The notes beneath the pieces are model-generated. The model saw nothing but the letters and a program-made list of their open reading frames with translations, was not told the DNA's origin and ran no database searches. A DNA stretch of 49,239 nt, taken from NCBI RefSeq assembly GCF_003697815.1, contig NZ_RDQG01000066.1, positions 1 to 49,239 on the forward strand. Direction: 5' to 3'. Positions 1 through 49,239 of the stretch are shown piece after piece (within the stretch, counting starts at the first letter, position 1; every line of letters starts with the position of its first letter). A program made the position numbers and the translations under genes. The DNA is from Halalkalicoccus subterraneus (GTDB lineage: Archaea > Halobacteriota > Halobacteria > Halobacteriales > Halalkalicoccaceae).

Positions 1-774
1 CTGGATCGTGTTGATCTCGCCGTTGTGGATGATGTTCCGGTAGGGGTGGGCGAGATGCCACGCGCCGAGCGTGTTCGTCGAGAAGCGCTCGTGGACCATT
101 ACGAACGTCGATGTCACTCGCTCGTCGGTCAGATCGGGGTAGTAATCGGGGACCTGCTCGCCCTTCAACAGCCCCTTGTAGACGACCGTTTTCCGGTCCA
201 GCGAGCAGACGTAAAACCGGCTCCATTCCTCGTTTTCCGCCTCCTTGACCCGGTTTTCGAGTGCCCGGCGACCGACGTAGAGCGCGCGGTCGAACTCGTC
301 CCCCGAGAGTTCTTGCGGTTGTACGAAACACTGCCACACGTCCGGTTCCGAATCGAGTGCCGTCTGGCCGATCTCGGTGTTGTCCGTCGGTACGTCACGC
401 CACGCGAACACCTCTACGCCGTGGTCGGAAAGCGTCTCCGTGACGAGTTCCTGAAGCTCCGCGCGTGCTTCCTCTCCCTGCGGGAGGAAAAACGAGCCGA
501 CGGCGTACGTCTCGGGAAGTTCGCAGTCGAGAACCTCGGCGAAGAAGTCGTCGGGTCGCTGAAGCAGTATTCCCGCCCCGTCGCCGGTGCTCTCCTCCGC
601 ACCGGTCGTCCCCCGGTGTTCGAGGTTCGAAAGCAGTTCGAGCCCCTCCGCGACGACACCGTTGTCGGCCCCCCCGTCGAGATCCATCACGACGCCGACC
701 CCGCAGTTCGATCGCTCGTCGGTCGGGTCAGCGAGCCCCCGCTGGGTAGTCGTCCCGCTAGCGTGGTTGGTCAT
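1..774 (-). CDS. gltB: Glutamate synthase large subunit, N-terminal part (cut by window edge)
   Basis: The first 258 codons encode a class II glutamine amidotransferase domain. This domain releases ammonia from glutamine for transfer to 2-oxoglutarate. After a 23-residue propeptide-like stretch comes NCGVGVV, with Cys24 as the expected nucleophile exposed after processing. It is followed by NLEHRGTTGAE and STGDGAGILLQRPDDFF, which are typical of GltB and distinguish it from GlmS or PurF. The frame runs open to base 1, where it reads INTIQ, so the synthase, FMN and Fe-S domains lie outside the window. The ATG at 774 has a TATA-like box about 27 nt upstream. The presence of Cys24 contrasts with the asparagine-synthetase-like protein at 3220, which has lost the equivalent residue. 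Confidence 0.93.
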   Translation of the reverse strand, partial: MTNHASGTTTQRGLADPTDERSNCGVGVVMDLDGGADNGVVAEGLELLSNLEHRGTTGAEESTGDGAGILLQRPDDFFAEVLDCELPETYAVGSFFLPQGEEARAELQELVTETLSDHGVEVFAWRDVPTDNTEIGQTALDSEPDVWQCFVQPQELSGDEFDRALYVGRRALENRVKEAENEEWSRFYVCSLDRKTVVYKGLLKGEQVPDYYPDLTDERVTSTFVMVHERFSTNTLGAWHLAHPYRNIIHNGEINTIQ

Positions 775-796
775 ACTGTCACAGGGGGTTCTCACC

Positions 797-805
797 CTTA
801 TTAAC
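797..805 (-). promoter_or_regulatory. TATA-like box for gltB
   Basis: Read on the minus strand this is GTTAATAAG, centred about 27 nt upstream of the gltB ATG at 774. That spacing fits a leaderless haloarchaeal promoter. Identified by eye from composition and position only. Confidence 0.5.
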
Positions 806-1207
806 GTGTTCCTGAAGGACTAAGGATCTGTTAATGCCATATTATGATCCTTATGTCACTCATGAACAACCAGGATGTATTAACATCCGTTTGATGAAGA
901 TCTGAGAGGCGACCGGTTTCGAGAGGTTTTCTCCTATCTATCGGACGTCCGTCTGCTTTAACGTTGGAGTTTCTGTCCCCCCGGACTTCACGCCTTCTCA
1001 TATGGTATAGGTCTGTTAATAGATCCCCTTTCGACGCGACTCTAATTCGTGAACCTTCACTCGTTTCCCACCGCATTCGTCTGCTCTCTCCTCCATAATC
1101 CACTCTGTCGAACTCCTATCCATTCAATATCCTCGCTACCGAAACAGCCGGTAGATAGTTCGTGCATATGTTATAATCCTCTGCGGCGGTCGAAGAAATA
1201 AGAACGA
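806..1207. other. AT-rich intergenic region without a convincing gene
   Basis: About 400 nt between the gltB promoter and the hairpin after the small membrane gene. The composition is clearly more AT-rich than the flanking genes. A 90-codon minus-strand open frame (831-1103) has no recognisable domain or hydrophobic pattern. Several TATA-like stretches occur (for example near 1165-1175), but none can be tied to a gene. No tRNA-like fold or repeat array was seen. Confidence 0.5.
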
Positions 1208-1226
1208 TATCATTTGGGAAATGATA
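1208..1226. terminator. Perfect 8-bp inverted repeat, candidate 3' hairpin or operator
   Basis: TATCATTT, then GGG, then AAATGATA: an exact inverted repeat with a 3-nt spacer. It lies 20 nt beyond the stop of the minus-strand membrane gene at 1246-1497. It could be a 3'-end structure, or a dyad binding site for a regulator. The stem is AT-rich, so as a terminator it would be weak. Confidence 0.4.
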
Positions 1227-1245
1227 CTCCTCACGCGCACTGTAG

Positions 1246-1497
1246 TCAGTATACAAACCGATCGACTATCTCGAACGAGCCCCGGACTGCGAAGAAGATT
1301 GAGGCGACGAGAACGATCCCCGTCGCATAGAACGGTATCGGTGTTCCTATACCGAGGACTCCGATGATAAAGTTCACTACGTTGTAGAAGAGGCCGAACA
1401 ATATAGGCGCGACGAACAGCAACGAGAGTATGAGGGCGCCGATCCGCCCCGCTCTGTTCGAGCTGACTTTGTTAAGGACGTTACGTATATCCATCAT
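1246..1497 (-). CDS. Small two-helix membrane protein, unknown function
   Basis: An 83-residue protein with a short charged N-terminus (about residues 1-18, MMDIRNVLNKVSSNRAGR). Two hydrophobic segments follow, at about 19-47 and 52-72, with an amphipathic tail. It is small and uncharged by haloarchaeal standards, as expected for an integral membrane protein. Two ATGs stand in tandem at 1497 and 1494. On the minus strand an AT-rich stretch (TTTTTATTA) lies about 30 nt upstream of the start and could be the promoter element. I do not recognise a family. The surrounding DNA is AT-richer than the rest of the window, so the gene could be accessory. That it is a gene rests on the hydrophobic pattern and the upstream AT-rich element. 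Confidence 0.6.
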   Translation of the reverse strand: MMDIRNVLNKVSSNRAGRIGALILSLLFVAPILFGLFYNVVNFIIGVLGIGTPIPFYATGIVLVASIFFAVRGSFEIVDRFVY

Positions 1498-1621
1498 AAC
1501 AATATATATCCCAAAAGGTAATAAAAATTCACTGAAACCGTTCTGGAGTGACCTCGTGGACGGGTCGTAAGCCGATTCCGGCCGATCAGTCGATGTTTCG
1601 GAACCGTTCGGGCGCTACGAT

Positions 1622-3070
1622 TCAGTACGACTTCGCGAAGTAGGCCGTCTCCTCCGCGCTTTCCCCACAGATCGCACACTCGCCCTCTGGCTCCTCGCCT
1701 TCCATCGGGACCATCACGATCTCGGCGGCGATCTCCTCTTTGATGGCGGTCTCGCAGTCCTCCTCGCCGCACCACGGTGCGCGGACGTACCCACCAAAGC
1801 GGCCGATCGTCCCGAGGATCTCCTCGCGGCTCTCCGCCTCGCGGACGTTCTCCTCCAAGTTCTCCTCGGCGGTAGCGTACAGTTTCGCGTAGACGGTGTC
1901 GAGGTGCTCCTCGACTGCCTCGACGATCCCCTCGCGCCCTTCGACTGTGTTCACCCCGTCGGGGCGGTGGACCGCCGTTACTTCGTCGTCTTCGACCTCG
2001 TGGGGGCCGATTTCGAGGCGAAGTGGCGTGCCCAGCAGCTCCCACTCGTTGAACTTGAAGCCCGGGTTGCGCTCGTCGCGGTCGTCCAACTCGACGCGGA
2101 AGCCCGCATCGTCGAGTTCGTCGGCGATCCCTTCGCTGTATTCTAAGACTTGTTCGCGGTTCTCCTCCTGCCAGATCGGGACGACGACGACCTGTTCGGG
2201 GGCGACCGTCGGCGGGAGGACGAGCCCCTGGTCGTCCGAATGGGTCATGATCAGCGCGCCGATCGCCCTCCATGAAAGGCCCCACGAGGTGGTGTGTGCG
2301 ACCGTCTCCTCCTCGTCCTCGTCGACGAAGGTGATGTCGAACGCCTCCGCGAACGACTGGCCGAGGTGGTGGCTCGTCCCGCCCTGCACGCTCTTGCCGT
2401 CCGGCATCAGTGCCTCGACGGTCGTGGTCGTCTCGGCGCCAGGGAACTTGTCGTGGTCGGGCTTTCGACCGCGCATCACCGGGATCGCGAGCACGTCCTC
2501 GTAGACGTCCTCGTACTGCTCCAGTCTGGTCATCGTCTCCTCCCAGGCGTCGTCATGGTCCCGATGGGCCGTGTGGCCCTCCTGCCAGAGGAACTCCTTG
2601 GTTCGGAAGAACGGTTTGGTCTCGGTGGCCTCCCACCGAACCACGGAACACCACTGATTGACTCGCATGGGGAGGTCGCGGTGGCTGCGGATCCACTGGC
2701 TCAGGAAGGGTGCGATGATCGACTCGCTGGTCGGGCGCACGGCGAGTCGTTCCTCCAGTTCGTCGTGGCCGCCCTGCGTGACCCACGCGACCTCGGGGTC
2801 GAACCCCTCGACGACGTCCTTTTCGCGCTCGAGGTAGCTCTCGGGGATGAAGAGGGGAAAGTAGGCGTTCTGTACGCCCGTCTCTTTGAACCGACCGTCG
2901 AGGTAGGACTGGATCGCCTCCCAGAGCGCGTACCCGCGGGGCCGGGTGACGATGAAGCCGCCCATCGGTGCGTAGTCGGCGAGTTTCGCCTTCCGGACGA
3001 CCTCGGCGTACCACTCGCCGGGGCTGTGCTCCTTCGACTCGGTGATGCCGAGCTCCTGGTCGTTGCTCAT
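1622..3070 (-). CDS. proS: Prolyl-tRNA synthetase, archaeal/eukaryotic type
   Basis: This class II aminoacyl-tRNA synthetase charges tRNA-Pro with proline in the cytoplasm. At 482 residues it has the normal length for the archaeal form, which lacks the bacterial editing insertion. Visible signatures are the N-terminal KLADYAPMGGFIVTRPRGYA block (motif 1 region), the motif 2 region RWEATETKPFFRTKEFLWQE, the anticodon-binding domain starting near VVVVPIWQEEN, and the C-terminal domain with Cys434, Cys439, Cys465 and Cys468. These four cysteines form the zinc-binding site typical of this subtype. The protein ends in a Tyr, as family members usually do. The ATG at 3070 has a TATA-like box 27 nt upstream (3093-3100), so the mRNA is probably leaderless. 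Confidence 0.96.
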   Translation of the reverse strand: MSNDQELGITESKEHSPGEWYAEVVRKAKLADYAPMGGFIVTRPRGYALWEAIQSYLDGRFKETGVQNAYFPLFIPESYLEREKDVVEGFDPEVAWVTQGGHDELEERLAVRPTSESIIAPFLSQWIRSHRDLPMRVNQWCSVVRWEATETKPFFRTKEFLWQEGHTAHRDHDDAWEETMTRLEQYEDVYEDVLAIPVMRGRKPDHDKFPGAETTTTVEALMPDGKSVQGGTSHHLGQSFAEAFDITFVDEDEEETVAHTTSWGLSWRAIGALIMTHSDDQGLVLPPTVAPEQVVVVPIWQEENREQVLEYSEGIADELDDAGFRVELDDRDERNPGFKFNEWELLGTPLRLEIGPHEVEDDEVTAVHRPDGVNTVEGREGIVEAVEEHLDTVYAKLYATAEENLEENVREAESREEILGTIGRFGGYVRAPWCGEEDCETAIKEEIAAEIVMVPMEGEEPEGECAICGESAEETAYFAKSY

Positions 3071-3092
3071 ATTCGTTGGTGCCCGACGATTC

Positions 3093-3100
3093 GCTTAAAC
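3093..3100 (-). promoter_or_regulatory. TATA-like box for proS
   Basis: Reads GTTTAAGC on the minus strand, about 27 nt before the proS ATG at 3070, consistent with leaderless initiation. Assigned by eye. Confidence 0.55.
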
Positions 3101-3219
3101 CCGCGGTATTCGCGACCGACGGTTGTCGGCTCGTTCCGTCGATCTCTCCCTTGCCGTTGACCGTCCGGTTCGTCTTAGCGTGTCGGTAACTATTCGTGTT
3201 GTCGTTCCTACACTCGCGT

Positions 3220-5043
3220 ATGGTCGGCGTTTGGGGCGTAGCGGGGGACCTCGAAAAGGAGGTCGCGGCGCGGATCGAGCCGCTGCTGTGGGACGGGAGC
3301 GAAACGATCGAAACGACCGCCGCCGACCGGCTCCAGATCGTCACGGCGACTCACGATCGGTCGCCCGATTCGGTTCGAACCGACGGCCACGATACCGTCT
3401 GGACGGTCGGCGAGGTCCACGGCTACGAGGGGGATACCTACGAGAACCGGTACGGGTTCCGCTGCAGCGCATCGGAGTACGCCGCCGACCTGTACCGCAC
3501 CCACGGCCTCGAGTTCGCCGCTGGGATGAACGCTACCGCGAGCGTGTTCATCCATCAGCGCGACCGAAACCGGCTCGTCGTCGCTACCGACCGATTGGGG
3601 TCGCATCCGGTCTACTACGCCGAGCTCGACGACGGGGTCGTCTTCTCGACCAGCATCCAGGCCGTTCTCGCTCACCCGGCCGTCGACCCGGCCCTCGACA
3701 CCGAGGGACTGTATTCGTATTTCGCTTTCAACCGCGTTCCCGGTGTGGATACCCCGTTCGAGGCTATCTCGACGCTTCCACCGGGGGCGATCGCGACGAT
3801 CGATCTCGATTCCGGCTCGCTCGGTATCGACTGCTACTGGCGCCTCGAATACGATCCGATCGACCGGTCGTTTTCGTACTTCGTCGACCGGTTCGTCGAG
3901 CTTCTCCAGCGGGTGTTCGAGGAGCGAGCGGCCGACGACCGGCGCTACGGCATCCTCCTCTCGGGCGGAAGCGACTCGCGGCTCCTCCTCGCGGCGGGCG
4001 ACATCCCCGTTGCCTATCATCTGGCCGACTGGATGAGCCGCGAGGCCCGCACCGCGGAACGCGTCGCCTTCCTCGGTGACGCCGATTTTCGGCTACTCAG
4101 ACGGCCCGACGACCACATCGAGCGCATGCTCGAACGGGTCCCCTCGCGGATGAACTTCAACGGTCGGTTCGACCAAGCGCATCTGAACGGGTTCGACGGG
4201 CGAATCCGCGCGGAGTGTGACGTCCTCGTCACCGGGCTGTACGGCGATTCGTTCTTCAAAGGCGGGCTCGTCCCGTCGTTCGATCTCGATCTGGGCTCGG
4301 TCGGATCGGTCTCGGTACCGGTCGAACGCCGGATCGACTCCGTCGAGGACGCCCTCGACGCGCTCGGCGGATCGCTCCCGCCGTTTCTCGAGACGCCGCC
4401 GGAGTTGGATTCGGTCCTGCGCTCGCGGCTCTCGGAACGCCCCGACGGATCGGTGACGTTCCACGGGATCGAGTACTCCTCGCCCTCCGACCTCGCGCTC
4501 TTCGAGTCGTACTATCCGCTGTCGAACGACAGCGATTATCACTACTTCGGACTCTCCCAGATGGCCCCCCAGTGGGCCCCGTTTCTCGACAACCGGTTCA
4601 TCGATCTGGCCCGCTCGATGCCCGCGCGCTACCACATCCGCCGGGACGTCATCACCGCCGCCCTCCGCGCGCTCTCGCCTGCGCTCTCGGCGGTTCCCCA
4701 CTCCGAAACCGGGGTCCGCCCGACGAGCCCGTTTCCCATCGACCACCTCACCAAGTACGGGTCGCTCTTCTGGCGAAAGCACGTCGCCGACGAGCGCCTC
4801 CCCCAGACGTACTACTCGCGGGGACCGTGGCGCGACCGCAGGGCGGTACTCCGCGAGCGCGGCTTCGGTCGCGAGGTCCTCGCCCGAAACGACGACCTCC
4901 TCCGCGACCTCCCGTTTCTCGACCGGGAGGCCGCCTACCGGTGTCACGACGCTCACATGGCCGGCGAGGATCACACTGCCGCGCTCTACACCCTCCTTAC
5001 CGTCCTCGAAATGCCGGTCTTCGATGCGGTCGCCGGGCCGTGA
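3220..5043 (+). CDS. Asparagine synthetase-like protein lacking the glutaminase cysteine
   Basis: A 607-residue two-domain protein with asparagine synthetase (AsnB/Asn_synthase) architecture. The N-terminal half resembles a class II glutamine amidotransferase (VGEVHGYEG, ATDRLGSHPVYY). However, it begins MVGVWGVAGD, where active enzymes have MCGI, so the catalytic Cys2 is Val. The C-terminal half carries the ATP pyrophosphatase loop SGGSDS at residues 248-253 and a typical late block (DNRFIDLARSMPARYHI). The synthetase-domain motif usually read as SGEGxDE is altered to TGLYGDSFFKGG. It therefore probably adenylates a carboxylate, using free ammonia, another amine, or an intramolecular nucleophile. 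The ATG at 3220 is preferred over an upstream GTG at 3196 because MVGVWGV aligns with the mature start of the family. Homologues often sit in surface-glycan loci, but here the neighbours are unrelated. Confidence 0.82.
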   Translation: MVGVWGVAGDLEKEVAARIEPLLWDGSETIETTAADRLQIVTATHDRSPDSVRTDGHDTVWTVGEVHGYEGDTYENRYGFRCSASEYAADLYRTHGLEFAAGMNATASVFIHQRDRNRLVVATDRLGSHPVYYAELDDGVVFSTSIQAVLAHPAVDPALDTEGLYSYFAFNRVPGVDTPFEAISTLPPGAIATIDLDSGSLGIDCYWRLEYDPIDRSFSYFVDRFVELLQRVFEERAADDRRYGILLSGGSDSRLLLAAGDIPVAYHLADWMSREARTAERVAFLGDADFRLLRRPDDHIERMLERVPSRMNFNGRFDQAHLNGFDGRIRAECDVLVTGLYGDSFFKGGLVPSFDLDLGSVGSVSVPVERRIDSVEDALDALGGSLPPFLETPPELDSVLRSRLSERPDGSVTFHGIEYSSPSDLALFESYYPLSNDSDYHYFGLSQMAPQWAPFLDNRFIDLARSMPARYHIRRDVITAALRALSPALSAVPHSETGVRPTSPFPIDHLTKYGSLFWRKHVADERLPQTYYSRGPWRDRRAVLRERGFGREVLARNDDLLRDLPFLDREAAYRCHDAHMAGEDHTAALYTLLTVLEMPVFDAVAGP

Positions 5044-5091
5044 CCGTCGCGGCCCACGGGTGCCGCGTCGATGTAGCGGCTCCGGTGCCGG

Positions 5092-5292
5092 TCAGTGTCC
5101 ACCGGAGATGTACGCGAAAAACCGGTTGCACAGCGCGATCGCCGCAGCGACGACGAGGGCGACGGTCGCGAGCAGCCAGACGTTGTTGAGGGCCACGAGG
5201 GCGGCCGGCGCGGACCCCCAGGCCGCCATCGCCGCCGATAGCACGAGCACGCCGGTGATACCCGCAAGGGTCAGCGCGTAGAGCGTCCGCAT
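5092..5292 (-). CDS. Small two-helix membrane protein
   Basis: A 66-residue, strongly hydrophobic protein with two predicted transmembrane helices at about residues 4-25 and 38-58. It has a short loop (GSAPAALVALNN) and ends FFAYISGGH. The ATG at 5292 is preferred over an in-frame TTG at 5322, which would add a non-hydrophobic ten-residue tail. It converges with the asparagine-synthetase-like gene, leaving 48 nt between the two stops. No family recognised. The single Cys near the second helix is not part of a motif. Confidence 0.68.
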   Translation of the reverse strand: MRTLYALTLAGITGVLVLSAAMAAWGSAPAALVALNNVWLLATVALVVAAAIALCNRFFAYISGGH

Positions 5293-5345
5293 CGCCGGCG
5301 ATACGCTACCGATGGGTTTCAACCCCTCGTTGTGCCGTCCCCGCC

Positions 5346-5837
5346 TCAGTGCTTCCGGTTCGGCTCGACGGCGAACGGGCTTTCGGCCTCGGTCCAGTTC
5401 CAGCCCGGCAACCGCGTCTGGACGCCGGCGGCGAGCGCCGCCTCCAGGTCGTCGGTGCCGGCCCCCTCGCCGGCGTGATGGTGGATGTCCGCGTAGTGGA
5501 ACGTCGCCTCGGCCAGCAGCCGGCGGGGCTGGTCGCCGGCGATCATCGCGGCCAGCTCCCGGCCCAACAGCTCGTCAACGACGAACCCCGGATAGTCGCC
5601 CTCGACGTCGAGCTCGCGGAGGATCGCCACGAGCGCGGCGACGTTGACCGCGCGGTCACCGTTCGCGCCGACCGCGTCGATGGCTTCGTGATACCCTTCG
5701 GCCGAGATCGGGTCGACCTCGGTGGCGAAGGCCTCGCCGAGGTCGGCGCGAACCGAGTTCACGAGCGGAACGACGGTCGAGTGACGGTCATGGATCCAGT
5801 CGAACTGCGCCTCGACTCCCGCCGGTGTGAGCTGCAT
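5346..5837 (-). CDS. Conserved-looking haloarchaeal protein of unknown function
   Basis: A soluble, acidic 163-residue protein beginning MQLTPAGVEAQFDWIHDRH. It appears mostly alpha-helical, and a His-rich patch, YADIHHHAGEG, lies around residues 115-125 and might bind metal. No transmembrane segment or signal peptide is seen. I do not recognise the family. A strong TATA-like box (5860-5869) sits 28 nt upstream of the ATG at 5837, which supports that start and a leaderless transcript. The next gene on the same strand starts 54 nt beyond its stop, so the two could be co-transcribed. Confidence 0.75.
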   Translation of the reverse strand: MQLTPAGVEAQFDWIHDRHSTVVPLVNSVRADLGEAFATEVDPISAEGYHEAIDAVGANGDRAVNVAALVAILRELDVEGDYPGFVVDELLGRELAAMIAGDQPRRLLAEATFHYADIHHHAGEGAGTDDLEAALAAGVQTRLPGWNWTEAESPFAVEPNRKH

Positions 5838-5859
5838 GGCGTGCGTTAGGCCGAAGGGA

Positions 5860-5869
5860 TTTTATAATA
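5860..5869 (-). promoter_or_regulatory. TATA box for the 5346-5837 gene
   Basis: TATTATAAAA on the minus strand, about 28 nt upstream of the ATG at 5837. It is one of the clearest archaeal TATA boxes in the window. Confidence 0.6.
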
Positions 5870-6067
5870 CCAACGTCATACCGTCGAGCAAGCGGGTTTT
5901 CCTCGGCAGTGTCCGGGGCCCAGACCGGTATCGCCACTGGTAGCTGTATCGCGTCCACTGACGATGTCTCCAATGTCACGTTCGAACGGATCGACCGTCA
6001 CGAGCGACCCGATCGCTCGACGACGCTCCTCCGGCGTGGCGGCGCGCCCGCGACTCCAGTCTCACCT

Positions 6068-7987
6068 ATGAGCACGGTAGATCAGAAACTCGACGACGCA
6101 CTCGAAACGATCAGAAACGAAATCCCGGCCGACATCTCCGTCTCCGACGTCACCTACGAGGGGCCGGAGCTCGTCGTCTACACGCGCGAGCCAAAGAAGT
6201 TCGCCCAGCAGGGCGATCTGGTTCGCCAACTCGCGAGCAAGCTTCGCAAACGCATCACCGTCCGCCCGGATCCGGACGTGCTCGCGCCGCCCGAGAAGGC
6301 CCGCGAGCGCATCCGATCGGTCATCCCCGACGACGCCGGTGTCACGGACCTCGACTTCCACGCCGACACCGGCGAGGTCGTCATCGAGGCCCAGAAACCG
6401 GGCATGGTGATCGGCCGCCACGGCTCGACGCTCCGGGAGATCACCAAGGAGGTGGGCTGGACGCCCGAGGTCGTCCGCACGCCACCCATCGAGTCCCCGA
6501 CGGTTTCGAACGTCCGGAACTTCCTCAAACAGGAGCGCGACGATCGGCGCGACATCTTAGAGCGGGTCGGCCGCCAGATCCACCGCGAGCAACTCTCCGA
6601 CGAGCAGTGGGTCCGGATCACGACCCTCGGGTGCTGTCGCGAGGTCGGACGGGCCTCCTTCATCCTCTCGACGGCCGACACCCGGATCCTGATCGACTGT
6701 GGTGACAAACCCGGCGCGGAGGGCGAGGTCCCCTATCTGCAGGTGCCCGAAGCGCTCGGATCGGGAGCGAACTCCATCGACGCGGTCGTGCTGACCCACG
6801 CCCACCTCGACCACTCGGCGCTGCTCCCCCTCCTCTTCAAGTACGGCTACGACGGTCCGATCTATACCACTGAACCGACACGGGACCTGATGGGGCTGCT
6901 CCAACTGGACTATCTGGACGTCGCCGCAAAGGAGGGCCGCACGCCGCCGTATGCCTCGGAGATGGTTCGAGAGACGATCAAACACACCATCCCGATCGAG
7001 TACGGCGACGTCACCGACATCGCGCCCGACGTCAAGCTCACGATGCACAACGCGGGCCACATCCTCGGGAGTTCCGTCTGTCACTTCCACATCGGTAACG
7101 GGATGTACAACGTCGCGTTCTCGGGCGACATCCACTACGACGAGACGCGCCTGCTCAACGGTGCGGTCAACGACTTCCCGCGCGTCGAGACGCTCGTGCT
7201 CGAATCGACCTACGGGGGACGTAACGACTACCAGACCGACCAGAGCGACTCGGAGAAGAACCTCGTCGAGACGATCAACGAGGCCTACGACCGGGGCGGA
7301 AAGATCGTCATCCCCGCCTTCGCCGTCGGGCGCTCCCAGGAGATCATGCTCGTCCTTGAGGAGGCGATGCGAAAGGACAAGATCCCCGAGATGCCGATCC
7401 ACCTCGACGGGATGATCTGGGAGGCGACGGCGATCCACACCACCTACCCCGAGTACCTGAACGACGACGTCCGGGACCGGATCTTCCACGACGACCAGAA
7501 CCCCTTCCTCGCGGACTACTTCAACCACATCGACCGCGGCGAGGACGAGCGCCAGGAGGTCGCCGACGGCGAGCCCTGTATCATCCTTTCGACCTCCGGG
7601 ATGGTCACCGGCGGGCCGATCATGTCCTGGCTCGAACACCTCGGACCGGACCCGGACAACACGATGGTGTTCGTGGGCTACCAGGCCCAGGGCACGATGG
7701 GCCGGCGGATCCAGAGCGGCCGCGACGAGATCGCGATGGGCAACAGCCGCGGCCCCGCCGACCGGCTCAAGCTGAACCTCGAAGTCGAGACCGTCGATGG
7801 CTTCTCGGGTCACGCCGACCGCCAGGGCCTCGAGAACTTCGTCAAGACGATGAACCCCCGCCCGGAGAAGGTGCTCTGTGTCCACGGCGATGAGCGCTCG
7901 GTCCAGGACCTCTCCTCGGCGCTGTACCACAACTACAACATGCGGACGTTCTCCCCGAAGAACTTGGAAACGTTCCGCTTCAAGTGA
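6068..7987 (+). CDS. fttA: Transcription termination ribonuclease aCPSF1/FttA (beta-CASP)
   Basis: A 639-residue archaeal CPSF1-type nuclease, known as the factor that cleaves nascent RNA and terminates transcription at U-rich 3' ends. Two N-terminal KH-like domains occupy roughly residues 1-145; the second contains PGMVIGRHGSTL. The metallo-beta-lactamase core begins near residue 180 (TTLGCCREVGRASFIL). It has the metal motif THAHLDH at 243-249, further ligands in HNAGHILGSS and SGDIHYDE, the beta-CASP region starting at ESTYGGRND, and the final histidine motif in CVHGDERS. The ATG at 6068 is chosen because it gives the usual family length. The frame extends 5' to 5909, but that stretch has no family features. 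The region immediately downstream is rich in inverted repeats. Confidence 0.95.
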   Translation: MSTVDQKLDDALETIRNEIPADISVSDVTYEGPELVVYTREPKKFAQQGDLVRQLASKLRKRITVRPDPDVLAPPEKARERIRSVIPDDAGVTDLDFHADTGEVVIEAQKPGMVIGRHGSTLREITKEVGWTPEVVRTPPIESPTVSNVRNFLKQERDDRRDILERVGRQIHREQLSDEQWVRITTLGCCREVGRASFILSTADTRILIDCGDKPGAEGEVPYLQVPEALGSGANSIDAVVLTHAHLDHSALLPLLFKYGYDGPIYTTEPTRDLMGLLQLDYLDVAAKEGRTPPYASEMVRETIKHTIPIEYGDVTDIAPDVKLTMHNAGHILGSSVCHFHIGNGMYNVAFSGDIHYDETRLLNGAVNDFPRVETLVLESTYGGRNDYQTDQSDSEKNLVETINEAYDRGGKIVIPAFAVGRSQEIMLVLEEAMRKDKIPEMPIHLDGMIWEATAIHTTYPEYLNDDVRDRIFHDDQNPFLADYFNHIDRGEDERQEVADGEPCIILSTSGMVTGGPIMSWLEHLGPDPDNTMVFVGYQAQGTMGRRIQSGRDEIAMGNSRGPADRLKLNLEVETVDGFSGHADRQGLENFVKTMNPRPEKVLCVHGDERSVQDLSSALYHNYNMRTFSPKNLETFRFK

Positions 7988-7995
7988 AAGCCCTC

Positions 7996-8026
7996 GGCTG
8001 ACCCTGGCGGGTCAGCCTCGCCCTTT
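7996..8026 (+). terminator. Strong stem-loop plus T-tract after fttA
   Basis: A perfect 9-bp inverted repeat, GGCTGACCC (7996-8004) and GGGTCAGCC (8009-8017), with a 4-nt loop. It is followed within 5 nt by CCCTTTTC. The stem starts 8 nt after the fttA stop. It looks like a bacterial-style intrinsic terminator, although archaeal termination mainly needs the T-tract. Confidence 0.6.
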
Positions 8027-8053
8027 TCATTTCCGGCCAGGTTCGGCCTAGTC

Positions 8054-8075
8054 GCGGTGCGCGATCGCGCACCGC
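8054..8075. repeat. Perfect 22-bp palindrome
   Basis: An uninterrupted palindrome with half-site GCGGTGCGCGA meeting its exact complement. It lies between the fttA terminator and a third inverted repeat at 8109-8137. It could be a genome-wide repeat element or a dimeric protein-binding site. Symmetry of this length is unlikely by chance, even in GC-rich DNA. Confidence 0.55.
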
Positions 8076-8108
8076 TCTCGGCGACGCCAGCCTTTCCCCG
8101 CTCCGCTC

Positions 8109-8137
8109 ACGCGGGCGGCGAGACATGCCGCCCGCGT
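8109..8137. repeat. 11-bp inverted repeat with 7-nt loop
   Basis: ACGCGGGCGGC (8109-8119) pairs exactly with GCCGCCCGCGT (8127-8137) around GAGACAT. It lies about 100 nt upstream of the dsbB-like start. It is the third perfect inverted repeat within 140 nt. Confidence 0.55.
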
Positions 8138-8235
8138 TCGCACCGGCCACCGCGTCCACACAGCAATCGAACCGCAACGAACCGTATAGCCGCCGAACAG
8201 TAACCGTTCTCACGCTAGGGCGCGAAACGGGACCA

Positions 8236-8637
8236 ATGCGCCGGCTTGGCTCGCGGAAGTGGCTCGCCCTCGGAACTCTCCTCGCGGCGGTCGCCACGGC
8301 GGGGAGCCTCTACTTCAGCGAGGTGCTCGGCCTGACGCCGTGCGACCTCTGCTGGTACCAGCGAATCTTCATGTACCCGCTAGTGCCGGTTCTGGGGATC
8401 GCGGCGTTCGAGGACCGACCCACCGTCTCCGCCACCGCGCTCGCGCTCGCGATTCCCGGTGGGACGGTCGCGGCCTACCACTCGACCATCCAGCGGGTCG
8501 GAAGCGGGGCCTGCACGGTCGGCGGGGGCTGTACGTCGATCCAGTACGAACTGCTCGGGCTCTCGATCCCCAACATGGCGCTTCTCGCCTTTCTCCTCGT
8601 CGGAGTGGCGACGTTCGCCGCGAGCCGGTCGGCCTGA
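8236..8637 (+). CDS. dsbB: DsbB-family disulfide bond formation membrane protein
   Basis: A 133-residue integral membrane protein of the DsbB type, which reoxidises thioredoxin-like partners by passing electrons to quinone. Four helices are apparent. The first cysteine pair, CDLC (Cys36/Cys39), sits right after helix 1 in LTPCDLCWYQR, the family signature. The second pair, CTVGGGC (Cys93/Cys99), lies in the second external loop. It is shorter than Escherichia coli DsbB, as archaeal forms are. The ATG at 8236 is chosen because it places helix 1 directly after MRRLGSRKW; the upstream in-frame ATG at 8125 falls inside the inverted repeat. No thioredoxin-fold DsbA partner is adjacent. Confidence 0.9.
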   Translation: MRRLGSRKWLALGTLLAAVATAGSLYFSEVLGLTPCDLCWYQRIFMYPLVPVLGIAAFEDRPTVSATALALAIPGGTVAAYHSTIQRVGSGACTVGGGCTSIQYELLGLSIPNMALLAFLLVGVATFAASRSA

Positions 8638-8684
8638 CCCCGTCGGACGGTCCCCTTTATCTCCCCGCGGCGCGCGTCCCGCGT

Positions 8685-9431
8685 ATGGCTTCGACCCGCG
8701 GGCTCGCTCGCGCCACGGCCGTCACCCTTGCGATGGTGCTGGTCGCCGCGGCGCTCGTCGGCCTCGTCTACGCCGAGACGCCCTACGGGCCCGACGAGGA
8801 TCCCGCAGACCTCGCACCCGGCGTCTCAGTCACCGAAACCGAGACGGGCTATCTCCTCTCCGATGGTCCTCTCACCGACGATACCGTTGGATTAGTCTTC
8901 TACCCCGGCGCTCGGGTCGCCCCCGAGAGCTACCTCCCGCACCTCGCGCCGCTCGTCGCCGAACGAAACGCTGTCGTGATCGTCCCGGAGATGCCGCTCA
9001 ACTTCGCGGTCTTCGATATCGACGCCGCCGACGAGGTGATGGCTTCTCAACCCGACATCGAGCGATGGTACGTCGGCGGGCACTCGCTGGGCGGCGCGAT
9101 GGCCTGCGAGTACGCCGACGGCGAGCGGGTCGAGGGGCTCGTCCTCTTCGGCTCCTACTGCGCGAGCGATCTGAGCGAGTCGGAGACTCGGGGCCTGAGC
9201 GTTCTTGGGACCGCGGACGGCGTGATCGACGCCGAGCGCGAACGCGACTCGCGTGCGAACCTCCCGCCCGGTACGGAGATCGTCACGATCGAGGGGATGA
9301 ACCACGCCCAGTTCGGACCGTACGGTCCCCAGCGAGGCGATAGTGATTCCGAAATCCCCGACGAAGTGGCCCGCGAACGGCTCTCAACGGTTCTAGTCGA
9401 GTGGTTCGAGCCCGTAACGGAGCCGCGCTAG
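8685..9431 (+). CDS. Membrane-anchored alpha/beta hydrolase
   Basis: 248 residues with an N-terminal hydrophobic segment at about 9-30, either a signal anchor or an uncleaved signal. The alpha/beta hydrolase fold follows. The nucleophile elbow is GGHSLGGAM with Ser134. The likely acid is the Asp in LGTADGVID (about 178), and the catalytic His is in GMNHAQFG (His207). The substrate is unknown; the family contains esterases and dienelactone-hydrolase-like enzymes. It starts 47 nt after the dsbB stop on the same strand, so the two may be co-transcribed. Its stop overlaps the stop of the convergent endonuclease III gene by 4 nt. Confidence 0.85.
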   Translation: MASTRGLARATAVTLAMVLVAAALVGLVYAETPYGPDEDPADLAPGVSVTETETGYLLSDGPLTDDTVGLVFYPGARVAPESYLPHLAPLVAERNAVVIVPEMPLNFAVFDIDAADEVMASQPDIERWYVGGHSLGGAMACEYADGERVEGLVLFGSYCASDLSESETRGLSVLGTADGVIDAERERDSRANLPPGTEIVTIEGMNHAQFGPYGPQRGDSDSEIPDEVARERLSTVLVEWFEPVTEPR

Positions 9432-10222
9432 TCGGCCTCGGCGGGGTCGACCGCCGTCTCGCTCACCTCGTCGACTCCGACCCGGTCACAGAGGTCGTAC
9501 ATCGGGCAGGCCTCGGGGCCGTCGAGGCAGGCGGGTTTGCGCGCCGAGCAGTACTCCCGGCCGAACTGGATGCTCACGGTGTGGCCGAACCCGCACTTCT
9601 CGGCGGGCACCTGCGCTTCGAGGATTTCACGGACCTCCTCGTGGTCCGCGTCGGGCGGGGCGATCCCCATGCGCCGGTAGATCCGATGGACGTGGGTATC
9701 GACGGGGAAGACGCCGCCCCGACCGCCCGAAAAGAGCAGCACGCAGTCGGCGGTTTTGGGTCCGACACCGTGTATTTCGAGCAACCGATCGCGAACTACC
9801 TCCGGTTCACCGTCACGGACGAACGCGTCGAACTCGGCCTCGGAGCCGAACTCCTCGCGGATCTCCTCGGCCGCCGCGATTATCACTTCCGACTTCCGGT
9901 TGTAGAGCCCCGCCGAACTGATCGTCTCGACGAGTTCGTCCTGATGAGCTTCGGCAAGGGCCTCGACTAGATCTCCATCGGAATACCGTTCCATCAACGA
10001 CTCGTGGGCCGGCTGGCTCGCCTTGTCCGAGGTGTTCTGGCTCAAGATAGTACGGACGAGACACTCGAAGGCGTCCTGTCCTCCATACGTTTTCTGCCAG
10101 TAACGCTCCCCCAATCTATCGATCACCGCCTCGGTGCGGCTGTCGGCTTCGCTCGGATCGAACGTCGCCTCACTCCCGCCGCCGGGGCCGCCGCTGATGT
10201 TCTCGGCCGGTTCGTCTGCCAT
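9428..10222 (-). CDS. nth: Endonuclease III (DNA glycosylase/AP lyase)
   Basis: A 264-residue base-excision repair enzyme that removes oxidised pyrimidines and nicks the abasic site. Visible elements are the helix-hairpin-helix HGVGPKTAD (151-159, Lys156 as Schiff-base nucleophile), the catalytic Asp175 in PVDTHVHR, and the C-terminal 4Fe-4S cysteines 225, 232, 239 and 245. The cysteine spacing is C-x6-C-x6-C-x5-C, with a third interval longer than the bacterial C-x2-C. The N-terminal 30 residues are a disordered Gly/Ser/Asp-rich extension. The ATG at 10222 is preferred to an upstream TTG at 10249. Confidence 0.94.
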   Translation of the reverse strand: MADEPAENISGGPGGGSEATFDPSEADSRTEAVIDRLGERYWQKTYGGQDAFECLVRTILSQNTSDKASQPAHESLMERYSDGDLVEALAEAHQDELVETISSAGLYNRKSEVIIAAAEEIREEFGSEAEFDAFVRDGEPEVVRDRLLEIHGVGPKTADCVLLFSGGRGGVFPVDTHVHRIYRRMGIAPPDADHEEVREILEAQVPAEKCGFGHTVSIQFGREYCSARKPACLDGPEACPMYDLCDRVGVDEVSETAVDPAEAD

Positions 10223-10276
10223 ACCGCTCTTTGAGGCTTGATCGTACAAAAACCGCCGTTTGCACTCCCGCGTTAT

Positions 10277-10292
10277 CGGGGTACTAACCCCG
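10277..10292. promoter_or_regulatory. 6-bp inverted repeat upstream of the 10338 gene
   Basis: CGGGGT-ACTA-ACCCCG is an exact dyad just upstream of a TATA-like box. It sits in the divergent spacer between nth and the exported protein gene. It could be an operator or activator site. Confidence 0.4.
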
Positions 10293-10309
10293 AACTAGTG
10301 GCAAAATAG

Positions 10310-10319
10310 TAATAAATAT
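10310..10319 (+). promoter_or_regulatory. TATA-like box for the 10338 gene
   Basis: TAATAAATAT about 24 nt before the ATG at 10338, in an otherwise GC-rich context. The spacing suits leaderless initiation. Confidence 0.5.
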
Positions 10320-10337
10320 TGGCGACCGACCTCCCGC

Positions 10338-10769
10338 ATGAACGTCCCACCCCTCGTGTGGGTGGTTACCGCCATCGTCGTTTCCGCATCGCTCATTGGG
10401 GTCGCGGGCGCATCAATGGTGAGCGAACCGGCCGATCGGTGCTTTCCCGATTCCGGCTACGAGTTCTCTGTCGGCAACGAGACGCGGGTCGATCTGACGC
10501 TTCACCTCTCCTTGCTTACGAACCTCGGTGATCCTGGTGGGTTGGGCGTCGAACTCCTCGGCTCAACGACCGATACGGATATCGTTTCGCTGCGAACCGG
10601 CGTGCTCTTCGACGGAGTCGAGAGCGCGGGCGGGTTCCTCTCCAACCCCTTCGAGTCGTTCTCGGTCGTCTTCGAGTACGCGCTACAGCTCCCAATGCTC
10701 GGTGAGGACGTTCGGTACGAAAGCGATGACGCGCCCGTGTCGGGTCCCATCGGGACGGCCGGCTGTTGA
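10338..10769 (+). CDS. Secreted or membrane-anchored protein of unknown function
   Basis: 143 residues with an N-terminal hydrophobic segment (about 6-26, PLVWVVTAIVVSASLIGVAG) serving as signal peptide or anchor. A largely extracellular acidic domain with beta-strand-like patterning follows. There are two cysteines, one in the RCFPDSGY segment and one at the very C-terminus (TAGC), which could form a disulfide outside the cell. No family recognised. It converges on the DUF371 gene with 5 nt between stops. Confidence 0.7.
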   Translation: MNVPPLVWVVTAIVVSASLIGVAGASMVSEPADRCFPDSGYEFSVGNETRVDLTLHLSLLTNLGDPGGLGVELLGSTTDTDIVSLRTGVLFDGVESAGGFLSNPFESFSVVFEYALQLPMLGEDVRYESDDAPVSGPIGTAGC

Positions 10770-10774
10770 TCGCC

Positions 10775-11188
10775 CTACTCGACTCGAACCCGCACCGTCA
10801 GGTCGGCGCCGTCGGCCAGCGCCGCGACGAACTCCCGGTCGAACCCCGCCGCCGCCGTCCCCGCACCGACCACGAACGTCCGCCCGTCGACGTACTCGCT
10901 GGTGCGCCCGACCATGCTTCGCTCGTTCTCGAAGGTGAGGTCGGGATGGCCCCGTCCGACGACCTCCTCGACGTGACCGTCAGCCTCGAAGGTGACGGTG
11001 ATTTTCGCGTCCTCGTCCCGGCAGGCCTCGACGAACTCGGAGTCGAACTCCGTGGGCGCGCGGTCGGCTTCGACCGCGAGGATGCAGTCGCCGGCGGGCG
11101 TCAGCCAGTCGTCGGTCGTGACCTCGAAGGTACTCGCGTGCTCGGCACTGACGTTCTCGTGACCCCTCGCGCGGACGACTTCTTCCAT
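10775..11188 (-). CDS. DUF371 family protein
   Basis: A 137-residue soluble protein starting MEEVVRARGHENVSAEHAST. It resembles the archaeal DUF371 family: an early RGHxNV segment, TPAGDCILAVEAD in the middle, and a VGRGHP repeat of the pattern. The family is conserved in archaea and biochemically uncharacterised. The frame is open for 29 more codons upstream, but the ATG at 11188 matches the family start; the upstream part overlaps the end of the lipoate ligase gene and has no conserved pattern. It lies 25 nt downstream of lplA on the same strand, so the two are probably one transcript. Confidence 0.8.
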   Translation of the reverse strand: MEEVVRARGHENVSAEHASTFEVTTDDWLTPAGDCILAVEADRAPTEFDSEFVEACRDEDAKITVTFEADGHVEEVVGRGHPDLTFENERSMVGRTSEYVDGRTFVVGAGTAAAGFDREFVAALADGADLTVRVRVE

Positions 11189-11213
11189 ACCTCCATTCCC
11201 CGCTCGGGGGCTT

Positions 11214-12023
11214 TCAGTCGAGCGGATCGTCGCCGTCCCGGTTCCAGGCCTCGCTCGCGAACTTCCCGTCGGCACGCTCGCGGGCGGCCGCCAGTTCGGC
11301 GTCGCTCCACGTCCCCTCCTCGGCGCCGGCCCACGCTCTCAGGGACTCCTCGAGCGCCTCGACGGCCCGCTCGCGACCGTCGACCCCCTGCTGTCGAAGG
11401 CTCGTCACACGCGCTTCGAACTCCTCGGGGGTCGTTTCGGGGTTCGCGAAGGCCGAGAGATGGCGCTCGGGCAGCGACTCGAAGGAGATCGAACCGTGCT
11501 GAATGATCGCGTCCTTCCGCCTGTACTGGGCGTTCCCGCTCAGCTTCTTCCCGCCCGCGACCACGTCGTGGGCCGGATGCAGTTCCCGCAGGTAGCAGGC
11601 CGGCTGGTGGATCTCCGGCTGAGATTCCTCGGCGAACCCCGCCTCGACGCCCAGTCGCTCGAAGGCGTCGAGGATCGGCTCGCAGAGCAGTTCGTACGTC
11701 TCCATTAGGTTCCCGGGCAACTCCGCCGCGGGCGCGACGATCGAGTAGGAGATGTCCCCCCACGAGTCGTGGTAGATCCCCCCGCCGCCGGTCGGCCGCC
11801 GCGTGACGGTGATTCCCTCCCGGTCGCAGAAGGTCCAGTCCACGGTCGCGGGATCCTGATGGTAGCCAAGCGAGAGCGTACTCGGTTCCCAGCGATACAC
11901 CCGCAGGGTTCTCGGGCCGCCTGCGGCGGCCGTGGCGGCCGCGACCTCGTCGAGCGCCATGTTGATCGTCCCCTCCTGGGACTCCTCGCGGACGAGCCGC
12001 CACTCCCGCTCCGTTCGCTCCAT
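11214..12023 (-). CDS. lplA: Lipoate-protein ligase A family protein
   Basis: A 269-residue member of the biotin/lipoyl ligase (BPL_LplA_LipB) family, which transfers lipoate or a related acyl group to lysines of carrier domains. Signatures are the substrate-binding RRPTGGGGIYHD near residues 75-86 and the catalytic lysine in VAGGKKLSGNAQ (Lys159/160). The C-terminal part (about 210-269) looks like the accessory domain. Haloarchaea use lipoylated 2-oxoacid dehydrogenase complexes and the glycine cleavage system, so a ligase is expected. The lipoyl acceptor genes are not in this window. Octanoyltransferase activity is an alternative that sequence alone cannot exclude. Confidence 0.87.
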   Translation of the reverse strand: MERTEREWRLVREESQEGTINMALDEVAAATAAAGGPRTLRVYRWEPSTLSLGYHQDPATVDWTFCDREGITVTRRPTGGGGIYHDSWGDISYSIVAPAAELPGNLMETYELLCEPILDAFERLGVEAGFAEESQPEIHQPACYLRELHPAHDVVAGGKKLSGNAQYRRKDAIIQHGSISFESLPERHLSAFANPETTPEEFEARVTSLRQQGVDGRERAVEALEESLRAWAGAEEGTWSDAELAAARERADGKFASEAWNRDGDDPLD

Positions 12024-12135
12024 ACGTTGACTACCGCCGACCGCCCCAAAGCGGTTCCGAACGACCCCGTTTCCGATATAATTTCCATACTAGAAATACC
12101 TGAAAGCATTTACCGGGGTCGGAGAATGGCGGGGT

Positions 12136-12924
12136 ATGGACAGACGAACGTTCCTCGCCACCGCCGGTGCGGGCTTCGGGCTCGCGACCGGTGCTGTCAG
12201 TGCCGCCCCCTCCTCCGATCGTCCACCGCTCAGGCTCTACTCGCCGGCCAGCCAGCTCGCCCCCGACGGGGGGCGGCTCGCGGATGACGGCGTCGTCGCC
12301 GCGTGGGCCGAACCGACCGCGTACAACTTCGCCGCCAGCCGGACTGACCCGACCGAGTACGGCGATCGGATCCCGTTGGTTTCCCTGGACGGACGTGTAG
12401 CCGGGATCGGTTCGATGCTGGTCGCCGACCCGGCAAAACAGGGCGGGGACGCGACCTACGCCGAGTCGAACGGGCGAGCGCTGCTCTCGCTGTGGGACAC
12501 GCTGGTCGTGGGCAAACGGATCTACTGGGACGGCTCCCACGACCAGTACTGGTCGCTCGACGCCTTCGGATCGTTCCGCGAACGTGCCGAGAAAGCGGGG
12601 TACGTGGTCGAACCGACGACCGCCGTCGATCGACTGACCCTCGCGAACGCGGACGGGCTCGTGATCACGACGCCGCCACGGGCGTTTGACTCCGGGGAAC
12701 TCGACGCGCTCGCGGCGTTCGTCGAGGGCGGCGGCGCGCTCTTCCTGCACGATCAGGCGAACTTCCGTGGGCTCGACGAGACCGACAACCTGAACGCGAT
12801 CGCCGAACGCCTCGATCTCTCCTTTCGGTTCAACGCCGACGAGGTCAACGACGACGAATCGAACGCCGGTGCGCCATTCGCGGTGTTGACGACGGTGTAC
12901 GACTCCGCCGTGTTCGGGGCCTGA
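12136..12924 (+). CDS. Tat-exported protein with DUF4350/GATase-like fold, possibly truncated
   Basis: 262 residues. The N-terminus MDRRTFLATAGAGFGLATG is a twin-arginine signal, with a probable cleavage site after AVSA. Most haloarchaeal exported proteins use Tat. The mature part contains a segment recalling DUF4350/ThuA-like glutamine-amidotransferase folds (NADGLVITTPPRAFDSGELD, then FVEGGGALFLHDQANF). The protein stops soon after VLTTVYDSAVFGA, where I would expect the related proteins to continue into another domain. Truncation is therefore possible, but I cannot align homologues here. The stop directly abuts the ubaA stop on the other strand with no spacer. Confidence 0.68.
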   Translation: MDRRTFLATAGAGFGLATGAVSAAPSSDRPPLRLYSPASQLAPDGGRLADDGVVAAWAEPTAYNFAASRTDPTEYGDRIPLVSLDGRVAGIGSMLVADPAKQGGDATYAESNGRALLSLWDTLVVGKRIYWDGSHDQYWSLDAFGSFRERAEKAGYVVEPTTAVDRLTLANADGLVITTPPRAFDSGELDALAAFVEGGGALFLHDQANFRGLDETDNLNAIAERLDLSFRFNADEVNDDESNAGAPFAVLTTVYDSAVFGA

Positions 12925-13758
12925 TCAGTCCGCGCTCACACGACAGCCCTCCGTGGCGTACTCGACGCTCTCGATGGAGTCGATGGGATCGTCGCCACAG
13001 ACGGGACAGTCGGAGTTCCGCCTTACGGGGACCTCCTCGAAGCTCATGTCGGCGGCGTCGTATGCGAGCAGCCGGCCTTCCAGGGGCTCGCCGAAATCGA
13101 GGACGAGCTTCATCGCCTCGGTCGCCTGGATGCAGCCGAGGGTGCCCGGGAGCACGCCGAGCACGCCCGTACTCGCACAGTCGGCCACCTCGTCCTCGGG
13201 CGGAGCCTCGGGGAACAGACACCGATAACAGGGTCCCCGATCCTTGCCCTCTCCGGCGGGGAACGTGATCGCCTGTCCTTCGAACTTGTAGATCGCGCCG
13301 TGGGAAAACGGCGTGTTCGAGAGGGTACAGGCGTCGTTGACGAGATACCTGGTTCGAAAGTTGTCCGACCCGTCGACGACCACGTCGTACTCGGAAATGA
13401 GGTCCTCGACGTTCTCGGGTTCCACCCGCATCTCGTGGGTTTCGACGGTGACGTCGGGGTTGAGCCGCTCGACGTATCTTCGGGCCGATTCGACCTTCGG
13501 CTCGCCGACGTCGGCGTCCCCGTGGACGATCTGGCGCTGGAGGTTCGAGCGCTCGACGCTATCGTCGTCGGCGATCCCGAGGGTACCGATCCCCGCCGCG
13601 GCCAGGTACTGGATGATCGGCGAACCCAGCCCGCCCGCGCCGATGACGAGCACGCGCGAGTCGAGCAGTTTCGCCTGACCCTCCGGTCCGATTTCGTCCA
13701 TGATGATGTGTCTGGAGTAGCGGTCGAGTTGGGTGGGATCGAGCGAGAGGTCCGCCAT
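12925..13758 (-). CDS. ubaA: E1-like ubiquitin/SAMP-activating enzyme (ThiF/MoeB family)
   Basis: 277 residues, the expected length of haloarchaeal UbaA. In Haloferax volcanii UbaA adenylates the C-terminus of ubiquitin-like SAMP proteins for protein conjugation, tRNA thiolation and molybdopterin synthesis. The nucleotide-binding GAGGLGS lies at 40-46. Zinc cysteines are Cys177/Cys180 (CYRC) and Cys251/Cys254 (CPVC). The candidate thioester cysteine is Cys194 in VADCASTGVLG. The ATG at 13758 (MADLSLDPTQLDRYSRH) matches the family start, and 27 upstream in-frame codons are rejected. A rhodanese and a decayed YeeE-type transporter lie immediately upstream, which fits a sulfur-handling neighbourhood. 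Confidence 0.92.
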   Translation of the reverse strand: MADLSLDPTQLDRYSRHIIMDEIGPEGQAKLLDSRVLVIGAGGLGSPIIQYLAAAGIGTLGIADDDSVERSNLQRQIVHGDADVGEPKVESARRYVERLNPDVTVETHEMRVEPENVEDLISEYDVVVDGSDNFRTRYLVNDACTLSNTPFSHGAIYKFEGQAITFPAGEGKDRGPCYRCLFPEAPPEDEVADCASTGVLGVLPGTLGCIQATEAMKLVLDFGEPLEGRLLAYDAADMSFEEVPVRRNSDCPVCGDDPIDSIESVEYATEGCRVSAD

Positions 13759-13839
13759 ACCGTTCCTAGGGCGGCGAGGGTGATAAAGCCGTAGCCGATC
13801 TCGAATCGGGTAGCCCCTGTCGGGGTCCCTGTAGGCCAT

Positions 13840-14128
13840 CTGTGTTGGTTCACGCAGGCCTTCACGGCGGTGATCGTCGGTGCCTTTCTCGCGGCGGTCT
13901 GGTGCGTCGCCTTCTCGATCCGCGTCCCCAAGCGAAAGCGCGTGCCGAACGCCGTCGGTATAGCGGCTTCATGATGGTCGCGGGCTCGCGGCTCGCCCCG
14001 GTTGCAACATCGGAAACATCTACTCGGGGCTCGCCGAACCCGTGATCCATTCCGTTATCGCCAGTATCGACATCGTCGCCGGCATCTACGCGACGACCCA
14101 CTGGATCTACCGTGACGTGGGTGTGTGA
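13840..14128 (+). pseudogene. Decayed YeeE/YedE (thiosulfate/sulfur transport) gene, C-terminal half
   Basis: Three plus-strand reading frames together spell the end of a YeeE/YedE transporter. In 13840-13958 I read VIVGAFLAAVW followed by SIRVPKRKRVPNAV. From 13959 the frame shifts to YSGFMMVAGSRLAP. From 14000 it shifts again to GCNIGNIYSGLAEPVIHS, ending WIYRDVGV with TGA at 14126-14128. The family hallmark is a short-loop GARLAxGCNxGxxxSG motif, here split by the second frameshift. The N-terminal part is missing, so the gene is dead. It lies between ubaA (divergent) and a rhodanese (same strand, 72 nt downstream). YeeE-rhodanese pairs are common in sulfur uptake loci. The family assignment is from motif memory, not an alignment. 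Confidence 0.68.
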
Positions 14129-14200
14129 TCTGACTGCACCTCCGAGACGAGACGTATCGTTCGATAAACGCATCAGACGCGACCGACACTATACGACACC

Positions 14201-14581
14201 ATGAGTGGACCATCGCTCGACGACTTCACGGACATGCCGGAGGACGTACCGGATCTCCCTCAAGCGACGATGATCGGGAAGATCGATCCCGGGGACGTCG
14301 AGGCCGAACGCGCCGATGAATCGGTCGACGTGATCGACGTCCGCGATCGCGACGCCTACGCCGAGGGTCACATTCCCGGTGCGGAGAACGTCCCGCTCGA
14401 CGAACTCGAAGACCTGGTCGAGGAGCGTGACTGGTCTGAGACGGTCGTTACCGCCTGTTATCTCGGCAAATCCTCGGTCCAGGCCGCTCGGCTGATCGAG
14501 GCCTACAGCGACGCCGAGGTCAAATCGATGGCCGGTGGCTACGAGGACTGGACGTACGACCTCGCGTCCGACGACTCGTAG
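14201..14581 (+). CDS. Rhodanese-like single-domain sulfurtransferase
   Basis: 126 residues forming one rhodanese domain. DVIDVRDRDAYAEGHIPGAE (about 43-62) is the classic CH2A-like region. The active-site loop CYLGKSS starts at Cys86, giving the C-x-x-G-x-x-S pattern of sulfurtransferases that carry a persulfide. The first 25 residues are an extension, MSGPSLDDFTDMPED. It follows a broken YeeE-type transporter gene on the same strand and faces ubaA across it. It may supply sulfur for UbaA-dependent thiolation, but this is inference from proximity. Confidence 0.88.
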   Translation: MSGPSLDDFTDMPEDVPDLPQATMIGKIDPGDVEAERADESVDVIDVRDRDAYAEGHIPGAENVPLDELEDLVEERDWSETVVTACYLGKSSVQAARLIEAYSDAEVKSMAGGYEDWTYDLASDDS

Positions 14582-14612
14582 CTCGCAGCGCGGCGAAAAA
14601 CCGTTCGACGTC

Positions 14613-15185
14613 CTAGCGGTCGCGACTCGGACGGGTGTGTTCGGTACCCTTGCCCTTCGTGCCGAGGCCGCGGTTCTGCTTGCCGGTGCTTGTCAGACCG
14701 CGCAGCGCGCGGTTCTCCTGGCTCGACCCGCAGATCCAGCTCAGGTCGTCGTCGTTCTCGATCACGGGGTGCTCGGGGTCGACGAGGATCACTTCGAACC
14801 ACTTCTGGGAGCCGTCCTGGCCCACCGAGTAGGAGTTGAGCACCCGCAGGTTGCGGTACGTCCGGGTCGCCCGTTCCTCGGCCACCCGTTGAAGGTTCTT
14901 GTTGCGCGTCACGCGGGTGACGCCCTGGCGCTTCGAGCGTCGCCCGGCCTTGTGGCGCTGCTTGCGGGCTGTGCCCTTGCGAATGCTGACGCGTGCGAGG
15001 ACGACGCCCTGTTTGGCCTTATAGCCCAGATCCCGCGCGCGGTCGAGGCGTGTGGGTCGCTCGATGCGCTCGATTGCGCCCTGTTCGCGCCACTCCTGTT
15101 TTCGCTGCCACTGGAGTTCGCCCAGTGCCCCCTCCTTGGGGTTCTTCCATGCGTCTCGGATGTGTGAGTAGAAGCTTCGTGCCAT
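14613..15185 (-). CDS. rpl15e: 50S ribosomal protein L15e
   Basis: A 190-residue archaeal/eukaryotic-specific large-subunit protein. It starts MARSFYSHIRDAWKNP and has the basic central region with ARVSIRKGTARKQRHKAGRR, followed by NLRVLNSYSVGQDGSQKWF, as in L15e. It is unusually basic for this proteome, as expected for an rRNA-binding protein. The only plausible promoter lies about 145 nt upstream, just beyond the trmB-family stop, so the mRNA would carry a leader of about 120 nt, long for a haloarchaeon. Upstream genes lie on the same strand, so read-through is also possible. Confidence 0.96.
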   Translation of the reverse strand: MARSFYSHIRDAWKNPKEGALGELQWQRKQEWREQGAIERIERPTRLDRARDLGYKAKQGVVLARVSIRKGTARKQRHKAGRRSKRQGVTRVTRNKNLQRVAEERATRTYRNLRVLNSYSVGQDGSQKWFEVILVDPEHPVIENDDDLSWICGSSQENRALRGLTSTGKQNRGLGTKGKGTEHTRPSRDR

Positions 15186-15326
15186 TGGGTATCACCACGG
15201 GCGTTGGGTGGTTCAGTCCGCGCGGCGTGTCGAGCCCCGTAGACCACATCCCTGCCTGCGACCCGACGGTTGCAGGTGCCTGCTGGTGCCCGTTTCCCAG
15301 CGTACACGGTTCTACCCCCGAATAAC

Positions 15327-15335
15327 GGTTAAGCC
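15327..15335 (-). promoter_or_regulatory. Candidate TATA box for rpl15e
   Basis: GGCTTAACC on the minus strand, immediately downstream of the regulator stop codon (15343). Transcription from it would start near 15300 and leave a leader of about 115-120 nt before the rpl15e ATG. No closer AT-rich element is visible. Confidence 0.4.
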
Positions 15336-15342
15336 CTTCGGA

Positions 15343-16098
15343 TTACTTGACAGTCGATTCGATCCAGCCGGTGAGGATCTCCACGAGAACGGTCGCAAAA
15401 CCGCTCGATTCGCTCCAGAAGGCCGCCTCGCGGTCGTCGCCGTCCCCGAGTACGCTCAACAGAACCGCCCGGTCGTCGACGACGACCAGTCTCGCAGCGC
15501 GCTCGTTGCGGAGGTTTTCGGGGGAGGCGTACACCGCCATCGCTCCGTCCTCGAACAGCGCCCGGACCGTTGAATCCTCGCTGACGATCGCGACCTCGAC
15601 CCCGCGCTCTTCGGCGTCCGAAAGCGCGTCTCTAAGGGACTCCGTAACTAGATCCGTCGAGTCGGCCCCGAAGACGACGCGGCTCTCGGCCGTCCTGACG
15701 AGATGCTCGATCCGGTCGGTGACGTGTTCCTCGCCGTCGACCGACCAGATGTCCTCCCGTTCCTCGCCACCCGGCTCCGAGCGTTCGCGGACCGATTCGA
15801 GATAGTCGAACGCCTGATCGCGCTCGCTTGCGAAGCGCTCGGCGAGGAGCTCTTCGGCCTCGTCGAGGCTCACCGGCCGGTACTGCATCGGCGTCGAGTG
15901 CTGGACCTCGATCAGCCCGCGCTCGGCGAGGTTCTCCGCGGCCCCGTAGACCTGCGAGCGTGGGATCTCCGAGACACGGTAGACGTCGCGCGCCGTTCCG
16001 GTCCCCAGTCTCTGCAAGGCAATGAATACTTTCGCCTCGTAGTTCGAGAGTCCGAGGCGTTCTAACGCGTCGACGGCTGCCGTTTCATCGGTCGTCAT
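15343..16098 (-). CDS. TrmB-family transcriptional regulator
   Basis: 251 residues. The N-terminal winged helix-turn-helix (about 10-75) reads LERLGLSNYEAKVFIALQRL, then SEIPRSQVYGAAENLAERGL, which is characteristic of TrmB regulators. A helical linker (75-110) leads to a C-terminal PLD-like effector-binding domain, with RVVFGADSTDLV and VVDDRAVLLSVL. It lacks the long sugar-binding domain seen in Thermococcus TrmB, so it belongs to the shorter form common in haloarchaea, whose ligands are mostly unknown. The ATG at 16098 is preferred over an upstream start at 16125. It lies 51 nt downstream of the methyltransferase gene, same strand. Confidence 0.88.
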   Translation of the reverse strand: MTTDETAAVDALERLGLSNYEAKVFIALQRLGTGTARDVYRVSEIPRSQVYGAAENLAERGLIEVQHSTPMQYRPVSLDEAEELLAERFASERDQAFDYLESVRERSEPGGEEREDIWSVDGEEHVTDRIEHLVRTAESRVVFGADSTDLVTESLRDALSDAEERGVEVAIVSEDSTVRALFEDGAMAVYASPENLRNERAARLVVVDDRAVLLSVLGDGDDREAAFWSESSGFATVLVEILTGWIESTVK

Positions 16099-16149
16099 AA
16101 CATCGCCCGTTTCGTGTAGGCACACGATGCCTATAGAAGGGCATTCCGA

Positions 16150-16764
16150 TTACGAACGCACGGCTCGCCCCCGGATGATCGGCGCTACCGGCGGGATCCC
16201 GACGGAGACGCGTTGGAGGGCTTCGACTTCGAGGTCGGGGTTCGAAACGAACCACTTGGGGGTGTCCCGGTCGAATCGACACCCGCCTGCGGCGTGTCGC
16301 CAACAGGGTGTCAGCCGTTCTTGGAACGTCGCCTGCCAGCCCTCCGCGCGGACGTGCTCGAGAAAGCGACACTCCGCACCGGGTTTCAGCACGCGAACGA
16401 TCTCCTCGACGCTCGCCTCGACGCTGTCGACGCTACAGAGCACCAGCGAGACGACGACCGCGTCGAAGGTCCCGTCGGGGTACGGCAACGACTCGGCGGT
16501 CCCGTCCTCGATCGAGATCGCACAGTCGAGCTCGGCGGCCCGATTCGCTGCCCGCGATCGCATGTGTGGATCGGGATCGACCGCGTCCAGTTCCAGCCCG
16601 CGATTACAGAGGTACGGAACGGTCGCGCCGGTCCCACAGCCGAGATCGAGCACGCGCCCGGAGAGGTCGGCCGCGAGCCACTCTCGATGCGGGCGGAATC
16701 GACTCTCTACAACCCTCGTCAGGGGGTCATACAACGCTGCAAACACCGGGTGAGCGTCATCCAT
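16150..16764 (-). CDS. SAM-dependent class I methyltransferase (UbiE/Methyltransf_11-like)
   Basis: A 204-residue Rossmann-fold methyltransferase. Motif I LDLGCGTGATVP is at 39-50, the acidic ribose-binding residue follows in LELDAVDPDPHM, motif II is near DGTFDAVVVSLVLCSV, and motif III-like sequence is VLKPGAECRFLEHVRAEG. The FLEH segment and the later TPCWRHAAGGCRFDRD resemble small-molecule methyltransferases such as thiol S-methyltransferase-like or UbiE-like enzymes. The substrate is not deducible. It lies in a same-strand series with the aldo/keto reductase (57 nt upstream) and the TrmB-family regulator (51 nt downstream). Confidence 0.88.
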   Translation of the reverse strand: MDDAHPVFAALYDPLTRVVESRFRPHREWLAADLSGRVLDLGCGTGATVPYLCNRGLELDAVDPDPHMRSRAANRAAELDCAISIEDGTAESLPYPDGTFDAVVVSLVLCSVDSVEASVEEIVRVLKPGAECRFLEHVRAEGWQATFQERLTPCWRHAAGGCRFDRDTPKWFVSNPDLEVEALQRVSVGIPPVAPIIRGRAVRS

Positions 16765-16821
16765 ATCTCGATTCGGTCCGGCAGGGTCTTTACTTCGATG
16801 ACGGGTGATTCACGTCTCGCG

Positions 16822-17631
16822 TCAGTTCCACGGCGCGTAGTCGCGGTCGATGATCCGGTGTTCCCGGTCGATGCCGTCGATCCGGGCGATCTCCTCCTCG
16901 GTCAGTTCGAGTTCCCGGGCCGCGAGGTTCTCTCGGATGTGGTCCTCGCTCGTCGAGCGCGGGACGACGGCGACGTTCTCCTTCGAGAGCAGCCACGCCA
17001 GCGCGATCTGTGCCTCCGTCGCCTCACGGACCTCGGAGATCGACCCGAGAACGGGATCATCGAAGACCTCGCCGCGTGCGATCGGGCAGTACGCGACCAG
17101 CCAGTGGTCGTGTTCGGCGGCGTATTCGCGTAGTTCCTCCTGCTGGAGGTACGGATGACACTCCACTTGATTCGCGAACAGCGGCGCATCGAGTATCTCG
17201 CGGGCCTCGTCGAGCTGCTCGGGCTCGAAGTTCGAGACGCCGACGTTGCGTATCTGTCCTTTCTCGCGAAGCTCGTCCAACGTGCCGAGGGTCGTCTCGG
17301 GGTCGTAACAACCCGCCGGCCAGTGGACGTATAGCAGGTCGACGTAGTCGGTCCGAAGCTTTTCGAGGCTCTCCTTGACGGAGCCGACGATGTCCGACCG
17401 TTCAGGACCGGGAACGTCGATGTGAACGGTTTTGGTCGCGAGAAACACGTCCTCGCGATCGATGTCGGCCCGCTCGATCCCCCGTCCGACGTACTCCTCG
17501 TTCTCGTAGACTTGGGCGGTATCGACGTGGCGATAGCCCGCGTTTAGAGCCGCCTCGACGCAATCGATCCACTGCTCGCGGTTCGTGTCCGAATAGGTCC
17601 CCAGACCGATCCGTGGTAGCTCCCCGGTCAT
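16822..17631 (-). CDS. Aldo/keto reductase
   Basis: 269 residues forming an NADPH-dependent (beta/alpha)8 oxidoreductase. All four catalytic residues are present: Asp37 (RHVDTAQVY), Tyr42, Lys67 (ATKT) and His103 (LLYVHWPAG). The cofactor region is near VVPRSTSEDHIRENL. It resembles 2,5-diketo-gluconate reductase-type AKRs, but the physiological carbonyl substrate is unknown. The ATG at 17631 (MTGELPRIGLGTY) is preferred; an in-frame start ten codons earlier (17661) adds sequence not typical of the family. It heads the AKR-methyltransferase-regulator series. Confidence 0.92.
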   Translation of the reverse strand: MTGELPRIGLGTYSDTNREQWIDCVEAALNAGYRHVDTAQVYENEEYVGRGIERADIDREDVFLATKTVHIDVPGPERSDIVGSVKESLEKLRTDYVDLLYVHWPAGCYDPETTLGTLDELREKGQIRNVGVSNFEPEQLDEAREILDAPLFANQVECHPYLQQEELREYAAEHDHWLVAYCPIARGEVFDDPVLGSISEVREATEAQIALAWLLSKENVAVVPRSTSEDHIRENLAARELELTEEEIARIDGIDREHRIIDRDYAPWN

Positions 17632-17995
17632 GTCCCAACGGTTCGGAGACGGTATAATCAAGCTACCGCCATCGAATCATCTCCAGAGGTTCGGAACTTG
17701 CCGGATCTACAAACAGATAATGATTAATATCAACGAAAACCAGGCCTATGGAAAGTGATGTTCGAATCATAGGACGAACATAAAATTGACGTGATAGAAT
17801 AAACGCATTATGATGTGAAAATAAGTCGGCGAGAAGAGCGCCGCCGCTACCCAGAAACTACTCTCAGAAAGTCGAATTACCGTTAGTCAGATGGTTTCAG
17901 GCAATGCAGGAACGTATCAATACAACTAACAACACTCGCCACTGTACTCGCCTCTGTCTAGGTGTAATGGAACGTCAGGTTGGACAGCGATATCC
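17632..17995. other. AT-rich intergenic region, no gene seen
   Basis: About 360 nt between the aldo/keto reductase and a membrane protein gene. The DNA is visibly AT-richer than the flanks, with several TATA-like runs (for example around 17725-17735, 17778-17786 and 17803-17815). Short open frames are present but none has a recognisable pattern. No perfect long repeat or tRNA was noticed. Confidence 0.5.
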
Positions 17996-18448
17996 TCATT
18001 CGGGTGTTCCCGCAGGTTCTAACTTAGAAGTTATATACGCAAGCGTTGCACTTACTCCGCCGACGATCACTGCGATAGCCCCGCCCAGCACTACTGCCCA
18101 CCCCAACCGGAAGAGCAGACTTGGTGGTCCGGCTGTGATACCAATCCCACCTAGATTGAGTCCGAGCCCAGCTCCGCACCCGTAACAGAGTCCAAGCGGC
18201 CGTCCGATGCTCTCCGTGTAGAGGGTGGCGCCAGTCGCAGTAATTACCAACATCGCTAGATAACCGTGCCACCATAGATACACATGAATATTATAATATA
18301 GAGACCTACCCAGTACTGTAGAGTTTTCCAGAACCAAGTAAAAGTACACCGCCGTGATAATGAAGGCGGTAAACATATATCCAATTGCATTGGGAACCCC
18401 GCTTTTGTTTCCCGTTCTTGACTCGCCTAATCCATCTGGAGTCGCCAT
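17996..18448 (-). CDS. Multi-pass membrane protein of unknown function with a CxxC motif
   Basis: 150 residues with a hydrophilic N-terminus (MATPDGLGESRTGNKSG). At least three hydrophobic helices follow, at about 21-43, 57-80 and 118-142, plus a Gly-rich re-entrant-looking stretch, LCYGCGAGLGLNLGGIGI. The CYGC pair could bind metal or form a disulfide. The ATG at 18448 is preferred over a TTG at 18472. Codon use is more AT-rich than in neighbouring genes (ATA, TTG and AGT codons are frequent), and both flanks are AT-rich spacers, suggesting acquisition by transfer. No family recognised. Confidence 0.65.
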   Translation of the reverse strand: MATPDGLGESRTGNKSGVPNAIGYMFTAFIITAVYFYLVLENSTVLGRSLYYNIHVYLWWHGYLAMLVITATGATLYTESIGRPLGLCYGCGAGLGLNLGGIGITAGPPSLLFRLGWAVVLGGAIAVIVGGVSATLAYITSKLEPAGTPE

Positions 18449-18817
18449 AGGATCTATTACTCCTACTCCCAATTGAATACTAGATCCATTCGATATTTCT
18501 AGTAAATGAAATAAATAAGCGGTCCGTGTATTGACCGACTACCTCTCGACTGTCTGTGCAAGCTCCGTGACGATGCTCCTGTCCGTAGCGTCGGCTGTTG
18601 TGGTCAGGGCTGGCTGAGCAAAGCCACAGCTCTCCGAGGGGCAGACTATTGGTCGAAGAGATTGCGACCGTGATTAACTCACGCTAATAACTTCAGTTAT
18701 TTGTCAGTTTGTAGGAATCCATTCTCCGAACTTCTGCTCGACCAGCGGTTTTATATCGTCCTATCTGATTCATCGTTCCTCGCGGGGCTTTTAGGGGCGT
18801 CGCTCCTACCGGCGTCA
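18449..18817. other. Intergenic region before rio2
   Basis: About 370 nt. The first part is AT-rich and probably holds the promoter of the membrane gene on the minus strand (TATTTCATTTACT-like sequence near 18500-18515). The middle (18540-18660) is GC-richer and looks like non-coding or decayed sequence; no intact frame or transposase signature is visible. The last 60 nt lead into rio2; a TTTTATAT stretch at about 18749-18756 may be a promoter, which would give a leader of some 35-40 nt. Confidence 0.4.
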
Positions 18818-19723
18818 ATGACACGGAACGTCGCGAGCGTCATGCAGGAGCTCGCAGCCGAGGATTTCCATCTGCTGTCCGGCGTCGAACACGGGATGCG
18901 GTTCAGCGAGTGGGTCGACCGGGAGAAGCTTCCCCGTTTTTCGGGTCTCTCCTCCGAAGAGGTCGACTTCCGGCTTGATCGCTGTCTGGATCGCAAGCTC
19001 GTCGAACGAAAGACCATCCAGTACGAAGGGATCCGTCTCCGGATGGACGGCTACGACGCACTCGCACTGCGCACCTTCTCCCAGCGAGGAACCATCGAGG
19101 GATTTGGGGTTCCCCTCGGGGTCGGAAAGGAAAGCGACGTCTTCGAGGTCCAGTCCTACCGTCCGATGGCCCTGAAGTTCCACCGCGAGGGGTATACGAA
19201 CTTCAGAGAGGTTCGCCGCGAACGCGATTACACGTCCGAAAAGGAGCACCTCTCGTGGTTCTACACCGCCCGAAAGGCCGCCGAACGCGAGTACGAGGCC
19301 CTCGAAGCGCTCTATCCCGACGTCTCGGTTCCGCGTCCCGAGGACCAGAACCGCCACGCGCTGATCATGGAGAAGATCGACGGGGTCGAACTCTCACGCA
19401 CGAGGCTGGATACCGAGCAGGTGCGCCCGATCCTCGACATGATCCTCCGAGAACTGACGACGGCCTACAAACTGGGATACGTCCACGCCGACATGAGCCA
19501 GTACAACGTCTTCGTCGCGGAGGACGGGATCACGATCTTCGACTGGCCACAAGTGGTCCCTGCCGACCACGAGAACGCAACGGAGTTCCTCGCGCGCGAC
19601 GTTCGCAACCTGTTCGGGTATTTCGAGCGCAAGTACCCGGGGCAAGTCCCCGAAATCGACGAGGACGAACTCGTCCGGACGGTTCGCGACGGGGAGTTCG
19701 AGCATCTCGCGGCTCTCGAATGA
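18818..19723 (+). CDS. rio2: RIO2-type atypical serine protein kinase/ATPase
   Basis: 301 residues. Rio2 acts in small-subunit ribosome maturation in archaea and eukaryotes. The N-terminal winged helix (about 1-90) contains LLSGVEHGMRFSEWV. The kinase domain has the ATP loop GVGKESDVFEV (101-111), Lys120 in MALKFHREG, catalytic HADMSQYN (223-230, with Asp225 and Asn230) and the metal-binding Asp242 in IFDWPQ. The flexible-loop segment TNFREVRRERDY is present. The ATG at 18818 begins MTRNVASVMQELAAED, matching the family start; the frame extends upstream without family features. It is flanked by AT-rich and decayed DNA but is itself a normal host gene by composition. Confidence 0.94.
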   Translation: MTRNVASVMQELAAEDFHLLSGVEHGMRFSEWVDREKLPRFSGLSSEEVDFRLDRCLDRKLVERKTIQYEGIRLRMDGYDALALRTFSQRGTIEGFGVPLGVGKESDVFEVQSYRPMALKFHREGYTNFREVRRERDYTSEKEHLSWFYTARKAAEREYEALEALYPDVSVPRPEDQNRHALIMEKIDGVELSRTRLDTEQVRPILDMILRELTTAYKLGYVHADMSQYNVFVAEDGITIFDWPQVVPADHENATEFLARDVRNLFGYFERKYPGQVPEIDEDELVRTVRDGEFEHLAALE

Positions 19724-19726
19724 ATT

Positions 19727-19855
19727 CTATTCGACGATATCGAAATCGATTTCACGAGTTCCTCGGGCCCGGTTCGTACGGATCCAGTCGGTCCATTCGT
19801 CGGCGATGAGGTGGGCCACCTCATGCGGACGTACAACACACGCAACTCCCGCCAC
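19727..19855 (-). CDS. Possible 42-residue ORF or C-terminal gene remnant
   Basis: A minus-strand GTG-initiated frame of 42 codons, containing EVAHLIADEWTDWIRTNRAR and ending REIDFDIVE. The composition (acidic, amphipathic, Trp-containing) looks protein-like rather than random. It stops 3 nt from the rio2 stop on the other strand. A stop codon lies two codons before the GTG, so it is either a genuine small protein or the tail of a decayed gene. No family recognised. Confidence 0.3.
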   Translation of the reverse strand: MAGVACVVRPHEVAHLIADEWTDWIRTNRARGTREIDFDIVE

Positions 19856-19969
19856 CGTCTCTCACTACATCTGTTCCGTCATCAAAAGCCCGTTCAAGGA
19901 AGTGAACGTGGTTTCGTTGCTGGTAGTCTCCCCGATCGGGCGAAGTATTATATCATATAAAAATCATTT

Positions 19970-20442
19970 TTGTATGTGAATCAGATATTCTCGAACCTTT
20001 TCGGATCCCCCTTTAACCTGTTTCACGTAGTGTTCTTAGTTCTCGTCGGTTACTGGGTTTTCCTTGACGCTACCGAGCGAGGGAGTAGCGTGAAATTCTG
20101 TGGGCAATCGGGTGTACTGTCCTTCAGCCCCTCGTTATCGGGTATCTGCTTTACCGAAGCCGGATCGGGGCAAGGACTGAACCCGCCGGAGTCAACGAGC
20201 GACTCGTCGGTACCTTCGTGATCAGCCATTTTCTCGCGGCGCAACTCTGGTTCGTCCTGCGGTTCGCTACTGTGATCGCGACTACTGTGTACTCACCTGT
20301 AGTCGAAGCACAGTATTACGTTGTTCTATTCATAGCAGGCGTGATTCCCGGATACTGGCTCGTCTGGAAGCGGGGATGGGCACGCGTCCGTGGGAATATC
20401 GGCTGGGCTCAGGAGTCAGAACGTACCGAGGCACAGTACTAG
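19970..20442 (+). pseudogene. Frameshifted multi-pass membrane protein gene
   Basis: The first part (TTG 19970 or GTG 19976 start) reads a hydrophobic helix and then FLDATERGSSVKF. The second part continues one frame over as WAIGCTVLQPLVIGYLLYRS and runs on through two or three more helices to RTEAQY with a stop at 20440-20442. The junction is AAATTCTGTGGGCAATC. Removing one TG from 20099-20102 restores KFWAIG. The lesion is therefore a 2-nt TG duplication, the type produced by slippage. The repaired protein would have about 155 residues and four helices. The pattern (D-A-x-x-R-G-x-S followed by FWA) is familiar from short haloarchaeal membrane proteins, but I cannot name the family. A sequencing error is the alternative explanation. 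Confidence 0.7.
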
Positions 20443-20582
20443 CGAATACAACCGCCACTATACTCACGATCCCTTCCAGACTAACTGGACGTTCAGATTG
20501 GTAGTGGTACAACGGCTGGATCAATGCAGACACGAGTTTTGGCGTTCGAAACTACTGCGATTCGGTCGGTCCGAGCCTTCGT

Positions 20583-21407
20583 CTACTCCCGGCAGTCGGG
20601 ATGGTCCGTCTCGGTGTTCCGTCCGAAGGCGGCGTCGCGAGCCGTCATCCACTCCGGATGTCTGACGAGAACACAGACGGGAATCGTCTCGATACCGAGT
20701 AACTGGGCGAGTGTCAGGCGATGGCGGCCGTCGACGTGGAGGAGTTGACCGTCACGCCCGACGTCCACGACGACCTCCTCGGTCCTGCTCTTCAAGAACT
20801 CCCTGTCCCCCCGATCGCGCTGAATCGACTCCTGGCTCCGGTAACCGTCCTGATGAAGGGTCTTATAGAGGCGTTCGTAGGCTGCACACCGTCGGGCGAT
20901 CTCCGCCCGCGAGCTCCAGCTGTGGGTGTCCTCCCCACGGTCGATCTCCCGGAGATGACGCCGTATCTTGTCGGTCTCCTCCCATGGAATGCCCTCGACG
21001 AAGCGCTGTTCGAGCATTTTGTAGGTGTCCGTCTCACTGACCAGCGTCGGCATCGGGTGGTCCGGATCCGGCCGGTCCCAGTCGCCGCCTCGAACCGATC
21101 CCAATCCCGCCTTCCGATCCGCCCAGGCGGGATGGGGTCGCATCGTGTTGTGGGTGATCAGGGCCGGGTCGACCCACTCGATCTTGAGCGGGTCTAGCGG
21201 CGCGTTATATCGAGCCGTCTCGAACGACCGACTCCGGCGGTAGTATCGCGGGGCGAGCCACCAGTAGAGATCGCTTGGAAGCCACCGGTAGCCGAACAGC
21301 GCTTTTTCGAGCGTCTTCCACGCGAGACGACGGATCCCGCCCACACGATAGGCTTCTCGCGTACGGAGGCTCAGATCGCGGGCCCTCGCTGGGAGCCATT
21401 CGCTCAT
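20583..21407 (-). CDS. ParB-N-like domain protein of unknown function
   Basis: 274 residues. The N-terminal half is basic and Trp/Tyr-rich (KALFGYRWLPSDLYWWLAPR) and may associate with a membrane or a partner. The C-terminal part (about 205-260) contains VVVDVGRDGQLLHVDGRHRL followed by ALAQLLGIETIPVCVLVRHP-type sequence, which resembles the ParB/sulfiredoxin nucleotide-binding fold (GRHR motif, then GxxxIPVxVxxRH). This type is common in haloarchaea next to glycosyltransferases and sugar-nucleotide enzymes, and its role is unknown. The ATG at 21407 overlaps the stop of the epimerase remnant (ATGA), so it was probably translated together with the intact ancestor of that gene. Confidence 0.75.
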   Translation of the reverse strand: MSEWLPARARDLSLRTREAYRVGGIRRLAWKTLEKALFGYRWLPSDLYWWLAPRYYRRSRSFETARYNAPLDPLKIEWVDPALITHNTMRPHPAWADRKAGLGSVRGGDWDRPDPDHPMPTLVSETDTYKMLEQRFVEGIPWEETDKIRRHLREIDRGEDTHSWSSRAEIARRCAAYERLYKTLHQDGYRSQESIQRDRGDREFLKSRTEEVVVDVGRDGQLLHVDGRHRLTLAQLLGIETIPVCVLVRHPEWMTARDAAFGRNTETDHPDCRE

Positions 21408-21625
21408 CCGGTGATCCCCCCGGGGTCGTCGACGAGTTGGCCCTGCGAGGGCGGCCCGTCGAGCGCCGAATAGACCGCTGTGGACGATGTGAAGACCATT
21501 CTTTCGATCGACGGCACGCTCTGTGTGGCTTCCAGTAGCCGCCGCGTTCCGAGGAGGTTCACCGCGAACGCCTTCTCGGGGTGGTCGTCACAGTAAGGGA
21601 TGTAGCCTCCGAGTTCCATTAGCAC
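21404..21625 (-). pseudogene. Fragment of an NAD-dependent sugar epimerase/dehydratase
   Basis: A 73-codon frame corresponding to the middle of an extended short-chain dehydrogenase. It contains AFAVNLLGTRRLLEATQ and then RMVFTSSTAVYSALDGPP, which covers the conserved NVxGTxxLLEA helix and the SSxxVY strand with the catalytic Ser region. The N-terminal Rossmann GxxGxxG is absent and the upstream DNA has stops in this frame. The C-terminal substrate domain is also missing. The frame begins at a GTG (21625) and ends in an ATGA overlap with the ParB-like gene. It is a remnant next to a glycosyltransferase, consistent with decay of a glycan locus. Confidence 0.7.
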
Positions 21626-21691
21626 CGACTGAAAACGCCATCTATGGATATCAAGACACCGCTATTGCTGTCTCGGGTCGCTCCATAGACG

Positions 21692-21699
21692 ATTATATC
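21692..21699 (+). promoter_or_regulatory. TATA box for the glycosyltransferase
   Basis: ATTATATC about 28 nt upstream of the ATG at 21725, the spacing of a leaderless promoter. Confidence 0.55.
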
Positions 21700-21724
21700 C
21701 CACCCGATCCCGTCCTCGAACTCG

Positions 21725-22813
21725 ATGAAAGTGCTCCATCTCCCGTATTTCGAGAGCAACGACTACCAGAACCGACTGCTCGAAAGCGTCGAGAAACAGG
21801 GTATCCCACTCCTAATCGGGGAGTCAATGGAGTACTTCCCGTTCGTCCGGAACTACCGCCGCGAGCGCTTCGACGTCCTTCACCTCCATTGGACTCACCC
21901 CTTTTTCGTCGTCCCCAGCTACTCCGAGTCACGGCTCGAAGGGGCGGTCCAGTTCCTCCGGTCGGCCCTGCGGGCTGTCGCGTTTCTCCTCGACGTTCTG
22001 GTGCTCAAACTCTTGGGAGTCGGCCTCGTCTGGACGGTCCACAACAAACACAACCACGAGCGCCATCACGTCCGCCTCGATCACGCCGTCAGCCGCGTCC
22101 TCTCCACGCTCGTCGACCGGATCACCGTCTCGTGTCCGAGCGCGAAGGAAACCGTCGTCGAGCTGTTTCGTGCCGATCCCGAGACGGTCCTGATCATCGA
22201 GGAGGGCAACTACATCGGCTCGTATCCGGACGAGATGAGTACCGCGGAGGCGCGCGAACGCCTCGGGATCGACCCGGAGACCTTCCTGTTCGTCTTCTTC
22301 GGACAGATCCGCCCGTACAAGGACGTACCGGGCCTGCTCGACGCCTTCGACGAACTCGATTTCTCTGCGAAACTGCTCGTCGCCGGGCGACCGAGCGACG
22401 ACGAACTGCGCGAGCGACTCGTCGAACGGCTCGCGACGATGCCCGACGCCGCGGGCGTCCTCGAGTTCGTCCCCGACGGGGAGATCCAGACGTACGTCAA
22501 CGCCGCGGACGTCCTCGTCCTTCCCTACCGGGAGATCATGACCTCCGGATCGGTGATGTTGGGGCTCTCGTTCGGCAAGCCGCTCGTTGCACCGCGATTG
22601 GGCTGTATTCCCGCGCTCGTCGGCGAGCAGGGGGCGTTTCTCTACTCCCCGACGGATTCCGATGGACTGCGCGACGCGATGACGGCCGCCTACGAGGCAC
22701 GCGAGGGTCTCGATGCAATGGAGGAACACAGCTACGAGCGGGCGGCAGAGTTCCCATGGGGACCCATCGGCGAACGAACCGCGGCCCTCTACCGGCAAGT
22801 GACATTGGGGTAG
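21725..22813 (+). CDS. GT4-type (GT-B fold) glycosyltransferase
   Basis: 362 residues. N-terminal acceptor domain: MKVLHLPYFESNDYQNRLLE, then FDVLHLHWTHPFFVVPS and LVWTVHNKHNHERHH. C-terminal nucleotide-sugar domain: FVFFGQIRPYKDVPGLLDAF, then VLVLPYREIMTSGSVMLGLS and FGKPLVAPRLGCIPALVGE, the region that binds the donor diphosphate and sugar. A hydrophobic stretch at about 80-103 could mediate membrane contact. It presumably adds a sugar to a lipid or surface glycan. The neighbours on the left (epimerase fragment, ParB-like protein) suggest a remnant of a glycosylation cluster. The start is supported by a TATA box 28 nt upstream. Confidence 0.88.
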   Translation: MKVLHLPYFESNDYQNRLLESVEKQGIPLLIGESMEYFPFVRNYRRERFDVLHLHWTHPFFVVPSYSESRLEGAVQFLRSALRAVAFLLDVLVLKLLGVGLVWTVHNKHNHERHHVRLDHAVSRVLSTLVDRITVSCPSAKETVVELFRADPETVLIIEEGNYIGSYPDEMSTAEARERLGIDPETFLFVFFGQIRPYKDVPGLLDAFDELDFSAKLLVAGRPSDDELRERLVERLATMPDAAGVLEFVPDGEIQTYVNAADVLVLPYREIMTSGSVMLGLSFGKPLVAPRLGCIPALVGEQGAFLYSPTDSDGLRDAMTAAYEAREGLDAMEEHSYERAAEFPWGPIGERTAALYRQVTLG

Positions 22814-23004
22814 ACGGCGAGGACGACGCGTTCGACGATAGATCGTCCCGACGACGGCGAGGAGGCCAGCCGTCACCACCGCCGCGGCGCTAATTCCGCC
22901 GGCCAGTTCGTCTCCCCGTTTCCCGTTCTATCGTGCTACTAGTCCCCACTGCTTGCCGCTGAAACCGATGACTATACCCTCTCCGCACCCATACCGTTCT
23001 CCCA

Positions 23005-25950
23005 ATGAGTCGGGATTTTATTGAGGTCAAAGGGGCAGAGGAACATAATCTCAAGGACCTCGACGTGTCGATCCCACGCGAGGAGTTCACGGTCGTTACT
23101 GGTCTCTCCGGATCGGGCAAGTCCTCGCTCGCCTTCGAGACGATCTACGCCGAGGGCCAGCGCCGCTACATCGAGTCGCTCAGCGCCTACGCCCGGAACT
23201 TCCTCGGGCAGATGGACAAGCCGCAGGTGGAGTCGGTCGAGGGGCTCTCGCCGGCGATCAGCATCGACCAGAAGAACGCCGCGAACAACCCTCGTTCGAC
23301 CGTCGGCACCGTCACCGAACTCCACGACTACCTCCGACTGCTGTACGCGCGGGTCGGCACGCAGTACGACCCAATTACGGGTGAGGAGGTCGGCGAGCAG
23401 AGCGCTCAGGACATGGTCCGCGGGATCCTTTCGTTACCCGAGGGGACCCGGGCGATGATCGCCGCGCCGGTCGCACGCGACCAGAAGGGCGCCTTCGAGG
23501 ATCTCTTCGACGAGCTCGTCAGCGAGGGCTATTCCAGAGTCGAGGTCGACGGCGAGAGCTACGACCTCACGCTCGAGAAACCCGATCTGGACAAGAACTA
23601 CGATCACACCATCGACGTGATCGTCGACCGCATCGAGATCGCGCCCGACGCGCGCTCGCGGATCGCCGACAGCGTCGAGACCGCGCTGGAGGAGGCCGAC
23701 GGCGTCCTCAAACTCATCGTGCCCGATCCGCCCGATGGGATGGATCTGGGCTCGAACACCCGCTCGACTGGCTCGCTCGCCGGCGAGGGCGACGAGCGCG
23801 TGGTAATCGAGTTCTCCGAGGAACTCGGAAACCCCAACAGCGACTTCCGCTTCTCGGCGATCGAGACCCGGTCGTTCTCCTTCAACAGCCCCTACGGGGC
23901 CTGCCCGGAGTGCGAGGGGCTCGGAAAAACGAAGGAAGTCGACGAGTCGCTCGTCGTCCGGGACTCTTCGAAGTCCCTGAAGAACGTCTTCGAACCCTGG
24001 AGCTACAACCGCTCGTACTACAGAACGAGAATCGACGCCGTTGCGGAGCACTTCGGCGTGAGCCCGTCGATACCCTTCGAGGAGCTTTCCGACGATGTCC
24101 AAGAGCAGTTCCTCTACGGGACGAACTCGCAAGTGGTGTTCAAGCGCTCGACGCGAAACGGCACCCGGCGGAAGGAGAAACGCTTCGAGGGCGTTATCCC
24201 GAACCTCGACCGGCGCCACGTCGAGACCGACTCGGACTCGACGCGCGAGCACATCGAGAAGTACATGGCCGTCACCGAGTGCCCTGCCTGCGAGGGCACC
24301 CGGCTGAAGGAACAATCGAGACACGTCCTCGTCGACGACACTGCGATCACCGAGGTCAATCGAATGAGCATCGGCGACGCCCTTGCGCACTTCGAGGGAA
24401 TGGAGGCGAACCTCTCCGAGCGCGATCTGACGATCGCCGAGGAGATCCTCAAGGAGATCCGTGCCCGTCTCGGTTTCATGGAGGAAGTCGGCCTCGAATA
24501 TCTCACCCTCGATCGGGAGGCCTCCTCGCTGTCGGGCGGTGAGAGCCAGCGCATCCGGCTTGCGACCCAAGTGGGATCGGGACTGGTGGGCGTGCTCTAC
24601 GTGCTCGACGAACCGTCCATTGGACTTCACCAGCGCGACAACGACCGCCTTCTGAACACCCTCGAAGGGCTGCGCGATCTGGGCAACACCCTGATCGTCG
24701 TCGAACACGACGAGGCGACGATGCGCCGCGCGGACACCATCGTCGACATGGGCCCCGGCCCCGGAAAGCGCGGCGGCGAGGTCGTCGCCGAGGGCGACTT
24801 CGACGAGATCTGTGCCGCGGAGCGGTCGATCACCGGCGATTACCTCTCGGGGCGCAAGGCGATTCCGGTGCCCGAAACCCGGCGAGAGTTCGAGGAGACG
24901 CTGACGATCAGGGGCGCGCGCCAGCACAACCTGAAGGACATAGACGTCGAGATCCCCGTGGGAGCGTTCACGGCGATCACGGGCGTCTCGGGGTCGGGCA
25001 AGTCCACCCTGATGTTCGAGATCCTCTACAAGGCGCTCGCGCGCCGGATGAACGACAATACGTCAGTCGACCCCGGCGACCACGACGACGTCGAGGGCAT
25101 CGAGACCATCGAGAAGGTCCGGTTGATCGACCAGTCGCCCATTGGCCGGACCCCGCGGTCGAACCCCGCGACGTACACCGGCGTCTTTGACTACGTCCGC
25201 GAGCTGTTCGCCGAGACGAGCCTCGCGAAACAGCGTGGCTACGAGAAGGGCCGCTTCTCCTTCAACGTTAAGGGCGGGCGCTGCGAGGAGTGTGGCGGGC
25301 AAGGTACTGTGAAGATCGAGATGAACTTCCTCTCGGACGTCTACGTGCCCTGTGAGGCATGTGGAGGATCGCGGTACAACGACGCGACCCTCGACGTCGA
25401 GTACAAGGGCGAGACCATCGCGGACGTCCTCGACATGAGCGTCGAGGAGGCCCTCGAATTCTTCGAACACGACACGCGGCTCAAGAGCCGCCTCCAGCTC
25501 CTCTCGGACGTGGGACTCGACTACATGCGACTGGGCCAGCCCTCGACGACGCTTTCGGGAGGTGAGGCCCAGCGTATCAAACTCGCCGAGGAATTGGGCA
25601 AGCGAAACACCGGTGACACGCTCTACCTGCTCGACGAACCCACGACGGGCCTCCATAGCGAGGACGAGCGAAAGCTCATCAGCGTGCTTCAGCGGCTGGT
25701 CGACAACGGCAACTCGGTCGTCGTGGTCGAACACGAACTCGACCTCGTGAAGAACGCCGACCACATCGTCGACCTGGGCCCCGAGGGCGGCGAGAATGGA
25801 GGGAAAATCGTCGCCGAGGGAACGCCCGAAGCGGTCGCCGAGATCGAGGCCTCACACACGGGTCGCTACCTCCGGGACCTGCTTCCCGCGGTCGACATCG
25901 AGGGCCCCCGCGCCGACGAGCGTCGGCCGGCGATCGCCGACGACGACTGA
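23005..25950 (+). CDS. uvrA: Excinuclease ABC subunit A
   Basis: The 981-residue damage-recognition ATPase of nucleotide excision repair, full length for the family. First ATPase: Walker A GLSGSGKSS at 33-41, UvrB-binding region, zinc motif CPECEGLGKT, ABC signature SLSGGESQRIRLA, Walker B VLYVLDEPSIGLHQRD. Second ATPase: Walker A GVSGSGKSTLM, zinc module CEECGGQG and CEACGGSRY, signature TLSGGEAQRIKLA, Walker B LYLLDEPTTGLHSED. The acidic insertions are typical of haloarchaeal versions. Haloarchaea carry bacterial-type uvrABC; uvrB and uvrC are not in this window. The ATG at 23005 gives the conserved MSRDFIEVKGAEEHNLK. Confidence 0.97.
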   Translation: MSRDFIEVKGAEEHNLKDLDVSIPREEFTVVTGLSGSGKSSLAFETIYAEGQRRYIESLSAYARNFLGQMDKPQVESVEGLSPAISIDQKNAANNPRSTVGTVTELHDYLRLLYARVGTQYDPITGEEVGEQSAQDMVRGILSLPEGTRAMIAAPVARDQKGAFEDLFDELVSEGYSRVEVDGESYDLTLEKPDLDKNYDHTIDVIVDRIEIAPDARSRIADSVETALEEADGVLKLIVPDPPDGMDLGSNTRSTGSLAGEGDERVVIEFSEELGNPNSDFRFSAIETRSFSFNSPYGACPECEGLGKTKEVDESLVVRDSSKSLKNVFEPWSYNRSYYRTRIDAVAEHFGVSPSIPFEELSDDVQEQFLYGTNSQVVFKRSTRNGTRRKEKRFEGVIPNLDRRHVETDSDSTREHIEKYMAVTECPACEGTRLKEQSRHVLVDDTAITEVNRMSIGDALAHFEGMEANLSERDLTIAEEILKEIRARLGFMEEVGLEYLTLDREASSLSGGESQRIRLATQVGSGLVGVLYVLDEPSIGLHQRDNDRLLNTLEGLRDLGNTLIVVEHDEATMRRADTIVDMGPGPGKRGGEVVAEGDFDEICAAERSITGDYLSGRKAIPVPETRREFEETLTIRGARQHNLKDIDVEIPVGAFTAITGVSGSGKSTLMFEILYKALARRMNDNTSVDPGDHDDVEGIETIEKVRLIDQSPIGRTPRSNPATYTGVFDYVRELFAETSLAKQRGYEKGRFSFNVKGGRCEECGGQGTVKIEMNFLSDVYVPCEACGGSRYNDATLDVEYKGETIADVLDMSVEEALEFFEHDTRLKSRLQLLSDVGLDYMRLGQPSTTLSGGEAQRIKLAEELGKRNTGDTLYLLDEPTTGLHSEDERKLISVLQRLVDNGNSVVVVEHELDLVKNADHIVDLGPEGGENGGKIVAEGTPEAVAEIEASHTGRYLRDLLPAVDIEGPRADERRPAIADDD

Positions 25951-26006
25951 TCCGCGGAAGCTCGGTCGTCCGCGCCTTCTTTTCCTTGCATCCCGTAGTT
26001 CAGAGT

Positions 26007-26999
26007 ATGACCACCGTCTATGCGGCCATGCGGAACACGCTGCTCGTCGCCCGCGGGGACGACGACAGCGGCTGGCGAAGCGAACGCCGCCTCGGCGAGT
26101 ACGACCTCCAGTGTCTCGCCGTCTCGCCCGAGGCTCCTGAGCGGGTCTTCGTCGGCACCTTCGAGAACGGTCCCCTCAGAAGCGCCGACGGCGGGCGTTC
26201 GTTCGAGCGAGTCGGCGATGGAATCGACGCCGACCGGGTGATGAGCGCGACCGTCAGTCCCCACGACCCCGAGGCGGTCTGGGTCGGCACCGAACCGAGC
26301 GCGGTCTACCGCTCCCGGGACGCCGGCGACAGTTGGGAGCGAGTGGAGGGGATCACCGACCAGCCCTCCGAGCCCGAGTGGTACTTCCCGCCCAGACCGG
26401 ACACCCACCACGTCCGGTGGATCGAACTCGATCCGCACGATCCTCGGCGAGTGTACGTCGGGATCGAACTCGGCGCGCTACTCGTGAGCGACGACGCCGG
26501 CGGGACGTGGCGCGAGCGTCCCCCCGGATCGCGCCGGGACAACCACTCGCTTTCGACCCATCCCGATGACCCGGGACGGGTCTACTCCGCGGCGGGCGAC
26601 GGCTACGCCGAGAGCCACGACGGCGGCGAGTCGTGGACTCACCTGCAGGAAGGGTTGGATCACCGCTACTGCTGGAGCGTGTGCCCCGATCCGAGCGACC
26701 CCGATGCCGTCCTCGTTTCGAGTGCGAGCGGGGCGCGCTCGGCCCACTCCCCCGGTTCTGCCGATTCGTACGTCTATCGTCGGCGGGACGGCATCTGGGA
26801 GCGCCTCCATGATCGGGGGCTTCCTATGGGTGAGGGCGTCGTCCGGGCGGTGCTGGCGGTCCACGAGGGCGAGTTCTACGCCGCGAACAACCGCGGGCTC
26901 TTTCGCTCCGAGGACGGTGGGGAGTCCTGGGCGCGTCTCCCGATCGACTGGTCCGAGGAGTTCGAGCGACAGGCGCCGCGCGGGCTGGTCGTCGTCTGA
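26007..26999 (+). CDS. BNR/Asp-box repeat beta-propeller protein
   Basis: 330 residues with at least five Asp-box repeats of the S-x-D-x-G-x-x-W/F type: RSADGGRSFERV, RSRDAGDSWERV, VSDDAGGTWRERP, SHDGGESWTHL and RSEDGGESWARL. Each is preceded by a beta-strand such as PERVFVGTFENGPL or PRRVYVGIELGALL. It should fold as a six- or seven-blade propeller, as in sialidases and VPS10-type proteins, but the sialidase Arg triad is not evident. No signal peptide is seen, so it is probably cytoplasmic. The ATG at 26007 is preferred over an upstream start. It follows uvrA by 56 nt on the same strand. Function unknown. Confidence 0.82.
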   Translation: MTTVYAAMRNTLLVARGDDDSGWRSERRLGEYDLQCLAVSPEAPERVFVGTFENGPLRSADGGRSFERVGDGIDADRVMSATVSPHDPEAVWVGTEPSAVYRSRDAGDSWERVEGITDQPSEPEWYFPPRPDTHHVRWIELDPHDPRRVYVGIELGALLVSDDAGGTWRERPPGSRRDNHSLSTHPDDPGRVYSAAGDGYAESHDGGESWTHLQEGLDHRYCWSVCPDPSDPDAVLVSSASGARSAHSPGSADSYVYRRRDGIWERLHDRGLPMGEGVVRAVLAVHEGEFYAANNRGLFRSEDGGESWARLPIDWSEEFERQAPRGLVVV

Positions 27000-27041
27000 A
27001 AAACCCGGTCAAAGGCCTTCGTCGGTTCGCTTTCCGCCTTC

Positions 27042-27060
27042 GAAACCGGTGATCGGTTTC
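27042..27060. terminator. 7-bp inverted repeat between two genes
   Basis: GAAACCG-GTGAT-CGGTTTC, an exact dyad 43 nt after the stop of the BNR-repeat gene and upstream of the TATA box of the next gene. It could be a 3' hairpin or a regulatory dyad. Confidence 0.35.
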
Positions 27061-27088
27061 CGTTCGTTTCCGCCGCGGAAGCGAGAAG

Positions 27089-27096
27089 GTATTTAG
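27089..27096 (+). promoter_or_regulatory. TATA-like box for the flavoprotein gene
   Basis: GTATTTAG about 27 nt before the ATG at 27121, consistent with leaderless initiation. Confidence 0.5.
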
Positions 27097-27120
27097 TCGG
27101 TGCTCCGGTAGAGTCAGTCC

Positions 27121-28206
27121 ATGTACGACTTCGTCGTGGTCGGGGCCGGTCCCGCCGGTTCGCGCTTCGCCCGCCGCGCCGCCGAGGAGGGCTACGACGT
27201 ACTCGCGTTGGAGCAGGGCTCCGTCGGCGAGCCCTTGGCCTGTTCGGGCCACGTCAGCACCGACATCTGGGAATACACGACCGACGGCGCTCGTGAGGAA
27301 CTGCTCCAGAACGAGATCACGGGCGCGCGGTTCCACCTCGACGGACCCGGAAGCGAGTCCCACCCCTTCTATCGGGAGGAGCCGATCTCGAACGTGATCG
27401 ACCGCGTGGGGCTCGACCGGCACCTCGCGGCGGCCGCCCGCGATGCCGGCGCCGATCTGCGGGAAGGCCACACCGTCACGGCGGTCATCGAGGAGGACGA
27501 CCACGTCGTCGTCGCGGCGAGCACGCCCGACGGGTCGGCGCAGTTCCGCGCGCGGATGGTCGCGGGCTGTGACGGACCTATCTCTCGAACTCGACGCGAC
27601 CTCGGGATCGACGAGCCCGACGAGCTGCTCCACGGCGTGCTCGGCTTCACCGACGAGACCGACCACGGCGACCGCGTCGACGTCCACCTGACCGTCCCGC
27701 GATTCTTCGCGTGGCGCATTCCACGGGGCGAAGCCGGCGTCGAGTACGGCCTCGGCGCCCCACCGGGCCGGGAAGTCCGCGGGCTGTTCGAGGAGTTCAC
27801 CGAGGGATACGGCGCCGACACGGAGAACGTCTGTTCGGGGATGATCCCGATCGGCCCACCCAAGCGAGTCACCAGCGACCGGGGCTTCCTGATCGGCGAC
27901 GCGGCCGCTCAGACGAAACCGTTCACCGGCGGCGGGATTCTGTATGGAATGACCGCCGCCGACCACGCCGCCGAGCGGATCGACCCCGAGGACCCGACGA
28001 GCCTCAAAGCCTACGAAAAAGCGTGGCGCACGGACCTCTCCCGTGAGATCCGGATGGGCGGCTGGCTCCGGCGGGCCTACTCGCTGCCCGAGCCGGTACA
28101 GAAAGCGGGGCTCGGTGCGCTCTCGGGCGAGATCGGCGTTCACATGGACCGTCCGAGCTCGCTCTTTTCGCGCGCCCAACTGAAGGCGCTGTTCTCGCGG
28201 TCCTAA
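27121..28206 (+). CDS. Geranylgeranyl reductase family FAD-dependent oxidoreductase
   Basis: 361 residues. N-terminal dinucleotide-binding motif VVVGAGPAGSRFARRAAE (6-23), the conserved cysteine segment EPLACSGHVS at about 38-47, and the late FAD motif GDAAAQTKPFTGGGILYGM (about 259-277). All are typical of archaeal geranylgeranyl reductases, which saturate the isoprenoid chains of membrane lipids. A role on archaeol precursors, menaquinone or another prenylated compound is possible; haloarchaea carry several paralogues, so substrate cannot be assigned. The last 4 nt overlap the stop of the convergent YgfZ-type gene. Confidence 0.88.
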   Translation: MYDFVVVGAGPAGSRFARRAAEEGYDVLALEQGSVGEPLACSGHVSTDIWEYTTDGAREELLQNEITGARFHLDGPGSESHPFYREEPISNVIDRVGLDRHLAAAARDAGADLREGHTVTAVIEEDDHVVVAASTPDGSAQFRARMVAGCDGPISRTRRDLGIDEPDELLHGVLGFTDETDHGDRVDVHLTVPRFFAWRIPRGEAGVEYGLGAPPGREVRGLFEEFTEGYGADTENVCSGMIPIGPPKRVTSDRGFLIGDAAAQTKPFTGGGILYGMTAADHAAERIDPEDPTSLKAYEKAWRTDLSREIRMGGWLRRAYSLPEPVQKAGLGALSGEIGVHMDRPSSLFSRAQLKALFSRS

Positions 28207-29276
28207 TAGCTCGGAACCCGCGCCGAGCGCCCGCTGCCCTCGACGAACGGTAGTTCGCTCACGATCGCGGCCACTGTCTCGTCCCCGACCGTCACCTCTT
28301 CGCTTTCGAGCCCGAACTCCACGAGCGCGAACGCGATCGGTTCGTCGAGCGAGGGGCTCTCGATCGCGCGGGTCACCTCCCCGACCACCTCGTCGGCCGA
28401 AACTGACGCACCCGCCTCGGGAACCGCCTCACACCGCAGGCCGACGAGGCGCTTGCTGGGCTCCCCTCGATTTTCGACGCGGCTGATGACCTCTTGGCCG
28501 ACGAAACAGCCCTTCTCGAAGTCCACGGCGTTCCTGAGCCCCAGCACGTTCGGGATCCGGCCCTTCAATTCGCTCGCGAAGAGCGGGGTTCCGGCCTCCA
28601 GCGTCAGCGTTTCGTAGGTCCGGGTACCGAAGGGGACCGCCCCGGACCCGTAGTTGATCAGGGTATCGAGGACGGTGTCGGCCTCCGCGACGCTACAGAC
28701 GATCTCGTAGCTGTCCTCGCCGGCGAGGTCGTCGCCCGCGATGACGGTGACGCCCACGTCGTGGATCGTCCCCCGGTCGAAGACGAGTTCGCCCTCGGGG
28801 ACGCCGATCTTGTTGAGCACGCTCGCGACTTTCTCGGTCGCTTTCGGCCCATGAACCCCGAACACCGCGAGGTCGTCGCTCGCGACGTCGATCTCGACGT
28901 CCTGAATGAACACCTTCTCGCGCCACTCATCGGCCAGCTCCTGGGCTCGTCCGGGCGGGACGAAAAGCAGGAGACGCTCGCCGGCGTTGTAGACGTAGAG
29001 ATCGAGTTCGATCCGGCCTTGAGGATCACACAACAGCGCATAGGTGCCCTCGCCGTCGTCCGTCGGGACGTGGTTCGAGACGACGTTGTCGACGTATTCC
29101 ACCCTGTCCTCGCCGGTGATCGTCAGGACGCCGTAGGCCATCTCGATGACCCCGACGCCGTTTCTCACCGCCTGATGCGTGCGCTCGGGGCGGCCGTAGT
29201 GGCGCGGTACCCGTCGGCCGCCGCGCTCCTCGAAGGTGGCACCGTGGTTCTCGTGGAACGGTTCGAGGACGGTCAC
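28203..29276 (-). CDS. YgfZ/GcvT-type folate-binding protein
   Basis: 357 residues of the aminomethyltransferase (GcvT) fold. The signature K-G-C-F-V-G-Q-E at 255-262 is the YgfZ/Iba57 motif, which links folate to repair or assembly of Fe-S enzymes. True GcvT lacks that cysteine motif. It also has SNHVPTDDGEGTYALLCDPQ in the N-terminal folate-binding region. The annotation aminomethyltransferase would be a plausible alternative. The start is the GTG at 29276 (MTVLEPFHENHGATF); no ATG is available in frame upstream, and an out-of-frame ATG at 29302 leads to a stop after nine codons. Confidence 0.85.
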   Translation of the reverse strand: MTVLEPFHENHGATFEERGGRRVPRHYGRPERTHQAVRNGVGVIEMAYGVLTITGEDRVEYVDNVVSNHVPTDDGEGTYALLCDPQGRIELDLYVYNAGERLLLFVPPGRAQELADEWREKVFIQDVEIDVASDDLAVFGVHGPKATEKVASVLNKIGVPEGELVFDRGTIHDVGVTVIAGDDLAGEDSYEIVCSVAEADTVLDTLINYGSGAVPFGTRTYETLTLEAGTPLFASELKGRIPNVLGLRNAVDFEKGCFVGQEVISRVENRGEPSKRLVGLRCEAVPEAGASVSADEVVGEVTRAIESPSLDEPIAFALVEFGLESEEVTVGDETVAAIVSELPFVEGSGRSARVPSY

Positions 29277-29339
29277 CGTCGTCCCCTCGCTGTGTCGCTC
29301 ATACTCCGAATCGGTGGTCGCGGCGGTAAAGCGTGGCGC

Positions 29340-29630
29340 TTAGAACGGGAGGCGATCACGCAGCCGGTCGAGGAGCGACGGCGAGTCCGCCTCGGGGTCG
29401 GGAAGGACCGATTCGTCGGGGCGGATGACGGTGCGGTCGCCGTTCTTCTCGACGGCGATCAGGTCGTCGCGCTTCAGCTCGCTCAGCGCGGTTTCGAGTT
29501 GGTCGATGGTCACGTCCGCACGGGTCCGCAGTTCGAGGACAGTCATCCCGCCGTCCGGCCGCTCGACGAGCGCGTCGATGACGGCGACCTCGCTGTCGGT
29601 GCGGTTCCGGTGCACCCGCTTTGCGCCCAT
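29340..29630 (-). CDS. Small winged-helix haloarchaeal protein (DUF6432-like)
   Basis: 96 residues beginning MGAKRVHRNRTDSEVAVIDA. A winged helix-turn-helix pattern covers about 12-65: VLELRTRADVTIDQLETALS is the recognition-helix region, and LIAVEKNGDRTVIRP is the wing. The C-terminal tail is acidic and ends SLLDRLRDRLPF, a conserved-looking ending. It resembles small haloarchaeal proteins labelled DUF6432, assigned from memory. The ATG at 29630 is favoured over one three codons upstream. It lies 63 nt upstream of the YgfZ-type gene on the same strand and may be co-transcribed with it. Confidence 0.75.
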   Translation of the reverse strand: MGAKRVHRNRTDSEVAVIDALVERPDGGMTVLELRTRADVTIDQLETALSELKRDDLIAVEKNGDRTVIRPDESVLPDPEADSPSLLDRLRDRLPF

Positions 29631-29731
29631 ACCCCCCACTCCGTCGGGAGGGGATTTATACTGTGGGCCGCTCGGGTCGCCGACCTCTGACGGAGCAGTA
29701 CTCTTTTAGCCCTGACCGGGTAGGTACTGCC

Positions 29732-30532
29732 ATGAGCCTTCGGTGTTCCCTTCTCGGACACGAGTACGGGGAAAGCGAGATCGAACGCGAGCGCGAAGAG
29801 CGGGGCAACGAGGTCGTCATCAGCGTGGTCGAACTCGAACGCTGCGTCCACTGTGGGAAGGCAAAGACCATCAGCGAGAACACCGAGGTCACCCAGCGCA
29901 CCGGATCGCGAACCGAGTCCATCCGGGAGGACACCCCGCAGTCGGCCGAAGCGCAGACCGGGGGACCGGGGATCAGGCCCCGTCCCGACGTCGCGTCCCC
30001 GTCCCCGCAAGCCGACCGCCCAGTCGACAGCCGACCGCGGACGGACTCCCACGCGAGGGCCGACGCCGATCCCGCCGACGAGGACACCGAAATCGTCGAC
30101 GGGGCGCCCGCCGACGGACCGGACGGGACCGAGCGCGACTCGGGTGCCTGGCCCGACGTGGAGGACGCGCGGGGTGGAGACGGATCCAGCGGGTGGCCCG
30201 AGACCGACGGCGAGGACGAGGGGTTCGACGCGGAGGCGCCCGACGGCAAGACGGATCTCGAGTTCGGCGGCGGGCTGACCCCGCAGACGGACCAGGGTGC
30301 GGAGATCATCGACTCTTCGGGCGGGTCGAGCACGGACGCTGGCGATACGGAGCCGACGTTCGTCAGTGCGGGGCCGCGGCCCGCCCCGGACCGGCCGCCC
30401 GAATCGGCCAGTGAGACGACGCTTTTCTGTCCGAACTGTGGGACCTCCGGCCTCGACGACCGGGAGTCGCTTCGGGCGGGCGACATCTGTCCGGAGTGTC
30501 ACAAGGGGTATCTCTCCGAAGGCGAGCGCTGA
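29732..30532 (+). CDS. Haloarchaeal zinc-ribbon protein with long disordered linker (DUF7093-like)
   Basis: 266 residues in three parts. An N-terminal module (1-50) reads MSLRCSLLGHEYGESEIERE and then LERCVHCGKAKTI, with Cys/His ligands. A long acidic linker of about 170 residues is rich in Asp, Gly, Pro and Ser and is probably disordered. The C-terminal zinc ribbon reads TLFCPNCGTSGLDDRES and GDICPECHKGYLSEGER. Two zinc modules tethered by a flexible acidic linker suggest an adaptor or nucleic-acid-binding role. I associate it from memory with the DUF7093 family. The ATG at 29732 starts the conserved N-terminus. DUF5611 follows 39 nt downstream on the same strand. Confidence 0.78.
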   Translation: MSLRCSLLGHEYGESEIEREREERGNEVVISVVELERCVHCGKAKTISENTEVTQRTGSRTESIREDTPQSAEAQTGGPGIRPRPDVASPSPQADRPVDSRPRTDSHARADADPADEDTEIVDGAPADGPDGTERDSGAWPDVEDARGGDGSSGWPETDGEDEGFDAEAPDGKTDLEFGGGLTPQTDQGAEIIDSSGGSSTDAGDTEPTFVSAGPRPAPDRPPESASETTLFCPNCGTSGLDDRESLRAGDICPECHKGYLSEGER

Positions 30533-30571
30533 GACGAAACCCGTAAATCCGCCGCTGTCGAACGGAGGCCA

Positions 30572-30967
30572 ATGCGAGAGTACAAGATGCGACGCGGCGA
30601 GCACCTCGAGGAGCGGATCCCCGACATGGAGGGGACCATCGAGGAGTACTTCGGCTCGATCACCGACACCGAGGAGTTCAACGGCAGCGACCTCCACGTG
30701 GTCGACGACCCCGACAACCCCGTCTTCAAGCGGATCGTCGCCGGGGCGGTCGCCTACAGCGGCAAGAAGGACAAACTCGCGGTCCACTTCGAGGAACGCC
30801 CCGCAGAGGACGTCATCGCCGAGGGCAACGCCGACGCCGCCGCCGACGCGGTCGACGCCAAGAACAGCTTCCTGCTCGAAGCAACGGGTCGGGACGCCAA
30901 ATCGCGCCGCGAGTCGATGAAACGAGACGTCGAGGACAAGGACACCGACGTCCCCGACGCTAGCTGA
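30572..30967 (+). CDS. DUF5611 family protein
   Basis: 131 residues starting MREYKMRRGEHLEERIPDME. The central segment DLHVVDDPDNPVFKRIVAGA and the KKDKLAVHFEERPAE stretch fit the archaeal DUF5611 family, which has no assigned function. The C-terminus (about 95-131) is a charged tail. A GGAGG lies 3 nt before the ATG, closer than an ideal Shine-Dalgarno. Its last 8 nt overlap the end of the FAU-1 gene on the opposite strand. Confidence 0.78.
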   Translation: MREYKMRRGEHLEERIPDMEGTIEEYFGSITDTEEFNGSDLHVVDDPDNPVFKRIVAGAVAYSGKKDKLAVHFEERPAEDVIAEGNADAAADAVDAKNSFLLEATGRDAKSRRESMKRDVEDKDTDVPDAS

Positions 30968-32309
30968 GCGCGCGCTCGATCGCCGTCGCCACGTCGCGAG
31001 CTTTTTCGGCCAGCTCGTCGCGTACGAGCCCTGTAGCGACCGCCGCGTCCAGTTCGTCGTCGTCGACGCGCTCGACGGTCCCGTCCGTTCTCCTGATCAC
31101 GTCGACGTGCAGGTCGACGTATCGTGCGCTGTTCGGAAAAAGTTCGACGGGCGTACAGACGTTGACGTAGGTCCCCTTCGTCTCGCCGTCTCCGGTCTCG
31201 TAGACCGTCGGATACCACCAGCGCCCCTCTTTGAGGGTGGTGATCGCGACGTCACCCGACTCGCGGGGCACGTCGAGCGCGTCGTAGCTCCCGCCCGCGG
31301 TCATCTCGCGGCGCAGCGTGATCGAGCCTTCGGGGTCGTACTCGGTCACCTCGCCGCGTCCGAGCGTGATCACCCGTCCAGTAGGTTTGCCGTGCTCGAT
31401 GGCGAGCCCGTCGCCCGTTTGAGGGCCGAACTGGCTCGCGACCGCGTCGAAGGGGAACCCTTCGGGCTCACAGAGCGCCTCCGCGAAGTCCACGGCGTCG
31501 CTCGCGCGGTTCGAGCCGGCCTTGATCCGGTGGTGGCCCGCCATCGTGGTCGTGACCTCTCGTCGAACGTCATCGAGCGAGAACCGGCTCTCGCGACCGA
31601 ACCAGCACCACGCACCCGCGTACGGGTTCGACTCGCCCTCCTCGATCTCCCCGGCGAGGACCGCCGCCCGCGAGAGCGCCTCGTCCAGGTCGTCGAGGCC
31701 CGCCCCCCGCGCACGCCGGCCGAGCGAGACGCCCCAGCCGTCCGGGACCTCCACCGACAGCAGATCGACCAGTCCGGCGGTCTCGGCGTCGGGCGCGTCG
31801 ATCCCCGACTCTCCCTCGCGAAGCGCCGCCAGCCCGCCGGGCGTTCGTGCGCTGATCGCCGTCGACACGCGTGGATCGTCGCCGCTCCAGGGGGCGGCGG
31901 GATCCGTGACTTGGACTCGAAGGGTGTCGCCCTTCTCGACGTACCCCTCTGTGTCGTCGAAGGGCAGGTAGCTCCGGCCCCCGTCGAGCGAGACGACCGC
32001 CCCGCCGCCGCGGGTCCCCTCGACGGTCCCCTCGTGGATCGAGCCCAGCGGGGTCGGGTCGTCCCACCGGAAGGCGTCGCGCCCGACGGCGAGCAGCTCT
32101 TTCGCCTCCGCGACCGCGTCCGGATCGCCCGACAGCGAGACGCCCTGGCGGTCGCGACTCGTAGCACAGGAGAGATTGGCGGGGCCATCCGGGAACTCCT
32201 CCGCGAAACGCTCGTGGATCGGCTCAGTTGCCTGCACCACTTCGTGGCCCGCCTCGGAGAACAGCCGGGAGAGCGCGGTCGTGTAGATTCCCCGGAGCGC
32301 GACCCTCAT
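30960..32309 (-). CDS. FAU-1-type RNA-binding protein/RNase E/G-like, DUF402 domain
   Basis: 449 residues. The N-terminal part begins MRVALRGIYTTALSRLFSEA. An S1-like beta-barrel follows in the region GSIHEGTVEGTRGGGAVVSL. The C-terminal DUF402 domain contains RRWWYPTVYET-like sequence (here KEGRWWYPTVYETGDGE) and ARYVDLHVDVIRRTDG. This is the architecture of Pyrococcus FAU-1, an AU-rich-RNA-binding protein related to RNase E/G and implicated in rRNA maturation. The ATG at 32309 is chosen over an upstream frame extension. Its start overlaps the stop of the DUF7532-like gene by ATGA, so the two are translationally coupled. It converges with DUF5611 with an 8-nt overlap. Confidence 0.85.
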   Translation of the reverse strand: MRVALRGIYTTALSRLFSEAGHEVVQATEPIHERFAEEFPDGPANLSCATSRDRQGVSLSGDPDAVAEAKELLAVGRDAFRWDDPTPLGSIHEGTVEGTRGGGAVVSLDGGRSYLPFDDTEGYVEKGDTLRVQVTDPAAPWSGDDPRVSTAISARTPGGLAALREGESGIDAPDAETAGLVDLLSVEVPDGWGVSLGRRARGAGLDDLDEALSRAAVLAGEIEEGESNPYAGAWCWFGRESRFSLDDVRREVTTTMAGHHRIKAGSNRASDAVDFAEALCEPEGFPFDAVASQFGPQTGDGLAIEHGKPTGRVITLGRGEVTEYDPEGSITLRREMTAGGSYDALDVPRESGDVAITTLKEGRWWYPTVYETGDGETKGTYVNVCTPVELFPNSARYVDLHVDVIRRTDGTVERVDDDELDAAVATGLVRDELAEKARDVATAIERALS

Positions 32310-32680
32310 AGGGCGTCGCGCGAGGCCGCGAACTTCACGCGGGCGTCGACCGTCGGGCCGAGCGAGAGCTCGACGAGCCCGTCGGAGAGCACCCGCCCAC
32401 CCTCGACGGGCACGCCCCACGTATCGAAGCGGAGATACCCTCTGATATCGGCGCCGTGGGTGAACAGATCGCAGAACTCGACGGCGTGCTCGGGGAACTC
32501 CTCGCGGCCGTGGGCGAGCTCCATGTCGGAGTAAACGGTGTCGTGCTCGGCGAAGAACGCCTCCAACTGGGTGGCGTCCTCCTCGACGAGTTCGGCGACG
32601 CGGTCGGAGACCTCGATGATCGCGTCCTGGTCGAGGCCGGCCTCGCGGAGCGCTCGCTGGGTGCGCTGATCGAAGTGCAT
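32306..32680 (-). CDS. DUF7532-like haloarchaeal protein
   Basis: A 124-residue acidic soluble protein starting MHFDQRTQRALREAGLDQDA. The first 60 residues are helical (IIEVSDRVAELVEEDATQLE). The second half has beta-type sequence ending PTVDARVKFAASRDAL. I connect it from memory with the DUF7532 family found beside FAU-1 genes in haloarchaea. The ATGA overlap with the FAU-1 start argues for a functional link to RNA metabolism, but its biochemistry is unknown. Confidence 0.72.
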   Translation of the reverse strand: MHFDQRTQRALREAGLDQDAIIEVSDRVAELVEEDATQLEAFFAEHDTVYSDMELAHGREEFPEHAVEFCDLFTHGADIRGYLRFDTWGVPVEGGRVLSDGLVELSLGPTVDARVKFAASRDAL

Positions 32681-32806
32681 ACTGGGGTTCGTGTCGCGGT
32701 CGGTTTGAGTCTGACTAGTCGTCGGCGAAAGCGGGTATCGTCGTACTGACCGCTGGGCTACGTGCTGGGCCAAAGGATTAGGGGTGTGTCGTTCCGTACT
32801 GTGGGT

Positions 32807-33829
32807 ATGAAGCGAGACCCGGTCGAACGCGAGACGCGCGGCTCGCGCGACCTCTACGAGATTTCGACGTGGGAGCGCCGGTCGGCGCTCGACTCGCTCG
32901 CGGCGTGGATCTATCGGATCGGCGTCGCGGGCACGAAGGCGCTCGTCGTGCTGCTGGCGCTTGCCTTCCTGATCGTTCAGCTGGTTCTCGGTGGGTTGGG
33001 TGCGGTCGCCGACCCGATCGTGGGCGTGCTGGTCGCGCTCTCGGTGGTTCCCGCCTTCGCCATCGCCGCGTACGTCTGGTATATGGACGTCACCACCGAG
33101 GAACCCCTCTCGTTGCTCGTCGCGAGCTTTCTGCTGGCGATCCTGTTCGCGATGTTCGCTGCCGTCGTCAACTCCCTCCTCCAGCCGGCGTTCAACGTGC
33201 TTCCGGCGGTGATCGGCCTGCCGCTGTTCTTCTTCCTCGTCGTCGGCCCCGTCGAGGAGACGGTCAAACTGCTCGCGGTGCGTCTGTATGCCTACCGCGA
33301 CGTCCGCTTCGACGCCGTCATCGACGGGGCGGTCTACGGCGCCGCGGCCGGACTGGGTTTCGCAACGATCGAGAACGCGCTGTACATCACGCAGGGGCTC
33401 GAAGCCGGCGTGGCGGGCACGGAGATCATCGGCATGGCGGGCGACACCGCCGCCGTGCGTGCGCTCGCGGGGCCGGGTCACGTGCTCTACTCGGCGATCG
33501 CGGGCTTCTACCTCGGACTGGCGAAGTTCAACCCCGACGACTGGGGCCCGATCGTGATCAAGGGGCTGTTGATCGCGGCGGTCTTTCACGCGCTGTACAA
33601 CACGCTCTCGGGGGTCGTTCCGATCCTGCTCGTCGGAGCGGCGAGCTGGATCACGCCCGCCGTCGCGCTGATCGGCTTCATCGTCGTCTACGACGGCCTG
33701 GTGGGCTACTTTCTCTACCGGAAGATCTCGGCCTACCGGCGGGCGTACGCCGACGCCGGGGTCCGGCGCGGCGACGAGGACGAGCCGACCCCCGAACTCA
33801 CCGAGTTCGATCCAGATACGGGGCGCTAA
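32807..33829 (+). CDS. PrsW-type intramembrane metalloprotease
   Basis: 340 residues with about eight hydrophobic helices. Signature elements are VVGPVEETVKLLAVR (the EExxK motif), GFATIENALYITQG, AGPGHVLYSAIAGFYLG and VFHALYNTLSG. These carry the Glu and His residues proposed as metal ligands in PrsW/CPBP-type proteases. In Bacillus PrsW cleaves an anti-sigma factor; the archaeal substrate is unknown. The N-terminal 45 residues are cytosolic and charged, and the C-terminal tail is acidic. The ATG at 32807 (MKRDPVERETRGSRD) is preferred. The last 32 nt overlap the end of riboflavin synthase on the other strand. Confidence 0.87.
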   Translation: MKRDPVERETRGSRDLYEISTWERRSALDSLAAWIYRIGVAGTKALVVLLALAFLIVQLVLGGLGAVADPIVGVLVALSVVPAFAIAAYVWYMDVTTEEPLSLLVASFLLAILFAMFAAVVNSLLQPAFNVLPAVIGLPLFFFLVVGPVEETVKLLAVRLYAYRDVRFDAVIDGAVYGAAAGLGFATIENALYITQGLEAGVAGTEIIGMAGDTAAVRALAGPGHVLYSAIAGFYLGLAKFNPDDWGPIVIKGLLIAAVFHALYNTLSGVVPILLVGAASWITPAVALIGFIVVYDGLVGYFLYRKISAYRRAYADAGVRRGDEDEPTPELTEFDPDTGR

Positions 33830-34400
33830 CCCGCTCGACGTACTTCGCGATCACGTCGGCCTCCAGATGGACGGGATCGCCCACCTCCTTCCCCGGAAGC
33901 GTCGTCTCCTCGTAGGTCGTCGGAATGATCGCGACCGTAAACTCCCCCTTCGAGAGGTCCGCGACGGTGAGGCTGATGCCGTCCACCGTAACGGAGCCCT
34001 TCTCGACGACGTAGTTCGCGAGGTCGTCGGGCAAGGAGAACGAAAAGCGCCAGTCCTCGCCGACTCCTTCGATTCTTCGGACCTCGCTCACGCCGTCGAC
34101 GTGACCCTGCACGACGTGACCGTCGAACCGGCCGTCGGCGGGCATCGCGCGTTCGAGGTTGACCCGCTCGCCCTCCCGGAGCTCACCCAGATAGGTTCGA
34201 GAGACGGTTTCGGCGGCGAGAAAGACCGAAAATCCCTCGGCACTGCTCTCCTCGACGGTCAGACACGCGCCGTTGACGCTCACGCTCTGGCCGCCCTCGA
34301 GCTCGCTCGCGAACGGACAGCCGATCCGCAGGCGCAGCCCGTCGTCGGTTTCGGTCCTCACGAGGACCTCGCCGGTCGCCTCGACGATCCCGGTGAACAT
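33798..34400 (-). CDS. ribE: Riboflavin synthase (alpha-type)
   Basis: 200 residues with two repeated lumazine-binding domains. The first starts MFTGIVEATGEVLVRTETDD and has VNGACLTVEE. The second, from about residue 98, starts GHVVQGHVDGVSEVRRIEGV and has TVDGISLTVAD. The enzyme dismutates two 6,7-dimethyl-8-ribityllumazine molecules into riboflavin. MFTG is the invariant N-terminus, so the ATG at 34400 is used and the 17-codon upstream extension rejected. Haloarchaea use this bacterial-type enzyme in place of the methanogen RibC. Other rib genes are not adjacent. Its 3' end overlaps the PrsW-type gene by 32 nt. Confidence 0.94.
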   Translation of the reverse strand: MFTGIVEATGEVLVRTETDDGLRLRIGCPFASELEGGQSVSVNGACLTVEESSAEGFSVFLAAETVSRTYLGELREGERVNLERAMPADGRFDGHVVQGHVDGVSEVRRIEGVGEDWRFSFSLPDDLANYVVEKGSVTVDGISLTVADLSKGEFTVAIIPTTYEETTLPGKEVGDPVHLEADVIAKYVERVSAPYLDRTR

Positions 34401-34502
34401 ACCTCGGCTTGGAGTGGTCGACACGAAAGGGTTCCGTCGGGGTTCCGACATCGGTTCGGGGAGCCAGATACGTTATGGTCATCGGGCGTCTACCGACGGC
34501 CG

Positions 34503-34766
34503 ATGGCGAACCTGGGGATTCTGGATATGATCGGACTGGCGGGCTCGCTCGTGTTCGCCCTTCCGGTCGGCGTGTTCGGGCTGAACCGGCTTCTCGACGG
34601 CCAGACGATACTGGGCGGCGGGCTGGTCGTCGTCGCGGTGGCGATGGTGTGGCTCCCCCAGACGCTCACGACGCCGATGGACCTCCCCGGGGACATCGCG
34701 GGAGCCGCCGTCGGGACGGTCGCCAAGACGCCCGAGGAGGACGACGAACGTGACGGCTCGGAGTGA
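34503..34766 (+). CDS. Small membrane protein, tandem paralogue 1 (DUF7533-like)
   Basis: 87 residues with two hydrophobic helices (about 8-26 and 37-54) and an acidic C-terminal tail (EEDDERDGSE). It is clearly homologous to the next gene: both share GIL-x-MI-x-L-x-GSL/GLxFA and VAVAM followed by LP. I relate it from memory to a haloarchaeal DUF7533 family of unknown function. It is divergent from riboflavin synthase with about 100 nt between starts. Confidence 0.7.
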   Translation: MANLGILDMIGLAGSLVFALPVGVFGLNRLLDGQTILGGGLVVVAVAMVWLPQTLTTPMDLPGDIAGAAVGTVAKTPEEDDERDGSE

Positions 34767-34828
34767 TCTTTGCGGGTTGACCCTTCGGGGCCGGCAGGGT
34801 TTTTAGCCGTCGACGATCAACGCGAGGC

Positions 34829-35059
34829 ATGAAACTCCCCGGCATCCTGAGCATGATCCAGCTGGGCTCGGGGCTGATCTTCGCCGTCCCGCTCGGCGTC
34901 ATCGGCGTCGAGTTTCTGACGTCCGGCCGGCCGGTCTTCGGCGCCGGGTTCTTGCTCGTCGCCGTCGCGATGCTCTTTCTGCCCGAGTACATCGTCCGCC
35001 GGATCGGCAGCCCCCGCGACTGGCTTCGCGGGCTCGTTCCCTTCCGCCGGGGCGACTGA
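34829..35059 (+). CDS. Small membrane protein, tandem paralogue 2 (DUF7533-like)
   Basis: 76 residues with the same two-helix plan as the upstream gene: MKLPGILSMIQLGSGLIFAV, then FGAGFLLVAVAMLFLPEY. It differs in its C-terminus, which is basic (RRIGSPRDWLRGLVPFRRGD) rather than acidic. The opposite tail charges suggest the two paralogues could pair with each other. It starts 62 nt after the first paralogue. Confidence 0.7.
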   Translation: MKLPGILSMIQLGSGLIFAVPLGVIGVEFLTSGRPVFGAGFLLVAVAMLFLPEYIVRRIGSPRDWLRGLVPFRRGD

Positions 35060-35118
35060 CGAGAGCCACAACAGGTAGAACCCGGATCCGATCCTCTCAG
35101 GAGCCGTCGTCGAAACCG

Positions 35119-36252
35119 TTACTGGTCGGACGACCTGACCTGCGGGACGAGCGACCGGGGATAGTCGGTCAGGTTCTCGAACCCCTCCTCGCGGACGACC
35201 ACGAGGTCCTCGATACGAACACCTCCTTTTTCGGGGTCGTAGACGCCCGGTTCGACCGTCAGCACCATTCCCGCCTCTAGTTCCCGGTCCGCCCGGAGCG
35301 ACGGCGCCTCGTGGAGGCTCATCCCGACGCCATGGCCCGCTCCGTGGGTGAAGCCCGGCGATCCGTCGGGCCGAAATCCATATGCACTGATCTCGGCGGC
35401 GGTCTCCCCGTGGACCGCGCTCGCGACCGTCCCCGCTCCCGCCGAGAGCACCTCGAAGGCGGCGTCCTGTGCGCGCTCGACGGCGACGTACGCCCGTCGC
35501 TCCCAGCCGCCCTCCGAATCGACGACGAACGTTCGGGAGAGGTCGCCGTAGTAGCCTGCCGGCCCGCGCGGCGAGAGATCGATCAGGACGGTTTCTCCGG
35601 GTCCTATCGGTACGTCGCCGGTGAAGTGGAGATCCGCACAGCTTTCCCTGGCCCCGATCACGGTGTTTCCCGCCGGGGCGGCGCCCTCGCGGGCCATCGC
35701 GGCGTTTACCTCGCGGCGCAGGCGTTCGGTGGTGAGCGACTCGCCGTCCCAGTTGAGAGTTCCGTCCCCGACCTCGGCCGAGGCCAGCACCGTCTCGGCG
35801 AGGGCCATCCCCGCCTGAGCGGCGTCTTGTACTCCACTGATTCGCTCGATTTCTTCCTCGGTTTTCCGTACCCGCATCCGTTCGACGACGTCGGTCGATT
35901 CGATCCCGCAGCCCGCACGTTCGAGCCAGAGCGCGGCGTCGTGGGGGATTCCCTGTGGGACCAACACGGTCCCCGAAACGAGTTCCGCGGCGCGCTCGCC
36001 CGCGGTCCTCGACGACTGCTCGGCGACACTCACCACCCGACCGGAGAACTCCTCGCGGGCCTGTTCCTCGAACAGCCGGGGCGTACAGAGGGTCGCCCCG
36101 CCGTTCTCACCGTCGTAAACGTAGGCGTAGTCGCGATCCGGGCCGGAAAAGCCAGTGAGGTACCTGAGGTCGTCGTCGAAGCAGTCGCCGACGTGAACGA
36201 AGGCGTCGGCGTTTCGCTCCTGGAGTTCGGAATCGAGCGGCCCGTCGTTCAT
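35119..36252 (-). CDS. pepQ: M24 family Xaa-Pro aminopeptidase/dipeptidase
   Basis: 377 residues. The N-terminal creatinase-like domain (about 1-125) is followed by the pita-bread catalytic domain. Metal ligands are visible: Asp in VLIDLSPRGP, Asp in YYGDLSRTFVV, His in FTHGAGHGVGMSLHE, Glu in VLTVEPGVYDP and Glu in GGVRIEDLVVV. It removes N-terminal residues next to proline or cleaves X-Pro dipeptides; sequence cannot decide which. The ATG follows the helicase stop directly (TAGATG read on the minus strand), so the two genes form an operon. Confidence 0.9.
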   Translation of the reverse strand: MNDGPLDSELQERNADAFVHVGDCFDDDLRYLTGFSGPDRDYAYVYDGENGGATLCTPRLFEEQAREEFSGRVVSVAEQSSRTAGERAAELVSGTVLVPQGIPHDAALWLERAGCGIESTDVVERMRVRKTEEEIERISGVQDAAQAGMALAETVLASAEVGDGTLNWDGESLTTERLRREVNAAMAREGAAPAGNTVIGARESCADLHFTGDVPIGPGETVLIDLSPRGPAGYYGDLSRTFVVDSEGGWERRAYVAVERAQDAAFEVLSAGAGTVASAVHGETAAEISAYGFRPDGSPGFTHGAGHGVGMSLHEAPSLRADRELEAGMVLTVEPGVYDPEKGGVRIEDLVVVREEGFENLTDYPRSLVPQVRSSDQ

Positions 36253-38091
36253 CTAGTGGACTTCGGCCTCGGGGGCGTCGGCCTCCGCGATCAGCTCCTC
36301 GATGGACTCCTCGCGGGGCTCGTTGCAGAGCAACACGTCGAGCGGCAGCGTCGGCGCGCCGTTGACGAGGTTCTCGAGCAACACGAGGCGTTCGCGGGCC
36401 CGACTCATCCCGACGTAGAAGACCCGGCGCTCGTTGTCGGTCAACATCGGTACCGGGCTCGTCGTTCGGGTGAACTCCTCCTCCATGGGGACCTGCTCCT
36501 GCTCGATCGTTGCGGCCATCTGTTCGACGACCTTTTCGGTCAAATCGGTCGCGACGAAGACGTGGTCGGCCTCACGCCCCTTCGCCGAGTGGATCGTCCC
36601 GATTCGAATCCGCTCGGGGTCCGCGCCCTCGTAGGTGCCCGTCGCGAAGTAGGCCTTGACGCTCTTTCGCTGGAAGCTCGTGATCTTTCTCGACATGTCC
36701 GCCGCCGAGACCGGATCGGGGACGAACGGGGCGTACTCGCGGATCACCTCGGGCTCGATGGTGATCTCGGCGACGCTGTCGACGCCCGCGGCCTCCTCTC
36801 GTTCGTCGATCTCGTCGAAGAGGTCGTCGCGCTCGTTCGTGCTGAAGGCCGAATCGGCGAGCATGTCCGCGAGACGACGGGCTTCGAGCCCGTTGATCTC
36901 CTCGCCGTTATCGACCTTCTCGACGGCGGCGATGAACTGCTGGAGCCGGTCGGTCCACATCCGCTGGTCGGTCAGCAGCTCGAAGGGCATCCCCTCGCTG
37001 ATGAACTCATCGAGGAACTGGAACATCTGGTAGCGCGCCCGAAAGAGCACCATCATCGTTTCGTCCGGTGTCTCCGCGACCGTCGCCCGGACGTTTCGCA
37101 CCAGATCCAGCATCGAGGGGCTCTCGACGGCCTCGACCAACCCGCCCTCCTTGCGGGGGTTGAGGTCCTTCTCCTGGCGCTTCTCGATGTGCCGTACTTC
37201 TCTGTTCACGACGTCGAGGATGCGCGAGGGGAGCCGATAGGAGTTGGGCAGGACGACGTCCTCGTCGACCTGGGCGTCGAGCAGGAGCGCGGGGTCCGCG
37301 CCCTGCCAGGCGTAGACGACCTGGTCGTCGTCGCCCGCGATCAACACGCCCCTCATGTGGGGTTTCCACTCCTCGTAGACGGCGTACTGTAGGGTAGTGA
37401 TGTCCTGGAACTCGTCGATCACCAGATACTCGACGTTCGGGACCAACGAGCGCTGCTTGACCCGTTCGAGCATGTCCGCGAAGCCGACGAGGTTCTCCTC
37501 GCCCTTGAACCCGCGCCACGCGCGGATCGCCTCGGGGATGTCGATCCGGTCGTCATCAGAGGGCCACGTCGGGGTGTACTTGTTGCCCGACATCGAGTTC
37601 TCGTCGAGCTCGGGGGGGAGACGCACCTCCTCGTCGTTCCACTGGAAGGGCACGTCGTACCAGTCGCCGACTTCTCTATCCGTTCGCTGGAGCCACTGGC
37701 TCGTCGCGATGATCTTGTTGCCGAGCGTGGTCGAGCGGGCGGTCCGGCGGCCCGCGCCGCTGTACTCGTCCTCGAATTCGAGCCCATAGGACTCACAGAA
37801 CTCCTTTTTCTGCTTCTCGCCGACGACGTCGCCCCGCGAGAGGTCGAGCAGCTCGTAGGCCTTCGCGTGCATCGTACAGACGTTGCCCTGCAGGCTTCGC
37901 GGCGAGATGTCGAGGCGTTCGGCGAGCCGGTCGCGGATCTCGGCGGCGGCCGCCCGGGTGTAGGAGACGACCAGTATGTCACGGACGTCGACCGAACCGT
38001 CCTCGAGGATCTCCTCGACACGGTCGAGCAGCGCCGTCGTCTTCCCGCTGCCCGGCCCACCGAACAGTCGGGTGACCTGTGTGTCAGCCAT
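36253..38091 (-). CDS. UvrD/Rep-family superfamily 1 helicase
   Basis: 612 residues with SF1A helicase motifs in order: Walker A FGGPGSGKTTAL (10-21), motif Ia VVSYTRAAAAEIRDRL, motif II EYLVIDEFQDIT, motif III GDDDQVVYAWQGADP, motif IV region LPNSYRLPSRIL, motif V IGTIHSAKGREADHVFV and motif VI FYVGMSRARERLVLLE. It is shorter than bacterial UvrD and lacks a nuclease domain. It is likely to act in repair or replication restart. It is co-directional with and abuts the M24 peptidase gene. Confidence 0.92.
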   Translation of the reverse strand: MADTQVTRLFGGPGSGKTTALLDRVEEILEDGSVDVRDILVVSYTRAAAAEIRDRLAERLDISPRSLQGNVCTMHAKAYELLDLSRGDVVGEKQKKEFCESYGLEFEDEYSGAGRRTARSTTLGNKIIATSQWLQRTDREVGDWYDVPFQWNDEEVRLPPELDENSMSGNKYTPTWPSDDDRIDIPEAIRAWRGFKGEENLVGFADMLERVKQRSLVPNVEYLVIDEFQDITTLQYAVYEEWKPHMRGVLIAGDDDQVVYAWQGADPALLLDAQVDEDVVLPNSYRLPSRILDVVNREVRHIEKRQEKDLNPRKEGGLVEAVESPSMLDLVRNVRATVAETPDETMMVLFRARYQMFQFLDEFISEGMPFELLTDQRMWTDRLQQFIAAVEKVDNGEEINGLEARRLADMLADSAFSTNERDDLFDEIDEREEAAGVDSVAEITIEPEVIREYAPFVPDPVSAADMSRKITSFQRKSVKAYFATGTYEGADPERIRIGTIHSAKGREADHVFVATDLTEKVVEQMAATIEQEQVPMEEEFTRTTSPVPMLTDNERRVFYVGMSRARERLVLLENLVNGAPTLPLDVLLCNEPREESIEELIAEADAPEAEVH

Positions 38092-38136
38092 TGCACCAAC
38101 TCACGGGCCTGTGGGTGATAAGCCCGGTGGATTCGC

Positions 38137-38295
38137 TCAGCCGCCCCGTGTGGAGCGTGCCTCCCGTATCTCCGCGCCGTCGCGGATCAGGTCCTCACAG
38201 TCCGGACAGACGCGCGGTTCGTCCACGTCCGGCGGCGTGAACACCCGGACGTACGCCTCGGTCACGAACGAGCCACAGTTCTGACACTCGGGCAT
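38137..38295 (-). CDS. Small zinc-finger protein (DUF7563-like)
   Basis: 52 residues starting MPECQNCGSFVTEAYVRVFT. Two CxxC pairs, CQNC (4-7) and CPDC, are about 25 residues apart and probably bind one zinc. The C-terminus is basic. Such short CxxC-CxxC proteins are numerous in haloarchaea; I relate it from memory to DUF7563. The ATG at 38295 is chosen because it gives MPECxxC at the N-terminus. The gene is followed by the helicase gene, 45 nt away on the same strand. Confidence 0.72.
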   Translation of the reverse strand: MPECQNCGSFVTEAYVRVFTPPDVDEPRVCPDCEDLIRDGAEIREARSTRGG

Positions 38296-38350
38296 TCGGT
38301 TCGTCCTCACACACTGCGACCAATAAACAGTTCCGCCCGTCGACCCTCGG

Positions 38351-38527
38351 CTACTGGGGCGCCCAGCCGCAGACGCTACAGTTCGACGCGGCCTGATCGT
38401 GAAGGCCGCCACAGTCGGGACATTGCTTCTTGTTATAGTCGGTGTCCCACCCTACCGGTTCCGTTTCGTGTCCGCGCTGGGACAGGAACTGGTCGAACAT
38501 GTCGTCGCCGTCGGGTGCGGTGGCCAT
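38351..38527 (-). CDS. Small zinc-ribbon protein (HVO_0416-like)
   Basis: 58 residues: an acidic N-terminus MATAPDGDDMFDQFLSQRGH, then KKQCPDCGGLHDQAASNCSV ending CGWAPQ. The two CxxC pairs (CPDC and CSVC) with GLHD between them form a rubredoxin-like zinc ribbon. It resembles the small haloarchaeal zinc-finger proteins named after HVO_0416, from memory. The start is supported by a TATA-like box (38551-38560) 28 nt upstream. It is divergent from the carboxylesterase gene. Confidence 0.75.
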   Translation of the reverse strand: MATAPDGDDMFDQFLSQRGHETEPVGWDTDYNKKQCPDCGGLHDQAASNCSVCGWAPQ

Positions 38528-38550
38528 ACGTGGTATGGTATGACACGACA

Positions 38551-38560
38551 GTACATAACC
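38551..38560 (-). promoter_or_regulatory. TATA-like box for the zinc-ribbon gene
   Basis: GGTTATGTAC on the minus strand, 28 nt before the ATG at 38527. It shares a 78-nt divergent spacer with the promoter of the carboxylesterase gene. Confidence 0.45.
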
Positions 38561-38578
38561 TTTCGGGCCGGCCAGATG

Positions 38579-38586
38579 TTTATATC
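38579..38586 (+). promoter_or_regulatory. TATA box for the carboxylesterase gene
   Basis: TTTATATC about 24 nt before the ATG at 38606, consistent with a leaderless transcript. Confidence 0.55.
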
Positions 38587-38605
38587 GAGGGATCGTAGGC
38601 GGGGT

Positions 38606-39256
38606 ATGGCCGACGCCCCGCTCGAACACGTCAGCAACGCACCCGAGACCCCGACCGACGGCCCCGCTCCGGCGGTCGTGTTGATCCACGGCCGGGGGAC
38701 GAACGAGCAGGACCTGCTCCCGATCGCGGAGCGACTGCCCGACGAGCTCCACGTCCTGAGCGTCCGCGCGCCCGATCGGCTTCAGGGCGGCTACACCTGG
38801 TACGAACTCGACCTCTCGGCGGGCGGGCTGCACGCGAGCCAGCCCCACCCCGAGGAGTTCCGCCGGAGCCTCGACCTCGTCCACGACTTCGTCGAATGGG
38901 CACTCGAAGAGTACGACCTCGATCCCGACAGGATCGGCCTGCTGGGATTCAGTCAGGGGTCGATCACGAGCCTCGCGGCGCTCTGTGAGCGCCCCGAGCG
39001 ATACGACTGGGTGGTCGCGCTGAACGGCTATCTCGCCGAATCACACGAGGACAGCGTGGATAACGCCCGCGATAGGCCGGTGTTCATCGGCGCGGGCGAG
39101 AGCGATCAGGTCATCCCCGTCGAGCGCGCCGAGCGCGCCGCAGAACTGCTGGAGGAGGCGGGCGCGGACGTGCGTTTCGAGGTCTATCCGGTGGGCCACG
39201 GTACCCATCCCGAGGAGATCCGGGCCGTCGCCGAGTGGGTGGCCGAGCGGCTCTGA
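38606..39256 (+). CDS. Phospholipase/carboxylesterase-type alpha/beta hydrolase
   Basis: 216 residues. The oxyanion region AVVLIHGRGTNEQDLLPIAE, the nucleophile elbow LLGFSQGSITS, the acid in FIGAGESDQVIPVERA and the His in VYPVGHGTHPEEI match the Abhydrolase_2 (carboxylesterase/YpfH-like) family. It is cytoplasmic, with no signal peptide. The substrate is unknown. The ATG at 38606 is supported by the TATA box spacing; the upstream frame extension overlaps the divergent promoter. Confidence 0.88.
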   Translation: MADAPLEHVSNAPETPTDGPAPAVVLIHGRGTNEQDLLPIAERLPDELHVLSVRAPDRLQGGYTWYELDLSAGGLHASQPHPEEFRRSLDLVHDFVEWALEEYDLDPDRIGLLGFSQGSITSLAALCERPERYDWVVALNGYLAESHEDSVDNARDRPVFIGAGESDQVIPVERAERAAELLEEAGADVRFEVYPVGHGTHPEEIRAVAEWVAERL

Positions 39257-39317
39257 ACCCGCGCACCACGCCGTCGCCTTTCCCAACGCTTCTGTCCGCC
39301 GCGCCCGACCGTCGGGT

Positions 39318-39734
39318 ATGAACTACGTCGGCTGGACGGTCCTCGCGCTGGTGGCGTACACCGTCTTCCCGCCGCTCGTGAACCTCGCGACCCGAAGCGT
39401 TCCGAGCGCGGTCGTGACGCTGATCGCCGCCTCGACGTTCGCGCTGGGTGCGGCGGGCGTCGTCGTCTATCGTGGCGAGCGCGTCACGCCGCACCTCGTC
39501 TCGCCCGGGGCGACGTACATGTACGCGGCGGCGCTCGCGCTCACCGTCGGCCTGCTCGCGTACTACTACGCGTTGTCGGTCGGCCCGGTCAGCGTCGTCG
39601 TGCCCCTGTTCGGGATGTTCGTCGTGACGAGTTCGCTGCTCGGTATCGCCGTCCTCGACGAGCCGCTCACCGCGAGAAAGCTACTGGGAATCGCTTTCGC
39701 CGCGCTCGCGATCTATCTCATCGGCGTCGAGTAA
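39318..39734 (+). CDS. EamA-like half-size membrane transporter
   Basis: 138 residues with about five hydrophobic helices. The pattern YYYALSVGPVSVVVPLFGMF followed by GIAVLDEPLTARKLLGI is the EamA (drug/metabolite transporter) repeat unit: short helices with a conserved Pro and the LxExxxxxxxxG turn before the last helix. A single EamA unit needs to dimerise to transport. The substrate cannot be deduced. It lies 61 nt after the carboxylesterase on the same strand. It converges with a small membrane protein gene. Confidence 0.82.
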   Translation: MNYVGWTVLALVAYTVFPPLVNLATRSVPSAVVTLIAASTFALGAAGVVVYRGERVTPHLVSPGATYMYAAALALTVGLLAYYYALSVGPVSVVVPLFGMFVVTSSLLGIAVLDEPLTARKLLGIAFAALAIYLIGVE

Positions 39735-39740
39735 TTCGGC

Positions 39741-39950
39741 TCATCGAAGCCCGCGTAGCACCATGACGATCCCCAGCAGGAACCCTGCCGCGACGAGACC
39801 GAGCCCCGCGATTCCCAGCAGTTCCGTGCTGTTGTACTCGGGGATCCGGTAGCCGTATCGCATGACTGCCGCCGAGAGCACGAGCGAGAGTCCCGCCCCA
39901 AAGGTCGTGGTCGCGAGGTCGACACCGAACGGACTGCCGATATCTGCCAT
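39741..39950 (-). CDS. Small two-helix membrane protein
   Basis: 69 residues starting MADIGSPFGVDLATTTFGAG. Two hydrophobic helices at about 15-32 and 43-65 are joined by a short loop (RYGYRIPEYNSTE). The C-terminus is LRGLR. No family recognised. It converges with the EamA-like gene, 6 nt between stops, and lies 50 nt downstream of the M32 carboxypeptidase gene direction-wise on the opposite side. Confidence 0.65.
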   Translation of the reverse strand: MADIGSPFGVDLATTTFGAGLSLVLSAAVMRYGYRIPEYNSTELLGIAGLGLVAAGFLLGIVMVLRGLR

Positions 39951-40000
39951 ATGGTCGTTTCAGTCCCCGGTCGGGTAACACCTGTGCCGGCGAGTGCTTC

Positions 40001-41506
40001 CTAGAGATCGTACAGTTCGCCGTACTTCCCCTGTACGTAGTCGAGGAAGTAGTCGGCGGTGAAGGACTCGCCGGTGGCTTCCTCGATCAGTTCGGGCGTG
40101 GTGTAGCGCGCGCCGTGGCGGTGGACGTTCTCGACGAGCCAGTCGCGAAGCGGGTCGAACTCCCCCTGCCGGATCTTCCCGTCGAGGTCGTCGATGTCCT
40201 CGTCGGCGTTCGCGTACAGCTGGGCGGCCAGCACGCTCCCCAGCGAGTAGGTCGGGAAGTAGCCGAAGGAGCCGTGCGACCAGTGGATGTCTTGCAAGCA
40301 TCCCTCGGAATCGGTGTCGGGGCGCACCCCGAGGTACTCCTCCATCTTCTCGTTCCACGTCTCGGGGATCTCCTCGACCGAGAGGTCGCCCTCGATGAGC
40401 TCGCGCTCGATCTCGAACCGGAGGACGATGTGCATGTGGTAGGTTAGCTCGTCCGCCTCGACGCGAATGAGGTTGTCGTCGTGGACCTGATTGGCGGCCT
40501 CGTAGGCGTCCTCGACGGTCGCGTCGACATCGGGAAAGCGTTCCTCGACCTGCGGGAGGAATCGTTCCCAGAACGCCCACGAGCGCCCGACGTGGTTCTC
40601 CCAAAGCCGGGACTGGGACTCGTGGACGGTGAGGTCCCGCGAGTCGCCGAGCGGCGTGGCGTAGTGCTCGTCGGGCAATCCCAGCGTATAGGTCGCGTGG
40701 CCGAACTCGTGGATCGTGCTGGTGAGCCCTCCTAAGAGATCCGTCTCGTCGAAGCGCGTCGTCACGCGGGCGTCGAACTGGTTGCCCGTCGAGAAGGGAT
40801 GGGGTGCGGTGTCCAGCCGCCCACGATTCCAGTCGTATCCGAGGGTATCGAGCGCGTCCCGAGCCAGTGCTTCCTGTGTTTCGGGATCGAACTCGCCGGA
40901 GAAGGCGTCGACCGCGAGGTCGGCCTCCGAGTCAGCGACCGAATCGATCAGCGGGACGAGCTCCTCGCGCAGTCGCGTGAGCATCTCCTCGGCTTTCTCC
41001 AGCTCGATATACGGTTCGTAGTCCGCAAAGAGCACCGCGTAGGGGTCGGCGTCGGGGTCGATGTGTTCCGCGTACTCCTTTTTCAGTTCGATCAGCTCCT
41101 CCAGAACCGGCGCGAAGATCGAGAAGTCGTCCTCGGCTTTGGCCTCCTTCCATTTCGGGAGCGCTTCGGAGGTCGTCCGGGAGATCTCCTCGACCAGTTC
41201 GGTGGGTACGTGCGTCTTTCGCTCGTACTGGCGGCGGATCTCGCGAACGACTGCCGCCTGCTCGTCGTCGAGAGCCGTCGGTTCGAGGTCCGCGAGGTAC
41301 TCGCCCATCTCCTCGTCGGTGAACTCCTCGTGGATCACCGCCGACAAGGTCGAAAGCTGCTGGGAGCGGGCCTCGATCCCCTCGTCGGGCATCTTGACCT
41401 CCTGGTCCCACTGCAGGACGCCCGCGCCGGCGCCGAGGTTCTCGATGCGCCGTACTTTCTCGAGGAACTGCTCATAGGTATCGCCGTCCGTCGTGGACTG
41501 TGCCAT
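40001..41506 (-). CDS. M32 family metallocarboxypeptidase
   Basis: 501 residues, the normal length of Taq/Pfu carboxypeptidases, which remove C-terminal residues processively. The zinc motif is HEFGH at 266-270 in TIHEFGHATYTLG. The downstream glutamate ligand is probably in VHESQSRLWENHVGRS. Further family blocks are PHPFSTGNQFDARVTTRF and IHWSHGSFGYFPTYSLGSVL. The protein is mostly helical, with the N-terminal lid helices at about 1-80. It is cytoplasmic. It is a single gene, with the next upstream gene 51 nt away on the same strand. Confidence 0.95.
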   Translation of the reverse strand: MAQSTTDGDTYEQFLEKVRRIENLGAGAGVLQWDQEVKMPDEGIEARSQQLSTLSAVIHEEFTDEEMGEYLADLEPTALDDEQAAVVREIRRQYERKTHVPTELVEEISRTTSEALPKWKEAKAEDDFSIFAPVLEELIELKKEYAEHIDPDADPYAVLFADYEPYIELEKAEEMLTRLREELVPLIDSVADSEADLAVDAFSGEFDPETQEALARDALDTLGYDWNRGRLDTAPHPFSTGNQFDARVTTRFDETDLLGGLTSTIHEFGHATYTLGLPDEHYATPLGDSRDLTVHESQSRLWENHVGRSWAFWERFLPQVEERFPDVDATVEDAYEAANQVHDDNLIRVEADELTYHMHIVLRFEIERELIEGDLSVEEIPETWNEKMEEYLGVRPDTDSEGCLQDIHWSHGSFGYFPTYSLGSVLAAQLYANADEDIDDLDGKIRQGEFDPLRDWLVENVHRHGARYTTPELIEEATGESFTADYFLDYVQGKYGELYDL

Positions 41507-41557
41507 ACCTACGTTTCGAAACGGGTCGTCAAGAACCCGGTGGTCGCGGCGATCCGA

Positions 41558-43234
41558 TCAGCCGGTGACGACGGCTAGGCCGTCGGTGTCGTTTCCGTCC
41601 GCGGAGCCGTTATCGGTGTCGTCCGACTGGTTTTCCGTCGCGTTCTCTCCCTCGTCGTCGGTGTCGTTCGGCTCGCCGAACGACGGCTGCGAATCGGTGT
41701 CGTCCGTGTCGGTCACGTCGGATCCGTTCTCGCTCCCACCGCTTTCGTCTCCAACGTCGTCCCCGTCTTGGCCGTCGCTCTCGTTGCCGCTCTCATTTCC
41801 CGTCCCACCGGCGTCTTGGCCGTCGTTTTCGCTTTCGTTGCTGTCGCCCTCACCGTCGGCCCCGGTGACGCCCTCGCCCCCGGAGCCATTTTCATTTCCC
41901 GAACCGGCCTCGGTGTCGTTCTCGTCGCCGGCCGACGGATCGTCGCTTTCCTCGGTTTCGTTGGTTTCGGTGTCGGGAGCGACTTCGCCCGTATCGCTCT
42001 CGTCGTCGCCGTCGCTCACGCCGCTGCTCTCATTTCCCGCCTCACCGTCGCCTGCTCCGTTGTTTTGGTCGGAATCGTTCTGGACGCTATCCATGTCGTC
42101 ACTGTTATTGTCTGTCTCGTTGCCCTCAATAGGTTCGTTAGTATTGCTACCGTTATCTCCCGAACCACTCTCCCCATTGCTAGATCCTTCATTTTCGCCA
42201 GAATTGTCATAGGATTCTGTAAGCACTTCTTCACTGGCCGCGTTTTCAACGGTGATTGTGTCTTGTTCTTCGTCCCATACTGGTCTTTCACTATTCCAGT
42301 ACACCGTCTCTGAACTATCTTCTCCTTCTCCCGTCACAAGACGAATACTTTCTCCTGGTTCAAGTATCGTTTCTGAGAATGTATATGGATCTATAGAAAC
42401 GCCATTCCCCTCATCCACAGACCATCCTGTTAAATCAAGTGCCTGATTACCTGTGTTTTCAAATTCGACCCATTCATTTTGGGTATTTGCATCTCCTTGA
42501 TCAACATTTCTACCCGACACAGAGAGTTCTCCACCTTCCTGACCAGTCGTATCGACATTTTCGTCTTCCCCTCCTGTGGTTTCCTCATCTTCTACGTCGT
42601 TACTACTATCGTCTGTATCGCCTGTTTCCGGACTATCTTGGTCCTCCTCATCACCGCTGTCACCGCCGTCGAAGATCGGCAGGCCGCCGTCGTTCTCGTC
42701 CTCTTCGTCGCTCGCATCGCCCTCGTCGGCGTCGGTATCGCCGTCGTCGTCGGGCGCGTCCTGTCCGTCGTCGGTGCCCTCGTCGGCACTCCCACCCGTA
42801 TCGCTGCTATCCTCGCCGTCTCCCTCGTCACCGGCGTCGCTGCTGTCGCTCCCGTCGGCGTCGGTATCATCGCTGTCGTCCGGCGGGTCGGTGGTGTCAT
42901 CGCCCGCGTCGTCGCTCGCGTCATTCGTGTCTCTCTCGGTAGCGTTGTCCCCGCCGCTGGCGGTGTCGTTCCCGCCGGCGTCACCGGCCCCTCCGTCGGT
43001 GTCGTTGTCCGTGAGGCCGGGCGGCGAGTCGCCGCCCCCGCCGGGGCTGTCGGTACCGAACGCACCGAGATCCAGCGCTGGGAGCCCGACCGTCGCGATG
43101 ATGCCGATCGCGAACAGCGCGATGCCGGCGACCAGCAACACCTGTTGAGGGCGTCTCCAGTCGGCAGTGTCGGTCTCTTCGGTCTCGGGACGCTGTTTCG
43201 GCCGCGGCGGGCCGGGGGACTGAGAGCGACTCAC
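41558..43234 (-). CDS. Membrane-anchored acidic low-complexity protein with a lamin-tail domain
   Basis: About 558 residues. A basic cytosolic tail (MSRSQSPGPPRPKQRPETEE) leads to one hydrophobic helix (about 30-55, VLLVAGIALFAIGIIATVGL). An extracellular stalk follows, made almost only of Asp, Gly, Glu, Asn, Ser and Thr. A globular lamin-tail-like domain lies at about 233-343 (EWVEFENTGNQALDLTGWSV is its hallmark strand pair), followed by a second low-complexity stalk to the end. Haloarchaeal lamin-tail domains occur in exported nucleases and surface proteins. The DNA for this domain (about 42100-42650) is visibly AT-richer than the stalk DNA. The start is GTG: 43234 is chosen because a TATA-like ATATTTGC lies about 30 nt upstream; GTG 43243 is the alternative. 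Confidence 0.72.
   Translation of the reverse strand: MSRSQSPGPPRPKQRPETEETDTADWRRPQQVLLVAGIALFAIGIIATVGLPALDLGAFGTDSPGGGGDSPPGLTDNDTDGGAGDAGGNDTASGGDNATERDTNDASDDAGDDTTDPPDDSDDTDADGSDSSDAGDEGDGEDSSDTGGSADEGTDDGQDAPDDDGDTDADEGDASDEEDENDGGLPIFDGGDSGDEEDQDSPETGDTDDSSNDVEDEETTGGEDENVDTTGQEGGELSVSGRNVDQGDANTQNEWVEFENTGNQALDLTGWSVDEGNGVSIDPYTFSETILEPGESIRLVTGEGEDSSETVYWNSERPVWDEEQDTITVENAASEEVLTESYDNSGENEGSSNGESGSGDNGSNTNEPIEGNETDNNSDDMDSVQNDSDQNNGAGDGEAGNESSGVSDGDDESDTGEVAPDTETNETEESDDPSAGDENDTEAGSGNENGSGGEGVTGADGEGDSNESENDGQDAGGTGNESGNESDGQDGDDVGDESGGSENGSDVTDTDDTDSQPSFGEPNDTDDEGENATENQSDDTDNGSADGNDTDGLAVVTG
42105..42650 (-). other. AT-rich segment inside the low-complexity gene (lamin-tail domain)
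   Basis: Hand counts of single 60-nt lines give 25/60 G+C at 42361-42420 and 22/60 at 42421-42480, against 40/60 at 42841-42900 in the flanking stalk. Codons such as ATA, AGT, CCA and GAA replace the GC-ending codons used elsewhere. The reading frame is intact across both junctions. The boundaries given are approximate. Confidence 0.65.
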
Positions 43235-43299
43235 GTCACCCACCGATTACGTGCCGACGTGCAAATATCTGTCTCTCCGCCGTCATAACTATCAACGAG

Positions 43300-44376
43300 C
43301 TATACGAACCGCGCCGACTCGCGATACAGGTGGTAACACCGGTCCAGCACCGTGAGCGCGACGCTCTCGTCTTTCGTATGGGCTTCACCCGGTTCGGAGG
43401 CGCCACAGACCACGCAGGCGGTCCCCGCTTCCGCGAGCCAGCCCGCGTCCGTCGCGTGGGGTTTCGAGACGAGTTCGGGAATCCCCTCTTGAGTCGCCCG
43501 AGCGGCCTCAAGCACCCGCTTTGCGAATCCATCGTCCGAGCAGGCCATCGCCGGGAGGTCCTGGTCGATCGTCCACTCGACGCCCTCCAGCTCCGTCACC
43601 CGTTCTATGGGCGCGCGCTCGCCCGGGACGGTGCGCTCGTCGACCGTCACCGTACAGCGATCCGGGATCACGTTCATCGCCGACCCGCCCTCGATCTCGG
43701 TGACCGCAACCGATCCCGAGAGGTGGTTTCCGAGCACCGTGGCCTCGGGTGCGTCGATTCCCTTCACCACGTCGACGGCCTCGCAGGCCCGGTAGATCGC
43801 GTTCTCGCCCGCCTCGGGTTCGCTCGCGTGGCTCGCCGCACCGCGGGCGGTGATCGTACTGCCCCGACGGCCCTTGTGGGCGACCACCACGTCGGTCACG
43901 CCCGGTTTCGAGTAGTTCGTCGAGCCCTCACAGACGATCGCGTATTCGGGCGCGAACCCGTTCTCGATGGCGTGTCGCGCACCGATCCCCCCGCTTTCCT
44001 CGCCGACGAAGCTGACGAAGACGAGTTTGCCCGTCGGCTCCGCGGTGCGGAAGGCACACATCGCCGCGGCCACTGCCCCTTTCATGTCGGCAGTCCCGCG
44101 GCCGTAGAGGCGCCCGTCGCGCTCCTCGACGACGTATTCGCCGCTTTCGATCTGGGATTCGGCGGGCGGCACCACGTCGTGGTGGCCCACGAGCGCGAGC
44201 GTCGGACCCTGCTTCGATCCTCTTCGAGCGAAGACGTTTCCCGCCTCGTCGCGGGTCACCTCGCCGTCGGTCTCCTCGCGCAGCCAGTCCTCGATGAAAT
44301 CGCCCGCGGCGGTTTCATCGACATGGCTCGGGATCGAAACCAGATCTCGCGTGAGGTCGCGAACGTCGTCAGTCAT
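43300..44376 (-). CDS. M20 family metallopeptidase (DapE/ArgE-like)
   Basis: 358 residues. Metal and catalytic motifs are LVGHHDVVPPAES (His and Asp), LYGRGTADMKGAVAA (bridging Asp), VSFVGEESGGIGARH (catalytic Glu and ligand Glu) and a C-terminal His in GASEPGEAHTKDES. The dimerisation domain lies at about 165-270. It belongs to the succinyl-diaminopimelate desuccinylase/acetylornithine deacetylase group, but archaea without peptidoglycan need not make diaminopimelate. A LysW- or N-acyl-amino-acid substrate is an alternative. The ATG at 44376 starts MTDDVRDLTRDLVSIPSH, as in the family. Confidence 0.9.
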   Translation of the reverse strand: MTDDVRDLTRDLVSIPSHVDETAAGDFIEDWLREETDGEVTRDEAGNVFARRGSKQGPTLALVGHHDVVPPAESQIESGEYVVEERDGRLYGRGTADMKGAVAAAMCAFRTAEPTGKLVFVSFVGEESGGIGARHAIENGFAPEYAIVCEGSTNYSKPGVTDVVVAHKGRRGSTITARGAASHASEPEAGENAIYRACEAVDVVKGIDAPEATVLGNHLSGSVAVTEIEGGSAMNVIPDRCTVTVDERTVPGERAPIERVTELEGVEWTIDQDLPAMACSDDGFAKRVLEAARATQEGIPELVSKPHATDAGWLAEAGTACVVCGASEPGEAHTKDESVALTVLDRCYHLYRESARFV

Positions 44377-44407
44377 ATCCGACCCGAGGGGGCCGGCCCC
44401 CTTAGAA

Positions 44408-44726
44408 TCACTCCTCGCTCAGTTCGCCGGCGTTCTCGCGATACAGTCGGACGTGATCGCACGTCCGCACGAGGTGTTAGCGGATTCTCGCCTCGTGGGC
44501 GCCGGACTGCGTGGCTGCTCGAGGAGCGCCGGTCCTCGCCGTCTTCTTGGGCCCCACGGGTTCGTCGTGGTCGAATCCAGATACTCGGGTTCGGCTCGCT
44601 TCCCTCCTCGCCGAGTCGGTCGAACGCCTGGGTGATGTCGTGCAGCGATTCACTGAGGTCGCCGGTATCCTTTCTACGGGCGTGCTGGCGCTCCGGCTAC
44701 ACTCGGTCGAGATCGGGATCGCTCAT
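44408..44726 (-). pseudogene. Decayed small gene downstream of the glutaredoxin-like gene
   Basis: The minus strand reads MSDPDLDRV and then an in-frame TAG (44697-44699). The same frame continues QHARRKDTGDLSESLHDITQ and AFDRLGEEGSEPNPSIW to about 44580. In another frame the end reads LVRTCDHVRLYRENAGELSE, closing with Glu and TGA at 44408-44410. This is protein-like sequence broken by one nonsense mutation and at least one frameshift. The ATG overlaps the stop of the glutaredoxin-like gene (ATGA), showing that the two once formed a coupled pair. I do not recognise the family. Confidence 0.62.
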
Positions 44727-44977
44727 GCGTAGTGACTCTCGAGGTGCTCGACGATCACGTCGCTCCCGTAGATCGCCTCTCCTCGATCCGTGTCGACGAG
44801 GAATGGGATCTGGTCCTCGCCGCCGATCGCCTCCATTGCCCCCTTCGTGGTCTCGTTTTTCACCTCTCCCTCCGCCAGCCGCGGGTTGTGCGCGACATAG
44901 GAGAGCCCCAGTTCGCTCAGTTTCTCGCGGACGTCCCGGGAGTTCGGGCAGTCCTCCGCCTGGTAGAGTTCGAGCAT
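44723..44977 (-). CDS. Glutaredoxin/GST-N-like thioredoxin-fold protein
   Basis: 84 residues starting MLELYQAEDCPNSRDVREKL. The redox site is CPNS instead of CPYC, so it could work only as a monothiol glutaredoxin or as a GST N-terminal-like domain. The cis-Pro is in EDQIPFLVDTDRGEAIYGSD, followed by the typical YGSDxIVxHLE ending. Haloarchaea use gamma-glutamylcysteine as low-molecular-weight thiol, so the partner thiol may differ from glutathione. The ATG at 44977 places the active site after the first strand; an upstream start at 45001 is less likely. It overlaps the dead gene that follows. Confidence 0.82.
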   Translation of the reverse strand: MLELYQAEDCPNSRDVREKLSELGLSYVAHNPRLAEGEVKNETTKGAMEAIGGEDQIPFLVDTDRGEAIYGSDVIVEHLESHYA

Positions 44978-45072
44978 CGTCGTTCGATAGATCCGCGACA
45001 CCCGTGAGCGTGGTGCCGTCTCCTGCGTGTTCCGGTATCAACCGCTATCGAGGTGGATGACCTACGAGGGCC

Positions 45073-45351
45073 ATGGACGAACACAACCGTACCGTCGGAA
45101 TCGACGACTGGGAGGGGGCCGTCACCGAGATCGAGCGCTTCTATGTGGACGGCCATCTCCATACCGAGAGCGATCTGGTGGGCTGTACGATCGGAAACGC
45201 CACGGTCGAGATCCACGCTAACGGCCGTCTAGAGGGTAGCATGCCGCTCCACGAGTTCGACGGCCGAATCCACACCCTCGCGTTCGACCACGACGAGGGA
45301 ACGATCACCGCAGAGAGCGAGGAACTCTCCTATACGGTCCGGCGGCCCTGA
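45073..45351 (+). CDS. Small haloarchaeal protein of unknown function
   Basis: A 92-residue acidic soluble protein, MDEHNRTVGIDDWEGAVTEI at its start. The pattern looks mostly beta-stranded: GCTIGNATVEIHANGRLEGS, then DGRIHTLAFDHDEGTITAES. No signal peptide or membrane segment. It converges with the next membrane protein gene and overlaps its end by 22 nt. No family recognised. Confidence 0.65.
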   Translation: MDEHNRTVGIDDWEGAVTEIERFYVDGHLHTESDLVGCTIGNATVEIHANGRLEGSMPLHEFDGRIHTLAFDHDEGTITAESEELSYTVRRP

Positions 45352-45734
45352 ACGAGCCACTGGTTCACCTTCGCGGCGAGCAGGAGGGCGACGCTTACCG
45401 GCAGCGCAACGAACAGCCCGAGGAACGCTCCGTACAGCACCGACTCGCCGTCCGCCACCTCGAACGCCCCGACGACCGTCGTGGTTCCAAGGAGGACGCC
45501 GGCCCAGAGGCGCTGGTGCGTCGCGACGTGCTCGGTCCGCTCGCCGAAGAAGGCCTGATTGGCTATGGCCGCGAGAACCCCACAGAGGGTCACGATCGCT
45601 CCGATCAGCGGCGCGTAGACGAGGTCGCCGGGCGTCCGCACGGTCAACAGGCCGACCGCCGCCGTCGTGAACAGGAACACCCCGATCCACACTCGTGGCC
45701 GCTCGGCGATATGGGCGGGTCGGGTCGTTGGCAT
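45330..45734 (-). CDS. Four-helix membrane protein of unknown function
   Basis: 134 residues with four hydrophobic helices at about 14-31, 40-60, 77-93 and 101-123, each separated by short polar loops. The N-terminus is short and basic (MPTTRPAHIAERPR). The C-terminus WLVQGRRTV is cytosolic by the positive-inside rule. The ATG at 45734 is chosen because upstream in-frame sequence is not hydrophobic or conserved-looking. It is divergent from the PIN-ATPase gene, with 88 nt between starts. No family recognised. Confidence 0.72.
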   Translation of the reverse strand: MPTTRPAHIAERPRVWIGVFLFTTAAVGLLTVRTPGDLVYAPLIGAIVTLCGVLAAIANQAFFGERTEHVATHQRLWAGVLLGTTTVVGAFEVADGESVLYGAFLGLFVALPVSVALLLAAKVNQWLVQGRRTV

Positions 45735-45822
45735 ACGTCCATCTGATATTCCGAATAGATATCTCTTCTGGCCGACCTCCCGATGAAATACCCTTATCAA
45801 CGGTCCGGCTATTAGAGGAGGT

Positions 45823-47664
45823 ATGAAGGTTCTTCCGGACACCAGCGTTGTCATCGACGGGCGCGTCTCCGCGCGGGTCCGCGACGGCGACTTCGCCGGC
45901 GCGACCGTGCTCGTCCCCGAGGCGGTCGTCGGCGAGCTCGAACACCAGGCCAACGAGGGCATCGACAGCGGGTGGAGCGGGTTGGAGGAGCTGAAGACGC
46001 TCGCCGAACTCGCGGACGCCGGCGAGATCGAGCTCGAATACGTGGGCCGCAGGCCCGACGCGATCGAGAAAGGGCAAGCGGTGGAGGGCGAGATCGACGC
46101 GCTCATTCGTGACCTCGCGGCCGAGCAGGAGGCCACGTTCGTCACGAGCGACGTCGTCCAGAGCGAGGTCGCCGAGGCCAAGGGGCTCGACGTCGAGTAC
46201 ATCTCGCCCGAGGTCGAGGACGTCGGGACCCTCGATGTCGAGGAGTTCTTCGACGACCAGACCATGAGCGTCCACCTCAAGGCCGGTGTCGCGCCGATGG
46301 CCAAACGCGGCGACGTCGGCGAGATGCGCTTCGAGCGCGTCCGCGAGGAGGTCCAGACCGAAGCGGAGATCGAGGAGATCGCCCGCGAGATCGAAAACGG
46401 CGCGAAACAGTCGAGCGAGGGCTTCATCGAACTCTCGGAGCCGGGCATGAGGATCGTCCAGTTTCGCGACTACCGGATCGCGATCGCCCGCCCACCCTTC
46501 GCGGACGGCATCGAGATCACCGCGGTTCGCCCGCTGGTCAAGACCGACCTCGACGACTACGACTCCGCCGACGAACTGCGTGAGCGGATGCTCGAACGCC
46601 AGCGCGGCATCCTGATCTCGGGCTCGCCCGGGGCCGGGAAGTCGACGTTCGCGCAGGCGGTCGCCGAGTTCCTCAACGACTCGGGCTACTCGGTGAAGAC
46701 GATGGAGAAACCCCGCGACCTACAGGTCGGCCCCGAGATCACCCAGTACACCGAACTCGGCGGGTCGATGGCCAAAACCGCCGATTCCTTACTTATGGTC
46801 AGGCCCGACTACACCATCTACGACGAGGTCAGGAAGACCGACGACTTCGAGGTCTTTGCGGACATGCGCCTCGCTGGCGTCGGGATGATCGGCGTCGTTC
46901 ACGCGACCCGCGCGATCGACGCCCTCCAGCGATTAGTAGGCCGGGTCGAGTTGGGTATGATCCCGCAGGTCGTCGACACCGTCGTATATATCGAGGCCGG
47001 AGAAGTCCACACGGTCTACGACGTGACCACCGAGGTGAAGGTTCCTGCGGGGCTCACCGAGGAGGACCTCGCCCGACCCGTCATCGTCATCGAGGACTTC
47101 GAGACGGGCGAGCCGGCCTACGAGATCTACACGTTCAACCGCCAGGTCGTGACCGTCCCGCTCGACGGACAGGAGGAAAGCGAGGGCGGCGTCGATCGGA
47201 TCGCCCGCCAGGAGATCGAACGCGAGATCCGCTCGATCGCCCAAGGCTACGTCGACGTCGAGCTCCGGGGCTCGAACACGGCGGTCGTCTACGTCGAGGA
47301 CGACGACATCTCCTCGGTGATCGGCAAAGGTGGCGGCCGGATCACCGACGTCGAGAACAGGCTCGGGATCGACATCGACGTTCGGACCCACGACGAGAAC
47401 CCGAACTCCAGTGGATCAAGCGGATCGACCGGCCAGGAACGTGGGCAGGTCGTCACCCCGGAGATCACCTCCCGGCACATCCGCCTCACCGTCGAGAGCG
47501 CCGAGACGGGCCAGACCGTCGAGGTGAAGGCCGGCGAGGAGTACCTCTTCACCGCGACCGTCGGCCGCGGCGGCGACATTCAGGTCTCACGGGGCAGCGC
47601 GATCGCAGAGGAGCTAGAGCGGGCGATCGACAGGAGTCAGCAGATCACGGTCGTCGGCGCCTGA
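45823..47664 (+). CDS. PIN-domain, PilT-type ATPase and KH domain fusion protein
   Basis: 613 residues. An N-terminal PIN nuclease-like domain (1-125) carries MKVLPDTSVVIDG (Asp6, Asp12) and FVTSDVVQ. A PilT/VirB11-like ATPase follows with Walker A SGSPGAGKSTFA (266-277), TIYDEVRKTDDFEVFADMRL as the Walker B/Asp-box region and VGMIGVVHATRAIDALQRLV. A KH domain near 490-520 contains SSVIGKGGGRITDVENRLG. A C-terminal TRAM-like or beta-rich part completes it. The architecture is conserved in archaea and points to RNA processing or ribosome-associated quality control, but the activity is uncharacterised. The GGAGG before the ATG is only 1 nt away and is unlikely to act as a Shine-Dalgarno. Confidence 0.9.
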   Translation: MKVLPDTSVVIDGRVSARVRDGDFAGATVLVPEAVVGELEHQANEGIDSGWSGLEELKTLAELADAGEIELEYVGRRPDAIEKGQAVEGEIDALIRDLAAEQEATFVTSDVVQSEVAEAKGLDVEYISPEVEDVGTLDVEEFFDDQTMSVHLKAGVAPMAKRGDVGEMRFERVREEVQTEAEIEEIAREIENGAKQSSEGFIELSEPGMRIVQFRDYRIAIARPPFADGIEITAVRPLVKTDLDDYDSADELRERMLERQRGILISGSPGAGKSTFAQAVAEFLNDSGYSVKTMEKPRDLQVGPEITQYTELGGSMAKTADSLLMVRPDYTIYDEVRKTDDFEVFADMRLAGVGMIGVVHATRAIDALQRLVGRVELGMIPQVVDTVVYIEAGEVHTVYDVTTEVKVPAGLTEEDLARPVIVIEDFETGEPAYEIYTFNRQVVTVPLDGQEESEGGVDRIARQEIEREIRSIAQGYVDVELRGSNTAVVYVEDDDISSVIGKGGGRITDVENRLGIDIDVRTHDENPNSSGSSGSTGQERGQVVTPEITSRHIRLTVESAETGQTVEVKAGEEYLFTATVGRGGDIQVSRGSAIAEELERAIDRSQQITVVGA

Positions 47665-47690
47665 TCACTCGGCACAACACGAGCGGGGCG

Positions 47691-47709
47691 GTTTTTTCGC
47701 GGAGGTTTT
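47691..47709 (+). terminator. Two T-tracts after the PIN-ATPase gene
   Basis: TTTTTT at about 47691-47696 and TTTTT at about 47705-47709, starting 27 nt after the stop. U-rich tracts are the usual 3'-end signal for archaeal RNA polymerase and aCPSF1. Confidence 0.5.
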
Positions 47710-47728
47710 TCAACGAACGGTTCCCGCA

Positions 47729-47745
47729 GCGTGCCTTCGGCACGC
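47729..47745. terminator. 7-bp hairpin between convergent genes
   Basis: GCGTGCC-TTC-GGCACGC, an exact inverted repeat between the PIN-ATPase stop (47664) and the HTH-gene stop (47779). It could protect or define the 3' end of either transcript. Confidence 0.4.
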
Positions 47746-47778
47746 GAGGAAATCCGACGCAGAAAACGGTCCGTGAGT

Positions 47779-48057
47779 CTACTCGGCACAGCAGGCTTCG
47801 TCGGGGCCGCCGTCGGCGACGACCGCCTGCTCGTCGAGCGTATAGAGGTTCTGGCGGGCATCGGCGAAGTAGATGTCCTCCTCGACGATGTCGATGCGCT
47901 CGAGGCGCTCTAATGCGTAGCGAACCGTTCGCGCCGAGAGCATCGACTCGCCGACGATCTGTTTCTGGGTGAGCGACCCGTTATACTCGAGCACTTTGAA
48001 GACGAGTTTCGCGCTCGGCGGGAGGTCCTCGATCGTTTCCGCATCCGTTCCGGTCAT
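47779..48057 (-). CDS. Winged helix-turn-helix transcriptional regulator with C-terminal CC motif
   Basis: 92 residues. The wHTH spans about 10-65: SAKLVFKVLEYNGSLTQKQI, then SMLSARTVRYALERLERIDI is the recognition-helix region, and VEEDIYFADARQNLYTLDE is the wing. The protein ends DEACCAE, with two adjacent cysteines that could sense redox or bind metal. It resembles MarR/TrmB-type haloarchaeal regulators. The ATG at 48057 is chosen; the upstream frame extension (to 48171) has no pattern. It is divergent from the EMC6-like/rli1 pair, with 107 nt between the starts. Confidence 0.83.
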   Translation of the reverse strand: MTGTDAETIEDLPPSAKLVFKVLEYNGSLTQKQIVGESMLSARTVRYALERLERIDIVEEDIYFADARQNLYTLDEQAVVADGGPDEACCAE

Positions 48058-48164
48058 CACTACGAACCGAAACGCGCCACGAGTATAAAGGTTGAGCATC
48101 CGTCTCACACCGTCTCGCGGGCGTAAGCGAACGGCTTTTGAGCCCCGGTGGCCGACTTTCGTGT

Positions 48165-48464
48165 ATGGCAACCGAAGCGGTCGAACAGCGCACGGCCCAT
48201 ATCCGGGCGGTGACGGTCACGGCGATCGCCTCGCTCGCGGGCGTCGGCGCGGGGGTCGCCTCCTCGGCGCTCGCGAGCAACGCCGGCGATCCCATCGCCC
48301 TCGCGGTGCTCGGTGCGCTCGTTCTGGTGCAGTTTCCCCTGTTGAAGGGGACGGGAATCGTCGAGGAGTTCTCGGGCAAGGACCGGGTGTTCGTCGTGTT
48401 CATGACGTTCTGTCTCTGGTTCGTCACCTGGGGCATCCTGCTGACCACCGGGGCCTCGATCTGA
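48165..48464 (+). CDS. EMC6-like membrane protein
   Basis: 99 residues with three hydrophobic helices at about 15-36, 43-60 and 76-95. The last helix lies in DRVFVVFMTFCLWFVTWGIL. The size, three-helix plan and VFVxFMTFxxWFVTWGI ending match archaeal EMC6-like proteins, homologues of subunit 6 of the eukaryotic ER membrane protein complex, which inserts membrane proteins. This assignment is from memory of the family pattern. Its stop lies 1 nt before the ATG of rli1, so the two genes are tightly coupled, linking it to translation. Confidence 0.75.
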   Translation: MATEAVEQRTAHIRAVTVTAIASLAGVGAGVASSALASNAGDPIALAVLGALVLVQFPLLKGTGIVEEFSGKDRVFVVFMTFCLWFVTWGILLTTGASI

Positions 48465-48465
48465 G

Positions 48466-49239
48466 ATGGCCGACGACAGCATCGCAGTGGTCGACCTCGA
48501 CAGATGTCAGCCCGACCGCTGTAGCTACGAGTGTGCGAACTACTGCCCGCCCAACCGGACGGGAAAGGAGTGTATCACCCAGCGCGGTGAGGACGCAGAG
48601 GAGGGCGGCCCCGACCAGATCCGCATCTCGGAGGAGATCTGTCTCGGCGAGACCTGCGGGATCTGCGTCGAGAAGTGCCCCTTCGACGCCATCGAGATCA
48701 TCAACCTGCCCCAGGAACTGCAGGACGAACCCGTCCATAGGTATGGAGAAAACGCCTTTTCACTCTATGGTCTCCCGATCCCCATCGAGGGTCAGGTCAC
48801 CGGGATTTTGGGTCCCAACGGGATCGGGAAGTCCACGGCAGTCAACATCCTCTCGGGCGAGCTCACGCCGAACCTCGGCCAGTACGAGGAGCCGCCCGGT
48901 TGGGACGCCGTGCTGGACGCCTATCGCGGCACCGAACTGCAGGAGTACATCCGCGAGGTGCGCGACGGCGAGGTCAACGTCGCGCGAAAGCCCCAGTACG
49001 TCGACCAGATCCCCAAACAGTTCGACGGCAACACCCGCCAGTTGCTCGAACACACCGACGAGCGCGGCGCGCTCGATGAACTCGTCGAGCGTCTCTCGAT
49101 CTCACCCGTCATGGATCAGGGCATCGACGAGCTCTCGGGCGGGGAGCTTCAACGGGTGGCGATCGCGGCGTGTCTGGCGCGGGACGCCGACTTCTACTTC
49201 CTCGACGAGATCACGCCGTATCTCGACATCGGTCAGCGG
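48466..49239 (+). CDS. rli1: Ribosome recycling ATPase Rli1/ABCE1 (cut by window edge)
   Basis: The first 258 residues of ABCE1, the factor that splits post-termination ribosomes and links to initiation. The N-terminal Fe-S domain has cysteines 14, 19, 23, 27, 36, 59, 64, 67 and 71, enough for the two 4Fe-4S clusters. The first ABC domain shows Walker A GPNGIGKST (116-124), the signature ELSGGELQRVAIA and Walker B FYFLDEITPYLDIGQR. The Walker B/D-loop reads DEITPYLDI where the more usual ABCE1 sequence is DEPSSYLDV-like; this may be normal for haloarchaea. The frame runs open off the window. It is preceded by an EMC6-like gene with a 1-nt gap. Confidence 0.96.
   Translation, partial: MADDSIAVVDLDRCQPDRCSYECANYCPPNRTGKECITQRGEDAEEGGPDQIRISEEICLGETCGICVEKCPFDAIEIINLPQELQDEPVHRYGENAFSLYGLPIPIEGQVTGILGPNGIGKSTAVNILSGELTPNLGQYEEPPGWDAVLDAYRGTELQEYIREVRDGEVNVARKPQYVDQIPKQFDGNTRQLLEHTDERGALDELVERLSISPVMDQGIDELSGGELQRVAIAACLARDADFYFLDEITPYLDIGQR

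Follow-up and report, generated by a model that had tools for sequence, protein, structure and literature searches.

The minus-strand gene examined here, from Halalkalicoccus subterraneus, raises the question of how AT-rich DNA coding for a lamin tail domain (LTD) came to be lodged in the middle of a GC-rich reading frame for an acidic, low-complexity chain. The window analysed is the whole stretch of 49,239 nucleotides of contig NZ_RDQG01000066.1 (assembly GCF_003697815.1), and the features marked in it are collected in Table 1. The gene product, called here the stalk protein, features a short basic N-terminus and a single hydrophobic anchor, followed by a long acidic chain in which Asp, Glu, Gly, Ser, Thr and Asn abound; the membrane topology of the anchor region is predicted. 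One lysine only is found in the whole protein, and lies outside the AT-rich cassette; the latter includes three arginines and no lysine, versus many Asp and Glu residues. The stalk gene is flanked by two genes conserved across the family, whose products we take to be an M32-type carboxypeptidase and an M20-type peptidase.

Table 1. Features of the stalk gene and its neighbours (positions are those of the window; GC3, third-position GC)
Feature	Position	Strand	Basis or remark
Stalk gene, 561 aa	41558–43243	minus	open reading frame, GTG start
Order along the stalk gene: anchor, acidic stalk, LTD cassette, acidic stalk	41558–43243	minus	
N-terminal basic tail and membrane anchor (predicted), aa 1–75	43019–43243	minus	conserved within the genus
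Native N-side acidic stalk, GC3 0.70–0.95	42641–43018	minus	GC3 table, alignment
AT-rich block, aa 202–372: acidic linker, LTD, acidic linker	42128–42640	minus	change-point fit
Lamin tail domain (PF00932), aa 247–345	42209–42508	minus	Pfam and predicted fold
Native C-side acidic stalk with many N-glycosylation sequons, C-terminus resembling that of G001	41558–42127	minus	GC3, alignment, sequon count
M32-type carboxypeptidase (presumed), downstream neighbour	40001–41506	minus	conserved locus marker
M20-type peptidase (presumed), upstream neighbour	43300–44376	minus	conserved locus marker

In 120-bp windows, the GC content is 0.39–0.50 over positions ~42060–42659 and 0.58–0.76 on either side, standing at ~0.67 before the drop. 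The block in Table 1 is delimited by two change points, fitted by maximum likelihood to GC3 with a log-likelihood gain of 62. GC3 is 0.31 within the block, versus 0.80 in the rest of the gene, and drops to 0.24 in the lowest run of 80 codons. The block is wider than the LTD, since its edges fall outside the domain, in the acidic linkers (GC3 0.32 and 0.35 in the two linkers, 0.30 in the LTD). Synonymous codon choice for Asp, Glu, Gly and Asn significantly differs between block and stalks. Asp is encoded by GAC and GAT in a ratio of 73:15 in the stalks versus 6:12 in the block (Fisher p 6e-5), Glu by GAG and GAA in a ratio of 27:11 versus 4:25 (p 5e-6). Amino-acid composition is therefore not the source of the AT-richness, because the codons of shared residues also shift. 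A first-pass annotation of the sequence had reported an AT-rich LTD inside one GC-rich frame, with a concomitant change in codon choice, at 42105–42650. Window GC, change-point fit and codon counts all confirm this description, and its limits lie within 25 bases of the fitted ones. Its hand-counted G+C of 37–42% was right as to AT-richness, but the value measured for the whole block is slightly higher (44.4%).

The genome background was drawn from a 423-kb sample, in which ORFs were called mechanically, some being spurious. Equally AT-rich windows of 513 bp make up 0.75% of this DNA. The lowest GC3 found in an ORF of the sample is 0.36, and none is at or below 0.35. The GC3 contrast within the stalk gene ranks second among 180 ORFs of at least 300 codons; the translation of the top-ranking ORF is rich in Arg, Gly and Pro, as is typical of spurious frames.

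The LTD matches PF00932 with 56.5 bits and an E-value of 4e-15 (curated cut-off 34.3), and is the sole Pfam family in the stalk protein, with no enzyme domain alongside; an NCBIfam search of the stalk gave no credible match. The AlphaFold2 model of the LTD, obtained from a 37-row alignment, has a mean pLDDT of 78, with 52 residues above 90, and Foldseek gave 16 matches at E 0.001 or better, each of them to a lamin Ig domain. In the model, the captured LTD looks intact, with a predicted Ig-like lamin fold.

The locus was compared in relatives of the same genus (G001, G002, G003, G005 and G006) and of the sister genus (G007, G008 and G009), each species being represented by one genome; Halalkalicoccus G004 was left out, as its contig stops past the M20 gene. 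The M20–M32 interval carries a stalk gene of 404–578 codons in all five congeners and in G007. In G008 and G009 the start of the stalk gene adjoins the M20 gene, and the frame is open at the contig end, the M32 side being off the contig. The anchor region (aa 1–75) is 49–81% identical to that of the five genus orthologues. Native stalk sequences are recognizable in the alignment on both sides of the block, and the motif GGLPIFDGG, which ends the N-side stalk, is found also in genus orthologues. Sister-genus anchors gave weak or no matches by search, and what they have in common with the present one is limited to a W-[KR]-x-PQ-like motif and the layout; orthology in the sister genus rests on position and layout. 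Outside the family, no stalk gene was found beside the M20 gene in the 49 loci scanned, out of 80 M20 loci listed, and the gene thus looks family-specific.

The corresponding Halalkalicoccaceae genes share with the present one the position, the anchor region and an acidic low-complexity stalk, but lack both the LTD and the AT-rich block. No LTD was found in any of the eight stalk genes, the contig-cut genes of G008 and G009 included. Seven of the eight proteins contain no Pfam family, and that of G008 has a weak Big_1/MG4 match. None of these genes features a comparable AT-rich block, the lowest 80-codon GC3 being 0.60–0.75. The same head with the same AT-rich composition across the genus had been named at the outset as the mark of long vertical inheritance; the orthologues present the opposite picture. 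The LTD-less orthologues and their GC3 support the proposal of a foreign domain captured by the stalk gene.

Very probably, then, a headless stalk gene gained a foreign segment of ~513 bp, consisting of the LTD together with the acidic linkers belonging to it; the donor would be an unsampled halophile with AT-rich codons, and the gain was probably stable. The starting state would have been a headless, membrane-anchored acidic stalk protein of the kind ordinary in Halalkalicoccaceae. One in-frame recombination, probably requiring little homology, would have brought in the LTD with its linkers. Both joints lie in acidic, disordered parts of the chain, which should accept nearly any junction that keeps the frame, and the capture may for this reason have been easily tolerated. 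Addition of the segment and replacement of native stalk are not separable, because stalk length varies among relatives. The LTD would serve as a binding module held outside the cell by the stalk, and was probably acquired as a stable gain rather than as part of a switching system. For LTDs of halophile proteins, DNA binding (PMC4486849) and membrane association (PMC5118699) have been proposed. Charge-based DNA binding is doubtful here because of the scarcity of basic residues and the abundance of acidic ones in the cassette, and a protein or glycan would be as likely a partner as DNA. Capture of a domain by an archaeal protein of predicted surface location is thus well supported. It is ordinary in kind and reveals no new mechanism, yet before and after are unusually clear: headless relatives represent the state before, and the codon step marks the edges of the block. 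The location of these edges in acidic linkers suggests that low-complexity acidic chains ease such captures.

LTDs are common in haloarchaea. Matches at E 1e-12 were found in 240 of 391 genomes, and LTDs reside also at other loci within the genus. GC3 measures 0.51–0.98 in 39 distinct other haloarchaeal LTDs, picked by similarity to the query LTD, and is mostly near the value of the same ORF upstream of the domain; AT-richness is therefore not inherent to the domain. In 35 of the 39 the LTD ends no more than 20 codons from the protein end, and in four of the best-matching C-terminal copies scanned (L063, L065, L070 and L196) it is preceded by a metallo-beta-lactamase domain, as has been described for ComA-like proteins of haloarchaea (PMC5118699). 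Haloarchaeal surface proteins of this type, and of the thermonuclease type (e.g. Hvo_1477), carry the same Pfam domain, 39–48% identical to the present one, and are likewise predicted to be secreted or located at the surface (PMC5118699). In these proteins the LTD is terminal, follows an enzyme domain, and mostly has a GC3 close to that of its gene. In contrast, the present LTD is set in mid-stalk, no enzyme accompanies it, and codon use changes between it and the rest of the gene.

The closest LTD is ~48% identical (maximum over the alignment rows), and no closer relative was found in three further haloarchaeal families. In the tree, the present LTD forms a long branch beside C-terminal haloarchaeal LTDs, outside the group with the LTDs of its own family, a position made unsure by the length of the branch. 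Viral and plasmid sources were considered and discarded. Phage records gave no matches. Viral contigs gave none with a single query, and two GC-rich relatives, 27–45% identical, with an LTD profile. Plasmid records matched in 119 cases, all below 60% identity and, among the matches listed, at most 45%. No donor of the LTD block was found in the haloarchaeal, phage, viral-contig and plasmid searches. The single lysine of the protein, located outside the cassette, points to a further salt-in halophile, of AT-rich codon usage, as the probable donor.

The distribution of LTDs in haloarchaea, and at other loci of the genus, could also be taken to mean that the stalk gene had the domain ancestrally and that other lineages have lost it, with local mutation or selection accounting for the AT-rich codons. 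We regard this as very improbable, as it requires several independent losses over two genera, leaves the sharp codon step, which includes the linkers, unexplained, and disagrees with the tree, which sets the present LTD apart from the other LTDs of the family.

It had also been suggested that the head is exchanged by recombination between flanking repeats, making the stalk protein a variable surface protein of phase- or antigen-like type. Short acidic-codon repeats are present in the stalks, but do not exceed chance between the two: the longest exact word common to the 5' and 3' stalks is 14 nt, versus a mean of 12.7 in codon shuffles (p 0.25). The repetitive look thus corresponds to amino-acid composition, and not to a special DNA homology, because shared words match those of codon shuffles. 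No 12-mers are common to the cassette and either stalk, the longest shared word measuring 8–9 nt. One full copy of the cassette was found in the genome (assembly ~95% complete), the other DNA matches being 15–33 nt long. Neither exchange between repeats nor phase- or antigen-like variation is supported by these data. In favour of repeated swapping are a different head, Big_1/MG4-like, found in the G008 stalk beside the same M20 gene and in G004 at another locus, and the domain make-up of surface proteins in another haloarchaeon, which varies within a population (PMC4535781). Against it, besides the single cassette copy and the shared words, most orthologues are plainly headless, and the other heads match their own genes in codon use. 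Swapping through the stalk repeats is accordingly held to be very unlikely.

The Big_1/MG4-like heads of G008 (L059:2422–2676) and G004 (L201:1537–1797) share 61 of 85 residues, and the stalk genes that carry them occupy different loci and belong to different genera; in the G004 gene the stop codon is at the very contig end, and the real end may lie elsewhere. GC3 in these heads is 0.80–0.87, as in their own genes, and they therefore did not arrive recently from AT-rich DNA. One distant match (38%) to this head was found among 391 haloarchaea, a set apparently without G004 and G008. It lies in the same genome as the window (L205, on contig C25 of G000, minus strand, 952–2283), in what looks like a lipoprotein whose acidic stalk leads into Ig-like repeats; the repeat 38% identical to the G008 head is the first one. 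The G008 and G004 heads thus indicate an occasional gain of heads on an evolutionary time scale. Tentatively, and with more doubt than confidence, the acidic stalks of Halalkalicoccaceae might be viewed as landing platforms for small Ig-fold heads (LTD, Big_1/MG4-like) moving between genes and genera, by virtue of a disordered chain that tolerates junctions. If so, this would be one way for an archaeon to obtain new binding specificities at its surface. In the cell-wall island of Haloquadratum walsbyi, as here, the domain make-up of surface proteins varies between relatives, and amino-acid repeats are present (PMC4535781). There, the variation occurs within one population and has been attributed to homologous recombination and mobile elements (PMC4535781), while here it is seen across species and genera.

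That the assembler spliced into the stalk gene a piece of AT-rich LTD sequence belonging elsewhere is the least likely account, and highly improbable, since, although the assembly is a draft of 101 contigs and low-complexity sequences can mislead assemblers, two false joins would be needed, both in frame within one gene and with native stalk on both flanks, the words shared by cassette and stalks are very short, and the contamination estimate is 0.35%.

N-glycosylation sequons occur in the stalks of five of the six genus members (loci L053, L054, L055 and L057 included) ~2–3.6 times as often as in shuffles of the same sequence. In the stalk at 41558–43018 they number 20, versus 8.2 in shuffles. 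No such excess was found in the G006 stalk or in sister-genus stalks. Elsewhere in the window, a stretch of lower GC (0.53–0.58) spans positions 17001–21000, and a gene which by its look is a candidate glycosyltransferase lies close to it, at 21725–22813. A run of many ORFs with GC3 0.42–0.55, possibly an integrated element, was observed in another contig of the same genome (L105, contig C15 of G000, 1–20000).
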